Below, piece after piece: positions 1-64,000 of a stretch of DNA of 64,000 nt (positions are counted from its first letter, which is position 1; the number at the start of each line of letters is the position of its first letter). The notes below the pieces were generated by a model, which searched no databases, was not told the origin of the DNA, and saw nothing but the letters and a program-made list of their open reading frames with translations. This DNA is from Unio delphinus (lineage: Eukaryota > Mollusca > Bivalvia > Unionida > Unionidae): assembly GCA_029339505.1 (NCBI GenBank), contig JAQISU010000132.1, positions 9,527,001-9,591,000 of the forward strand, given 5' to 3'. Position numbers and translations under genes: made by a program.

Positions 1-1740
1 ATTTGGGTAATAAAACTAATCTTGTTACCATATTATTAAACTGAACCAGAATATATTTCTTACAGAAGTATACGTATATACAATAAAACCCTTTGTAATG
101 TCCTAATATGGAAATACTGCCAGTCCTCGTATGCAGACAATGGGGCGAATTATTCTCATAGTATTGTTTCAATGGTTGAATCCTTTTCAAACTGAATGAG
201 TAATGGATCAATAACCGATTTATTGTGGGTTGGCAACATAGAACATGAATAGGTTATTTTAGTCAAACAGACCTATATTAAATTGACTGGTAGAAATATA
301 CATATGCAAATACATGCATTGACATAAAATAGATGAAAGGAAAATAGAGTCTTCAAACTGCTGAATACCGTTTCTAACGAAAGATTCTATAGTCCTATTA
401 TTTGTAACTGCAGTTGAATTGCAACAAAATTACCATTTTTGTAAAAACCCTAATTTGTATTTTTTTTTTCAATTGCTTGCTGGTTAATTCACTTAAAGAT
501 ATAAACTATATACATCGACGTTTGTGAGTACCACAAACTGTTGCTAGATTTCTGTCTCTATTCAAAACTAACACAGTTCTGAACAAAATGGAGAATCAAG
601 TGTTACAACCATTGGAACAAGAAAATGCTAATATTAGTTCTTAAGATTTAAGATTAATATAACATACTTCCAGGCGATAATATCGATTTGTCTAAATGAC
701 ATGATGTGATAAAGGTTAAGATAACTTGACAAATAACATTCAAGGCCAAAAGATCTTAAATTTGAGAGTACCAACATTTAAATATATGCTCTTATATACT
801 TTATACTTTACAAGATAAAGTGGGTTTACAAACTGCATATGAGATGATGACTTTAAAAAGAGAATAGCTTTCAAACAAATATTTAAACAATAGTGCCTTA
901 CGAATAAAGGGTAAATTAAGTTAGTATGAGTATTGTTTAACGTAAGCATGGAAGTAAGTAAATGCCGATCTAAAACAACACAAGATGCAATTCAATTAAA
1001 ACAGAGTCAGCTTTAGGAATAGTAGAGCGTACCATTGATGATACAAAATCATGTTAAAGATAAATAGCGTTGAATAGATGGTACAAACTGCTGTAAAATA
1101 AAGTATCTGTTGTAGATTAGATGTTGTGTTACCTTGTTAATAAGATATACAGATACTATGCCGATGTAAAGCGTTATATCGATATTATTGCCTCTTTCAT
1201 ACGGCTTGACCAAAACAAAATTTAATATGTCTTAAATATGAAAGCCCATAAATCTTCTTTAATTATCAATGAACTATGAGGACAAATTTAACAAGGCAGA
1301 AAGAATGTTACATACGGTGAATCAAACACAAGGTTATCTGAAAATCTGACTGTACATCACATAATTAATAAAATTATTCCAGTTGTTATTGTCTGGATAA
1401 ATTATCCGATGACCAATGGCAAACATATTCCTTGACATTCGCCAAATGCTACAAGTGGGGGTTTTAAACACTAATAAGTGTCTTCTACAAATACTATCAG
1501 GCTACACAAGCTAAAACAACTACTGGAACCAGAATATTAATGCTTTATCATTCGATAAATAACCCTCAAAAGATTATCGCTACGACAACAACAGTGGTCT
1601 CAACAAGAACATATAAAATAGTAATTACCATTACAAAAAAGCATTGAATAATATTCAGCATACGTAGAAAAAGAGAATGTGCTAAAGAGATCTAAAAGAC
1701 CATTATTTGGTAATTTAGGACAGCTTTAATTCAAATTGAA
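1..1740. other. AT-rich stretch without a recognised gene
   Basis: No open frame longer than about 70 codons and no recognisable domain, repeat array or RNA gene was seen on either strand. The small minus-strand frame near 740-949 has no coding character. Confidence 0.5.
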
Positions 1741-2706
1741 AAATGAAAATACGTTTACATTATACCAAAAAGTATTGGTAGTTTACCACATCACAAATAA
1801 AATAAAACAAGAATCCGTGTTTAACAGTATGAAGAAAAACGCATATATGAAACATTGAGATATTTTCCCACTGACGCACGCGGAGCACCTAAATTTAAAA
1901 TCGGTGAAACAAGTCGATAGTTTATATTTTAAACAATTTTTGAAAACGTATGCCTTCTTAAAGTTACCGAGGAAGGTGTTACCATGGAAACATTAATTTT
2001 CGATTACTCATGTCTTTATGACCTAGTTTAAGTAACTAAAAATGGAGAGTGTTATTTTGAAAACGGGTTATATTCATGCGATGAACAAGATGACCTTTAC
2101 AAAGACAAAAGTAAACGCGAATGAAACCAATTAAAGATGCGTACTTCTAAACTGGAAAGAACATGATCTCTCATTTTACACCAAAGAACAAATGAAAGAC
2201 ACGATATTTAGTTAAACATAGCCTAACGCTACACTGTTAACGGCATTAATGAGCCCATCAACTTTGAGGTTATTCTACTAACATGCAGAAGACATTCATT
2301 TTCATAAATTTGCTTTCATCACAGCACTAAATTGTAAAGGTCATGTAGATTGGAAACCAGATCGATAATCATGATTAAAGGCGACAAAAACCCTCACAAT
2401 TTAATTCAAGACATTATCGACGACATAATTGGAAATAACATTTAAAAACGTAGGAACGTTTTTCCAAATAAATCACTGAATGTTGAGAACAAAAATGTAT
2501 TAATCACAAACAAGTTTATACGCGTCAACAACATAAAGGGTAACGAAAGTTACAAAACTCTGATGACTCAAATATGGACATATGTACATTTCACACAAGA
2601 TAGATAGAATTACGACACATTAAAAGCAAATTCAGACTGCGCATTATTCGGGATAAGATTTCTTCCATGTTTAACTATAATGGTAGTCTTGGATAATTAC
2701 TTATAA
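1741..2706 (+). pseudogene. Unrecognised degenerate coding relic
   Basis: I do not recognise a family. Plus-strand frames between about 1741 and 2706 stay open for 20-40 codons and then shift, as expected of decayed coding DNA. The clearest piece starts with an ATG at 2371 and runs in one frame to the stop at 2704-2706 with only a few internal stops; it is Lys/Asn/Ile-rich and contains HNLIQDIIDDIIGNN. Short phrases such as GECYFENGLYSCDEQDDLY near 2050 lie in other frames. It could be a fossil transposon or viral gene, or chance. A profile search of all three frames would decide. Confidence 0.25.
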
Positions 2707-3730
2707 ATATTATTCACATTAAAAGTGGTATAGGGTTTTGTGCATGATGGATTAAGATAAATTTGAACAACTTTCACATTGTGCAGAGAAGCATTTTGTA
2801 AAACACCAATGTATGCAAACTCATCGTTTAACAGCCAGTTGTAACTACGATATATGCAAATAAATACAACCGGACCTATTTGTTCTACACGAAACAAATG
2901 TGACAAACTGTGATAAGAGACAAAGAAGATTTCACTAATTGAAAGAGAACTGCAAACTGTCAGATGTGCAACATTCGTGCCAAATCAGCTAAATTAAAAC
3001 CGTAATGATGATGAATGTAATCTTTGAAAAACATTAAAAGTTTCATGTGAGTGAAGGTAATTGGTAAAGATGAGCCTAATGTATTTGTACAAGAAACGCG
3101 AATCATCTGCCAGTGTTTGTTTTGTTTTTGTTGTTTCCATCTACACGAAACGCATAGCCTCTGCCAGTGTTTTCTGTTTCCATCTATAAGTGACACATTG
3201 AAGTGCAATATGTGCTCTTTTCAATAAAGGTTTGAGCTGCATGGAATATTTCATACGTAACGGTTGTACCATTGCACAAGAAGGAATTTGATGCCAAAAG
3301 GATTGAAACAGTTCCATTCGCTCTACTTTGTAACAAGAGTAAGAAAAAAGACATTGTACACTTACTTCAGATCCATATCCAAAAGAAGTGATTTCTTTGA
3401 AATTTGGTTTTGTAAATAATGGTTTAGTACATTGACAGTCACGTATGACGAATTTTAGATATATTTCGCCCTCAAAGTGTTTGAAATCATGAATGTTTAC
3501 TGCGTATTGCAAGCTGATAATGATGTCAATTTGACGAGCCTTAATGGATAATGCATTTTATTCTCGTTTGGCCAAAGGAAGGAACATGTTGAGAAAAGAT
3601 TCATACTCGATATCATCGTATATACATATGTCCTGGAAATGACCGTTCGCATTATTGTAATTGAATGTCCCATATAACGATATCTTTGTGTAACGTAAAT
3701 ATCCAGCCCCAAGAATAAAGCCATCGCTAT
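2697..3730 (-). pseudogene. Unrecognised minus-strand coding relic or exon
   Basis: I do not recognise the product. Reading the minus strand from about 3730, one frame stays open with few interruptions, carries IYLKFVIRDCQC and then EITSFGYGSEV, and is followed by a GTAAGT that could be a splice donor. Further frames continue to 3141 and 2697 (containing FICIYRSYNWLLNDE). The mixture of stops and frames fits either a decayed gene or short exons whose limits I cannot set. No known domain motif is visible, so function is unassigned. Confidence 0.25.
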
Positions 3731-3875
3731 TCATTATATGTAACTGATGTATCAGCGTTGTTTGTTGAGATCGATAGGCTCGTTAACGTGTGGGTGAAAA
3801 AAACGTTATTCAAATGCAACCAATCATTTTTATCTGAGAGTAGATTTAACATTTTGAGGTAACGTTGCTTTTTAA

Positions 3876-3878
<3 letters not shown>

Positions 3879-3930
<52 letters not shown>
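3879..3930. repeat. (CT)n microsatellite
   Basis: About 25 uninterrupted CT dinucleotides on the plus strand. Confidence 0.95.
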
Positions 3931-3932
<2 letters not shown>

Positions 3933-4053
3933 GTCTTATATAATAGAGAAATCAGTGATATTTGTATTTAGAGATGGTCTATAGAATAAGACGAATTTGA
4001 TTCAGTCTAAGCGGAAGAGCATGTCGTCTGTTGAAATGTATCAAACCTTTCAC

Positions 4054-4759
4054 CTATACTATGAAACCACCGTGAATATGGACTACCCAATCAGTTATAA
4101 CTTTGTTGTGGTACAATCGAGTAGGAAGGTCAAACCAAAGAATGGAACGATTTAGGAAAGTATCAAGTAAGGACTGAATATCAAATTCTTTCACTTCATC
4201 TGCATAGAATGTATATAATTTAAACAGAATATTTCGAACATTATAGTTGGTCCTGGAAAGGTGACTTGTAAAATAGAACGAGATCAAATGGGCAATCTAG
4301 ATAAGTAGCATGCGGGACTATTCGAGGAGGTTGATGAATCTGCACCCAGATTGACAAGAATTTAGCCTGCTAAAATGAGTTAGTTCAGCAACCAGGTTGT
4401 CCCAACTCGCTAAATGCGGATTATATGGTATATAAAAAAGAACTGTTTGCTAGAGTACATCTAAATTTAGTTTGATCCTCTCTGTAATCACTGCTCACTG
4501 GCACACGGAAAGTCAATAGATCAGTACTATGATTGCGTCCAAAGATCATAAATATATTCAAACATTTTTGCAGTAGTGTACATTCGAGAATAGGACGATA
4601 ACAGCTTGTGACATCAATAGCGATGCTTCCGTGAGATTTATGTAATGGAAGTATGTCGATTAAAAAAAAAAAACAAGCAAGCAGTCCACGCAAATAATTG
4701 TCACGCCATACACACATTTGCATAATTGTAATTTGTTGGAAAGTACCTGTGTGAGACAC
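4054..4759 (-). other. Two short open frames of unknown nature
   Basis: Minus-strand frames at 4054-4287 (77 codons) and 4421-4759 (112 codons) are adjacent and on the same strand as the relic at 2697-3730, so they may be parts of one lost gene. Neither shows a domain, signal peptide or motif I can name. The second contains a run of phenylalanines encoded by an A-rich tract, which argues against a real exon there. Confidence 0.15.
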
Positions 4760-4988
4760 GTATTGTTTTCAATGGGAATAATTTAATTAATAAGAAGTAA
4801 AAATCATATCTTGAAATGGGTCCTACATCCACACGGTGGTCGGTGTGTGAGAATCAAATAAATGTGCATGATTGCATTGTAGTATACACTTACTGTTTCG
4901 TTGAGTTTAGTTTTGAGTATGCCTGGAATCTGGTGATAAAGTAATGTCAAGTTGTATATAAAGGTTTCTCAACGCACTGGAGTCTGGA

Positions 4989-5536
4989 TTAAAGGAGACC
5001 ATTGCTGTTACAGTGACACACTCTGAGCTTACATAGCACTGCATCCCAGGCACAGCCTCCTTTTGCACAGATATTGCCAAATATGAAGAGCGTATCTGCC
5101 ATTGGAACATCACCACTGACGGAGTGAAGATCCTCATATAAATGGAACTTCACTGCTACCGGGATGGGCATAGTTGGATCATAGCAACTGATGATGGTAT
5201 TGTGCTTTCTTCCGTACAAGAGAGGGAGTTTCATGGGTATGCGTCTGTTGATGACCCCATTGACAAGTCCAGCCAATGTGCTTATCAGTGCAGTCTTCGT
5301 TGCAGAGCCGACGCCATCTACAAGGTGCTCTTTGCTTTCTCGGCCGCTCCAAAAGAAAGTGTATTCGGATCCATTTTTACAGATTTCGCCTTCTCATGCA
5401 AATCTGGTCTCTCTCAAGGCAGCAATATCCACGTTTTATCTGGCGAATTCCTTGTCTATTCAAGTGGTTCTCCTCTTGGTTCATTCCCATTCATCTCTGT
5501 CCAGTTAGGTTCGCACATTACACTCTTCAAGTGTGA
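4989..5536 (-). pseudogene. Non-LTR retrotransposon endonuclease relic
   Basis: Apurinic-like (EEP/exonuclease-endonuclease-phosphatase) endonuclease of a LINE ORF2. Reading the minus strand from 5536, a single frame carries in order NVRT, NVDIAALRETRFA, EYTFFWSGRESKEH, IISCYDPTMP and LFIFGNICAK, then HCNSNGLL before a stop at 4989. These match the N-terminal endonuclease of the LINEs annotated in many invertebrates as craniofacial development protein 2-like. The usual catalytic GDFN is GNIC here and at least four in-frame stops interrupt the frame, so it is dead. No reverse transcriptase follows at lower coordinates, so the copy is a fragment. The LINE tail at 61635-61842 looks like the 3' end of the same family. 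Confidence 0.8.
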
Positions 5537-7400
5537 GAAAAACAATCTTCCTTTTTTTCTTTTGTATTTTGAAACCTGGAGTAGTGTCAATGTCTACGGC
5601 AGTATGCAAGCTAGGGAAGTTTAGAGCAAGCAATGTTAACAGCATTTCTTCTAGTCCCTTCTTCGTGCTAGGGAGGTGAGCAGTGAATTCTTGAAGGGTG
5701 CTGCTCAGTTGCGAAGAGGTGGGGGTGATGGCGGACTCCATGCAACTCCTTGACAGTGGTGAACGAACCTAATGGCCTGATCCGCCTTTGTGCATGTTTG
5801 CTGCTACAACTGCCAGCTTAGCCATACCTGCCGATTCGCCCCTTGTCTGTCGCTACACGACTATAGTGGGTGACGAAATGGGATGGCTGGATGACAGAAA
5901 TGACTTCCAATGTGTCTTTGTTTTGTGTGAGCAAGCTGCGCAGTTTGGAGACATCACTATCGCGACCAAAACCAACTACGTTCAGCAACATGACAACGTC
6001 GAGACAGCCAAACACGGACTTGAGTGCAGTGCATGACCAGGACGGCATACGTGTCTCATTGAGCTTTTAGCGTTTCACATCGATTTGCTGGGAATCGCTT
6101 TTATGCACGATAACCAGCTGGTGGTTCCTCAGGGCAGGCTGCGGAATCCAGTCTTCACATGTATGTAGACAAAGCTAACTCACCGAGAGTTTATGACCCG
6201 CCGGCTACACTCAGCGTGGTTTAGCCAGCTAGTCGATGCCTTTTTTTTTAGATGTGGCCGCTGCGCATGACACATCTTCTTGGATCCACAGGTGAGAGCT
6301 GAGTGCCAAACGGGGACCAAAACTGAGTTAGCTATCAACAACGAAGTATGACGTATTAGCCATCCAGAGATGGTACCATTCCAATTACACACCATACACC
6401 GCAAGATAAACAATATATAGCGTTCACACACTACAAATAAAACGTCATTTGCATGAGCTGCCAAATTTACTTAAGACCTCAACGTGTTTCCTTATCAATG
6501 TCAACCTGCTGCAAATGAATATCCAGATGGGCATGAAATTGTTGAAGAGTTGCTTTCCTTTTTCGTAAAGGTTTAGTTTCTCAAAATATTAGTCGAAGTT
6601 TTGCGTTCATATGATTTCATCATCTTAATTCATGTAATGTTACTGTCATTAGACTCTTTAGAGATATGCACACAAGTTATGGGGATTACGTTTGTTTAGA
6701 TAAAAAACTTAGTACATATAATATCATTGGAATTTCAAGAAGGCTATGCCTAAATGAACATATCTATAACAAATGGAACTACAAAAGTAATATCAGAAAT
6801 AATGAAAGCAAACGAGATGGGACCACGCATGAAAAAGAAACAAAATATATACAGCGTTGCAGATGCAAGAGATTGATGAATATTCAATCAATTCTCAGGT
6901 GATACAAATTATACTAAATGTCCTTGAAATTAACATTTTAAAAGCCAAAAGATGAATTTTAATTTGACGTGAATTAATTTTGTTTAAAATTTAAACCAAT
7001 GACAATAAGGCATGAAATATTTACAAATATAATTATTTGCATTTTTGCATTTGTTGTAACTGATTACTGGTGCAAATGAGGTATGAGAACAGATGCATTG
7101 TTTTCACAAATGTTCCTAACCAATATATTTAATAACTAACGTTACGTCTCTGTGGTATAAAACTAAGTAACAGAAAAACCGAAAGCAAGAAATTCGATAA
7201 CATTTTAAAATAAAATATTTTATCAAGTTACAGCGTGAACATTTACGAATAGTTTCTGCTTATATGAATAACATCCCAGAAATTTCAACAGATGTTAAAG
7301 ACTGCACATGAATAGAATACTCAGAACATGCCTTCCTGGCCCATCCTTTTCAACTGTCATAACAAGCAATAACCAAACCACGAAAGATGCTCAACACAAA
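5537..7400. other. No gene recognised; possible 5' part of the LINE relic
   Basis: Short opposing frames at 5788-6048 overlap each other and none has a recognisable motif. The minus-strand frame 5818-6048 could be the decayed 5' region of the LINE at 4989-5536. From 6480 to 7400 I see only AT-rich sequence and one small frame at 6666-6902 with no features. Confidence 0.3.
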
Positions 7401-7453
7401 TTGCCTACATGAAAGGTCTAACCTACCTCCACATACACCAGCTTAAACTTATA

Positions 7454-10400
7454 ATGAAGAACACCATCATACAATGGAACTGTCGATTACTTAAAGCTAA
7501 CTACAATGATATTCTTCTTCTTTTAAAGGAACATGATCATGCAATACTATGCTTACAGGAAACAGTCCTGAAAGAAATGGATAACATTACATTTAAATAC
7601 TATTCCATGTTTAACACCTACTTTCAAAACGCTTACAGGTCCTCAGGAGGAGTTTCTACAATTGTGAACAATAGAGCCACTCACAGGGTCATACCTTTAA
7701 ATTCAAATTTACAAGTCATTGCTGTAAGCGTCACTCTACATCGAGTGATTACCTTTTGCTATATTTACATACCACCAAACATAAACATAGTACCAAACGA
7801 AATAGACAATCTAGTTCAACAACTTCCCGCGCCCATTGCTGTACTCCGGGATTTTAATGCCAATAACATTCTATGGGAATCAAATCACATAAACGACAAT
7901 AGCCACAAAGTAGAAGACTTCATTTCTAGATACTATCTGTGTCAATATAACACTAAATCACCGACATATTTACACCCAGGAACGAATACATATACACGTG
8001 CATATATTTGATAATTTGCTCTCCCTCACTGCTATTGGACTATGAATTTAAGGTTTTTTGATGACCTTCACAGCAATGATCACTTACCAGTCTCCCTTGA
8101 AAACATTAACACCAAAATTGATGACGCAATTTCACAATGGAATATAAGGAAAGTAGACTGGGCTACGTTTGAACCACTCTGTAAAACTAGACTTCATAAG
8201 GATACTTTATTCAACGTTACAAATTCTATTCAGCATTTTACTTTCATTCTAATCGGCATTGCAGACAAATATATTCCAGTGAAGAAAAAAAAACTTGGAT
8301 AGTTAAGGAATGTATAAAAGCCATTGGACAACACCGAGAAACATTAACAAAGTTCAAGAAACGTCATCGCCCGTTAAAGACAATACGTATTGTCAGGGCT
8401 AAAGCACACCGCACATTCAAGGAAAGTCAACGAACATCGTAGAATAAGTCTATTTCTTCTTTAAACTCTGGTTTCGCAATTAAAAATGTTTCGGACACTA
8501 TCCTAAAAATAAATGAAAAGAGTAGAAACAAATATATCAGACACCTGAAAAAAATAATAACAATATTAGTTTCAAACGTGACACAGCAAATATTCTTTCA
8601 GACAGTTTCTCTAAAAATTCCTAATCATCTAATTTTTCAGAAGCCTTCGGAAGATTAAAAAGTCAGAAAGAAAAGTCACATTTCACATCCAACAACTTTG
8701 AGAGTTATGACCATCTGCTTTCACTATTGGAGATTATGGCGGATTTAGACAAGGCCCATGATACATCCTCTGGGCCTTATGAAGTACATTACCATTTCTT
8801 GAAACACTTCCTAGAATCATCACTAACATCTCTTTTGAAAATAGTTCACAATTTATGAAATATTGTTAGTGTACCTTAGAGTTGGAAAGAAGCAACAGTA
8901 ATCCCAAAACCAGGTAAAGAAGGTGAAGATCCACACAGCTATCGTACTGACAAGCTGTGTGTGTAAAACAACGGAAAGAATGATTACTTCTCATCTGGTA
9001 TGGTACTTGGAAAATAACAATTTAAAATCTCCTTTTTTAAAGTGGCTTCCGTTATGGTCTTAGTACCAACGATTATCTAGTTAGACTAGAAACATGTATT
9101 TGCAATCACTGTATCTAGAAAGAACATTTAGTAGCAGTTTTCCTTGATTTAGAAGAAGCCTATGACTCAACATAGAAGTACGGGATACAAAATAACCTTC
9201 ACGATCTGGTCTAAACGGCCATCTGCCCTCTTTCATATCAAATTTTCAGTCAAACAGTGAATTCATAGTACGAGTGGGCTCTACCCTCTCAGATATGCAC
9301 GAAGACATGGGTGTGCCCCAGGGCAGTATTTAATCTGTGACGCTATTTAATATCAAAATCAATAACATCACGAAGTGCTTGTCTCCTGGTGTGGATTGCT
9401 CATTTTACGTTAATTATTTTATAATATGTTATATAGATCAAAGCACATGTATACAATTGGAAGACAACTACAACAAAATATCAACACTATCCAAATTTTG
9501 GCCAGTACGCGCGGTTTCAATTTTTCTAAATAGCAACAGTATGCATGCAACTCTGTCAGTGGCGAAGATATCTGTCACTAAACTCACGCTGGACGGAATA
9601 CTTATTCCAGTTGTTGAGAAAACAAAGTTTTGTGATATTATCTTCGACAGAAAACTGACGTGTATTTCACACGTCAAGAATTTGAAAGCTAAATGCTTGC
9701 AATCTTTTGATCTCATTAAAGTAGTTGCGCACACTGACGGGGGTGCTGATAAACAAGTCATCCTCAATTTGTATAGAACATTTATCCGCTCCAAACTAAA
9801 CTATGGTTGCGTTGTTTATGGTTCAGCTAGGAAGTCATATTTGAAGATGCTTAAGCCAGTTCATCATCAGGGAATAATATTCGCTCTGGGAGAGTTTCAG
9901 ACATCTCCATGTGAAAGCCTTCTCACGAAAGCAAACGAACCACCTTTATCACATCGTAGAGGAATGCTGTCTGCACAGAACGCTCTCAAATTCAGATCAA
10001 ATCCTTTGCAATCTGCATGGTCGGCTGTTATTCAACCCAAATACAAAACCTTATATGACAACAAACCAAATGCCATACTTTCATTTGGCATCAGACTATA
10101 ATCCATCCATGACAGTAACAAAATGTATCTTTAGACAATTCAGAAAAACCTTTGTCTCGGAAACACCACCCTGTCTCCTTAAACTACCAAAAGTACGTTT
10201 TACGTTAATCAAAGGGAAACAAATCTGAGACAAATCATTCCATCTTCAAGAACTCTTGTCATGAACTCCTCACCGAATTTATAAACTACACTAGAATTTA
10301 TACTGATGAATCAAATGATGATGAAAAGGCTGCTGCAGCCTTCGTTAGTGGCAAACACATAAACGTTATTTTGCCAAATGATGGGTCCACTTTTTTCAGC

Positions 10401-10990
10401 AGAAATCAGAGCAACAGACCTTGCACTGAAATGTATCGAAACGAAAACGTATTTTAAACAGCATTATCTTCTGTGACTCACTCTCAGTCAAAACTAGTGA
10501 GCCTAATACCTTTTAATATATAGTATACTGGTGGTTACCTGACCCTATTGGTATTAAAGGTAATCAAGAAGCAGATCAAGCTGCTAAAATTCCTCAATCC
10601 CAAGAACCATCTGATTTTTAAATACCGTTTACCGATTTTAAACCCCGTATCAAAGAGTACCTACACCAGAAGTGGCAACCATCGTGGAACAACGCAGTGA
10701 ATAACAAACTTCACGTGATCAAACCAACCCTAGGAGAATGTATTCATTCCTACAGAACCATCCGTACAGAGGAGGTAGTCATTGCAAGAATCCGAATTGG
10801 TCATACGTACATAACCCACTCCCACACACTAAAAGGTGAAAATCCACCATAGTGCGTTACTTGCAATGAACTGTTCATAGTTAATCATTAAAGGACAGAG
10901 TGTTCGGACCTGCACTCTACGTGTGATAAGTATCATAATTTGCATGGCATGAAGGATATTTGGGATACAATATATATCACTTGTATTTTA
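7454..10990 (+). pseudogene. LINE ORF2: endonuclease, reverse transcriptase, RNase H
   Basis: The protein would nick target DNA and copy the LINE RNA. The endonuclease runs from ATG 7454 (IIQWNCRLLKANYNDILLLL, LCLQETVLK, VLRDFNANN, then SNDHLP at about 8072). Reverse transcriptase pieces follow in shifting frames: IPKPGKEGEDPHSYR near 8900, FLDLEEAYDST near 9140, and at 9337-10101 a 254-codon open frame with TLFNIKINNI and FYVNYFIICY, where the catalytic YVDD box has become YVNY. The RNase H piece near 10290 reads IYTDESNDDEKAAAAF and later FFSAEIRATDLALK. A WVPSH-like region followed by GIKGNQEADQAAK lies near 10545. Loss of the active-site aspartates and many stops show it is inactive. Confidence 0.8.
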
Positions 10991-11237
10991 GATTTCCTGA
11001 AGGAAGTAAACCTTTATTATATACTATAACTTATACGCAATTACCTATAACATTTTTTCCAATGTAAATACCGCCCTTTATTTTAGCATCTTTTCATCTG
11101 TCCTCATTAACATACACGATTTACATCTTCCGTTAATCGGGAAGCTGCATATTTTACTGTTACCATCTTACCGTTTTACATTAAACAATTAATTTGGCTT
11201 TTGATATCGCCGGTCGATATTAAACATTTTACCAGTT

Positions 11238-11376
11238 CTAAAAGTGTATACACATAACCTTTTGTGTGGCGCTAAATAGCCTAAAAGTGTATACACATAA
11301 CCTTTTGTGTGGCGCTAAATAGCCTAAAAGTGTATACACATAACCTTTTGTGTGGCGCTAAATAGCCTAAAAGTGC
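11238..11376. repeat. 43-bp tandem repeat in LINE 3' tail
   Basis: Three copies of a 43-bp unit begin at 11238, 11281 and 11324, with a fourth partial copy from 11367. The unit contains GTGTGGCGCTAAATAGCC. The copies look identical, so the expansion is younger than the decay of the rest of the LINE. Confidence 0.95.
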
Positions 11377-11409
11377 GCCATTTAATAACAATAAATTAAT
11401 CAATCAAGC

Positions 11410-12400
11410 ATTCATTAAAAAGTCGTAAATCGACTGATGCATCACAATGGTATAATCCAAACTCTACAATGTTCCTTTTCCAATCTCTCTTTAGTTTCTT
11501 TACAAATAATCCCATAATATTAGTTTTGTCACAAACAGTCAAAGAGTACTTTCAAATTGTATACGATATTTCCGACTAGTAATTCCTCTCAAGTTATATC
11601 TGCACTAAAGAAAAACTTAGATCATATATTCCGAATTGTAGATACTAAAAACAATAATGTAACATTTTATTTAGATCATTCTTACATAAACACTAGAACA
11701 TAACATAATTCGCAATATAATTTACTGGAAATCTCCAATAATCTTTACGCAGTGTCAAGCTTCAAGAACATAATAAGTCCATAAATCTAGATCTTAAACT
11801 AAAATAGCATTCAACTAACTTATTTACAACTAACAAGGATTATATAAACAAGGTACATGCCAAATGTTATCCTCAATCATGGGCAAAGACAGTCAAAGAA
11901 TATAAATTAAATATGAATAACGGTTTATTTCCCCTACTAAGACACATACATTAGTTATGCGTATAAAACTGATGAAAAGGTTTGAAACAAGCGAGCACTT
12001 GTTATTCTTGTTTCTTTATGTTATTGGTTTTTATCATTTATCATTTCTTTCATTCCTCTCTTTCTTTGTGTCAATTTTTTTTAATGCTCCTTATGGTCTT
12101 ATTTGTATGGATGGTTTGAATTGTTTTAATTTATTTTCTTTATTCTTCGATCTTGTCTTCTTTTTTTCATTTTTGATTTTATTTTTTTCAGAAGATGTCT
12201 AATGCAAAGAGAGCTGAGAAACCAAAGGGACGAAACTCATAATCTTATCCTCGTGTAAATCCATAGATTTATTTCCCATTAATAGTAACAAACACACCTC
12301 CGTCCGCTACTTGTTTTTCTAACAAAACTACTCTTTTTCTGCATGCCTTTTTTAAATTTAGTTAGTTTCCTTCAAAGTGTTGACAATGTAATTAGGCGTA
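11410..12400. other. No recognised gene; T-rich stretch
   Basis: Short asparagine-rich frames near 11600-11930 look like transposon debris. The 81-codon frame at 11957-12202 is phenylalanine- and leucine-rich only because the plus strand is T-rich. Confidence 0.4.
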
Positions 12401-12405
12401 CTCAC

Positions 12406-12407
<2 letters not shown>

Positions 12408-12487
<80 letters not shown>

Positions 12488-12604
12488 GGATGGATGGATG
12501 GATGGATGGATGGATGGATGGATGGATGGATGGATGGATGGATGGATGGATGGATGGATGGATGGATGGATGGATGGACGGACGGACGGACGAACGTACG
12601 GACG
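12408..12604. repeat. Compound tetranucleotide microsatellite
   Basis: A (GATA)n block (about 12408-12485) passes into (GGAT)n (about 12486-12575) and then a short (GGAC)n block. Period-4 open frames on both strands (IHPS or DGWM repeats) are artefacts of this array. Confidence 0.97.
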
Positions 12605-13984
12605 GACAGACAGACAAAACTATAGGTATACAGATAGATATATAGTTCTCCTTGACAGGTATCAAAATGGGCCTGGTCTCGACAAATCGTCTGATCACGC
12701 AAAGCCCTAGGAAGCTTATATTTACTTGCTCACCGTATTTAACTTTCCTTTTGTATATATCTGCATGCCACCATTGCCCCTAAATCATATTCCTTTAGCT
12801 TTCCCTTCCCTAATTCTTAAAAGACTTCCTAGAAGGCTGTGGCTTAACGGGTTATGCGGGAGGTAATTTAACCAGCCATATAAGGTGACTTCAGGGGCCA
12901 ATCATTGGTAATTTTACCTACTGAGTATATCATCTGTGTATCCCTGGCTCTTAAAAAGTGTTCCCTCGTTATGCTGTGAAGGGAGCATGGGGATTGACAC
13001 CCTCTTGATACCACTAAGCATTAATATCCCGCATTACCATCCACACACAAGCACGACATCTTGTCAGCATGAAGGGTGAGTCCTGAGCTATTTGTGTGTA
13101 TATTGCTTTTAGGTCAAAATCACTCTGCGTTTGTGAATTACTCCAATTTTACATTGATTACTACTACATCATGTCAGACGTACATATAATAGACGACAGT
13201 ATTTTGGTATTCCAAAGACAGACACAGATGTGTGTATGCTAGAGATTGACAACACATCAGGTGCTGGAAAGAGATATAGAGAGCGTGCAAACATGCGCAG
13301 TTACCAAAACGCAAATCAGAATAAAAGACGTGTTTGTTAGGTGAATACCCCTAGGTAATGGACAACGTTATTCAAACCAAGATTGCTCCATCCTGTTTCC
13401 AGCGATTCAATTCATCCTCTGATCCGAATCGATCATACATTATCAGTTACCAGAACGACGATATTTGTCCAATTTGACGAACCTAGGTTATATATGAACT
13501 TACACGTACCTGTCTAACCCACATAATGCCGATAAGGACTCCATATGTACGATGCCAATTTTAGGGACTCAATATCCAATAAATGTTGGTGCAGTCTCGT
13601 TCTCAACCATTTGCTGCACAAAGAGATCCTGCACTTAGCGCCATCATGGATGTATCTTATCTAACTCATGACGTTCGAAGTCTTCACAAAACCAAACTCG
13701 TCGTTATTCTCCTACAGCTAAATCACGGGAAAGAACACGACTACCATACACAATTTTCGATATGCAGTTGCAATGATCCAGCACCCCAACCTAAATGTCT
13801 AAGTATAAAATATAGAGTGGAAATATTCGTAGGATACTCGGACTTGAAAACGGAATACTATTTATTTTAAGCCAAACTTATAGTTCTAATTGCTGAATGT
13901 AAAACTATGTAAAACAAAAATATAATTTGACTTGTGAAGTAAATAAATATGGTTATTGTATTTTTTAAAAAACTGTCATTTTAT
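12605..13984. other. No recognised gene
   Basis: The longest frame is 95 codons (plus strand, 13583-13870) with no motif or homologue I recognise. Elsewhere the stretch shows no array or domain. Confidence 0.4.
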
Positions 13985-14002
13985 TTTTATTAATTATTTT
14001 TA

Positions 14003-14071
<69 letters not shown>

Positions 14072-14100
14072 CAACATTACTACAATTACTAGTATTAAAA
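13985..14100. repeat. (TTA)n/(TTTA)n microsatellite
   Basis: TTA and TTTA repeats. Similar ATT tracts end the L2-like LINE at 48.0 kb, so this could be a LINE tail, but no LINE body precedes it. Confidence 0.9.
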
Positions 14101-14150
14101 TTATTTTTGTATTATTAACATTAATCATTCTTGTAAACGATCCATTTTAA

Positions 14151-14246
14151 CCCGGGTCTTTTCCGTCCAGGTCCTTTCTGACCCGGACCTTTTCCGTCCA
14201 GGTCCTTTCTGACCCGGACCTTTTCCGTCCAGGTCCTTTCTGACCC
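14151..14246. repeat. 31-bp tandem repeat, three copies
   Basis: A GC-richer unit containing TTTTCCGTCCAGGTCCTTTC starts at 14151, 14182 and 14213, with a partial fourth at 14244. There are no spacers, so it is a minisatellite and not a CRISPR array. Confidence 0.93.
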
Positions 14247-14644
14247 GTAACTGATCTTTCTGACCAGGCCTTTATAACCCGAGCATATTTTTGGTACCGG
14301 TCCTTTCGACCTATTACCGAATACAGTCACAATCTGATCTGAAAAACCTTGTCCATTTTGCACTATCCGATCCAAATCAAGTCTCATTACTAATTGTACA
14401 CTGACGCCGAAATACCGAAATATGCACGAACATCTACACCATAATGCTCAAATTCTAAAAAAAATAGAATAAACTATTAACTTTAAATCAAAGCCAAGAA
14501 TGTCTAAATATAACTTCTGTAACACTGGGATTTCATTCGCTGGATTGTTGACACTCTTAAGCCCCATTCCAACATATATAGCTGGTTAGCGCTTTCGATT
14601 GACAGACTAGATCGCAGGTAATAATTGTGACCCAGTCCACTCGC

Positions 14645-15022
14645 AGATTTCACTTCCGAATCAGCGGAGCTACTGTGACCAGGGTTATGTGTGGTAATTG
14701 TGCACTGTCGCCAAGATGCTGACTGATAACAATGCCATAATACTCATATTCGAAAGTAATAAATGATTGCCATTAACTCTGTACCATGAATGCAAATATC
14801 TAACTCTTTTATCCCCACCAAATTCAGAAAGGAGAAATATGGTTAGGAATAGACTGTGACTACATTCGTTTATTATGCGTGCTGTTGAACCGGAAGTGCC
14901 AATTGTGAATCGAAACATACGCTTCCTGTGCTTTAGTAAGCAGGACAGGGTGGAACATTAATTTGTACTTCAAGGCTTATTGACTGTAAAGTATGCGTTA
15001 GTGTTCATATTGATTGCCAAGT
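14645..15022 (+). promoter_or_regulatory. Conserved 5' flank of zinc-finger gene 1
   Basis: About 380 bp upstream of the gene align by eye with the region before zinc-finger gene 3 (48470-48845) and with an orphan minus-strand copy at 55441-55695. Shared landmarks in order are TTTCACTTC, GCACTGTCGCC, ATTAACTCTGTACCA-like, CACCAAA with GGAGA, AATAGACTG followed by TACATTCG, GAACCGGAAGTG and GTGTTCATATTG. The flank probably holds the promoter and 5' UTR; that role is inferred from its position and co-duplication. Confidence 0.6.
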
Positions 15023-16129
15023 ATGAACATGGAGAAAAATGCAGAAGATAAACCATTCAAATGTGAAGTCTGTCATAAAATGTTTGGACACAATGGTCTT
15101 CTAAAGAAACACTTGATGGCACACACTAGAGATAAAACATATAAATGTGAAGTTTGTCATAAACTGTTTGGGCGAAATAGTTACTTGAAGAAGCATATGA
15201 TGAAGCATAATGGAGACAAACCATTCAAATGTGACGTTTGTCTTAAACTGTTTGTAAGCAATAATGTTTTGAAAAACCATATGATGGTTCATACTGGATA
15301 TCAATGTGAAATTTGTCATAAAATATTTAAACGGAGTGGTCATTTGAAAGAGCACATGTGTATACATTCTGGAGATAAGCCATTGAAATGTGATGTTTGC
15401 CATAAAATGTTCAGACAGAGTAATGCTTTGAAGTTGCACATGAGGGTACATACAGGAGTCAAACCTTTCAAATGTGAAATTTGTTATCAAATGTTTAGGC
15501 AGAGTGGTGGTTTGAAGTTGCACATGAGGTTACATACTGGAGATATGCCATACAAATGTGAAATTTGCCATCAAAAATTTAGGCAGGTTGATGGTTTGAA
15601 GATCCATATGTTCATTCATACTGGAGATAAACCATTCAAATGTGAAGTTTGTCATAAAACATTTAGGCACAGTGCGACCTTGAAGATGCACATGTTAGTA
15701 CATACTGGAGATAGACCATTCAAATGTAAAATATGTGATAAAACATTTACACGGAGTAGTCATTTGAAAGAGCACATGGGTATACATTCTGGAGATAAAC
15801 CATTTAAATGTGAAGTTTGTCATCAAATGTTCAGGCATAGAAATGTTTTGAAGTTACACATGAGGGAACATACTGGAATCAAACCATTCAAATGTGGTGT
15901 TTGTTATAAACTGTTTAACCAGAGTGCTGATTTGAAAATGCACATGAGGTTACATACTGGAGATAAGCCATTCGAATGTGAAGTTTGTCATAACATATTT
16001 AGGCAGAGTGGTCATTTGAAAAGACACATGTTGTTGCATTCTGGTCAGAAACCATTTAATTGTGGAGTTTGTGGTGAAATGTTTACAGAGAGTAATACTT
16101 TGCAGAAACATATGACAAAACATGCGTGA
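15023..16129 (+). CDS. C2H2 zinc-finger protein, 13 fingers (gene 1)
   Basis: A single-exon protein of about 368 residues made almost wholly of 13 C2H2 fingers (C-x2-C-x12-H-x3-H) joined by TGDKPFK linkers, so very likely a nuclear sequence-specific DNA-binding protein. The ATG at 15023 (MNMEKNAEDKPFKC) is preferred because the upstream codon at 15014 is TTG and gene 3 starts at the aligned ATG. Finger 4 has a shortened linker (HTGYQCEIC), losing the usual DKPFK spacing. Helix sequences include RQSNALKLH, RHSATLKMH and TRSSHLKEH, the last shared with genes 2-4. No KRAB, BTB, SCAN or zinc-finger-associated domain is present. No frameshift was seen, so the gene is probably functional; its target is unknown. 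Confidence 0.92.
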   Translation: MNMEKNAEDKPFKCEVCHKMFGHNGLLKKHLMAHTRDKTYKCEVCHKLFGRNSYLKKHMMKHNGDKPFKCDVCLKLFVSNNVLKNHMMVHTGYQCEICHKIFKRSGHLKEHMCIHSGDKPLKCDVCHKMFRQSNALKLHMRVHTGVKPFKCEICYQMFRQSGGLKLHMRLHTGDMPYKCEICHQKFRQVDGLKIHMFIHTGDKPFKCEVCHKTFRHSATLKMHMLVHTGDRPFKCKICDKTFTRSSHLKEHMGIHSGDKPFKCEVCHQMFRHRNVLKLHMREHTGIKPFKCGVCYKLFNQSADLKMHMRLHTGDKPFECEVCHNIFRQSGHLKRHMLLHSGQKPFNCGVCGEMFTESNTLQKHMTKHA

Positions 16130-16530
16130 GATGAAACATTGAAATGTGACATTGTTAATAAAATATTTTGGCTGTGTTGTACATTATAGGTGAACATTTA
16201 CTGATTTGAAGGGACACAATAGGATACTAGGTGACAGGGTTCTCAATAGATTTCCAAGCAGAAGTGTCAGTTGACCCTTGACCACAAAATCTCGGGGATC
16301 AAAAACTATACTCTCAAGAGTTGATTCCTTTGGACAGTTGTTTGTCCATGGCTTTGATTCCTCATTATTGATGTAAACAATAATGTTTAAGATTCATTGT
16401 CTCATGCTTAATAATGAGAAATACTTGTTCATTATTTTGTATGAAATGTGCAATCTCATTTTTGTAAAAGTTTTTCTCTATGTTATTAATGTGTGTACAA
16501 TTTGTATATGAAATAAAGGATTTTATCCTT
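16130..16530 (+). promoter_or_regulatory. 3' UTR of zinc-finger gene 1 with poly(A) signal
   Basis: An AATAAA hexamer lies at 16512-16517. The 3' region is homologous to the two halves of the gene 3 3' UTR (49626-49742 and 52485-52765), which supports transcription through this stretch. Confidence 0.65.
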
Positions 16531-16950
16531 AATTATATTTTCAGCTTTTCAACATCTTTGTTATCAGCTGCTCAACTAATTTTATATGCAAAAACACACC
16601 TGTACAACTATGAAGGTTATATATTATTCAATTATCACTGATGTACATCACAGAATTGTCGGTTCACTTTTCCACTTATACTTAATTTTCTAACAGATTT
16701 TGCAGATTGATTCACCTTATTCCTTCTCAGAGCTGACAAATTTAAAAGAAAATCTGGTGCTAGTAAATTCATCAACATATTCAATAATCAGAAAATTATC
16801 ATTCCTTTCACAAGCAAAACTCCTTTGTTTATCAGAATAATGCCAGAGGATCACTGGGATTTTAAAACTAGGTGTCCAGGACACCCATTTTTGTAAAGAT
16901 AGGAGTCCCACCAGCAAAAGTTCTAGACCCCTTCCTGAAAACAATTCTTT
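16531..16950. other. No gene recognised
   Basis: Opposing frames of 75 and 103 codons around 16717-17183 have no motif, and part of them lies in the inverted repeat described next. Confidence 0.4.
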
Positions 16951-17157
16951 ATAAGACTGACATAGTTTTGTTTATCCATCAGAATGAGTCTGAATTTTGT
17001 CAAGCTAAGGAATGTATTATTCAAAGCACTAAGCTAGGCATCACACACCTCTTAAACTTGGCTACTGTCCCATGCAAACTGTCAGTTCTAACAACTTTAA
17101 CTGTCTTGAATCTCATTAATCTTCGTCAGTTTGCCATTGAACCCCAAAATACTCATT

Positions 17158-17277
17158 CAAGTCTAAGTCAAAACATGTCTTGATTCTCAAGTCAAAGTTA
17201 AAACATGTCTTGATTCTCAAGTCTAAGTCAAAACATGACTTGATTCTCAAGTCTAAGTCAAAACATGTCTTGATTCT
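17158..17277. repeat. 30-bp tandem repeat, four copies
   Basis: The unit contains CAAGTCTAAGTCAAAACATG and starts at 17158, 17188, 17218 and 17248. The two overlapping small frames here only reflect the 10-codon period. Confidence 0.93.
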
Positions 17278-17680
17278 CAGGTCATGTGCACTACTTATGC
17301 CACTACACTCAAAAATGAACACAATAATGAAAGCTAAATTTGTTTATTTTATGTACCCTTATCAGTGACCATATGTACATCTCTGGGTCTTTCTGCCTCG
17401 GAATTCAAGCACTGTAAATATCAGTACATTTTCCCACCCAGCTGCAAGTCAAAGCATTTGAATTTGCTACCTAGTTATCTGTTGTTTTCACGTGATGTCA
17501 TGAAACGTGTACTTTCATATTTGCCATTTTTAGTCTCAAACCATAACTTCACAACATTGTTCTAACTACATAATTATGCAGGCAAGTCTCATTTTATGCG
17601 AAGGATATAATAATACATCACACTCCATGGTGCATGATAACCACACAAGACCAAATGCGTGACTTTCCCCTTTTTCTCCC

Positions 17681-17912
17681 TAGATTGGTGCAAAATTCAA
17701 AGACTTAGACTAGCTGCCGAGTGGTAGAAAAATCTGCTGATATTTGCAATGACAGAATTCAGCGGTTACAACTCCCCCAGATGTGGATGTTAATATCAGA
17801 GTATTAAGAAAAAGAACATGACCCAATAGAGCATAGATTGGCGGCAAGTTCAGAGACTAGCTGACGAGTGGTAGAAAAATCAGCTGATATTTACAGTGAC
17901 CGAATTCTGTGG
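17681..17912. repeat. Imperfect direct repeat of about 80 bp
   Basis: 17681-17765 and 17832-17912 share GAGTGGTAGAAAAATC, GCTGATATTT and CGAATTCTG-like blocks in the same order. Confidence 0.7.
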
Positions 17913-18383
17913 CAGGAAGACAGAGATGTACATGTGTTAATTATAAGATTACATCAAGTGGACAACTTTAGGTTTCATTATCTTTTTAATTTCTTGTTTA
18001 GCCAAATAGTTAATGTATATGACCTTTTAATCAAGACACGACAAGACTTAGACAAAATGCCATTTACAAATTTGGATAATTAGTTTGGTGTAAAATGGGC
18101 AAATTGGCAAAGATTGTAATGAGATTCAGAAACGTGCTAATGTTGCTAGAACTGACAGTTTAGATGGGACAGTAGCCAAGTGTTAAAAAAGTGTGATGCC
18201 TGCCTTAGTGTTTGGAATAAGGCCTTTCCATCAACTGACAAATTCAGTCAGTCTCTAATGGACATACAAGACCTATATGTTAGTGGTGTCAGCTGAGAAG
18301 ACAATACACAAAAATAAATTATATGGTCTCCTTTTTTTTCAATATTTTTATAAGTCACTAATATGTGTGTTAACACGTAATAA

Positions 18384-18515
18384 AAAGTGTGTATAGGGTG
18401 GCCGTCATTGTATAGAGTAATACACATTCTAAGTAAACATTTGTTAACATCACAAGTGTGTATAGGACGTCCGCTGTTTATAGTGTAATAAACATTCTAA
18501 GTATATTAACCAATA
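18384..18515. repeat. Degenerate direct repeat of about 73 bp
   Basis: Two neighbouring blocks both start AAGTGTGTATAGG and end ACATTCTAAGTA. Confidence 0.55.
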
Positions 18516-18607
18516 ATTTGTTTATATCACATTTATGTTTTATTTATTGAATGCATTATATTTTGTAAGAACATTTGCTCATATGTTGTTATGCGCACGT
18601 ATGTCCT

Positions 18608-19043
18608 GCGGGGCTCCAAGTGGCCGATTAGTCTAAAGCGCTCTCCGTTACGGATCACTGCCATCGCACATCTGTCTCAGAGCTAACTTCTGCCCAGGCA
18701 AACTAGACAGCTTCCTATGGCCCCTCGGATTGGGCCTGAGCCAGGGGCTGAAATGGTACACATTGAGGACACAAGATTGTTTTTTTTGCTAAATTAACAA
18801 AATGGAGGCCCCTACTCTATTAACTGCCTAGGAGCCCAGGGTCTATATGTCTGGGCCCATTTTTTCTGCGTGGGTTCTAGTCTAGGATTGGATCATTGTG
18901 AGTATATGAGAAAGCTTGCCAGTAGCTTATCATAGGTCGGTGATTCTTTCAGGGGTTTTCCCGGGTTCTTCCTGCACCATTAATACTGGCCGCTATCTAT
19001 AGCCTATCTTGTGCTGAAAAATAGTGTTAAACCCTACTACAAC
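18608..19043 (+). mobile_element. tRNA-derived SINE (family 1) with nested insertion
   Basis: Box A-like AGTGGCCGATTAGTCTAA and a box B-like GGGTTCTAG are followed by the family body (GAGAAAGCTTGCCAGTAGCTT, ACTGGCCGC, GTGCTGAAAAA). Compared with the copy at 50523, about 190 bp of unrelated sequence lies between the box A side and box B (about 18690-18870), so another small element inserted into the promoter half. Confidence 0.85.
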
Positions 19044-19790
19044 ATGTCCTGCGAGCATTTATCGCTGTGCTCTTTTGAATGGTTTCACCGCCTCCTAGAG
19101 TACATTTGGCATGGACAGCATACTCTTGGTAAGAAACTAAGCTAGAAGTAAATCAAGGTTAATTAAGACATGTTTCAGCCCAAATGTATGTGCATCAAAA
19201 TGATACACAGGTCGAAATTTGTACGCACAAATATGGGTAGTTTGTTAATTCCACACATCAAAACCTGATGGAAGGAGTCTATTGAAAACCCTGGTTGAAC
19301 AAGCGCTACATAATTTAGATAAAACATTAAGTTTTATGATCAAACTCAGCAGCCTATTCCTTCATTCAATTGTTTTTAATAATTTAGAACTATATGAGCG
19401 GTCGTTTGTACAGAAATTAAATAAGGGTCGATCGAGTTCATCCTCCTTTTCTGTGATGTGATCATCCATAGCAGTGTCAAAATGTATATTTTTCCAAGAT
19501 ATTGCAGTCGTTTGTCGCGTGCAGCAGGTGGTCGCTCATATCATAGTGTTTATATAACAAAATGTATCTGCAGTACGATTGTGGTCGGAAATGACAGTTG
19601 GTTGCACATAGCAGCAGTCGGTGATAGCAGGTTTTACTGTATATATGAATCTATATTGCTTACATTGTCGAGTTAAAATTCACACCACTGATTTAGCCAC
19701 TGTCACAACAACACAAAATGGAAAAATATCATACATGGGCAATATGTAACAGAATTTTTGTAATATTTTATTAATTTAAAATTGAACATA
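19044..19790. other. No gene recognised
   Basis: AT-rich sequence. Near 19500-19620 short degenerate phrases with GTCGC and CATAGCAGCAGTCGG recur, suggesting an old dispersed repeat. Confidence 0.35.
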
Positions 19791-19795
19791 ACATT

Positions 19796-20148
19796 GGCGG
19801 TGATATTGCTAAAATAATGTCAACATTTCCAGAAACTATGGGCTAAATACCCAGGATAAAAATATCTTCCAGGATATGATTATTGTTGTCCGATGTCCTG
19901 ATTTGAGATTCCACTTCACGAACGAGATCAGCCAAAACATGGAGAATATTCAATAAATGCTATTGAACAAGCATGTCACGTTCATGATGTAATGTATACA
20001 AGTAAAGATTTACAACAATGACATATTACAAATGTGAAATTGAGACACTCGTTAAATTCCATAAAGTCTAATAATATTAGAAAACCCAGCTAGCTTCCGA
20101 GTAAGATCCACAATGAAAGGTAAACTAGCATTAGGGGCTGGTAATTAA
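19796..20148 (+). pseudogene. PLA2-like virion protein relic (copy B)
   Basis: A decayed copy of the gene at 34436-34955. Shared pieces appear in order: GGDIAKIM, WAKYPG, YLPGYDY near 19870, INAIEQACHVHDVMYTSKDL near 19960, and a C-terminus ending LALGAGN immediately before the integrase, as in copies A and C. The histidine-aspartate pair of a phospholipase A2 core (CHVHDV) is visible, but the calcium-loop glycines (YSGPG in copy A) are lost (YDYCCP), and stops and a frameshift are present. In related elements this domain belongs to a virion protein thought to act on membranes. Here it is a fossil. Confidence 0.72.
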
Positions 20149-20179
20149 TCAACCGATTATTATTTTTTTTAAAATAGAA

Positions 20180-20690
20180 TCAATTTTGTTAAGGCCCAAC
20201 GTAGCCATGGCCTAGTTATTAGAGGGAGGTCGTGGGTTCGATCCCCGGTCGAGTCATGCCAACACTTACAAAAACGGTACTAACAGCTGCCTCGCTTGGC
20301 GCTCAGCATTAAGTGTTAGGACTGGTCGGTCTGGTGTCAGGATAATGGGACATCATGCGGCTTGATGCCCCAGTGCTAGACATCACAATAAACTGTCTCA
20401 CTGCAGACATCGTAGCGATATGACTGAAAAATAAAGCTACTTTAAAAGTCCTCATCACATCACAGTAAGGCCCAAGAGGATATTCGAAAGGCAGAGGAGA
20501 GATTAGTAAACTCGCCAATGATGCAAATGTTACACGTTATGTTGCTGCAAAATGGATAGCACGACAGGCAATATGTCAAATGTATCTACTGCCACCTAAA
20601 CGAACCCAGCACGTACATTTTGAGGTCAGTGTCCCATGTAAAGTGTACCAGACAGATATTTTGTTTTCACCACATGATATGATCACAACT
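20180..20690 (+). pseudogene. Polinton-type integrase N-terminal relic (copy B)
   Basis: After the SINE the plus strand resumes with GPRGYSKGRGEISKLAND, then YVAAKWIARQAICQMYL, PPKRTQHVHFEVSV and QTDILF, parallel to the first 80 residues of copy A (SPRGYWRGKTAISKL, HFDVSV, QADILF). The aspartate in TDILF matches the first catalytic residue of a D,D,E integrase core. The copy stops abruptly near 20690, where it meets a minus-strand virion gene that is also truncated, so a deletion probably removed both 3' ends. Identity to copy A looks only moderate, so they are not a recent duplication. Confidence 0.8.
20190..20475 (+). mobile_element. tRNA-derived SINE (family 2) with target duplication
   Basis: SINE body 20200-20465: box A-like GCCATGGCCTAGTTATTAGA, box B GGGTTCGATCC, then the family 2 body (CAGCTGCCTCGCTTGGCGC, GACATCGTAGCGATATGACTG). 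A 10-bp duplication TAAGGCCCAA lies on both sides (20190-20199 and 20466-20475). It inserted into the 5' end of the integrase relic, so it is younger than that element. Confidence 0.93.
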
Positions 20691-21310
20691 GGTATTTTAA
20701 GTTCATCGGGTTTATCATTTTTACCAATAAATTTATCGATGGCATCATCAGCTTTTCTACAATTTTTACGTAACGTAGTAAATTGGTCGATATGAGCGTC
20801 ATAATTGGATCGCAACTTTGACAAATTATCCATGGAGGTTTTTATCTCTGTTAACTTTGGTGTGGTTACCGGTGGATTTCCAAAGAAATTCAACATATGT
20901 TTGTCACTATTGTCAATTATACTTCTTTGTAATTCAGAAAACTAATCGAATTTAGTTATTATATGGTCGTCATATTCATCGCGTAGTTATTTTTGGTTCT
21001 AAATTGTTAATTCTATCCACAATAGTTGAAATGAGAACATCTGGTTTGAGATTACCCTGTTCGGAAGAAAAACGCGATAGCATTTTCCGTTTCACCGCGT
21101 TATTTAACTAAAATATCATCCAGGGAAACATTACTAGTTTTCAATTTACCCTGACGATCTTGAAATACAACTATTTCATTGGGATCAACACTTGTGAGGT
21201 TTAAGATTTCAAATATTTCATCTTTTATTATTTATTTTTTACATCACCAGTTGCAGATATTTCCGTGGTAGGTTTTATCAGACTTGAGAGGGATCTTACC
21301 CAAATATCAA
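20690..21310 (-). pseudogene. Coiled-coil-like virion protein relic (copy A)
   Basis: Minus-strand frames carry IFEILNLTSVDPNEIVVFQD, QGKLKTSNVSLDDILVK and, after shifts, ISTIVDRINNLEPK and a charged helical stretch (LTEIKTSMDNLSKLRSNY). The phrase VFQD-x-QGKLKT recurs as VIVFQD-x-QGRLKT in the copy at 60.2 kb, so this is a conserved gene of the element. Its position, convergent with the integrase and downstream of the protease, is the same in both copies. Function is unknown; the heptad-like spacing suggests a structural or scaffold protein. It is broken by frameshifts and truncated at the integrase junction. Confidence 0.6.
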
Positions 21311-21315
21311 TCATG

Positions 21316-21757
21316 TTATTTTATATAATTTCTCTCTAAAAAGCGATTACTCGTATATTCGTGTATGGTTTTATGTGGTGGTTTTCCCGATGATGAAATA
21401 GCGTTGAGGACATTTAATACTTCAATGCCGCATATTGGTGGGTCATTCATTTTCTGAGTTGGTAGCATGGAATACCAGATAGGAGTTTTTAAGTGGTGTG
21501 TATAACGCATAAACTTTTTTAGGTGGCGCTAATCCATATGAATCAAAATAGATGATCACACGCGGATCAATCGCGTATGCAACCCAGTGAGTTCCAGTTC
21601 CGGTGCTGTTATCGAGATTAATGATACTGGTTTCAGTGTTGTTTGGTTGTTTTAGTAATTGATCTCTCATAAAAACACCTCTAAAGTTTTTTATCGCTAG
21701 TTTTTTAGCAGCATCGAGTAAACAAAAAGTTGACATCGGCGACAATGTCTTTGACAT
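21316..21757 (-). pseudogene. Adenain-like maturation protease
   Basis: Cysteine protease of the adenovirus maturation-protease fold, as encoded by Polintons and adintoviruses to process virion proteins. The start is taken at the Met at 21757, ahead of the conserved AAKKLAIKNFRGVFMRDQLL. Catalytic landmarks are visible: GTHWVAY (His), YFDSYG followed by PP (acidic residue) and, in a different frame at the end, PPICGIEVLNVL (Cys), so a frameshift near 21490-21510 separates His/Asp from Cys. It lies between the small hydrophobic gene (start side) and the coiled-coil relic, all on the minus strand as a virion-gene block. No in-frame stop precedes the shift. Confidence 0.85.
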
Positions 21758-21762
21758 TATTG

Positions 21763-22126
21763 TTAGTAAACTGTTCCTAGTCTCAGGCCCTTTCCGCTGT
21801 ACCATGAATACGGAGTTCCTGGTAGTCTAAGACCCTTTCCTTGGTCGTTTCTTTTTTTTTTGTACCCTTTTTTGGTAGCTTTCCTTAGTGCCATCCCAGC
21901 CTCTGTACCAACGGCTCCTAGCGCGGCAGCCATTGCTACCGCTGGGGACACTGCCGCAATCAACGCTGGTAACGCAGCGAAAAGTGGAAATATACACCTG
22001 TTTTTATCATGTTCTTAATCGCAGCCGCAGAAAGAGTGATCTGAACACCTTTTTATATTTGATGGCATCATTGAAGTGTTTTATCTGACGAGCAGTCAGT
22101 GATAGTTTGTTCTGACCACCAGACAT
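21763..22126 (-). pseudogene. Small hydrophobic/basic virion protein
   Basis: The ATG at 22126 opens MSGGQNKLSLTARQIKHFND; two frameshifts later come a hydrophobic Ala-rich segment (FAALPALIAAVSPAVAMAAA), a basic stretch (ATKKGYKKKR) and GKGLRLPGTPYSWYSGKG, where GKGLRL occurs twice. A hydrophobic segment followed by a basic tail between protease and major capsid genes resembles the minor, processed virion proteins of adeno-like viruses, but no family can be named firmly. The stop region lies just outside the protease start. Confidence 0.6.
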
Positions 22127-22265
22127 CTGATTGTACTACAGCGATATTGTGGTTCCACGTTTTTTAGCTGATTCCGATTGCATTTTTTTAATTTGACCAT
22201 TTAAGTTAACGTAACACTAACATGACTATCTGACATTTTATTTAATACGAGATTGATATAATCGT

Positions 22266-23776
22266 CTACATATTTTCCACTGGTGCATCAATTACTCTCA
22301 TTCGTCCACCAACACCTTCGAGTGGCATTGACTTGTCACTGAGTATGACAACAATTGCTTTGCATCTACCGCCAACAGCAGGAAGTCATGTAACACGAGC
22401 TCGGAAATGTATGTCAACGACGGATTGTCTGGTTAAGTCAAGATGTTACAGCGAAAAGTAGTAGATGGGATATAGGTTTTTAAAATCCCACTGTGATATT
22501 TGCAGACCAGTATCCACATTATTATCGCGTCGCATAAATGTCAGCAAGCGATGATACGCTCGTGCTATTTGGTTTTATCCGTAATTAAGTAAAATATCTT
22601 CGGATGGTTCTTGTTGGCCATTTATCCTCAACGATACTTCATTAATACCCAATTGATCAAATATCATATGGCTGTGCAATTGTGAGTTTAATCACTCCAT
22701 ATCCTGTAGCGCAATAAATATATGTCGTGGCGCAGTAACACTCTGTTTTGATGCCAGGTGCCATGTAAATACACCATTAACAGATGATTGCATAATATCC
22801 GCTGTTGTTCTTAGCTATGATATCATCGATTTTCCTCCATGATCCATAAATGATAGTAATTGTTCTTCTACGGTGATTGATGGAGTCACTACTGACATCC
22901 ACGGTGATAGTTTTGTTATATTTACTTTACCACGGTCAGTATCTGGATTTGCAGGATATGCTGGAATCCTCCAGATAGCATCATTATCATCGCCTTTTCG
23001 CACGAGTACTACTGTATGTTTCGCTCCATAGATAACTTTTGTCACATTTCTACAAAATCCACATATATGAGATAGTGGAATCGCGCGTGAAAATAATCTA
23101 CGTCGTCCTTCCAACACTGATATGCGTGTTGCAGCTCCTAGGTTGTAATTAGGATCATTATTTATAATCATATTCTCGACAACAACATTAGCAGCACCAG
23201 CATTATTTTTTGGTTGTCTTATAACATATGGAGTCGGTCCAGCGCAATCATTAATATCCTTAGAGAACATTATAGACGGACCGGCCGATCTTGTAAAATC
23301 ATCATAATATCTTGGTAAACCCACTATTGTTGTGGCAACATCAACATCACATTCTATGGATTCAATCTCTCTGTTATCAATCATATATCTTGCACTTTCA
23401 AATAGCACCATGATACCATTATTGACAAAGCCGACATTGGCATTTAGGTCATACGGTGCTGGTACAGCAGGAGTATTAGCAGCTGTTACAAGATCTCCTT
23501 CAGCGGGTAGAAAGTATTTGCTGGTATCATGGACCTGAAGTTCGATTCTTGATCGACTATCTGGTTGTATTGCATTATAGGAATAATACTGATAATCCCG
23601 GACAGAATCATTCTTCTACTGGGGCATCTAAATCGAAGGCTGTGTCAGGGGACGATTTGAACATATTATAATATATTTCTTGATCTAAATCGCCATCTCG
23701 CTCGCGATTTCAAACCACTTACCGCTATCATATTTGCAGTAATATTCCCCTGAGTGTAATATCTATCGATGTTCAT
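22266..23776 (-). pseudogene. Candidate double jelly-roll major capsid protein
   Basis: The intact centre (22815-23411, 198 codons) reads IMVLFESARYMIDNREIES, TTIVGLPRYYDDFTRSAG, RLFSRAIPLSHICGFCRNV and KVIYGAKHTVVLVR. These look like the major capsid protein of Polinton/adintovirus-like elements, which would form the icosahedral shell. In the same frame upstream come RSRIELQVHDTSKYFLP and YQYYSYNAIQP; downstream, in other frames, WDFKNLYPIYYFSL and EGVGGRMRVIDAPVENM end at the stop at 22266-22268. The total span would give roughly 480-500 residues, near the usual size. At least four frameshifts or stops. The start at 23776 (MNIDRYYTQG) is tentative. A structure prediction of the open centre would test the call. 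Confidence 0.7.
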
Positions 23777-23784
23777 CGATGCTA

Positions 23785-24116
23785 TTTTTTGCGTTGTTTA
23801 TTATTTTGCTAATACTCGCAGGCATAATTTCCGTAGATGGTAGTGGCCCCATTGATTTTATCGCCAGTGGTTTCTTTCGTCACCTTACTAACGCTAGTAG
23901 TTTTTCTTTAGCCGCGAGAAATGCTTTTCCGGCAACATCACCAACAGCGCTAATACCCTTATCACGAATAACATCAATAGCTTTCATTGATAATTGTTTT
24001 GCCATTGGTGCTAATTTTGGAGTCATTCTTGCAAATAACCCTGCAATGGTACTGCCGAGACCATCTCCATAGTACGCTCTATAAACAGGCAATAGTGAGT
24101 TTACTATGCAAGTCAT
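23785..24116 (-). pseudogene. Putative minor capsid protein
   Basis: From ATG 24116 the frame reads MTCIVNSLLPVYRAYYGDGL, GSTIAGLFARMTPKLAPMAK and DVAGKAFLAAKEKLL, then a stop at about 23880, after which another frame continues with charged sequence to about 23785. A Gly-rich amphipathic region followed by an Ala/Lys-rich helix, placed directly upstream of the major capsid gene, matches small minor-capsid or cement-like proteins in related elements. This is inferred from composition and position. A less likely alternative is a pVI-like membrane-lytic protein. Confidence 0.5.
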
Positions 24117-24229
24117 AGTTGGTTTATTGTGATTGTAGTGTATGATCATCTTATTTAAATGACATATATCTAATCGCGAAATTCTTTTGATTTTCAATAA
24201 AATGTCACAGATAAAGTCATCAAATTAAT

Positions 24230-24510
24230 CACTATGGTAACCTCCGCTGGCTCATCAATAAACTCTCGATATACACCAATATCCATTATACAACCCTCAA
24301 ACAGTTGTCTGCAGATATCAGCGGTCTCTATAATTATTTCCGGTGAGTTATTTCCAGCTCGTTTCCCTCCTACGAGAATTTCTAACCGTGATATATCCCC
24401 GAGAATATTACTAGGACAACGAACAAGACTACTACCTGAAGACCCCTTGGGGCTCCACTTTGAGAAAAACCCTTACAGGAAGGACCAGTTGAACCCTGCA
24501 AAGAGGATTG
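24230..24510 (-). pseudogene. Unrecognised virion-block relic
   Basis: A minus-strand frame carries NILGDISRLEILVGGKRAG and CRQLFEGCIMDIGVYREFID, without a recognisable family. It sits between two other minus-strand genes of the virus-like block and probably belongs to it. Confidence 0.4.
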
Positions 24511-24512
24511 TG

Positions 24513-25339
24513 CTATATCAAAAAGTTTTGATTGCTCTGGTAATCTAAGAAATCCAGGGTCCGATTTCTTCTAAAAGATGATTCAGCTTTTTTTATTTCA
24601 TCCATAAATTCATTATATGTTTTATCTTTATCCGATGCCCTAGATGCACATGTAAACACGACATAATTCATTATACCATGGTTGTTTATCAGGGAGATTA
24701 TAATCAGTGTGGATATAATTTCTTCTCTGATGAAAACTCTTAACGACAAATTCGACTATTTCTTTATCAGAATTGAATTTCATATATTTCATTTTATCTA
24801 ATTTACCCCGAAGAAATTTATCATTGAATGCAACTCGTGCACGAAAAATATCACTCTCTTCTTCCTGTTCAATATCATCCTTCTTTTCTTCAATAATATC
24901 ACCTAGTCGTTCACGTTGTTCTTGTTCACGTTGTTCTTGTTCTCGTTGTTCATGTTGTTCTTGTTCAAGTCGTTCTTGTTCAAGTCGTTCTTGTTGTTTT
25001 TGTTCAAGTCGTGTAATATATCACCAGGAAGTGTTTTTAAAGATTCCTTTGCTTGCTTGGATCTTTTTGCTACTTTTTTAAGTACAGGAAGAAGGGTCAG
25101 TTTTTCCCTCGTTGTTCCTCAGGAATATCTCCCCAAATGGCTTTTGTCGTTCTCGATAAGACTTTCGCGGTTGCAGTGGTTATTGGTTTGAATAATTGTT
25201 CGGTAAACGTTGTGAAAGCGGTTTGAAATTCTTGTCTCGTTTGGAGCTTATTTCGAACGGAATCACAAACCGGAATAAATCTCTTAATCGCAGCTAATCT
25301 CTCGCGGGTTAATCTAGTTGTTAGGGCTTCACCTACCAT
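24513..25339 (-). pseudogene. Gln/Glu-rich coiled-coil protein of the virion block
   Basis: The ATG at 25339 opens MVGEALTTRLTRERLAAIKR and FIPVCDSVRNKLQTRQ; the frame stops at 25097. Continuing frames give LPVLKKVAKRSKQAKESL, a long Glu/Gln/Arg run (EQEQHEQREQEQREQEQRER) predicted to form a coiled coil, then ARVAFNDKFLRGKLDKMKYM and DKEIVEFVVKSFHQRRNYIH, ending in a frame that contains YNEFMDEIKKAESSFRRNR (24513-24749). The low-complexity run encodes repeated CAAGAACAA-like triplets and explains the Cys/Ser-rich shadow frame on the other strand. The role is unknown, probably structural. At least two frameshifts. Confidence 0.55.
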
Positions 25340-25417
25340 TGTAAATTAATATACGATCTAAATTGTAAGTGAAAAATCCACAGATAGCTACGTGTTCAAT
25401 TTATTCATGTGAAACTG

Positions 25418-25627
25418 GAGGGTGAATAACCCCAGGAATTCAGTTAGAGAAAATCGATTTTTATGAAATCTTGTCGACAGATTTACCAAAACCAGTACAA
25501 AATCAAATGCAAAAAGCATCGAAGTTTCGACGATCACGATGAAAAGCACCATAACATTTGCCTCACAAGGATAGAAATCTCATCAAAATCGATTTTCTCT
25601 AAATGAATTCCTGGGGTTTTCAGCCTC
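25418..25627. repeat. Imperfect inverted repeat, arms about 54 bp
   Basis: Left arm 25418-25471 and right arm 25573-25627 share CCCCAGGAATTCA then TTAGAGAAAATCGATTTT as reverse complements, separated by about 100 bp. It lies just upstream of the first gene of the minus-strand virion block, so it may be a regulatory or replication structure, or a small MITE. Confidence 0.85.
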
Positions 25628-26046
25628 GATTTTCATGAACTCTTGTTGACGGATTGCATAAAAACACCACAAAAATGACGAAAAACACCACAAAAATGAC
25701 GAAAAACAATATAAAAAAATAAATCCTTGAAAATATTTCGGCAATTAACAAATAAAACAAAATCCATGAATTCCCACCCACTCCGAAATTCTTTTGAATT
25801 TCACTAGTGTTTCATTACTTCCGCGTTGGTGATAAATCACCACGCAAAAAAAAAATACACAACATGGAAAGGTATTTTAGAGTTTCTGTTCTGCGTGAGT
25901 AAGCATACCTGTCTATAGAATTATTTATCTCGGTGATTTAATCACTGGGTCTATAGAATTGTGGATTACTCATACTTGCAAACAGATATGGGTATTATAC
26001 ATGTTTGTGTTTAAAGTGTCAATTAATCCATGGAAGATTTACACTG

Positions 26047-26418
26047 TTATGGCAGCCAAAATAGGAAAGTGATTTTCACTCTGATGATTTCTCTTATTGT
26101 TTTGATTTTAGAGTTTATTGTGCGTTTGATTTCATATTGTTTGCCCAATTCGCCTCTGACCTTTTCAACCGCAGTGAATAGCGGGATAAATTTGCTGATG
26201 TCGTTACAAAATGCAAGTGAGTCATTTACCGCGTGCTGAATTCGTTTGATCAACGCATACTGCCTTGGAAGGACATACATATTTTTCTGGGCGCTATCAT
26301 CAAGATCATGAAATTCAGAGAGAATCTGATTACAATCTAATTTATGTGATAATTGTATTCCTTGATTTTGCAAATTTGAAACCTCAATTATAATGACATT
26401 CATATTTTCGAAATTCAT
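26047..26418 (-). CDS. Hypothetical 123-codon open frame
   Basis: An uninterrupted frame (start MNFENMNVIIIEVSNLQNQ) rich in Asn, Ile and Lys. Its segment FCNDISKFIPLFTAVEKVRG resembles RFIPVCDSVRNKLQTRQ in the protein starting at 25339, suggesting a diverged paralogue from the same virus-like block. The C-terminal 30 residues (IKTIREIIRVKITFLFWLP) are likely random read-through. Function unknown. Confidence 0.35.
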   Translation of the reverse strand: MNFENMNVIIIEVSNLQNQGIQLSHKLDCNQILSEFHDLDDSAQKNMYVLPRQYALIKRIQHAVNDSLAFCNDISKFIPLFTAVEKVRGELGKQYEIKRTINSKIKTIREIIRVKITFLFWLP

Positions 26419-26539
26419 TATATGATATATTATATATCTAATATATTTTATATATCTAATAAAAAAAATTAGGGGTCATTTTTTACCCGTTTTCGTATGT
26501 TATGATGAACTCCATTCGCTCTAGTTATATATTTGCAAG

Positions 26540-27271
26540 TTATGATTATATATGATTATATATGATACGATTATATATGATTATATATGATATGATATGA
26601 TATGATATATGATATGATATGATATGATATGATATGATATGATATGATATGATATGATATGATATGTCATGATATGATATGATATGATATGATATGATAT
26701 GATATGATATGATATGATATGTCATGATATGATATGTCATGATATGATATGATATGATATGATATGATATGATATGATATGATATGATATGATATGATAT
26801 GATATGATATGATATGATATGATATGTCATGACATGACATGACATGACATGACATGACATGACATGACATGACATGACATGACATGACATGACATGACAT
26901 GACATGACATGACATGACATGACATGACATGACATGACATGACATGACATGACATGACATGACATGATATGATATGATATGATATGATGAACTCCATTCG
27001 CTCTTAGGTGTTATTCACATCTTATTGCGCCTAGAGATATTATGCAATTTAGGATATGATATGATATGATATGATATGATATGATATGATATGATATGAT
27101 ATGATATGATATGATATGATATGATTTCCATTCGCTCTAAGCTGTTATTTACATCTTATTGCGCCTAGAGATATTATGCAAGTTATGATATGATATGATG
27201 AACTCCATTCGCTCTAAGGTGTTATTCACATCTTATTGCGCCTAGAGATATATATGCAAGTTATGATATGA
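26540..27271. repeat. Pentanucleotide satellite with interspersed 70-bp units
   Basis: (GATAT)n and (GACAT)n pentamers cover about 26575-26985, with further (GATAT)n at 27052-27123. They are punctuated by copies of a unit containing CTCCATTCGCTCT, GTGTTATT and CACATCTTATTGCGCCTAGA near 26988, 27125 and 27198. MSCHV/SYHII reading frames are artefacts of the period-5 array. Confidence 0.95.
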
Positions 27272-28108
27272 TTATTGTCACGTGCTTAGGCTCGAATAAG
27301 CAGTAACACAGAAAGAGTGAAAACTAACAAGCTTGTGTAAATTGAACAATGAATATATTAAGTACAATTATTTTCATAAAAATAAATAAACTTACAGTTT
27401 TAGAGAATCAAATCCAACATTAATCCAATATAGAATTAACAAAAATAATCCACTAATGGAATTGTAAGAGTCCTGATAAATAAATGTTCTAATAGTTCCA
27501 GGTTCGAATCTTGACGATGTAATCCAAAATGGTTGACAATGTCACGTGATGCAGTTCTTGTTTAATTATCATCCAAATGAATTATGATCACATGTTTTCT
27601 CCTCCAAATAGATAATAAATCTTCTTCCTTCAATGATTTGACACAATGTCCAGAATAATTATAACTCAAATAAATATACACAACTAATATCTTAAAGCCC
27701 ATAGATTCTACTGTATTATTCTATCCCAAACAACAGTCTATATAACCGTTTTTCTTAAGTAAACAAGTGATCACGTGATTTTCTAGAAATTGATAGAAAG
27801 TCAGAGGAATAGTCTACCTTCACCTAGTCACGTAATAATAAAATGATCCAGAAGAAAATAAGCCACGAATTACTAAAAATAAAAAGTTGTCCTTGAAATT
27901 AACCAATAGTTTTAGAAGCTTGTTGACAATGTCCAAAGCAAGGTCAGGAATTAGATCAACAAGACAAGGTCAAAACTTATTTACAATTAGAGTGTAGGTC
28001 ATCCTGAATTTACCAAAAAAATCTCCCAATTAATGAATATTAAACCCTAAATGACAAATTTGGATTTAACAATAAAAAATAAATTAAATCCAATAACCGT
28101 AACATTAT
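27272..28108. mobile_element. Probable solo LTR, 829 bp, with TTAT target duplication
   Basis: A non-repetitive block 27276-28104 interrupts the satellite. It begins TGTCACG and ends CGTAACA, near-perfect short inverted termini with the TG...CA ends of an LTR. TTAT flanks both sides (27272-27275 and 28105-28108). No coding sequence, primer-binding site or polypurine tract is adjacent, as expected of a solo LTR. A non-autonomous DNA element remains possible. Confidence 0.65.
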
Positions 28109-28330
28109 ATATGATTATATATGATATGATATGAACTCCATTTGCTCTAAGGTGTTTTTCACATCTTAATGCGCCTAGAGATATACATGAAAAAACCCAT
28201 TTGGAACCTCTCAGGTGTTATTCACATCTGAGAGGCCCAGAGGTTACATATATAAGACAACACATCCCCATTTGGAACCTCTCAAGTGTTATACACATCT
28301 GAGAGGCCCAGAGGTACCACGAAGTATAGT
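28109..28330. repeat. Satellite units with internal hairpins
   Basis: The 70-bp unit resumes at 28131, followed by two copies (about 28198 and 28269) of a related unit holding CCTCTCAGGTG...CACATCTGAGAGG, which can fold as a stem with a 5-nt loop. Confidence 0.85.
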
Positions 28331-28985
28331 CTCCGAGAGGGGGATCTAACTCGTCAAAAAACGGGTTAGAACCCCAAGAAGGTATGTTTGGTGAAAGGAC
28401 GTCACATTTACATATAGATATATAGATATGTACATATTTACATATTTACATATATTCACATATTTACAAGTATTTACATATTTACAATGATATATGGTAT
28501 TTACAATGATGATATATGAAATAGGACGGAACATACACATAAGGGGCTGTTCTACTTAAAACTGAAACCACCATACCCCCAACAAAATCACCCCGGGTTG
28601 AATGCAAAAACACATTCACACCGTGTCGACAATGATGCCTGCCACGAGATTCGAACGATGGGCCCCAGGACGGGATCCCAACCGTGTATGGAATACACTG
28701 GTGTTCGTAATCTACGGGTATATAATTTTGAATATAAGTGTATCACTCGAAGGATTAACGGATGGTGTATAAACCACATACACACAAAAACATTCAGTTA
28801 GACCGTGAGTCATCAAAAATCCCATTGAGGTCCGGTGACAATATTTCAAAAACCAGCACACAATAAAAGCCATTCAGTCATCGAAAAATCCCATTGAGAT
28901 CCGTGATTACAACAAAGGAGTTATCTCTGTTTCATAAACCATACACAAACCCACACGAGTTATTCCCCTTAATGCTACATATAAT
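28331..28985. other. No gene; short A/T tandem repeats and tRNA-like debris
   Basis: Degenerate CATATTTA-type repeats cover 28405-28510. At 28635-28700 the minus strand has a box B-like GTTCGAATC, but arm pairing fails. Degenerate direct copies of ATCCCATTGAGGTCCG and ATCCCATTGAGATCCG lie at 28820 and 28888. Confidence 0.5.
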
Positions 28986-28989
28986 AATT

Positions 28990-29690
28990 TAGATGTAAAC
29001 GAATTAAATTCTATGTCCGGTTCTCTTGGAAATCGCTGATTCATATATTTGTTCTGCAACAAATCGTACTTAGGTTCTACAAATATCAAAATATCTACCG
29101 GCTTCATTCATTTATTTAAATACTCTTTCTTCGTTAGTTGCTGTGTTAAATTATTTTATAGGTTTCGCATTTTTCGAGTGTTTTCCAGTCCCTCCTCGTT
29201 TGGAATTTTCACTCTGAGTAATAGACTGTAGATTCGATAAAGAATTGTTCTTAGAATTGGAATCAATATGATCGATTACAAACCCATCTTTTATCAATCT
29301 ATGGAAACACTCGTATGCGATTCTGCGACAGTAATATTGTTTCCCTCCAGCACCAAACATAAGATATCCAAGACCATTGTCCGTCCCTATTGGTGTCTGA
29401 CAATACCACCACGAGATGCTTCATAATCGATGATCACGGAATGTGGTTGATTATTTGTGTGATCAATAACAAAAACATCTTTGATCAATCCGTTAAATAC
29501 CTCATATACGAAACGATGATTACGATATTTCTTCTTCCCAGCACCAAACATCAAATACCCCTGATTACTCACCACACCAACTGGTTTATTCAGTCTGCGG
29601 TTTCTGACAATACCTTCACGAGACGCTTCACAATTGCTGATCACGGGATATGGTTGAAATTCTTGGTTTATTTATATACTAAATAATATT
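28990..29690 (-). pseudogene. NUMOD/HNH homing-type endonuclease with duplicated module
   Basis: Read from 29690, the minus strand carries a NUMOD4-like start (VISNCEASREGIVRNRRLNK), GYLMFGAGKKKYRNHRFVYE and a truncated HNH start (DVFVIDH). The same module then repeats: DYEASRGGIVRHQ, then in a second frame GYLMFGAGGKQYYCRRIAYE and a fuller HNH core (FVIDHIDSNSKNNSLSNLQS, ITQSENSKRG). A NUMOD1-like helix-turn-helix follows with SMNEAG-type sequence (VFK-x-MNEAGRYFDIC). Such enzymes cut DNA at specific sites and often ride in viral genomes. It diverges from the PolB frame and lies inside the virus-like region, so it was probably part of the element. Frameshifts and stops show it is inactive. 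Confidence 0.7.
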
Positions 29691-29710
29691 TGTCTAATTC
29701 ATTATTTGGT

Positions 29711-29872
29711 TTAATTATTACTTGAGAATCTATCAATGTAGTCTTGAGGTGTTCTTATAATTTTGTCTCTGACAGAGTCATTGACGGAATCTTTAATGGA
29801 GTTTTTAACTCTATTATCATAATAGCGCCTTAGCTCTCTGTATCGCTTACCACCGCAATTGGGAGATAACTG
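29711..29872 (-). other. Short coherent reading frame
   Basis: About 52 codons, stop at 29711-29713, containing KRYRELRRYYDNRVKNS and DKIIRTPQDYIDRF. It is highly charged and may be a coding remnant of the element, but lacks a clear start. No family recognised. Confidence 0.3.
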
Positions 29873-30072
29873 CGACTAACCCCGCACACCTACCCCATAT
29901 CGTATGCCGGGAAAAAGGCCCAAAACTCCCACGACGTACGCTTTGTAAATTATATCCACAGAATTCATTTCTGCATGATTTGTTACAAGCGGTTACTGAT
30001 CCTATCATAAGCCATTTGCAATGATTCATTATATAATAAATTCTTTATTTAAATACTTGTTTTAATTATAAT

Positions 30073-32250
30073 ATGGAGGAGTTCGAGAGACTATCGAAAA
30101 TTACGCCTTGGAAAAATGTTGAATTCGATCTCGATAGTCTCCACTGATGTACCAAAGGGTCTAATAAGTGATAGAAGCATGATAGGTAGAATCCGTGATA
30201 GTTTTAATGAATTCAAGCGCGATGGAGCATCTCACTGTTGGTCAACATTTCGAATTGCTGGTAGTGTTGATGCTACCATGAACAATGAAAGAGCAGCTGT
30301 GATAATCTCACATCTTGACAAGAAAAAGTATTTTTTTTTAAGTGAAATTCATTATCCGCTCAGAAACGGGAAATTGGATTATACGCGACAAATTTGAACC
30401 CATCCTGAAAAATAAGAGAACTGTCACTGTGAGTCAGGATTCCAAACCAGGAATTCTGACCGGGATTGACAAACCGTATTACGAGAGATTCTATTATGTA
30501 ACCGCGGTTGTTTATGGGATCTATCCGATAAATTATAAACCGAGTTTTGAAAAATTAAAACCCATGAAATATTTGTCGTTGAATTGTGTAGCAGAACGGA
30601 TAATAGAGCATTTTACAAATGCGTTGTGTGGTAACAAATTGACGGATCGAAGACGCAGAAAAAACGAATGGGGATTAACAGTCAAGGAGAGCAGAACAAC
30701 AATTCAAAATGTGTCCACGTTAGAACGGATACTAAAATTTCCAATAACCGCAGCGACAGTAACAGGCAAGATATTATATAAACCGAAATATAAATCGAGA
30801 GGATCTCCAATCAAAATTATTGACCATAATGCACACGAGTGGACATCTGCGGTAACAATATTTCCGCGGGATAGAACCATAAAATACTACACGAGAAATT
30901 TATTTGATTTTATTTCTCAGTCAAGTAAAAACGATCCTGTGTCAGTGTGGTTATTTCAGAGTTTTGAAGACGAAGAGGGTAAATTCGATCAATTTGTAAA
31001 ACCCAGTGGCGAATTATATCGTACTGAAACCCTCCACAACGAGATGAAAAAACTAGCTAGTGGTTTTTCAACGGAATACGATGAACAATTACTAACAAAC
31101 TGTTTTACAATACCGTCAGTTGCAGCTAATTTCACGAGAAAGAAAAATCTATGGTTTCCAACACGCGCAGAATTTCTCTCAGATACCCAAGTTAGTTGTG
31201 TTGATTATGGCCAATGTGGATTATGGGAAACAAAATATGACCCCAAAAGTATTATTTCGATTGATATGATTGCGTGTTATCCAGGGAGTTTTCTCGGGTA
31301 CGGAGAATGCTCTAAGTATTTTAAACGATTTGGACATCCGACACATGAGATGACCCGTGTTGCGATTAATGGACCACTGCCCGATTTTGATTTAACCGGA
31401 TTCGCTCGTGTGGTATCATTTGAATTGGCTAAAGGACTTTATTCGTGTTGTTATAGTTGGTTTGTTAGACACATCTCTGAAAAACACTGGATGCCAATAG
31501 TGTTATTACGGTATATGATTGATTCTAAAATGCTGATATCGCTGCTTGTCAGTAAAGCAATTATATCATATCGGAAACAAAGTGAAGTCTGGTTACCACA
31601 ACCCGATAGTCTAGATAGTATAATCAGCGAAGACAAAAACAATTTCCTAATCTAGACGAAGAATATATCGTGAAATGGTCTAAAGGAATCTTTGAAGTTA
31701 GAAATAAACACGCAAAAAGATCTCGGAATAAGAATAATTGGTAAGTTCACACAGGGTGGAAAATACGACCATAAACGACATTCTTTGCAGTAGATTATAT
31801 ATGATGCTGAATACGATTTTATAATCGCAGATGTAACATCTAGGGGTATATATGTCAATCATAAAGACGCTTTCTTGTCAGATGGAACCAAATTCGTTGA
31901 AATTGTTACTTATAACGACGAAGAAAATCCTCAGTATACTTACTTAAGGTCGTCTATGCTGGCTTGTGCTTCTCTTAATTTACTTTCGATGATAAATATA
32001 TTTCCTAACACTGCGGTTAGAGTCGCCACTGATTTATTTTATATAGACGTAAAACATAAAGAAGCAGTGGCTGAATTCACTAATTCAGACGAGAGTTGTG
32101 GATCATGGAGAATTAAAAAGGAAATACTGCCTGATTACTCCAAATCAGCAAATGTTACAATCGAAAACAATTACTTGAAAAATAATCAGATATCAGAACT
32201 ATCTAATGTACCCTCGATATCCGATCCAATATGTAGATATAAAACCAGTT
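30073..32250 (+). pseudogene. Family B DNA polymerase region of a PolB-helicase-HNH gene
   Basis: Replication protein of the virus-like element. The ATG at 30073 opens MEEFERLSKITPWKNVEF; frameshifts near 30140 and 30360 lead into the 437-codon frame ending at 31655. Polymerase landmarks in order: ISIDMIACYPGSFLG (palm motif A, about 31255-31300), HPTHEMTRVAINGPLP, then in a later frame GKFTQGGKYDHKR (motif B region, about 31740) and TAVRVATDLFYID (motif C, about 32010-32042, where TDL stands where TDS is usual). An N-terminal exonuclease is not obvious by eye. A stop at 31655 and two more shifts break the frame. The same translation frame runs on into the helicase without a new start, so this is one fused gene. 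Confidence 0.8.
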
Positions 32251-33190
32251 ACCTAAATGGCTGTGGTGGGTCAGGGAAGACGACTCGTGCAATTGAATTT
32301 TTTCGAGGGAAATCAAACATGACATAACACCAACACACAGACATGCAAGAGAGATGAAACAAGGAATTAAAGCTTACATTTATCACAGTTTCTTTCGATG
32401 GAAAGGTGACGAATGGACTCCTGATCGAATGGGCGAGAAATATATTCCTGAAATCCTCATTTCGGATGATATATGCACAGTGTCGTTGGATGTATTACAA
32501 AAGTTTCTCGATTGGTTATTACTAGCGAATACAAAAGTGATAATGTGTGGCGATCATGGTCAACCACCACCATTTGTCCGTTTATCCCCACATAATTGGC
32601 TGAAGAGTTTTGTAGATTATTATGAAGAAATTAGTACTGATTATAGATCACTTGATAAACAATTACGCGAGTTCAAGAAACTAATCAGATTACAACTGGA
32701 TAGAATCCAATGTGAAATAGCACGTGAAATAATTTCAGAAACCCCATTAAATGATTTTTTGGAAGCGTGGAGACCAAACGATTTGATAGTGGCAAGTAGA
32801 AAGATAGTCAGAGACATACTTCAGATGAAGTTATTTAACACACATAAAGAAAAATTTGCAACACTTCCAGTGCCATTGTGTTATAGACCCAAGGATACAC
32901 GAAGACAAAATATCAAAGTTGATATTCCAGGCTTGACAGAGTCAAGGAAGCAGATTCTAGTGTTAAATGATATTGTGTTGGTTGATATCAAATTCGTCGA
33001 AGATGCATTGCATGCTGAAAAATCCCCATGGAAGCTAGGATACGCAGCGACGATACATTCTTCGCAGGGGTTGACTATATCCAATACAATTGTTTGGATC
33101 ATAGATAATCGCATCAAGTGATCGAGTTTAGTTTACCTTGCAGTGTCCAGAGTACGAAGAATAATCAACTTCAAAGAGTTGTTTTAGATT
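32230..33190 (+). pseudogene. Superfamily 1 helicase region fused to PolB
   Basis: Directly after the polymerase comes SYLNGCGGSGKTTRAIEFF (Walker A, about 32250-32300); a small frameshift near 32325 follows, then TPTHRHAREMKQ. The open frame 32354-33121 has EILISDDICTV (motif II, DD where DE is usual), VIMCGDHGQPPPF (motif III), YAATIHSSQGLTI (motif V) and, in another frame after the stop, VYLAVSRVRR (motif VI). The order matches RecD/Pif1-like SF1 helicases. Polymerase and helicase in one chain would unwind and copy the element's DNA. The fusion is seen directly in the continuity of the 31875-32327 frame, which contains both polymerase motif C and Walker A. Confidence 0.85.
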
Positions 33191-33494
33191 ATAATGACAT
33201 CATCATCAATGATATTGTCAGCGATGATATAATCAGAAAAAAAACTCACTGGCTATAAATAGCGGGATAAAAAAAAATAATAGAAAATTTGACATTGATG
33301 CCGAATTTATAATTACACTAAAACAACAACAGAATAATCACTGCGCGAGTTGTAATCGTATAATGCGTTGGTGTTGGTCGGATAAAGACCCCAGCCAATT
33401 TACTGTAGACAGAAAGAATAGCAGTGTTGGTCATACCAGAGATAATGTGATGCTGACTTATCTTGAGTGTAACAGACGCAGAGGTGATAGTTAA
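33191..33494 (+). pseudogene. C-terminal HNH nuclease of the PolB-helicase gene
   Basis: The plus strand continues with a charged linker (NDIVSDDIIRKKTHW, other frame) and then HCASCNRIMRWCW, DPSQFTVDRKNSSVGHTRDN and YLECNRRRGDS with a stop at 33492-33494. The C-x2-C, DR...GH...N and C-x2-C-N-R pattern is a zinc-bound HNH (endonuclease VII-like) fold. No ATG separates it from the helicase and it lies on the same strand about 120 bp after motif VI, so I read it as the C-terminal domain of the same protein. Shifts mean this is inferred. Its 3' end meets the 3' end of the integrase on the opposite strand. Confidence 0.7.
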
Positions 33495-34428
33495 GACCAT
33501 GTGGCGGTAACTGAGTATCCTCGGGTATCACTTGTAATCGTTCACAAGTAAATCCTCGCTGAGGAGCAGTTTAATCCAATCTATAGACTGGCGGTCTACC
33601 CGTAGATCGTGTTATGCTAGATATTTTGTGTAGTGACACTCCAAATAGGATCAATAGTTCTTTTTTTGCCACTTTCAAGCTCTCCTGGTTCATATAAATA
33701 TCTAACAGTGACATTGCCGAGTATTGGTTGTTTTGAAAAATCATTTTGTGGTTTTATGGGTATATACTTTTTTTAATTGCGTTGTTAGGTTTCATATTAA
33801 TTCTTCGAGTAATCTCATTATTTAGTGTGGTAATTACACCTGGTAATCTCTTGACCCATTCACGAGATCGTTTATTCTGAATAGATTCCTTCACGTATTG
33901 ATATCCAAATAACCGCTCAGCAAGTGTCCGATTAAATCGTTCAACAATTGCCTGATCACGATGTAATGCAGTACGTCCTCGTCTGATGGTGACATTATGA
34001 TGCTTCATTGTTGATAACACTGCACCCTGAAATTCCTTGCCAGGATCAACTTGTAATTGATTTGCCCAATGCAGAGGACCCCGCCGATAAATCCTTTCAA
34101 ATGTAGAAGCCACCTCAGTTGATGACTTTGTCTTTAGCTGCTCTGCTTATTTGTATCAACTCGCAACATCAACTACGGTTAGCGCATACTTGTAAACACC
34201 ATCATGCAGCAGAAATAATATATCAGCTTGATGAACCTCATTAATGACGCTGACATCAAAATGCGAGAAGTTAATTTGTTTAGGCGGTGGTAGGTAAATT
34301 TGCCATATCACCTGTTTGGATAACCAATCCGCTGCAGTGGTATTTTGCACCTTTGCAGCGCTAGCGAGTTTACTTATTGCTGTTTTACCCCTCCAGTATC
34401 CTCTTGGGGAATAATAAATAGATTCCAT
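33495..34428 (-). pseudogene. Retroviral-type DDE integrase (copy A)
   Basis: Integrase of the Polinton/adintovirus type, which would insert element DNA into chromosomes. The ATG at 34428 (MESIYYSPRGYWRGKTAISK) is chosen because it follows the PLA2 stop by only 7 bp. Core landmarks: HFDVSV and QADILF (first Asp), ALTVVDVAS, a stop at 34156, then LQVDPGKEF (second Asp) and DQAIVERFNRTLAERLFGY (Glu, spacing fits D,D35E). The C-terminal part continues with LPGVITTLNNEITRR, YLYEPGELESGKK-like sequence in another frame, and PPVYRLD, a beta-barrel or chromo-like tail. Stops and at least one shift. Related fragments occur at 20.2, 44.8-48.4 and 57.3-58.1 kb. Confidence 0.88.
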
Positions 34429-34435
34429 GATGTTA

Positions 34436-34955
34436 TTAATTACCAGCACCCAACATCAATTTACTTTTCATTGCCGATTTTATCAACCATGAAGCCAACT
34501 TTTCTTTGAAGGATTTATCAGTGATAGAATTCAACGCATGAATCAATTTCACATCTGCGATATGTCTGTGTTGCAGATTACTGCTTTTATAAGCAACATC
34601 ATGAGCATGACATGCCTTATCAATAGCGTTTATTGGATATTCACCGGGTCGGGGTTGGTTTTGATCATCGACTCTGATATCGAGTCTGGTACCAGGTCCA
34701 GAATAACTATACCCTGGAAGATGTTTTTCTCCCGGATATTTTGCCCAAGGTGTTCCTGGTAATTTTACTAACTTGGCTGTAATATCACCTACTCGTTTTT
34801 TTTAAATCCTTGATTTTATCAAGGGAAACAAATCTAAATTTTTTGGTACCACATTGTACACACTTACCAGCAAGTGCTGATCTGTTATTTTTAGTTTAAA
34901 TCGTCAAGTCATTTGTGCTAGTACGCTTCTCATATTTCACACAATATAGATCCAT
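34436..34955 (-). pseudogene. Zinc-ribbon plus PLA2-domain virion protein (copy A)
   Basis: The ATG at 34955 opens MDLYCVKYEKRTSTNDL, followed by a stop and then LAGKCVQCGTKKFRFVS: a small zinc-ribbon resembling DUF5679, with one cysteine of the first pair changed to Tyr. After a shift near 34800 come LPGTPWAKYPGEKHLPGYSY, YSGPGTRLDIR (calcium-loop-like) and GEYPINAIDKACHAHDVAYK (His-Asp catalytic pair), i.e. a parvovirus VP1/adintovirus-type phospholipase A2 domain, ending MLGAGN-like just before the integrase. Known PLA2 domains of this type help virions breach membranes; that role is assumed from family. Its start lies 17 bp from the ATPase start on the other strand, so the two probably share a divergent promoter. 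Confidence 0.82.
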
Positions 34956-34972
34956 AATTTATTTATAATAAC
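34956..34972. promoter_or_regulatory. Short divergent intergenic region
   Basis: Only 17 bp, all A/T except one C (AATTTATTTATAATAAC), separate the divergent PLA2 and ATPase start codons. It may act as a very compact bidirectional late-type promoter; that is inference from layout. Confidence 0.4.
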
Positions 34973-35615
34973 ATGAATGTAATTGATTTTTCGGCGACAA
35001 AAACACGAGAACCAGTTAAGCACCATGCAGTGCTACCAAATTCTATTCGTATGATTATAATCGGACCATCTGGAAGCGGCAAGATGCAGTTATTACTTAA
35101 TTTAATAACGAGATGGATGAAATGGAACAAGTTGTATTTAGTAGCCCCGAGTGTAGACGATCAACAATGTTAAAGGATTTTAACAAGAGCAAAATTGGAA
35201 GTTGATGAGGATATTATTGAGTTTATAACTGATATCGAGGAAGCACCGAGTATTGATGATATTGATGGAAGTATTTACAATTTAGTCGTATATGTCATGT
35301 TAGACAATCAAAAGAATCTCGCTAGGATATTTTCCAGAGGTAGGCATAAAAATACCGATGTGATATGTCACTGAACGATACACACAAATACCAAAAGTGA
35401 TCAGAGTAAACTGCAATATTCTTGCTGTATTTAATGGAGTAGACACACATACACTACGAAATATTCACCAGACTTGGTGCAGTGGAGATATGGATTATAA
35501 TCTCTTTAGAAATTTTTTTAGTCATCCTTAGTCAACCCCACATGGATTTGTAACGATAAATTTGCATGACCCGAGATCAAGATATCTTATCGGACTTGAT
35601 CAAATATTCGGTTGA
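34973..35615 (+). pseudogene. A32-like genome-packaging ATPase (copy A)
   Basis: FtsK/HerA-type ATPase that would pump DNA into capsids. From ATG 34973: KHHAVLPNSIRMIII, then GPSGSGKMQLL (Walker A with Met in place of Thr/Ser), RWMKWNKLYLVAPSVDDQQC and a stop at about 35171. Further frames: APSIDDIDGSIYNLVVY followed directly by VMLDNQ, where the Walker B acidic pair seen in copy C (VVYDDVM) has been deleted, then FSRGRHKNTDVI, IRVNCNILAVFNGVDTHTL and PHGFVTINLHDPRSRYLIG up to a TGA at 35613-35615. The loss of Walker B plus stops makes it inactive. It is the rightmost gene of this virus-like block. Confidence 0.85.
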
Positions 35616-35678
35616 AATCCTAAAAGGATTTTTAATTTGTCTCCAAAACACAATCAGCGTCATGTCTGTCTGGAGACA
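35615..35678. terminator. Hairpins at the ATPase stop codon
   Basis: AAATCCT-AAA-AGGATTT (35615-35631) starts on the last base of the ATPase stop; TGTCTCCA (35639-35646) pairs with TGGAGACA (35671-35678). A second AAATCC-TTTA-GGATTT lies at 35752-35767. In mimivirus, transcripts are known to end at hairpins; use here is inference. Confidence 0.4.
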
Positions 35679-35679
35679 C

Positions 35680-36039
35680 AGTCTCAATAGCATCACAAAC
35701 CGAAACCATTCATCTTTTTTTATTTTGTCTGCCTGAATTTGTTTCGGTTTGAAATCCTTTAGGATTTTGTTTGAAATAGTTTCGGTTTGCTTGAAATAGT
35801 TTCGGTCTATCCACCCTCTTTGCTGCTAAACTTTCAACCAACAATCCCAGGACGCATCAGACATTTTGTGTCGAGTCAAATATTAAGATAGAAAAGTTAT
35901 TTGTCAAGTCTGAGGCTTTATCATTTTGCGCAAAACTTTCGGAATGACATAAATTATATAGACATAAATTATAAAAGAAACCGGAAGTTTCGCCAGTCAT
36001 GACACAGCAGTCAATTTGTTATTTTGAGACTTGCATTAC

Positions 36040-36040
<1 letters not shown>
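35680..36040. other. No gene; possible right edge of the virus-like element
   Basis: Tandem-like phrases with GTTTCGGTTTG recur near 35750-35800. I could not identify a terminal inverted repeat or target duplication. Confidence 0.35.

Positions 36041-36042
<2 letters not shown>

Positions 36043-36072
<30 letters not shown>
36043..36072. repeat. (TG)n microsatellite
   Basis: About 14 TG dinucleotides. Confidence 0.95.
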
Positions 36073-36077
<5 letters not shown>

Positions 36078-36406
36078 CAAGATTCACTGGCGAGTACACG
36101 GTGTTGATCTCTTTTCATGCAATAGATTATAAATGTATATAAATTAGACACGTGTATGTACCAATGCATGGTTCTCTGAATAAAGTAATATATTATATCT
36201 GCAATTTCTGTTACCACAGCAAATGTTTTTCTCATTTAATATATATTGATCAAAAATGGTAATTGTGCCATGCATTTTCGCACCCCCATCAATTAAATCC
36301 AAAAATGTGTTGGTACTGTACATGGTTGCTTATAACAAGGTTCGGTTCATAACACGGTCGGATTCTATGTCTCCCAACCACCGTGTTATAACGGGGTCCC
36401 ACTGTG

Positions 36407-36407
<1 letters not shown>

Positions 36408-36478
<71 letters not shown>
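36408..36478. repeat. (TA)n-(GA)n microsatellite
   Basis: A short TA run followed by about 30 GA dinucleotides; it creates the RERERE and LSLSLS frames on the two strands. Confidence 0.95.
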
Positions 36479-36481
<3 letters not shown>

Positions 36482-36858
36482 TTCTGATATTTCAGTATTA
36501 TTAAAGGGATATTACTCTTGTCTCTCTGGTAGAGTAATTCATTAGTTGTTAATTCTCCTGTTACTTCAGCTGACCTCGAAGAAAGGAGACAACACTTTAT
36601 CATGTCTTTTTCCATAGATCTTAATTCATTTTGTCACCATAATATATTAACCATCTGTGTAATAATTAATATAACGTATTTTATCAAATGTATAACTTAC
36701 CTTTGTTTAGCCACCGTATTATGTTCTAGTCTGAATGGGACAGAGAAATTCTGGCTTCCATTTACAGTAAAACATTGTGAGAAAACCCATAATTCTAGAA
36801 CATTCTAGAGAAAACGTTATTCTGGATATTCCTATCATTCTAGAATAATTTTGCTAGG

Positions 36859-36930
36859 GGATATCGTGGATATAAAGGATATCATGGATATAAAGGATAT
36901 CATGGATATAAAGGATATCGTGGATATAAA
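36859..36930. repeat. 18-bp tandem repeat, four copies
   Basis: Unit GGATATCATGGATATAAA with A/G changes, starting at 36859, 36877, 36895 and 36913. Confidence 0.93.
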
Positions 36931-38360
36931 GGACGTTCACATTATCTGATCTTAGCTAGAATAGCCTAAAACTGAATTTGAAGAGTGAATAGAGGTAAGT
37001 GAAACATTTATATTTTTTTGTCTGCGCTATACTTTATGTATCATGTCCTCTTGGTTAAAGAATACAATTTATATATATATATATATATATAATGAAAATG
37101 AACTTCGGAAATATTAATAATATCATTTCTGCCCTTAACAAATTAAAACATAACAGTACACAAATTTGATCCTGAAAAATCCGAGTTTATTTCCATACAG
37201 TTTATGAACATTGAAGATTGGTTTACATTATCTTTAGATGGTAGATTAATTAAGACTATCTTAGATTGTTAGTTAACTGTTAAAGGTACTAATGTTAAAA
37301 CATTTCTTTCTCCCTAGCGATCGACAAAATTTATCAAACTTATCTGGCGAATACAAAATCAAAAATACTATTAATACACGTTTAAGATAACTCAGAAAGA
37401 TTATATCAGATCCTGTAAACAAAACACTGTCCAAAATAACAGTAGTGATAGTGAAAGTAGCAGTCTGAATCAGAATCAAAATATTTCTGATTAACTATAT
37501 CTTTTTTACTAAATTACTTTTGTATTGAATTTGTCAATGTTTCTTTAAACAATTTTGAAATTAAATAAAATTTGGTCGCTGCAATCACTGTGATATTCAT
37601 CAGCGATTTCATCAATAAGTGATAGATAAATGTTGATATCCATGATGATGCCTGGACATAATCATTCACAAATATTTCATGAATTATTTCTGGAGATTAT
37701 TATTTACTGGCTTGTTTTCATTCAAACAGCATTTCTGATCGTTGAACATCGAAGGGATGTTTTTGGGGGGCATGATATAAGACCACTTCCTTGAGTAGAA
37801 ATACCACTTCCAATAGTTTATTCTGTGTTAATTTTCTTGGTGCAAACGATTCCTTCCTTCATCCAATTTCTTAATCTTCAAAATCTATGCTTTTTGCCAC
37901 TTATTGTTTGATATGGTTGCTGTGATAATAATTTTTCAAGATATTTATTTATCATATGAATAAATGCAATATATTTTGGATCATGGCTTTTGATCTTATT
38001 TGTTTTGTACAATTGATCCAGGCAATATGATTGTGGATGGAAATGAAAGGTGATGGCTGATGACAGAGGTTGATCAAAACCAGTTTTACTGAATAAATTA
38101 TTCTTTCACACATTCAGTGCGAATTATTGCTGGATATTCAACTGAAAAAATGGGGCATTACCGTTACCATTGCTTCTATTCCTTCTGAGTACTATCTCCC
38201 AACCACCAAAAATTAATTTTGCATTAGCACTCACACTTAAAAGCATGCAAATAAAATTATGAGCAAACCTACATAAATAAATATTGAAACACTAGTCTAT
38301 GAGCTTCAGTGCTTAATGTCTGTATGTATCTTGTTCCAATAATTCTCTTACAAAACTTTT
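36931..38360. other. No gene recognised
   Basis: AT-rich sequence with a (TA)n tract near 37072-37092 and no frame above about 70 codons; no motif seen. Confidence 0.45.
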
Positions 38361-38552
38361 TACCTCTGTCTGCATGGGTTCAAGTCTCTGGTTTGGCCAA
38401 TGTGGACATGTGAGAAAGCTTGCCGGTAAGTTCTTGTGAGTTGGTGGTTCATTCTTAGGTTTTACCTGTTTCTTCCACTACCATTTATACTGGCCGCCTT
38501 GTTTAGCCTTTCTTGTGCTGAAAAATGGCATAAAAAAGTACAACAACAAAAC
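38361..38552 (+). mobile_element. SINE family 1, 5'-truncated
   Basis: Starts at TACCTCTGTCTGCATGGGTT (box B side) and continues with GAGAAAGCTTGCCGGTAAG, ACTGGCCGCC and GTGCTGAAAAATGG, ending in ACAACAACAAAA. The box A half is missing. Confidence 0.85.
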
Positions 38553-38594
38553 ATTTTATCATAAAACTGAATGGTTTATGAAAAGCATGCTGCT

Positions 38595-40566
38595 CTGTGT
38601 TCATCTAAGTGTCCTACAAAAGCTCTTTGTTCATCTAAGTGTTCTACAGGGGTTTGTTGTTCATCTAAGTGTTCTGCAGTGTTGTTCATCTAAGTGTCCA
38701 ACAGTGGTTCTTTAATCATCTAAATGTCCTAATGTGGTTCTTTGTTCATCTAAGTGTCATAAAGTGGTTCTTTGTTCATCTAAGTCTCCTACATTGGTTT
38801 TTTGTTCATCTAAGTGTTGTACAGTGGCTCTTTGTTCATCTTTGTCTCCTACAGTGGTTCTTTGTACATCTAAGTGTCCTATTGTGGTTCTTTATTCATC
38901 TAAGTGTCCAACAGTGGTTCTTTGTTCATCTAAGTGTCCTACAGTGGCTCTTTGTTCATCTATGTCTCCTATAGTGTTCATCTAAGTGTCCTATGGTGGT
39001 TTTTTTGTTCATCTAAGTATCCAACCTTGGTTCTTTGTTCATCTAAGAGTTATATTGTGGTTCTTTGTTCATCTAAGTGTCCTAATGTGGTTCTTTGTTC
39101 ATCTAAGTATCTGACAGTGGTTCTTTGTTCATCTAAGTGTCCTATGGTGGTTCTTTGTTCATCTAAGTGCCCCAAGGTGGTTCTTTGCTCATCTAAGTAT
39201 CCTATGGTTGTTTTTTGTTCATGTACGTATTCAACAGTGGTTCTTTGTTCATCTAAGTGTCCAAAGGTGGTTCTTTGTTCATCTAAGTGTCCTAATGTGG
39301 TTCTTTGTTCATATAAATGCCCGAAGGTGGTTCTTTGTTCATCTAAGTGTCCTATTGTGGTTCTTTGTTCATCTAAGTGTCCTACTGTGGTTCTTTCTTC
39401 ATCTAATTATCTAACAGTGGTTCTTTGTTCATCTAAGTGTCCTATGGTGGTGCTTTGTTCATCTAAGTGTCCTACAGTGGCTCTTTGTTCATCTATGTCT
39501 CCTATAGTGGTTCTTTGTTCATCTAAGTGTCCTATTGTGGTTTTTTTGTTCATCTAAGTATCCAGCATTGGTTCTTTGTTGATCTAAGAGTTCTATTGTG
39601 GTTCTTTGTTCATCTAAGTGTCCTAATGTGGTTCTTTGTTCATCTACGTATCTGACAGTGGTTCTTTGTTCATCTAAGTGTCCTATGGTGGTTCTTTATT
39701 AATCTAAGTGTCCTATGGTGGTTCTTTGTTCATCTAAGTGCCCCAAGGTGGTTCTTTGCTCATCTAAGTATCCTATGGTGGTTTTTTTGTTCATCTAAGT
39801 ATCCAACCTTGGTTCTTTGTTCATCTAAGAGTTATATTGTGGTTCTTTGTTCATCTAAGTGTCCTATGGTGGTTTTTTTGTTCATCTACGTATCCAACCT
39901 TGGTTCTTTGTTCATCTAAGAGTTATATTGTGGTTCTTTGTTCATCTAAGTGTCCTAATGTGGTTCTTTGTTCATCTAAGTATCTGACAGTAGTTCTTTG
40001 TTCATCTAAGTGTCCTATGGTGGTTCTTTGTTCATCTAAGTGCCCCAAGGTGGTTCTTTGCTCATCTAAGTATCCTATGGTTGTTTTTTGTTCATGTACG
40101 TATTCAACAGTGGTTCTTTGTTCACCTAAGTGTCCAAAGGTGGTTCTTTGTTCATCTAATTGTCCTAATGTGGTTCTTTGTTCATCTAAGTGTCCTATTG
40201 TGGTTCTTTGTTCATCTAAGTGCCCGAAGGTGGTTCTTTGTTCATCTAAGTGTCCTATTGTGGTTCTTTGTTCATCTAAGTGTCCTACTGTGGTTCTTTC
40301 TTCATCTAATTATCTAACAGTGGTTCTTTGTTCATCTAAGTGTCCTATGGTGGTTCTTTGCTCATCTAAGTGTCCTACTGTGGTTCTTTGTTCATCTAAG
40401 TGTCCGAAGTTGGTTCTTTGTTCGTCTAAGTGTCCAACAGTGGTTTATTGCTCATCTAAGTGTCCAACACTCATTCGTTGTTTATCTAAGAATCCGATGA
40501 TGGTTCTCTTTTCATCTAATTGTCATACAGTGGTTCTTTGTTCATCTGAGTATCCTACTGTGGCAC
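38595..40566. repeat. 30-bp minisatellite, about 66 units, with higher-order repeats
   Basis: The unit is close to TTCTTTGTTCATCTAAGTGT plus a variable 10 bp (CCTATGGTGG-like). Because 30 is a multiple of three, all three forward frames stay open over long stretches, giving 207- and 256-codon frames of LCSSKCPTVV-type decamers. A block at about 39000-39410 recurs 873 bp downstream with the same order of variant units; the offset becomes 903 bp after one extra unit. No start context, signal sequence or flanking exon supports translation. Confidence 0.95.
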
Positions 40567-40645
40567 TTAAAATCACTAAATGTGTCTTTAAAGTAATGGT
40601 CATGTAAACTATTTAATTACCAATATCACATTGGAATTGTTTATG

Positions 40646-41500
40646 TCATGCATGTATCTTCATATGTCTTTTCAAAGTACTACTCTGGATAAATATTTGG
40701 TCACAAATTCCACATTTGAATGGTTTATTTCCCGAATGCGCCATCATGTGCTGCTTCCATGAGGTAGTGTGGCCAAATATCTGATTACAAATTTCACACT
40801 TGAATGGCTTATCTCCAGTATGCACTCTCATGTGCTGTTTCAAATTAGCACTCTGCCTAAACATTTTATAACAAACTTCACATTTGTATGGTTTATCTCC
40901 AGTGTGTACCTTCATGTGCATCTTCAAACCATCACTTGTACTAAACATTTTAACACAAACTTCACATTTGAATGGTTTATATTCAGCATGTACACCTAAA
41001 TGCCTCTTCAAATGACTTATCTGTGTAAATGTTTTATCACAAGTTTCACATTTGAATGGTTTATCCCCAGTATGTATCAACATGTGCATCTTTAAATATG
41101 CACCCTGCCTAAACAATTTATTACATTCTTCACATTTGAATGGTTTATTGCCAGTATGTACACTCTCGTGCATCCTCAAAGTACTACTGTGCCTAAACAT
41201 TTTGTGACAAACTTCACATTTGAATGGTTTATCTCCAGTATGTAAACCCATGTGCTCCGTCAAATGATTGCTCCGTGTAAATGTTTTATCACAAATTTTA
41301 CATTTGAATGGTCTCTCTCCAGTATGTACTAACATGTGCATCTTCAAAGTCACATTTTGCTTAAATACTTTATGACAAACTTCACATTTGAAGGATTTAT
41401 CTCCAGTATGAACCCTCGTGTGCTTCGTCAAAATACAATTGTTTTTTAACATTTTATGAAAAATGTTATATTTGAACGGTTTCTTTGAAGTATGTATCAT
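40646..41500 (-). pseudogene. C2H2 zinc-finger gene 2, 5'-truncated
   Basis: A 284-codon frame with nine canonical C2H2 fingers and one degenerate first finger (FKYNIFHKMLKNNCILTKH) in which both zinc-binding cysteines are lost. The frame opens inside what was a linker (MIHTSKKPFKYN), with a stop just upstream, and the upstream DNA shows none of the conserved 5' flank of genes 1 and 3, so the true start and some fingers are missing. Helices shared with relatives include TRSNHLTEH, RQSANLKQH and GHTTSWKQH, the last two matching gene 3 most closely. It could still be expressed as a shorter DNA-binding protein. Its 3' end lies about 80 bp from the 30-bp minisatellite. Confidence 0.8.
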
Positions 41501-42424
41501 GTACTGCTAGTATAAGTTGGGTCGGGAATCCGGGCACTTTTTCACATCCGGGCATTTCAAGTGCATAGTTACGACCGCCAAGGTGAAAACAACCGCCAGT
41601 GTTCTGGTTACTTGAGTAACGTGTGCCGTGTGGGGGACATTTACACATTTTAAGATATGCCTAAGATTTGCAGTGTTGGTGGGTACACAAACTATCATAT
41701 GCAAAATAAAAATTTAAATAATTATAAACTCTTCCTAAATTACCAAATACGTCTTTTCTCTCTCGCCAATAACTACATAAATATACAAGTATTTATTATA
41801 GGTACAAAAAGGTTTAAATAAACAAATAAGCTTCAAATTCTACAATTAACCGCTCACCTTTTCTGTCCTTATATCTTTCCCAGATTATAAATAGCATCGA
41901 ACCACGCTTATTTCCTTCACACTCCCTCGTCCATATTTGCCTTTATAATGCAAACTCCAAATTGTTCTTTTAAATGATTCACAGCTCTGATTGTGTGTCA
42001 TTTCTTTAATCTCTTTAATCATGAGAACGAACAGGATACTACAGTAATTAGCAGGTTTTAATTAAATTCACATACACATACAAATGGAAATTAAAAAACT
42101 AGAATCTGTCTTCTTCTTTTTAAAATTGTCATATGTTGACTACGTTTAGACGTGGGTGGGGTATTTGAATGACAAATTAACCAATAATAGCGTATTAAAT
42201 GACAATAAGTTCGTTTCACAAACATGCTGTAGGTTAAAAAATAATTACATTATTTTATTCTCACTGAAGGTTGAAAAACTGACAATATATAGTAACGCAC
42301 ATCGCGATATGAACCAACATGCTGTGCTTAGAAATAAATATATGCGCTTATAAGCAATGGCGATACGTACAAAGCGACAAAGCGAGTCGAAGTAATATCG
42401 ACTCCGGTACCTATGATAGTTTCC
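41501..42424. other. No gene recognised
   Basis: Two overlapping minus-strand frames at 41466-41704 show no motif. The upstream part is GC-richer than its surroundings (41510-41650); no promoter element is recognisable. Confidence 0.4.
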
Positions 42425-42427
42425 CAG

Positions 42428-42582
<155 letters not shown>

Positions 42583-42610
42583 GATTTTAATATAGCTTTT
42601 TTTTTTTAAA

Positions 42611-42760
42611 TGCAGTGGGACAGTTTGTAGTGATATCTAGCACTGGGGCATCATGCTGCAGGCATGAAGGATCATGTCCCACCCCATCACGCTCCAGACA
42701 TGTAGGAATTTTAATGCTGAGCGTTAAGCGAGGTAGCTGCTGCTTGTTCCATTTTTTTTA
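42611..42760 (-). mobile_element. SINE family 2, partial
   Basis: The reverse complement matches the 3' body of the copies at 20200 and 56971: AGCTACCTCGCTTAACGCTC, GGGGTGGGACATGATC and GATGCCCCAGTGCTAGATAT. The tRNA-like head is absent. Confidence 0.82.
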
Positions 42761-43190
42761 AAAGTTTTTTGCTTTTACTTGCCAAGGATTTAAACACCGA
42801 AACACTGACCACTTGAGATTAATGTATAAATTGTAATATATGTGGCTACCATGCAAACGTTTGCAAGAGCACGTGTTGCAAAACAATTGTCCATCAGTGA
42901 GAATTTTGAAAATGGTAATTAGCATTGACTAAAAGATTTATGAAATTTAATCTTGTAATTGCTACTCATTATAAAACATTATTGAAAGTTAGTATACAGT
43001 CTGATGGATTATTATAGGTGTGTACTCATATTTTTATACTTCATTTTGACGCTATACGCTTATCGGATTAATGCAAAAGTGTAATTGTGTAGAAATAAGC
43101 AGATGTTAATGCAGCTAAGTATGTTATATTACTTAAATTTGCTAGTATTTAACAAAAGAAGATGCAGTATTAAACAAACAATAATTAACC

Positions 43191-43377
43191 AACCTGATCA
43201 TTTGCACCCACCCTGACACCAAACTGATAAATTTTGACACTAACCTCTTAATGCTGAGCGCGTAGCAAGGCAGCTGTTTTTACCATTTTTATAAATGTTT
43301 GGAATGACTAGACCTAGGTTCTAACCCGCGACCTCCTACATTAGAGGCGGACGCACTAACCATTATTTCCGGAACGG
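43191..43377 (-). mobile_element. SINE family 2, 5' half
   Basis: The reverse complement has a box A-like AATGGTTAGTGCGTC, a box B-like GCGGGTTAGAACC, then CAGCTGCCTTGCTACGCGC and GGTGTCAGGGTGGG. The 3' body is missing or lost. Confidence 0.8.
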
Positions 43378-44150
43378 TCAATTTTTTTTGTTTTGCCCTT
43401 TCATCATATTTACGGAAAAAGCCGACCAACATTATATAATAGCGTCCAATAACTGTATGGCCGTATCAGAATAATGACAACAACTAAGGGATACCAGCAA
43501 TAAAGGACGCACAATATACACCTTATTAAACAGTGTCACCAGGAACACCAAAACTAACATCAGTTTTTAATAAAAAAATTCATTAACACAATCGCAATAC
43601 ATAAAACTAAATTGCCGACAGTTCTGGAAAATATTTGACATCCAATGTAGATTCAAACAGCAAAAACCAACATTGCGCACTTCCTAAAATTTTGAACACA
43701 TCTTTAATACCTGCCCCAGGTACAGAGATCAAAGAGCTATGTTTAGAACTAAGCTAACGTATCATAATTATCATCATCCTCCGACCTATGCAGATTTCCT
43801 AAGAGTCCACAACCTAAATATGGGTACCATTTATCTTAACATCATAAACTACATAACATTGGAAAAAATGAGACTATTTAAAACAAAAATCACCAACAAG
43901 CCTTACATCTGTCTCTTTTGATAAGCCCACGGACAGCACTATCCTGGGAGCCTGTGTATACAGTACACGCAACCACCAATTAAAAAACAAATATGCAGAC
44001 CAATCATTAAAATAACAACAAAATTAAGGATATTAAGACCGTTCCACCATAAGTCCACGCAAATTATCTGTAGCTCAGCGGCCACAACTAAAATAACTTA
44101 AGACACTTATGTAGGACCTCAATTGTATAATATATAAGGTGGTCTAAAAT
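43378..44150. other. No gene recognised
   Basis: AT-rich sequence with only one 60-codon frame (43739-43921), which has no features. Confidence 0.4.
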
Positions 44151-44154
44151 CCAG

Positions 44155-44400
44155 GACCATCAGGCCTCGATGCACAATGTGGTAATCTCAACAACCTAGG
44201 GTAACCTATGTCTGACCCCAAATAAGCAATTATAAGGCGATGAAAACCCAATGTGTCATCAGGTCCAGCTACACAATGCGGCAACTAAAAACCTAGCGAA
44301 ACTAGTTAGGACCTCCAACTTAGAAATTACAGGCTGGTCAATTACCCACGACTATCAGGTTCAGCTGCACAGAGCGGCACAATACACGGCTTAGGAAAGG
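44155..44400. repeat. Degenerate tandem repeat, period about 100-108 bp
   Basis: CATCAGG...GCACAATG-type phrases followed by a CGG or TGG triplet recur near 44157, 44258 and 44366. Confidence 0.5.
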
Positions 44401-44829
44401 TAAACTAACTCTATATAAATGGGTGATCCTCAACTATGAATTAACCCACCAAAATCAGATACATAAGACAGATTAAAAATGCTAACTACCAGATAATCAC
44501 TAAGCAGGTCGTGAGAATGGACCTGCCTTTTTACAAAGCAGCACATAAAATATTTTTCAAAAATAAAATAGGCCAAGACGGCATATCATAACCATTTGGC
44601 AAGGGGGTCAAACTTTATATCCTGGATGAACGACGATGCCTTGATGGTGCGTGGGCGTCCCTGGCCGAGCCTCATCCCTTGCCAATACTAGCCATTGAAT
44701 TAATAAGTATGCCCAGCACAAATTAATTCTAGTCCCACTCGTGCACTTATATCTAATTCAGGTCGTTGCGGTATCCCAGACCTGACGGTTCAATTAAATA
44801 GTACTTCTATCACCATACCGTCCTCAGAG

Positions 44830-44990
44830 ATTAACTAAACAGCCTATTTTCACCGGCTGTTTTGAAAATTCATTTCGATGTATTGGTGTATGTTTTTGTG
44901 ATTGCATTAACGGGTTTCATATACATTGCATTAGAAATCTCGTTATTTAACGCAGCTATCACGCCTGGTCGTCTTGAATAAACCGCCGTC
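44830..44990 (-). pseudogene. Integrase C-terminal relic (copy D, part 2)
   Basis: The minus strand reads SRRPGVIAALNNEISNAMYM and KPVNAITK, matching RLPGVITTLNNEITRR and MKPNNAIKK of copy A. The rest of the gene continues at 48077-48385 on the other side of a LINE insertion. Confidence 0.85.
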
Positions 44991-47900
44991 ACGCGACCTC
45001 TTACAATATGACGGACCCTCATTAATTGGATTAAATGACTATATCTTGGTTCTAGATAATACATTGTGCTCAAGACTGAAAGAACTGGGAATACATTCAT
45101 CAATACTTAAATGTAAACGGAAGCAAAAAAAAAACGTTCTTTCAAAGCAGGCCGGCGTAGAACAGGAAGAAAAATGCCAGGTATCTCCCTTTCGCCCGTA
45201 ACAGATAAACAATTTAAAAATTCTGCCATTAATTTTAATATCCAGGTTCAAATTCCTCTTAAATCGTCAACCATTGTGTCATCTGTCCCAGGGATACCGC
45301 TACGTATTGCATTACTAAACGCTCAATCAGTAGGATCACCGAAAAAGCGCACAGAAATTGATAATTTTATCAACGAACAGAATATCGACGTGTTCTTTCT
45401 GTCAGAAACATGGTTACAATCGTCAGGTGCTGAACATAAGTTTCCGGATTTAACACCCAGCGATTACTCCATCAAGTTTTTCCCCCGCAACTCTCGTGCA
45501 GGTGGAAATGCTGTAATTACAAAGAATTCCATGATCAAATGCCTTAAGTATAACACAACCTTCAATTTCAGCCACACATCGTTTGAACTAGTCCAATCAA
45601 CGCTCACACTGGAACAAAGGGCAGTCCATTTTTTTTTCTGTCTCTAAAGCCCCCCCCCCCCCCAAGTAGGAAAAACAAGCTGACTGAATCTCTCGTTTTG
45701 GAGCAGTTTCCAATCTTCTGAAGTATTGAAATTCGATAGGTGGTAACCTAATTATTCTTGGAGATTTCAACTTTCACTTTGACTGTCTTGGAAAACCATA
45801 CACGTCAAAACTCCTAGATTCCATTCATGTTTTCAATCTTAAACAGTCAGTTAACCAACCCACCCATTAACTTGGTCACATTTTAGACTGGTTTCTTTAT
45901 AGACCTGATGATAGTATTCTGCAATCCATCCTTGTAATCCACGAACTTGCATCGGATAACCTCTGCATTGTATGCCAGCTCGACGTATCAGTCCCTAACC
46001 CTCCACCTCTACTTGCTACTAAGAGAAACCTCCGTATGATAAATAAAACCAAATTCATGCATGACATCCAAGAACACCTAACCACTTTCTTATATCCAAC
46101 AGCGGAATAACTTGACAACTGCCTGCGTTCATTGCTTGAAAAACATGCCCCAGCCACCAAATGCCGAGTATCAATCATAAAAAAGTGTTCTCCATGATAT
46201 AGCAGTGTTAGGGACCAGCTTCGCACTGCTAAAAGACATCGCCGAAAAGCAGAGAGGCTTTGGCTTTCCACCAGACTCACTATTCATAAACAAATAGATG
46301 AACCCGCTAAGAAGAACGTCAAAAACATAGTCCATTTAGCCAAATTATCCCACTACAGTACAAAGATCACAGAGAATTCCAGCTGCAAAGAGCTCTTCGA
46401 GATAACTAACAAACTAATGTCAAAGAACAAATGTACACCACTACCAAAAACCTTCTCTCCACTAGAACTTCGGACCAATATGCAAATTTCATCCGTGACA
46501 AAGTACAAACCATTAGAGATTCGCTTTACAGCACACTTTCAACTGACTCGTCACCATACAGTTATGATGCAGAATTTCAGCGACAACCTTTAGGGTCATT
46601 TGAACCTGTTTATAATGATTTAGTAAGGACAATCGTGATGAAAAGTGCACCAAAGTCTTGTAAACTTGATCCAATTCCAACATCACTGCTGCTTGAGTGC
46701 TTAGACCGAATATTTCCTTCACTAACTGATATTATTAATATATCTCTCTCATCGGGGGAACTCCCACCATTTTTCAAAACTGCCATCGTAAAGCCACTGC
46801 TGAAGAAACCAACACTTGACCATAACGATTTAAAGAACTACCGCCCAGTTTCTAATCTCCCATCCATATAAAAAAAAGATTAGAAAAGATTGTTTTAACC
46901 AAACTTGTATCTTATTTGAATTTAAACAGTCTTTTAAGCAATGTACCGTCTGCATATCGCCCTTGCCACAGTACAGAAACTACTCTCTGAAAGTATTTAA
47001 TGACATTCTCTCTGCTTTGGACAGTGGAAAGATTACAGTCCTCACTCTCCTGAATTTATCTGCAGTATTTGACACAATAAACCATGATATATTACTTCAC
47101 CGTCTCCAGCATGTATTTGGCATTCAGAATATATCCATACAGTGGTTCACGTCCTACTTAGTCAACAGGACACAAATTACATCTGCAAATGGAATACACT
47201 CCAGCCCAGTTGAGGTATGTTGTGGTGTTCTTGGACCTGTTCTCTTCATTCTGTACACTTAGGCGTTACTCTAGACAATATTCTCACATTGTACCAATAT
47301 GTCATGAACATATGCAAGGCTGCATATCTTGAATTGAGACGCATCAGTTCAATTCGTAAATATCTTTCAGTTGATGCCACTAAAACACTTGTGTGTTCAT
47401 TAGTAATTTCAAGACTGGACTATTGTAACTCAATTCTGTCTGGTTCGTCACAATATTTACTCCAGAAACTTCAAAAAGTTCAAAACACAGCTGCACGGAT
47501 CATCTTTAGAGTACCTCGATCAGAGTACACCTCACCACTGTTATGTTCCCTACATTGGCTATCAATTCGATACAGAATCAAACACAAAATTTGTTCTCTG
47601 TGCTGTGTTTCAATGACAGACTACAGTCCAACATACCTATCCAGCCTCACCCATGTGTACACACCAGTTAGATCCTTACGCTCTTCTTCTGATAATTGTA
47701 TACTCATTGTTCCCACGGTGAAAACAAAGTCATATGGACAACATTCGTTTGCATACCAGGGCCCGGCGACGTTGAACGAATTGCCCATTGAAATTAGACA
47801 CAAAGGCAACAGTGGACCCTTTTAAGAGTGCTCTTAAAACTCGCCTGTTTCGACTGCAGGGACAAACTGAGAGAACTAATTGTGTTTTGTATCTTATATG

Positions 47901-48027
47901 TTTTCAGCATGTTTTTATGTTTTCCAATTTCATTATTTTTGTCATTTATTTTTCTGTAGTGTAGTCATATCATTATTGATGGTCTAAAGCGCTTAGAGCT
48001 TCGAAAGATTAGGCGCTATACAAAGTC

Positions 48028-48069
<42 letters not shown>

Positions 48070-48073
48070 GTAA
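44991..48073 (+). mobile_element. L2/CR1-like LINE inserted in integrase copy D
   Basis: Endonuclease starts LRIALLNAQSVGSPKKRTEI and DVFFLSETWLQ (45174-45647 frame), with LGDFNFHFD near 45760 and HILDWFLYRP near 45880. Reverse transcriptase has AIVKPLLKKPTLDHNDLKNY followed by RPVSNLP (46780-46860), LSAVFDTINHDILLHRL (47050-47100) and LGPVLFILYT (47230-47262). Immediately after this the frame jumps to LGVTLDNILTLYQYV, so the segment with the catalytic FADD/YADD box is deleted. The C-terminal part (LVISRLDYCNSILSG) runs to 47825 and the 3' end is (ATT)n at about 48030-48070. It sits exactly between two integrase parts; short AAACC/AACCC-like sequence at the edges may be a target duplication. 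Confidence 0.85.
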
Positions 48074-48076
48074 CCC

Positions 48077-48385
48077 ATTGCGAGATCTCATATTTTGTTT
48101 TATAAATCCTTCGCATATTAATATATAAATAAGCGCCCAGCAAGCGTTCGATCAAATCTTTCAACGCGTGCCTGATCACGATGAATTGCGATATGACCTT
48201 ATCTGACTTTGACGTCATGTTTTTGCATCAAAGAGGATAATACGACAATAAATTCTTTGCCAAGATCAATTTGTAGTAGTTGAGACCATCGTAGATCTGC
48301 TTGTGGTCCAGATCCTCGTTGATAATGCCGTCCAAACGCAGAAACATATTCATTTGATAGTTTATGTTAATAACGGCTCTGATTC
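48077..48385 (-). pseudogene. Integrase core relic (copy D, part 1)
   Basis: The minus strand has LLQIDLGKEFIVVLSSLMQK (second catalytic Asp), a stop, then HRDQARVERFDRTLAGRLF (catalytic Glu) and EISQWV, which aligns with SREWV of copy A and is cut there by the LINE. The first catalytic Asp and N-terminus are missing; the right edge abuts a short LINE tail. Confidence 0.85.
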
Positions 48386-48399
48386 TACAATAGAGATAA

Positions 48400-48409
48400 A
48401 TCCAAAGTC

Positions 48410-48454
<45 letters not shown>

Positions 48455-48456
48455 TG
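48400..48456 (+). mobile_element. Short L2-like 3' tail
   Basis: CAAAGTCCTCATTATT followed by (ATT)n is the same 3' end as the LINE ending at 48073. Only the last few dozen bases are present: a severely 5'-truncated insertion or a duplicated tail. Confidence 0.7.
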
Positions 48457-48469
48457 GACTTCATTCGCG

Positions 48470-48845
48470 GCTCACAGATTTCACTTCTGGATCAGCGTCA
48501 CTGTTGTATTGCTCATTGTGCACTGTCGCCCAGATACCGTCAGCTAGCAATGCCAAAATCCACATCTTGGAAGGAATAACTAATTATCATTAACTCAGTA
48601 CCAGGAATGCATAAATCGAACTATTTTCTCGCCACCAAACGGAGAGAGATAGAGAGAGGAGAAAAATTGTTTAGAATAGACTGCGACTATATTCGATGCT
48701 GAACCGGAAGTGGTTATTGTAAACCGAATCGAAACACTATTCCAGTGTGTTATTGAAAATAGCGGGTAGGGTATCTTGGGCCATTGCTAGTCCTTCAAGG
48801 ATATAACTGTGAAGTGTGCGATAGTGTTCATATTGAGCACCGAGT
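48470..48845 (+). promoter_or_regulatory. Conserved 5' flank of zinc-finger gene 3
   Basis: Homologous by eye to 14645-15022 (TTTCACTTC, GCACTGTCGCC, AATAGACTGCGACTATATTCG, GAACCGGAAGTGG, GTGTTCATATTGA). Probably promoter and 5' UTR. Confidence 0.6.
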
Positions 48846-49625
48846 ATGAGCTTGGAGAGAAATGCAGAAGGTAAACCATTCAAATGTGAAGTTTGTGATA
48901 AACCTTTTGGGCGGAATAGTTACTTGAAGAAACACATGATGACTCATACTGGAGATAAACCATTCAAATGTGAAGTTTGTCAAAAAATGTTTGGACATAA
49001 TGGTGTTTTGAAGAAGCACATGAGAATTCATACTGGAGATAAACCGTTCAGTTGTGAAATTTGTCATAAAATATTTAGACAGAGTGATGCTTTGAAAATA
49101 CACATGTTCATTCATACTGGAGATAAACCATTCAAATGTGAAGTTTGTCATAAAATATTTAGGCAGAGTGCAACATTGAAGATGCACATGTTGATACATA
49201 CTGGAGATAGACCATTCAAATGTGAAATTTGTGATAAAACATTTACACGGAGCAGTCATTTGAAAGAGCACATGGGTATACACTCTGGAGATAAACCATT
49301 TAAATGTGATGTGTGTAATAAAATGTTTAGGCAGAGCGGTGGTTTGAAGTTGCACATGAGAGTACATACAGGAGATAAACCATTCAAATGTGAAGTTTGT
49401 CATACGCTGTTTAGGCAGAGTGCTAATTTGAAACAGCACATGAGAGTGCATACTGGAGATAAGCCATTCAAGTGTGAAATTTGTAATCACATATTTGGCC
49501 ACAGTAGCTCCTGGAAGCAGCACATGATGTTGCACTCTGGAGATAAACCATTCAAATGTGGAATGTGTGACCAAATGTTTACACAAAGTAGTGCTTTGAA
49601 GAAGCATATGAAAATACATACATGA
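48846..49625 (+). CDS. C2H2 zinc-finger protein, nine fingers (gene 3)
   Basis: A single-exon protein of 259 residues: MSLERNAEGKPFKC followed by nine consecutive canonical C2H2 fingers with TGDKPFK linkers, so a probable nuclear DNA-binding protein. The ATG at 48846 aligns with the start of gene 1 (MNMEKNAEDKPFKC). All zinc ligands are present. Helices include GRNSYLKKH, RQSDALKIH, RQSATLKMH, TRSSHLKEH, RQSANLKQH, GHSSSWKQH and TQSSALKKH; the last three are close to the last three fingers of gene 2, and TRSSHLKEH is shared by the whole family. No other domain. The 3' UTR is split by a 2.7-kb transposon 118 bp after the stop, which may change polyadenylation. The 283-codon frame on the opposite strand is a codon-bias shadow. 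Confidence 0.92.
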   Translation: MSLERNAEGKPFKCEVCDKPFGRNSYLKKHMMTHTGDKPFKCEVCQKMFGHNGVLKKHMRIHTGDKPFSCEICHKIFRQSDALKIHMFIHTGDKPFKCEVCHKIFRQSATLKMHMLIHTGDRPFKCEICDKTFTRSSHLKEHMGIHSGDKPFKCDVCNKMFRQSGGLKLHMRVHTGDKPFKCEVCHTLFRQSANLKQHMRVHTGDKPFKCEICNHIFGHSSSWKQHMMLHSGDKPFKCGMCDQMFTQSSALKKHMKIHT

Positions 49626-49742
49626 GATAAATGATGAAAAGTTACATTGGTAATAAAATATTTTGGTTGATCTGTACATTCGAGGTGAACGTTTAGTGAT
49701 TTAAAGGGCCAGAATAGGCCTCTTAAGTGACAAGATTCTTAA
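49626..49742 (+). promoter_or_regulatory. 3' UTR of gene 3, first part
   Basis: AATAAAATATTTTGG and TGATTT-AAAGGG-CA-AATAGG-type sequence match 16130-16255 behind gene 1. The homology stops at the TTAA of the next element and resumes at 52485. Confidence 0.7.
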
Positions 49743-50522
49743 AGGAGACTAGAAATGAAAATTTTTATTTTGATAAATGTAATTCTTTACAAATTCTAAT
49801 TCGAATATAATGTTTAAAAAAATAATATCGTGTGCGGATATTGATTATATTGCGAAGAAGATACAATGATTCCGTAAATTGCAGAGTATTTCCGAGTTTA
49901 ATGAGACGACAGATCACGTGGTCTCGTGACGTCATATTAGCCAGTCCTCGTATACAAACAGAAACATGGCAAGCGAGAAAGACCATTGATAACGGTTTTC
50001 ATCGGAAGTAATTTTTCACACACACAAAAAACAACACCCCACAAATAAATCTGCGAGGAGGAAATCATGTAATTAATTTCAACATTAAGAAGCTTCCTTT
50101 ATATGATTCAATTACAGTGTATTTTACATGCATGCTACAGTTAGCGTATTGACAAATCTGTAAGTATATACATGCTTCGTTAAAATAGATTACGTACTGT
50201 ACTGGTCAGTGCTGACAGAAATGTTTTAAGCACAGGCCCTGGGTTGATGACTTAAATAAACTTACTAGCCCTGACTGAAATTCCACAAACCCGACTAGTT
50301 CATATATATGTTAACTTTCAAGCCGGGAGAAGAAAGAAAGAAAATAAATTCCAGTATTGGAGGTATTTCCTCCCTATCTCGTAATATTTCTCTTGATTTT
50401 TCGCAGTTAACTCCCAATTATTTCAATGTCTCTCAATTTTTATTTCTTAGAAGAAGAAAATCCATATATAATTTTATTATCAAGTTTGCAGTCCACAGAT
50501 GTCATATTCTATTTTATCACTT

Positions 50523-50770
50523 GGGGCCCCGAGTGGCCAAGTGGTCTAAAGCGCTGTCCGTTACGGACCACTGCCATCTCACCTCTGTCTGCATGTGTTC
50601 GAGTCTAATATTCGGCAAATGTAGTTATGTGAGAAAGCTTGCCAGTAGCTTCTCGTGGGTCGGTGATTCTTTCTGGGGTTTGTCCGGTTTCTTCCTGCAC
50701 CATTAATACTGGCCGCCATGTATAGCCTATATTGTGCTGAAAAATGGCGTTAAACCATAAAAAAAAAATT
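50523..50770 (+). mobile_element. tRNA-derived SINE (family 1), most complete copy
   Basis: Head GGGGCCCCGAGTGGCCAAGT and GGTCTAAAGCGCTGTCCGTT (box A), box B-like GTGTTCGAGTCT, body GAGAAAGCTTGCCAGTAGCT, CACCATTAATACTGGCCGCC, GTGCTGAAAAATGGCG and an A-rich tail. The long gap between boxes A and B suggests a serine- or leucine-type tRNA ancestor. Confidence 0.9.
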
Positions 50771-52280
50771 TTTTTTTATCACTTGTGAATATTGTAGTGA
50801 AGAAATAATATCATACGACAGTTTTTGTCTTCAGTAAATAGATTGAGATTAAACATTATTCACGTAAATTTCAGATTGTTTAACTACTACAGAAGTACTT
50901 CTTGTAAGAAAAGCCAATTAGTTTAAAAACCAATATATCCATTTCCGCCCCCAATAAAAACAGTTAACACCTGACATTCCTCTACCATATATGTAAAGTT
51001 TCATTACCATGATTAAATTAAAAGAAGGAATAAAAAAATATGACGCAGTATATGTGCCCCTAAAAAACTAATTCAAAATAAATATTTAATTCAGTAAAAA
51101 GTGTTATCTTAACACTTAAACTAAAGGAAACAGGGTTGGATAAAAAATGTGGGAAAACAATGGCCACATACAAGTACGGTTACGTTTGACTGCAAATTTG
51201 AACTCTTAAAATTAAGCCTTTGGCCTCGAAGTTAAACAAAATTCGCCATCGTTTATTTGCCAATGAATTTCTGGTGCTTACATACACTCTATAACACAAG
51301 GTTTCTTTGAATTATGTCAGAGGGCCAGTCCTTTTCACAAGATAAGTGCAATGATAAGGAATAATTGTTAATTTGTTAAACTGACATTATGTTTGTGTAC
51401 TTAATTCTAACCTCTAACTATTATGCAGACCAGAATATGAAAAAAAGGTCTTGTCCTGGGGGATAATAAGGCGTATCACAGGGAGAAATTGCTCATTGGG
51501 CAAATGGGCGGGGTCAATAGTCGCCTCCCCCAAAATCTATTGTCAGCCAGTTAATGTGAAACTTTGATTTTTATATCGGATCTCTTTTCTTTGAATCGCA
51601 GATATTTGAACTACCCAAGGGACAGTTTTATATCAGTTCCAATCATTACAGATTTCCGTTTATACATTTTACATGTAATAAGCGTAGACTGAAAGGTTAT
51701 GTTTTTTTAAATAATTTTTTTAAAAATTACTTAAATTGTTTTTCTCGAAACACGACCGTGTCAAGGGTTGATAATCTTATTATTATTATTTTATTTAGTA
51801 AAGCTTCCATTTGATTAAAGTCAGATCTGAATTATACATTTAGATTGCAATCTTGAAGAAGAAAAAAACATTTACTCATTTCATCAGCACGATCAGGTGT
51901 CGGGCTGTCATATTTTTTATTAGCACTTACTCGGCCTTCTGCCTATTTTCGTAACTCGTACGTTTGACACTCTTTACCGGGATTTAAAATATACAATGGC
52001 ATGTCTGGAACAGTTTCAACTTTTAGTCTAGGCGTAGCATTCGTGTATCCTAGAGGTTTTTTTTTTTTAGTATCCCTCTGGTAACATTTCTTTGAGAAAT
52101 GTAATGAGCACAGATTGCTGTATGGTGTTGCATTGAAATCGACTCGCTTGTAATAATGTATCTAGACTTCTTTATGCCTTTATCATTTGGAAAAGAAGAA
52201 AAATGTTGTCCTTAGCCTTTTCTTTATGCGCTATTTACACCCGTAAGCAATAATACAAAATCACCAGTCGGGATGCTGGA
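50771..52280. other. Interior of the TTAA element, no gene recognised
   Basis: AT-rich, with no open frame of note on either strand. Confidence 0.45.
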
Positions 52281-52484
52281 GTCGCTACTATGACGTCACA
52301 TCATGAGAGTAACAGAATAGGTGCGGAAATTTTGCATACGAGGTCACGGAAATTCAGGTCGTTGAACATATGCCAATATTTAAATACTGGGATTGCGGTC
52401 GCATATAATAATTCAGAATAAGGTTTTCTTCATTAGTGTTGTTCTTATTATTCTATATTTCCATTGTTTTCTGGTCTCCTTTAA

Positions 52485-52765
52485 TAGATTTGCAAACTGA
52501 AGAGTCATTTGATCAAAATGAAAATAATTCTTGAGAGTCATTTCTTTGGACTGTTGTGAGCCAATAGCTGTGATTCCTTGTTATTGGTGGAAACATAATG
52601 TTTAAGATGTATTATCTTATACTGATTGATGAACAATACCTGCTAAAATGATTTTGTAAGAAATATATAGGGTCATTTTTTGTAGTGTTTCTCTTTCAAA
52701 CTTTGTTACTTTGTGTATATTTTGTATATGAAATAGACAGGATTGTTTTATACTTATTATATGTT
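52485..52765 (+). promoter_or_regulatory. 3' UTR of gene 3, displaced second part
   Basis: Homologous to 16290-16545 downstream of gene 1 (TTCTTTGGAC-GTTGT, GTGATTCCTTGTTATTG, ATAATGTTTAAGAT, TTTGTATATGAAATA). The AATAAA of gene 1 is AATAGA here, so the ancestral poly(A) signal may be weakened. Confidence 0.7.
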
Positions 52766-52790
52766 GAACTTTTGAAGAGATATTCATATT

Positions 52791-52975
52791 GAGACCCCTC
52801 AGTGATTGAATGGTCTAGTAAAGTGCTCTCTGTTATGGATCACTGCTGTCTCACCTGTCTTCGTGGGTTCAAGTCTCAAATTTGGCCATTGTGGGTATGT
52901 GCGAAAGCTTGCCAGTAGTCATGTATAGCCTAACGTGTGGTGAAAACGCATTCCATTTACAAAACAACAATAAAA
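52791..52975 (+). mobile_element. SINE family 1, internally deleted
   Basis: Box A-like GAATGGTCTAGTAAAGTGCT, box B-like GGGTTCAAGTCT, then GCGAAAGCTTGCCAGTAG joined directly to CATGTATAGCCTA, lacking about 70 bp of the body. Confidence 0.82.
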
Positions 52976-53134
52976 TATTCCTATCCCTTGAACACCAAGT
53001 CTAATGAATGTTTTGCATAGTATGTGTAAAGATTAAATTAAAGATAATCAGAAGATTGCAGTTATTTCTGTTCACGCTAGGTATTTGTATGTATCTAAGA
53101 GTAACATAAATCATGTCTTTGCTTTTGTGTCTGC

Positions 53135-53398
53135 CTAGAGAAAATACATGAACATCACATCATCATATACTACAAAATTATAAATATAGCTATCAAGATC
53201 AACCATAGATGGAGTTTCATCAGTATCAATAATAAAGTTAGTAATATCATTACCATCCTCATCCAACAACTTTCCATTTTCATTAAAAAAAAAAGTAGGT
53301 ACATTGTAGCATTGTTGATCATCTACAGTTGGTGCCACTAAATACAACTTATCCCACTTGAGCCATCTCATTACCATATTTTCCAGCCTGTAATTCAA
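53135..53398 (-). pseudogene. A32-like packaging ATPase, internal part (copy C)
   Basis: The minus strand reads VMRWLKWDKLYLVAPTVDDQ, QCYNVPTFFFNENGKLLDED and YIYNFVVYDDVMFMYFL. It matches copy A (RWMKWNKLYLVAPSVDDQQC, YNLVVY) and retains the Walker B-like VVYDDVM that copy A has lost. The frame is open for 87 codons. The Walker A part lies 2.6-3 kb away at 56306-56400, so a multi-kilobase insertion splits the gene; the downstream C-terminus is absent. Confidence 0.85.
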
Positions 53399-54528
53399 TA
53401 CGTTTTTATTTGAAAGTCAGGTCTCTTTGTCTTTTACTCTAACTTGACTTATACATGTATATGGATTTTGTCATTGAAATTGCATCAACATATATATAGG
53501 CACCAACATATACAGGAGTTACGGTTCCCAGTGTACTATTTTAATAGGTATAATCGAAAACAGGTCACGTAGAAGTACAAATTCTTGTTAAAATGCTGTC
53601 AATAAATTGTTGAAAACTAATATGGCTGCGTTTATATTTATACGTTTTGTCATTATTGATTTTGTATTCTGTATTTTCTTATTTCTCCAACTTGAAATAA
53701 AAAAAATTTATCAGTAAAAAAGAATAAACTTGCCGCTTACCACACTACACTCTATAGTGTCTTTACTAATTTGTTTGTTCCTACAAAAAGATATGAAATA
53801 TTTTTGTATTTTCATTCTTTTCTAACCATACCTCATTCTTCCTTATCACAATTTAGTAACCCATACATTGATGTTTGATTTTCCAGCAATTACCAGTACA
53901 TGTACAGCTATTTCATTGATCTAATTGATCCCACAAAGGGATGTAATCCATATTAACATGAGTATTCTATGATTATTTATATAACAGTGTAGATTATGCT
54001 TCCAAATGAATCCCCCAAATCATATGTTTATAATTGTATTTGAAAAAGTTTACAGAAATTATGGTTTTAACTAAACTAAAATCGGATATATAGAAATTAC
54101 TACTCATAGATGATAGAGCATCAATGAGCCATTCTTAGTTTCACATTTCAGTTTTTAGCAAACTGTAATGTCAACATATCACCTATATTCATTCTTGACC
54201 AGCTGTCATTTTGGCGTCTCTCATTGAAGATACCAGTAGTTGATAAATTGGTGTGTTTTCCAACAAGAATGAAAGCCAGTTGCCGTGATTGTTTAAACTC
54301 TAATCTATTGGCTTTGGCTACTGGTTTTTAATATGAAGTGGATAAAGAACCACATAAAATGATGCCCACTCCCTTCTCTGTATGTAAATAATGAATTTAG
54401 CCATGGACATTGTTTTCATTGCTATAGTACTGACACATTTTGATGAGTTAGGTATGTTATGACCAATCTATATAGTCATAATCTTTCATATAAATATCCC
54501 CTGTATATATTATACAACTTATTTCACA
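53399..54528. other. No gene recognised
   Basis: AT-rich sequence inserted between the two ATPase fragments; no repeats or motifs identified. Confidence 0.4.
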
Positions 54529-54895
54529 ATGCCTCCCGTCAAATCATGCAAGACCCTCTAAACTGGCAGTTGTAAAGTTCGCAGAAGAGAATGGTGGCAA
54601 TATGGCTGCTCACAGGAAATATGGTGTCTGTGAAAAGTGTGTCTGGGATTGGCTGAAAGCTAAGTTTGCTTGATGCGCCATGAAAAAAGCAAAAAGAAAG
54701 AAAGTAGTTCATGGCTGCAAAGCAAGATTGATTGATATTGAGGATAAAATAGAAGAATATGTCTTGACACAATGCCATGGAATAAAATGGAGATAGATGA
54801 TAATGAGAAAATTTTCAAAGATCTTAGTCCTGTGATAGCTGATTTGGAAGATGAAGACTTTAAGGGATTTTCAGATATTGGAGATGGTTAAGTGA
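54529..54895 (+). pseudogene. Pogo/CENP-B-like transposase N-terminal relic
   Basis: After a start-like MPPVKSCKT and a frameshift, the plus strand reads KLAVVKFAEENGGNMAAHRK and YGVCEKCVWDWLKAKFA, a helix-turn-helix of the Psq/Brinker/CENP-B type found at the N-terminus of pogo-like transposases and derived proteins. It continues KKVVHGCKARLIDIEDKIEE, and after two stops a separate acidic stretch EDEDFKGFSDIGDG. No DDE catalytic domain follows, so it is a fragment or a remnant of a short domesticated-type gene. It lies inside the interval that splits ATPase copy C, with no target duplication seen. Confidence 0.7.
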
Positions 54896-55440
54896 ACTCC
54901 AAATCATTATTTTCTTAATTAGAATGTGGAACAGTTCTACTACAGGTAATACAATGTATTGCAACATCAATCTGCTTTTAATAATAATTGACACATTAAA
55001 TAATTTGTAATATAGAACTATTCATTTGTGTAACTTTGATACTGCATTTCAAATATGTTAAAATATAATAAATAGTATCTTTATTTATTTTTCGTTTATA
55101 ACTTTTGTTTTCATTCTCGGACATTTCTTCACATTTCTGATTTCCTTATCAATATTTTCATTTAGTTACTGTTATCCTCAGTGAGCTTATCTCATCTGTT
55201 GAATGTTTGCACTCAAGACTGGTTTCAACAGGAATAATCAGGTTAAAGTGTTAGACCTTTAATTAACATGTACATCACATGCACAGCCATGTGGCTCTTG
55301 TTACAAATGGATACCATAATTTAAACAATCATGGACTGTTTATTCAGTTGTGTCAATCTGATAACAGAATATAACAGTAACAAGTACAGGAGTAAAGCAC
55401 AAGCGTGTTAACATCCATGATACAATTTCACAATTGCTGG
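54896..55440. other. No gene recognised
   Basis: AT-rich spacer without visible features. Confidence 0.4.
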
Positions 55441-55695
55441 TTATATGGAATCGCATCACAATTAATACTTCCAGTTCAGTACCCACGAATGTAGTTCCAG
55501 TCTATTTTTAGAACATTTTTTCCTCTCTCCTTTTGGTGGTGATAGAAGAGTTATATTGATGCATCTTTGGTATGGATTTAAAGTTAATTGTTTATTCTTG
55601 AGAATAGGAGTTCTGAGAGTGGTTGTCTGTATGTATTTTGGCGACAGTGCACATGGAGTAATTAGGCCTTAGTGATGATCCGGAAGTGAAATCAG
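55441..55695 (-). promoter_or_regulatory. Orphan copy of the zinc-finger 5' flank
   Basis: The reverse complement contains GATTTCACTTCCGG, GCACTGTCGCC, CACCACC-AAAGGAGAGAGG, AAATAGACTGGAACTACATTCG and a GAACTGGAAGT-type block in the same order as upstream of genes 1 and 3. No zinc-finger frame follows on the minus strand, so this is a promoter-like module without its gene. Confidence 0.7.
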
Positions 55696-55783
55696 TGTTC
55701 TGTGTACATGCTGCTTTGTTTACAGTGCAGTCACTCAACAAAATGCCGGTCAACCCTTGACAAGAATTTAACCGTGAAGTCAT

Positions 55784-55910
55784 CTTTGGAGGTATTTCAG
55801 ATTAACATATGACTTGTATTGATTCTCACACTGTGGAGAGGTCAGTGCTGAGAAATATATGTAGAGAACATATAGTAACATTAATTGTGGTGTATGGCCA
55901 TATGGAACAT
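55784..55910. repeat. Dispersed repeat shared with 61985-62080
   Basis: GGAGGTATTTCAGATTAACA, then ATTGATT-TCAC and GACTGAGAAA-type blocks occur at both places on the same strand. Confidence 0.65.
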
Positions 55911-56032
55911 CATACAGTGATACCATTAATATTTTCATGAAACCGGAAGTTACTAGTGTAAAATACGAAGCCAAGTTTTGACATGATGCCGTTTTTTACT
56001 CTGAATTAACTTATATGCCAGAAAATATGGTA

Positions 56033-56305
56033 TAATAATAAGAATATGAATAATAATGAGGATTTTATACAGTGCCTAATCTTTACAAGCTCTATGCACT
56101 TCACAACATCTATAATGATATGACTCAAATAAATTTTTAAAAAAACATGAAATTAGAAAACATACAAAAATGCTGAAAATATTTCAGGTCTTTTTTTTAA
56201 GTCTGTTCCTGCAGTCAAAACGGGTGAGTTTAAGAGTACCGTTGAAATGGCACACTTTGTCATTGTGTCTAATTTCAATGAGCAATTAGTATCAGGTAAC
56301 AATTG
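56033..56305 (-). mobile_element. 5'-truncated L2-like LINE tail in ATPase copy C
   Basis: The reverse complement aligns with 47780-48035: CATTGAAATTAGACACAA, TTTTGACTGCAGGAACAGAC, GAGCTTGTAAAGATTAGGC and TATAAAATCCTCATTATT. It begins directly after the Walker A segment of the ATPase and ends in an AT-rich (ATT)n-like tail. Confidence 0.85.
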
Positions 56306-56400
56306 CATTTTACCAGACCCAGATGGACCTAAAATAATTCCTCTGATATAATTTGGTAGCACTGAATGATGCTTGGCTGCCTTTGCTTTTGTGTCACTGA
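56306..56400 (-). pseudogene. A32-like ATPase Walker A part (copy C)
   Basis: The minus strand reads KHHSVLPNYIRGIIL followed by GPSGSGKMQLL, then the LINE tail. It matches the start of copy A, including the unusual Met after the Walker lysine. Confidence 0.85.
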
Positions 56401-56724
56401 TAAATGAATGATATTAATGTTGTACAAATATTTTAAATAATATAAATTTATATTGTGTTCAACGCAGGAACCCCCCACTCCATTAGTGTATTAACAACAA
56501 TAACAAGAAGGAATGCAAAGCATGCACTTACAGGCAAGTGTATTAAAACGTGGAACAAAAATATACAAAATTATCTCTAATAAAACTGGTAGAGATATCA
56601 CTGCTTCACTTGGAAAATTATCCAGAGATCCATAGATTACGTATCCTGGCAAAACACATATTCCTGAAACCCAAACTTGATGAACGAAATCAATCAAGAC
56701 CAGAAAATTGGTTATCAAATTAAC
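56401..56724. other. Region between ATPase and PLA2 relics
   Basis: In copy A these divergent genes start 17 bp apart; here several hundred bp of sequence without recognisable coding content lie between them. Confidence 0.4.
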
Positions 56725-56912
56725 TAAGATTCATCAAGCGTGTCAGGTTGTCACATATATACAAATCCAGGTTTACAACAACGACATATTGCAGACGTGA
56801 AATTGATACTTTAAATTCTGAAAAAATGAATCACAGAAAATCACTTGCTAATTTTTTGGTAAGATCTGAGATGCAAGGTAAACTAGTGCTAGGGGCTGGT
56901 TAACAGTTCACC
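56725..56912 (+). pseudogene. PLA2-domain protein C-terminal relic (copy C)
   Basis: Plus-strand frames parallel the C-terminal part of copies A and B: CATCAAGCGTGTCAGGTTGT corresponds to the catalytic His-Asp region, LQQRHIADVKLI-type sequence follows, and the last codons read MQGKLVLGAG with a stop just before an integrase relic. Heavily decayed; recognised by the conserved C-terminus and position. Confidence 0.65.
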
Positions 56913-56921
56913 GATTATTAT

Positions 56922-57293
56922 CATTATTATTATTATTATTATTATTAATATTATTATTATTATTATTATTACCGCTCCGGTGGCCTAGTGGTTAGAGCGT
57001 TCGCCGCGGAAGCGGTCGGTCGTGGGTTCGATCCCCAACCGAGTCATACCAAAGACTTACAAAAATGGTATTAACAGCTGCCTCGCTTGACGCTCAGCAT
57101 TAAGAGGTTAGTGTTAGGACTGGTTGGCCTGGTGTCAGGATAATGTGACTGGGTGGGACATCATGCTACATGTCTGCGGCATGATGCCTCAGTGCTAGAC
57201 ATCACTATAAACTGCCTCACCGCAGACATCGTAGCGATATGACTGAAAAATTGTTAAAGCTACGTTAAAAATCCTAATCAAACAAATAAACAA

Positions 57294-57335
<42 letters not shown>
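56922..57335 (+). mobile_element. SINE family 2 (full copy) embedded in (ATT)n
   Basis: The SINE spans about 56971-57294: box A-like GTGGCCTAGTGGTTAGAGCG, box B GGGTTCGATCC, body CAGCTGCCTCGCTTGACGCT, GTGGGACATCATGC, GACATCGTAGCGATATGACT, tail AATCAAACAAATAAACAAA. ATT tracts flank it on both sides (56922-56970 and 57295-57335), so it inserted into an ATT microsatellite or carries a duplicated tract. Confidence 0.92.
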
Positions 57336-57337
<2 letters not shown>

Positions 57338-57344
57338 TGAACCA

Positions 57345-58110
57345 ATTTATTATAGTCCAAGAGGATATTGAAGCTGCAGATTGGTTAGCATGACAAGGGA
57401 AAAGTCAATTTACCTACCATCACGTACAAAAATCAGTACGCACATTTGTATGTCAGTATTCACAATGACGTTCAGCAGGCAGATAATTTGTTTTTACCAC
57501 AATATACTTTTAAAATTGGCAGACGTCAATAGCGAATATGCAAAAATGTATTCGGGGCCCAGAGTGGCCGAGTAGTCTGAAGCGCTTTCCGTTACGGATC
57601 ACTGCCATCTCACCTCTGCGTGGGTTCGAGTCTAAGATTTGGCTAATGTAGTTATGTGAGAAAGCTTGTCAGTAGCTTATCGTAGGTCGGTGGTCTTTTA
57701 ATGGGGTTTTCCCGGGTTCTTCGCCCACCAATAATACTAACCGCCATATATAGCCTATCGTGTACTGAAAAACCCTACAACAACAACAAACTGCATTAAC
57801 TGGTGTTGATGTTACATGTAGATATAAAGAAGCAGAACCATTTATGAACAAAGACAGTAACTAATGTTGCATCTGCGATTGAACAAATTTATCAGGTAGG
57901 ACCAGGATCACAAGATTGTCTAGGATAGCTACAGGTGCTTCAGGTTCATCCTTGCAAAGAATTTCTTGGTTCAGTAACGTTAGTGATTAAACAACATCAA
58001 AATCAGATGAGGACACGCCGCAATTCATTTTGGTCAAACAATCGCTAAGCGATTTAATCGAACACTTTACATTATTTTCTAAATCTGTATTCTAAATCAT
58101 TAGTCTAATA
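57345..58110 (+). pseudogene. Integrase relic (copy C), split by a SINE
   Basis: The first part (57355-57520) shows CCAAGAGGATATTGAAGCTG (the SPRGY region), then VNLPTIT-like sequence and VQQADNLFLPQYTFKIG, corresponding to the first catalytic Asp. A SINE follows (57554-57790). Then ALTGVDVTCRYKEAEPF, a stop-containing stretch with LQVHPCKEFLGSV (second catalytic region, Asp changed to His) and further decayed core up to about 58110. Order and strand relative to PLA2 and ATPase match the left side of the 20-kb element and, inverted, copy A. Confidence 0.78.
57554..57790 (+). mobile_element. SINE family 1 inside integrase copy C
   Basis: GGGGCCCAGAGTGGCCGAGT and AGTCTGAAGCGCTTTCC (box A), box B GTGGGTTCGAGTCT, GAGAAAGCTTGTCAGTAGCT, GTGTACTGAAAAACCC and an ACAACAACAAA tail. 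Integrase sequence continues on each side. Confidence 0.9.
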
Positions 58111-58119
58111 ACGTTTTTC

Positions 58120-58235
58120 AAGGGCAATGACTGCGTCAAGGATGCAGATTCTATGTTGTCCTCTGACAACAGCATCATTGCTTTATTGTAAATCTTAAAC
58201 ATTTCGGTGAATTCCCGATCTGATATATTCCATCA
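58120..58235 (-). pseudogene. Virion-block protein C-terminal relic (copy C)
   Basis: One minus-strand frame is open for about 40 codons: ISDREFTEMFKIYNKAMMLL, then SEDNIESASLTQSLPLKNVI. It is convergent with the integrase, as in the 20-kb copy, and probably belongs to the same gene as 59600-60265. Confidence 0.5.
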
Positions 58236-58763
58236 ATGAGACCTGGTGATATCAACGGAGATAATTTAGCGAATGTATGTGTTGCCGTGTGTAACTTTGT
58301 TGTTTATGTAATTTATCATCCGTTCATGTGGATATATTTTCTTGCGATGATATTAAGAATACAAGTACTTCCTATTGCAATTGAAACAACAATTACTATC
58401 ACTGGTGCTGTCGCGTATTATGTTGACAATGCGCCAATAACCGTTACTGTTCTAGCGATGACCGCAGATGCAGAGTATACAATTATATCAGTAACAAAGA
58501 CACATCTGCGGTATTATTTTGTTTTACTGTATACTCGTTAAAAATACTTTTCAGCTGTGTATGCCACGAAGACATTTGCTCGTATATGTAATGTTGCAGT
58601 GCAAGATCATTATATAAAATGCCAAATTTTAAGTATTTTATATGCTGGCGACGAATTCAAGACACCAATAGTACAACATGGGGGCGCTTTTTTCTTTGGA
58701 TTCCACCACAAATGTTTCCTCGTCGTTTTGATCCTATATCATTAATATAGATCCAGAGGATCC
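58236..58763. other. Ambiguous open frames
   Basis: A 101-codon plus-strand frame (58236-58541) rich in Val, Thr and Ile, and a 62-codon one (58557-58745), lie antisense to the virion-block relics. No motif or start context supports them; hydrophobic composition may be chance. Confidence 0.25.
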
Positions 58764-59490
58764 ACTTAGTTGATAACACTATGAAACTTAGTTGATAACA
58801 CTATGAAACTTAGTTGCTAACACTATGAAACTTAGTTGTTAACACTATGAAACTTAGTTGATAACACTATGAAACTTAGTTGATAGCACTTTGAAATTTA
58901 GTTGATAACACTATGAAACTTAGTTGATAACACTATGAAACTTAGTTGATAACACTATGAAACTTAGTTGTTAACACTGCGAAACTTAGTTGATAACACT
59001 ATGAAACTTAGTTGATAACACTATGAAACTTAGTTGATAACACTATGAAACTTAGTTGATAGCACTATGAAACTTAGTTGATAATACTATGAAACTTAGT
59101 TGATAACACTATGAAACTTAGTTGATAGCACTATGAAACTTAGTTGATAACACTATGAAACTTAGTTGATAACACTACGAAACTTAGTTGATAACAATAT
59201 GAAACTTAGTTGATAACACTATGAAACTTAGTTGATAACACTATGAAACTTAGTTGATAACACTACGAAACTTAGTTGATAACACTATGAAACTTAGTTG
59301 ATAACACTATGAAACTTAGTTGATAACACTATGAAACTTAGTTGTTAACAATATGAAACTTAGTTGATAACACTACGAAACTTAGTTGATAACACTATGA
59401 AACTTAATTGTTAACACTGTGAAACTTAGTTGATAACAATATGAAACTTAGTTGATAACACTATGAAACTTAGTTGATAACACTATGAAA
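58764..59490. repeat. 22-bp minisatellite, about 33 copies
   Basis: Unit ATGAAACTTAGTTGATAACA plus CT, with occasional substitutions (TTGTTAACA, GATAGCA, CTACG). It lies between two parts of the virion-block relic. Confidence 0.97.
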
Positions 59491-59599
59491 TTGTGTTAGA
59501 TGTTTTAATGCCGAGTACTGATAATCTGTTTATGCTTGTTATGTCAATACCATGTTTAGTGGATTTATTCAGTGCTGACCATAATGCTGATTCAGACAC

Positions 59600-60265
59600 T
59601 ACTGTATATGCTCTTGGAAATTATACTATGTCAGAGTTTAATATCAATAACTGCTAAATTTCTAACATATTCATTAATGCTTATATTTGTGTTTCTACGA
59701 AAATTTATAAATGTGTTTACTTGAGTGGTATAATCAGATCTAAATGCGGTCATTCCATCAGTGATAGTCATTAACGATGTCATCAGCAGGATTTTGCTAT
59801 TGTTGACATATTTCTTCGTTAATTTTAATTCACCAATGCCAGTAATTTAATTATGAGCCATGTTGAGAGAACCAGTTATTGTATCACAGACAGATAGTGC
59901 ACGACCATCAATCTAAGTTCTGAACATGTTGTTGCTGCCTGTGTATCGTTTAGTTGCCACATCATCTGATTTTGGTTTTCTCATATAAATAATTGCATTT
60001 TTACTCATGTTGAGATCCCCATACATAATGTCGCCAATTCTTCTTATGTATCCAATACTCTCTCCCATGAGTGTTAAAATTGATTCTTAGCTTTTAATTT
60101 TACTGTTTTTAGTAAATATTACTAAGTTAGTTTTGGTCGTTTTAGAATAATATATGTCAACAGGGTATTCCTCGTCTTTAAACGTCCTTGTTAATCCTGA
60201 AAAACAATGACTTCAGTTTTGTCCACATTTGAGAGACTCAAAAGATCAGCGAGTTCAAGGCTCAG
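59600..60265 (-). pseudogene. Unrecognised virion-block protein relic (copy C)
   Basis: After LSNVDKTEVIVFQD and QGRLKT, which match the coiled-coil relic at 20690-21310, the minus strand stays in one frame for about 200 codons with only a few stops: YPVDIYYSKTTKTNLVIFTK, LTLMGESIGYIRRIGDIMYG, DLNMSKNAIIYMRKPKSDDV, GRALSVCDTITGSLNMAHN, LTKKYVNNSKILLMTSLMTI, FRSDYTTQVNTFINFRRNTN. The composition is typical of a real protein. I do not recognise the family; position suggests a structural or minor virion protein. The downstream part is separated by the 22-bp minisatellite. Confidence 0.55.
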
Positions 60266-61634
60266 GTGTAGCATATTTGGATACGTCACCTTGGAGTTTG
60301 CCCTGAGTCCTATTCAGAGTAGATCTTAAATAAATAGCTAGCATTCAATATTCACCAAGACCCATTTCAAATTTTGGACCAGAAATAGATGGTGGGCCAT
60401 GTACGGCAGCAGGTTCGCGTGCTACATGAGCTCGATAATTGTGCCAACAACTGAGACCGCTCCTTCTGCCAACAAAAACGGTCTCTCGAGACAGGTAGTC
60501 TCTCATAACAGGTTTGTACAAAATGACCCATTTCTAAGGTCCATTTTCAGAACAATTTAAAGAAACATAATCAAACTATATGTACATGTGAATGTTGAAA
60601 AAGTGATCTCATCCTGGAAAAAAACCATGGAAATGACCTATAAAATGTATCTTTCGAAAAGCTTAATAACCGGGAACAACATTAGTAAATCCCTCTGTTA
60701 TCCCAGGATTGTATTCTATATCTTAGTATAATATTAACGTCGGCAACCACAGTTGTGCAATTTTGTTAAGTTATTTGGTTGAAAAGTGAGTATCTATGTA
60801 TGCACGTTTTAATAATTCGATGAATATTTGTTGCTGTTATTGTAGAATTGTTGAATATATTTTAATGGAGTTAGTTCCCTTTTGTTAATTGGTGAGTGTA
60901 CACATTTGTCTACCCTATAATCAAGTACCGGTGGCTGGAACGTTTCACATTTAGATATTAGATTTTAGTATTCTTGTATTAGCAATAATAATTGTTCTTA
61001 TTAAAAAGTTTATAAATCTGAAATGGCATTAGCGTTTGTCTTTCTTTTGCTTATACTAGTTACATGTATCTTTTCTTCCTTTTTTCTCTTTATACCCCAG
61101 CAAACAAATTTATGTTGTTAATTTTTAAAAAAAAAAAAACTATTTATTATTTTCCAAATGAGACTTGACTTACATTGCGACCAACACGCAAAGACGGTGT
61201 CTACAAAACACAGAATATAACAAATATTTAATAAAACATCCATTATAATCAACACAAATAAAATATGCATACACATTTATTAATTATAGTCTTCACAAAT
61301 GAAAATATTAACTCATCATAAATGAAATCGTCATTACGTAATTAAGTCATTACCTTGACAAAGTTGGGATGTGAACCCAAACGTGTGCGTCACGAACTCG
61401 TATTCAATCTTGATATGTTAGAAAAAAAGATAGTATTGATTTGCTTTACATACAATGTTTTATTACACAAATATTATTTGCCTTTTTTTTTCTTCATTTT
61501 AAATCGAACATGAAGTAGCGTGTCGCAATTATTTTCATGATCACTTGACGGACGATTGTGACATATTGCTCAATGATTCTCTACTGAACATTATTTATAG
61601 ACATTCACAAGTAAAATCAATAGTCTATCCACAA
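60266..61634. other. No gene recognised
   Basis: AT-rich sequence; the only notable feature is the 60872-60945 direct-repeat copy described separately. Confidence 0.4.
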
Positions 61635-61842
61635 CAGTATTGCTTGGCATAGTCCAAGGTTGCAGAAGGAGAGGTAGACAGACAAAAAAGTGGACTGACA
61701 TCACGGAATGGAGCACGAAAAGTTTTGCAGAGACGCAGGCATTAGAACATGGTCAAGACAAGTGGAGAGAATTGGTCAGATGTTCAGCAGCACAGTGCCT
61801 CGACGATTACATTAGATGAAAAGACTGATAATGATGATGATG
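61635..61842 (+). mobile_element. 5'-truncated LINE tail (endonuclease-LINE family)
   Basis: One frame reads VQGCRRRGRQTKKWTDITEW, STKSFAETQALEHGQDKWRE and LVRCSAAQCLDDYI with a stop, then (GAT)n. This basic GRRRRGRQ...W...W-RE-LV C-terminus is characteristic of the LINE family whose endonuclease relic lies at 4989-5536. Confidence 0.75.
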
Positions 61843-61984
61843 ATACCCAGTAAAACAAGGATTTGATATTTACGTATTAGTTACTTTTATTAGACTAGTA
61901 GTTGGTAATTAATACCTAAATGGATCTGTTTGGATCGGGCCTTTTAATCACTAGTCCGTTTTGGTCGTGGGTCTGTTTGGTCAT

Positions 61985-62080
61985 CTTTGGTGGTATTTTA
62001 GATTAACATATGATTTACATTGATTTTCACTCAGTTGAAAGTTTAGGACTGAGAAACAAATACCTAAAATATATAGTAAA
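61985..62080. repeat. Dispersed repeat shared with 55784-55910
   Basis: GGTGGTATTTTAGATTAACA followed by TTGATTTTCACT and GGACTGAGAAA, homologous to the copy beside the orphan zinc-finger flank. Confidence 0.65.
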
Positions 62081-62522
62081 AATAATGACCGTGTTTCCAG
62101 TCAATTAGCGATTTCATAGCGATGTTTGCAGACTTGCTCGAGAAAAAAAAGGACCAATTATGAATCAATCACGATCAACTTGCAATCATTCCTAACTATA
62201 CCTGAATTTAGTTTTGGCCTCTATGCTTGTGTGTACGAGATATGACCCTTCAAAATTAGTAAGTTGCTTAAATGGTAAATGAATGAAAGGTGTGGAATCC
62301 CCACCCCCACCCCAGGCCCTTTTTATTCCACAGTGATGTAAGTTATGAGTGACTGAATGTGCAAATAGTATCTAAAAACTATATCCAAGTCATCAATGCA
62401 AGAGTTAATTCCCTTTTGTTAATTGGTGAGTGTACACATTTGTCTACCCTAGAATCAAGTACCGCTGGCTGGAACCTTATCACAACTTAGGCGCTTTTTA
62501 ACTTTGAAGAATGCGATAGTGT

Positions 62523-63488
62523 ATGTACATAAGGCTGAAGATGAACATGGATATTAATACTGGAGATAAACCATTCAAATGTGAAATTTGTCATAAAGGG
62601 TTTGGACATAAAGGTGTTTTGAAGAAGCACATGATGGTTCATACAGGAGATAAGCCATTTAATTGTGAAGTTTGTCATAAATTATTCAGGCAGAGCGATG
62701 CTTTGAAGAAGCATATGTTTATACATACGGGTGATAAACCAAAGAAATGTGAAATATGTGATAAAATGTTTACGCAGACTGGTGCCTTGAACATTCATAT
62801 GAGGGTACACACTGGAGATAGACCATTCAAATGTGAAATTTGTCATAAAGTGTTTTCTCAGAGTGGTGGTCTGAAGATGCACATGTCCATACATACTGGA
62901 GATAAACCATTCAAATGTGCAGTTTGCGATAAAACGTTTACACGGAGTAGACATTTGAAGGAGCACATGGGTGTACATGGTGGAGAAAAACCATTCAAGT
63001 GTGAAGTTTGTCATAAACTGTTTAGGCAAAGTGGTGGTTTGAATCAGCACATGAGGGTACATACCGGAGATAAGCCATTCAAATGTGAAGTTTGTGATAA
63101 CGTATATACTCAGAGTGGTGCGTTGAAGATGCATATGTGGGTACATACTGGATATAAACCATTCAAATGTGCAATTTGTCACAAAATGTTTACACGGAGT
63201 GGTAATGTCAGGGAACACATGAAGGTACATACTGGAGATAAACCATTCAAATGTAAAGTTTGCCATGAAATGTTTAGACAGGAGAGTAATTTGAAGCAGC
63301 ACATGATCATTCATACCGGAGATAAACCATTCAAATGTGATCTATGTGATAATATTTTTGGGTATAATAGCACTTTAAAACAGCACATGGTTTTGCATTC
63401 TGGAGATAAACCATTTAAATGTGGACTATGTGATCAAACGTTTACACAGAGTGGTGCTTTGAAAAGGCATATGACGATACATACATGA
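62523..63488 (+). CDS. C2H2 zinc-finger protein, 11 fingers (gene 4)
   Basis: A single-exon protein of up to 321 residues: MYIRLKMNMDINTGDKPFKC followed by 11 consecutive C2H2 fingers with TGDKPFK linkers. The Met at 62541 (MNMD) aligns with the start of gene 1 (MNME) and may be the real start; the upstream ATG at 62523 is also in frame. All fingers keep their zinc ligands; finger 3 has PKKC instead of PFKC, and finger 9 has one extra residue before the helix (RQESNLKQH). Helices include GHKGVLKKH, TRSRHLKEH, TRSGNVREH and TQSGALKRH. The immediate 5' flank differs from genes 1 and 3. A likely intact nuclear DNA-binding protein with unknown targets. Confidence 0.92.
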   Translation: MYIRLKMNMDINTGDKPFKCEICHKGFGHKGVLKKHMMVHTGDKPFNCEVCHKLFRQSDALKKHMFIHTGDKPKKCEICDKMFTQTGALNIHMRVHTGDRPFKCEICHKVFSQSGGLKMHMSIHTGDKPFKCAVCDKTFTRSRHLKEHMGVHGGEKPFKCEVCHKLFRQSGGLNQHMRVHTGDKPFKCEVCDNVYTQSGALKMHMWVHTGYKPFKCAICHKMFTRSGNVREHMKVHTGDKPFKCKVCHEMFRQESNLKQHMIIHTGDKPFKCDLCDNIFGYNSTLKQHMVLHSGDKPFKCGLCDQTFTQSGALKRHMTIHT

Positions 63489-63890
63489 GATCAATCATTT
63501 ATGACATAGGTTATTAAAGGTTTCGATTGACTACTTTGTAATAGTACATTTATTGACTTGAACACCTAGACCAGCTAGTTGGTCTCTAAGCCTTTTTTTT
63601 ATTTTGACTTGACGGTTTTTAAGACCAGCCGTAGTCTGCATTAATACTATATGGTACATTCGTGAACCATAACTGTCAATGATCGGACTGCACGCGATTA
63701 AATTTATTTAGACTAACCTTTGTACACAGACGGTAAGTATAATCCCTCTTCTAATGATCCGCTGCGTTAAATCCTTTAGAAAACTCAATTAATAGCGTGC
63801 ATCCGATCGTACGCAGTTATGGCGCGTGGAAAAGTACCATTTAGTGTTAATGCAGAATAGAATTAGGATTGGTCCTACTAAACACTGCAA
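63489..63890. other. 3' flank of gene 4, no further gene
   Basis: No AATAAA is evident in the first 200 bp and the sequence shows no clear match to the 3' UTRs of genes 1 and 3. Confidence 0.4.
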
Positions 63891-63896
63891 TGCCTG

Positions 63897-64000
63897 ACAA
63901 AGACACACATAAACTGACAAAGACATACATAAACTGACAAAGAAAAAGACACACATAAACTGACAAAGACATACATAAACTGACAAAGACATACATAAAC
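63897..64000. repeat. 20-bp tandem repeat running off the window
   Basis: Unit TGACAAAGACATACATAAAC, about five copies with one 6-bp enlarged unit, continuing past the last base. Confidence 0.93.

What the first reader, a model, noticed from the sequence alone, without database searches (positions are those of the whole stretch)
30073..33494. Fused PolB + SF1 helicase + HNH replication gene
One plus-strand gene relic carries polymerase palm motifs (DMIACYPGSFLG; RVATDLFYID), then within the same uninterrupted frame (31875-32327) a helicase Walker A (GCGGSGKTT), helicase motifs II-VI and finally an HNH nuclease (DPSQFTVDR...GHTRDN...ECNRRRG). Polintons normally encode a stand-alone protein-primed PolB. 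A polymerase, helicase and nuclease in one chain would be a self-contained replisome and may define a distinct lineage of virus-like transposon. The polymerase-helicase link is seen directly; the HNH link depends on bridging frameshifts.
Basis: partly seen in the sequence, partly recalled or inferred. Interest (0 to 1): 0.8.

Follow-up and report, generated by a model that had tools for sequence, protein, structure and literature searches.

The report
Broken polymerase-helicase-nuclease fusion gene
A decayed virus-like transposon gene that once made one protein combining a DNA polymerase, a DNA-unwinding helicase and a DNA-cutting nuclease; the fusion is real and relatives with all three parts in one protein exist, for example in a sea slug, but this kind of fused protein was already described in virus-like elements of other organisms.

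Summary

The architecture is not a new lineage. It fits published Tlr1-like helicases (pPolB-S1H fusions): TP, vOTU, palm, SF1 helicase, C-terminal GIY-YIG or HNH (PMC11071308 section 10). What seems new is the host range (mussel, sea slug and mycorrhizal-fungus records) and a frequent, co-inherited HNH. The window copy is a pseudogene. Not established: the host, the element's boundaries, palm activity, and placement against Tlr1 or transpoviron sequences.

The parts
30053..30397 (+). N-terminal piece of the replicase, upstream of the vOTU-like domain
   Evidence: HMM of 12 relatives, E 3.1e-11, model positions 10-60
30342..31655 (+). Piece with the vOTU-like Cys (NCVA) and His (HNAHEW) and PolB palm motif A (DMIACYPGSFLG)
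   Evidence: HMM E 2e-181, model positions 62-481; motif table; 66.5% identical to P0031
31674..31793 (+). Short palm piece between in-frame stops at 31671 and 31791
   Evidence: HMM E 3.7e-6, model positions 473-498; stops
31794..32327 (+). Palm motif C (RVATDLFYID) and helicase Walker A (GCGGSGKTT) in one uninterrupted ORF
   Evidence: HMM E 1.8e-58, model positions 504-675; 61.7% identical to P0031
32297..33121 (+). SF1B helicase piece (motifs III and V), in another frame
   Evidence: HMM E 8.6e-120, model positions 678-939; Pfam AAA_19 E 3.4e-5, just below its curated cut-off; 74.6% identical to P0031
33122..33187 (+). Helicase motif VI (YLAVSRVR), same frame as the helicase piece but behind the stop at 33119
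33228..33494 (+). C-terminal HNH nuclease piece; ends about where relatives such as P0031 end
   Evidence: HNH-only HMM E 3.1e-20; full HMM E 1.1e-15; 77.0% identical to P0031
33754..34455 (-). Two pieces that look like a Polinton-type integrase (convergent neighbour); motif reading only
   Evidence: ORFs; no Pfam rve or PDB match; repeated elsewhere in the window. The name is recalled and no call supports it.
34436..34801 (-). Parvovirus-type phospholipase A2 domain
   Evidence: PF08398 E 1.4e-10
21443..21826 (-). Adenain-like protease fragment in the left-hand block; unity with the replicase element not shown
   Evidence: PF00770 E 9e-4, just below the curated cut-off
22815..23615 (-). Double jelly-roll capsid-like fragment in the left-hand block; unity not shown
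   Evidence: PF21738 E 6.5e-6, just below the curated cut-off

Best explanation
The locus is a pseudogene of a pPolB-S1H replicase (a 'Tlr1-like helicase') with a C-terminal HNH nuclease, left by a polinton-like virus or virus-like transposon in what is probably a mollusc genome (host inferred, not shown). SHOWN: colinear homology over the whole chain, and the same domain order in relatives that keep it in one ORF. INFERRED mechanism: an N-terminal region primes synthesis from a protein residue. A vOTU-like protease domain frees the primer domain. The palm extends along the linear element by strand displacement. The fused SF1B helicase supplies unwinding in place of the exonuclease found in ordinary Polinton pPolB. 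The HNH cuts DNA, either in homing or target entry or in processing replication intermediates.
Against: No Tlr1, TvV-S1 or transpoviron sequence was available, so membership by phylogeny is untested. H6WBE3 has no name in the tables, and its full-length match has TM-scores of only 0.24/0.26 and rmsd 26.9, so domains match in order but not as one rigid body. Profile-profile comparison with phi29 and PRD1 polymerases was not significant (probability 0.2% or less), so the palm rests on motifs and fold. No Pfam DNA polymerase hit was found for five replicase pieces or the 17 of 85 relatives scanned. vOTU and TP assignments rest on motifs and on fold matches with TM-scores of 0.15 or less. Six of 49 homologues that reach motif VI lack the HNH; P0011 and P0027, from the window's own clade, are among them.
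Confidence: 0.85

Rival explanations
1. An ordinary Polinton PolB gene with a helicase and an HNH gene merely adjacent or inserted later; the apparent fusion is an accident of decay.
For: The window copy is broken between domains, and canonical Polintons have pPolB without a fused helicase (PMC11071308 passages).
Against: 35 of 85 homologues carry motif A, motif C, Walker A and HNH in one ORF. Domain distances are congruent.
Confidence: 0.02
2. A member of the same fold class in which the palm is catalytically dead, so the protein is a helicase-nuclease with a structural palm remnant.
For: The first Asp of motif C is absent in all 73 aligned rows. Krupovic 2016 took the fusion palm as inactivated (title seen; paper not held).
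Against: Motif A Asp is at least 90% conserved and the remaining motif C Asp invariant in 31 long relatives. PMC11071308 notes that mavirus, pipolin and other polymerases lacking the same Asp are active.
Confidence: 0.2
3. An independent polymerase-helicase-HNH fusion that arose in animals and fungi, convergent with Tlr1-like helicases.
For: Sequence relatives were not found in IMG/VR viral contigs by the peptide patterns tried or in phage records, although polinton-like viruses carry Tlr1-like helicases.
Against: Same order, same missing Asp, same vOTU-type Cys/His, and an in-order fold match to a 999-aa viral protein. P0081, a distant relative, is colinear over vOTU, palm and helicase (E 3.9e-49).
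Confidence: 0.12
4. The HNH is a homing endonuclease passenger attached to the replicase rather than a working part of it.
For: PMC11071308 suggests intein invasion for the nuclease domains of this family. Six of 49 homologues that reach motif VI lack it.
Against: 43 of 49 have it, and its distances track the palm and helicase. Intein splicing blocks were not looked for.
Confidence: 0.4

Closest known systems
Tlr1-like helicases / pPolB-S1H fusion proteins of polinton-like viruses, Tlr1 and transpovirons (PMC11071308: section 10 in full, other passages)
   Same: Palm then SF1 helicase in one chain, vOTU-type Cys/His upstream, first Asp of motif C missing, C-terminal GIY-YIG or HNH nuclease
   Different: Reported there for PLVs, a ciliate element and giant-virus transpovirons; here mollusc and mycorrhizal-fungus records, with the HNH in 43 of 49 homologues that reach motif VI
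Tlr1 element helicase of Tetrahymena (passages of PMC12721341, PMC3671162, PMC11071308)
   Same: pPolB palm fused to C-terminal SF1 helicase and a nuclease; its element encodes an RVE integrase
   Different: Nuclease there is GIY-YIG, here HNH
Oxyrrhis marina OmPLV Helicase SF1-pPolB (PMC12721341, passages)
   Same: SF1 helicase and pPolB in one chain
   Different: Helicase is N-terminal and the exonuclease is kept; here the helicase is C-terminal
Mavirus virophage pPolB
   Same: TP-vOTU-palm layout without exonuclease; fold match over 719 columns, low TM-scores
   Different: Its helicase (SF3) is a separate gene
Polinton / adintovirus pPolB (passages of PMC11071308 and PMC11071296)
   Same: Integrating elements with capsid genes and an OTU-bearing PolB
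   Different: Polymerase without a fused helicase

Membership tests
Tlr1-like helicase (pPolB-S1H fusion) | Palm domain of the protein-primed PolB type | tested here: met
Tlr1-like helicase (pPolB-S1H fusion) | First Asp of motif C (DTD) missing | tested here: met
   0 of 73 aligned rows (window row included) have Asp there: 70 Ala, 2 Lys in degenerate rows, 1 Met
Tlr1-like helicase (pPolB-S1H fusion) | SF1 helicase C-terminal to the palm in the same chain | tested here: met
Tlr1-like helicase (pPolB-S1H fusion) | C-terminal homing-type nuclease (GIY-YIG or HNH) | tested here: met
   43 of 49 homologues that reach motif VI; PHROG HNH and endonuclease VII matches in 3 of 4 relatives scanned
Tlr1-like helicase (pPolB-S1H fusion) | vOTU protease with catalytic Cys and His | tested here: inconclusive
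   NCVA Cys and HNxHAW His at least 90% conserved; N-terminal fold matches are TP/vOTU-type PolBs by the literature but with TM-scores of 0.15 or less; the PDB alignment of this model did not run
Tlr1-like helicase (pPolB-S1H fusion) | Terminal-protein-like domain at the N-terminus | tested here: inconclusive
   About 150-260 residues lie before the Cys in most long relatives; no fold assigned
Tlr1-like helicase (pPolB-S1H fusion) | No 3'-5' exonuclease domain | tested here: inconclusive
   phi29 match begins at chain residue 189, after the exonuclease (its position is recalled); a missing match is not proof
Tlr1-like helicase (pPolB-S1H fusion) | Groups with Tlr1, TvV-S1 and transpovirons in palm or helicase trees | not tested
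   No named reference sequences were in hand
Canonical Polinton | pPolB without a fused helicase | tested here: not met
   Fusion in relatives
Canonical Polinton | Terminal inverted repeats bounding the element | tested here: inconclusive
   The longest inverted repeat pair between 17000 and 40000 is a diverged PLA2 copy; no clear TIR seen
OmPLV Helicase SF1-pPolB | Helicase N-terminal to a pPolB with exonuclease | tested here: not met
   Motif C precedes Walker A in the 61 homologues counted

The most novel reading that the evidence does not exclude
pPolB-S1H-HNH replicases form a widespread lineage resident in animals (bivalves and sea slugs) and mycorrhizal fungi. In it the HNH is a lasting, co-inherited third activity of the replication protein, not a homing passenger. 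That would make it a one-protein replicase of polymerase, helicase and nuclease outside the protist and giant-virus world.
Probability: 0.4. Interest if true: 0.6.

Novelty: new member of a known kind. Interest (0 to 1): 0.42.

Why it matters
It carries a replicase type described from polinton-like viruses, a ciliate element and giant-virus plasmids into animal and fungal genome records. It also offers 35 one-ORF sequences for asking whether a palm lacking one metal-binding Asp still polymerises, and what a nuclease does when usually fused to a polymerase-helicase.

Tried and rejected
IMG/VR viral contigs: five replicase scans found no relative, nor did the integrase-like and capsid-like pieces; these scans use a few peptide patterns each, so absence is not proven. 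Phage records: none (P0004 as query). GTDB genomes: one broken copy, L001, on a 3.1-kb contig of an archaeal MAG, most likely misbinned. Pfam, NCBIfam and PDB sequence searches do not recognise the palm. hhalign of the family with phi29 and PRD1 polymerases was not significant. The integrase-like pieces were not confirmed by Pfam or PDB. Chance adjacency of domains was rejected. P0081's C-terminal extension looked primase-like to me, but Pfam and PDB gave no support. A first count of motif C used a pattern that demanded Ala; it was replaced by an alignment-column count.

Literature limits: this fusion in molluscs or mycorrhizal fungi was not seen in searches of an open-licence PMC library (listings). 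Mavericks as such are reported across mollusc genomes (PMC10294476, passages; 'helicase' does not occur there). Krupovic 2016 is not held. PMC11071308: section 10 in full plus passages. PMC12721341, PMC12220804, PMC3671162, PMC4642659, PMC11071296 and PMC10294476: passages only.

Full report
OBSERVATION. I kept the pieces apart throughout. An HMM built from 12 relatives (of 29 in hand at that point; several are partial ORFs) hit six ORFs among 1119 from the whole window, in order along the model: 30053-30394 (model positions 10-60, E 3e-11), 30342-31652 (62-481, 2e-181), 31674-31790 (473-498, 4e-6), 31794-32324 (504-675, 2e-58), 32297-33118 (678-939, 9e-120) and 33228-33491 (988-1060, 1e-15). 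It hit none of 1033 ORFs of the reversed window at E 1 or better. The HNH alone scores 3e-20 with an HNH-only model; the next window ORF is at 0.24.

STATE OF THE GENE. It is a pseudogene. The frame that runs from 30342 to 32324 has stops at 31653, 31671 and 31791; the helicase frame has stops at 33119 and 33185; the frame differs before 30342, from about 32300, and again at the HNH. Motif VI is present but behind a stop.

RELATIVES. Three protein searches gave 85 homologues (the third scored only the candidates sharing most words). The named ones are Sinanodonta woodiana (freshwater mussel, on a 143-Mb contig), Elysia crispata and Elysia marginata (sea slugs), Gigaspora margarita, Racocetra persica, Racocetra fulgida and Diversispora epigaea (mycorrhizal fungi), a Candidatus Thiodiazotropha MAG and one EukProt entry. 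The rest are unnamed ENA, JGI or Logan records. The Thiodiazotropha hit may be carry-over from its clam host; that is my inference.

FUSION TEST. Of the 85, 61 have motif C followed by Walker A in one ORF. 49 match helicase motif VI, and 43 of these also match the HNH model. Counted without regard to motif VI, 49 of 85 carry the HNH. 35 have motif A, motif C, Walker A and HNH together. Five of the HNH-bearing proteins built the HNH model, so they match by construction. The six that match motif VI without an HNH are P0011, P0027, P0034, P0054, P0069 and P0081; P0011 and P0027 belong to the window's own clade. P0030 (1176 aa) and P0031 (1168 aa), also of that clade, carry the HNH in the same ORF. 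P0031 matches the four main window pieces at 66.5, 61.7, 74.6 and 77.0% identity. Among named hosts, all parts in one protein are seen in Elysia crispata (P0072, P0077); the Racocetra fulgida record P0070 has motif C, Walker A and HNH; the Gigaspora record P0080 has motif C and HNH but no Walker A by the pattern; the mussel record P0004 ends within the helicase. Gene models in eukaryote records may have been spliced by their annotators.

CO-INHERITANCE. Separate maximum-likelihood trees of the palm piece (53 rows) and helicase piece (56 rows) place the window with P0031, P0030 and P0011 in both. Pairwise distances of palm, helicase and HNH in 35 proteins correlate at r 0.87, 0.76 and 0.80, with none of 2000 permutations as high. 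The three domains have travelled together.

KNOWN OR NEW. PMC11071308 section 10 describes Tlr1-like helicases as multidomain proteins with vOTU, palm and S1H domains, the first Asp of motif C missing and, at the C-terminus, GIY-YIG or HNH nucleases. The features I could test agree: palm type, motif C (no Asp at that place in 73 aligned rows), helicase position and C-terminal HNH. I therefore file this as a member of that kind, with membership by phylogeny untested. The Oxyrrhis fusion has the opposite order. Cryptophyte PLVs have HNH fused N-terminally to helicases, which also differs. Mavericks as such are known across mollusc genomes (PMC10294476). What I did not find in print, within the searches named in Tried and rejected, is this fusion in molluscs or mycorrhizal fungi.

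MECHANISM. Inferred, following the published view: protein-primed start, vOTU release of the primer domain, strand-displacement synthesis by the palm, and unwinding by the fused helicase, which may compensate for the lost exonuclease (PMC11071308). The HNH could be a homing device, as that paper suggests, or a working part. Its presence in 43 of 49 relatives that reach motif VI and its co-inheritance favour a lasting role but do not prove it. Activity of the palm is unproven.

SURROUNDINGS. Convergent with the replicase lie integrase-like pieces (33754-34455, minus strand; motif reading only, no library support) and a phospholipase A2 domain (PF08398, E 1.4e-10). PLA2 is in the colour key of a figure comparing virophages, polintons and related elements (PMC3671162 legend). 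To the left, on the minus strand, are an adenain-like fragment and a double jelly-roll capsid-like fragment, both just below Pfam cut-offs. Other diverged copies of the PLA2/integrase-like stretch or parts of it occur at 19839-20678, 48073-48363 and 56755-58030, so the window seems to hold remains of more than one such element, and I cannot say that the capsid block belongs to this replicase. No clear terminal inverted repeats were seen (25 longest of 46 pairs shown). The window's own genome could not be searched: that tool did not complete.

Noticed in passing
29151-29671 (-): Two tandem HNH_3 nuclease fragments (PF13392, E 1.3e-9 and 0.0087); the 29154-29420 fragment scores only E 8.4 with the replicase HNH model.
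   Followed up: partly
19839-20678 (+), 48073-48363, 56755-58030: Further diverged copies of the PLA2/integrase-like stretch or parts of it, so several related element remnants seem to lie in the window.
   Followed up: partly
20576-25345 (-): Block with adenain-like and double jelly-roll capsid-like fragments and small ORFs that resemble virion proteins by eye; four of those small ORFs had no significant Pfam match.
   Followed up: partly
P0081 (protein, 1727 aa): Distant relative colinear over vOTU, palm and helicase (hhalign E 3.9e-49) with a C-terminal extension of about 390 aa instead of an HNH; looked primase-like by eye, not supported by Pfam or PDB.
   Followed up: partly
15014-16129, 40646-41506, 48837-49625, 62520-63488: Four zinc-finger-like arrays (C2H2 by eye) that are alike at the DNA level, about 72-81% in long matches.
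   Followed up: no
38594-40563, 58764-59490, 26541-27272: Tandem repeat arrays; the 58.8-kb one has a 66-bp step and 93-97% identity.
   Followed up: no
7373-8011 and 45117-47825: Non-LTR retrotransposon remnants: endonuclease (PF14529 E 1.6e-10; PF03372 E 1.3e-5) and weak RT (PF00078 E 0.0015, below cut-off).
   Followed up: partly
L001 (JAADDH010000070.1): Broken copy of the same replicase on a 3.1-kb contig binned to a Diapherotrites archaeon, most likely a misbinned eukaryotic or viral contig.
   Followed up: partly
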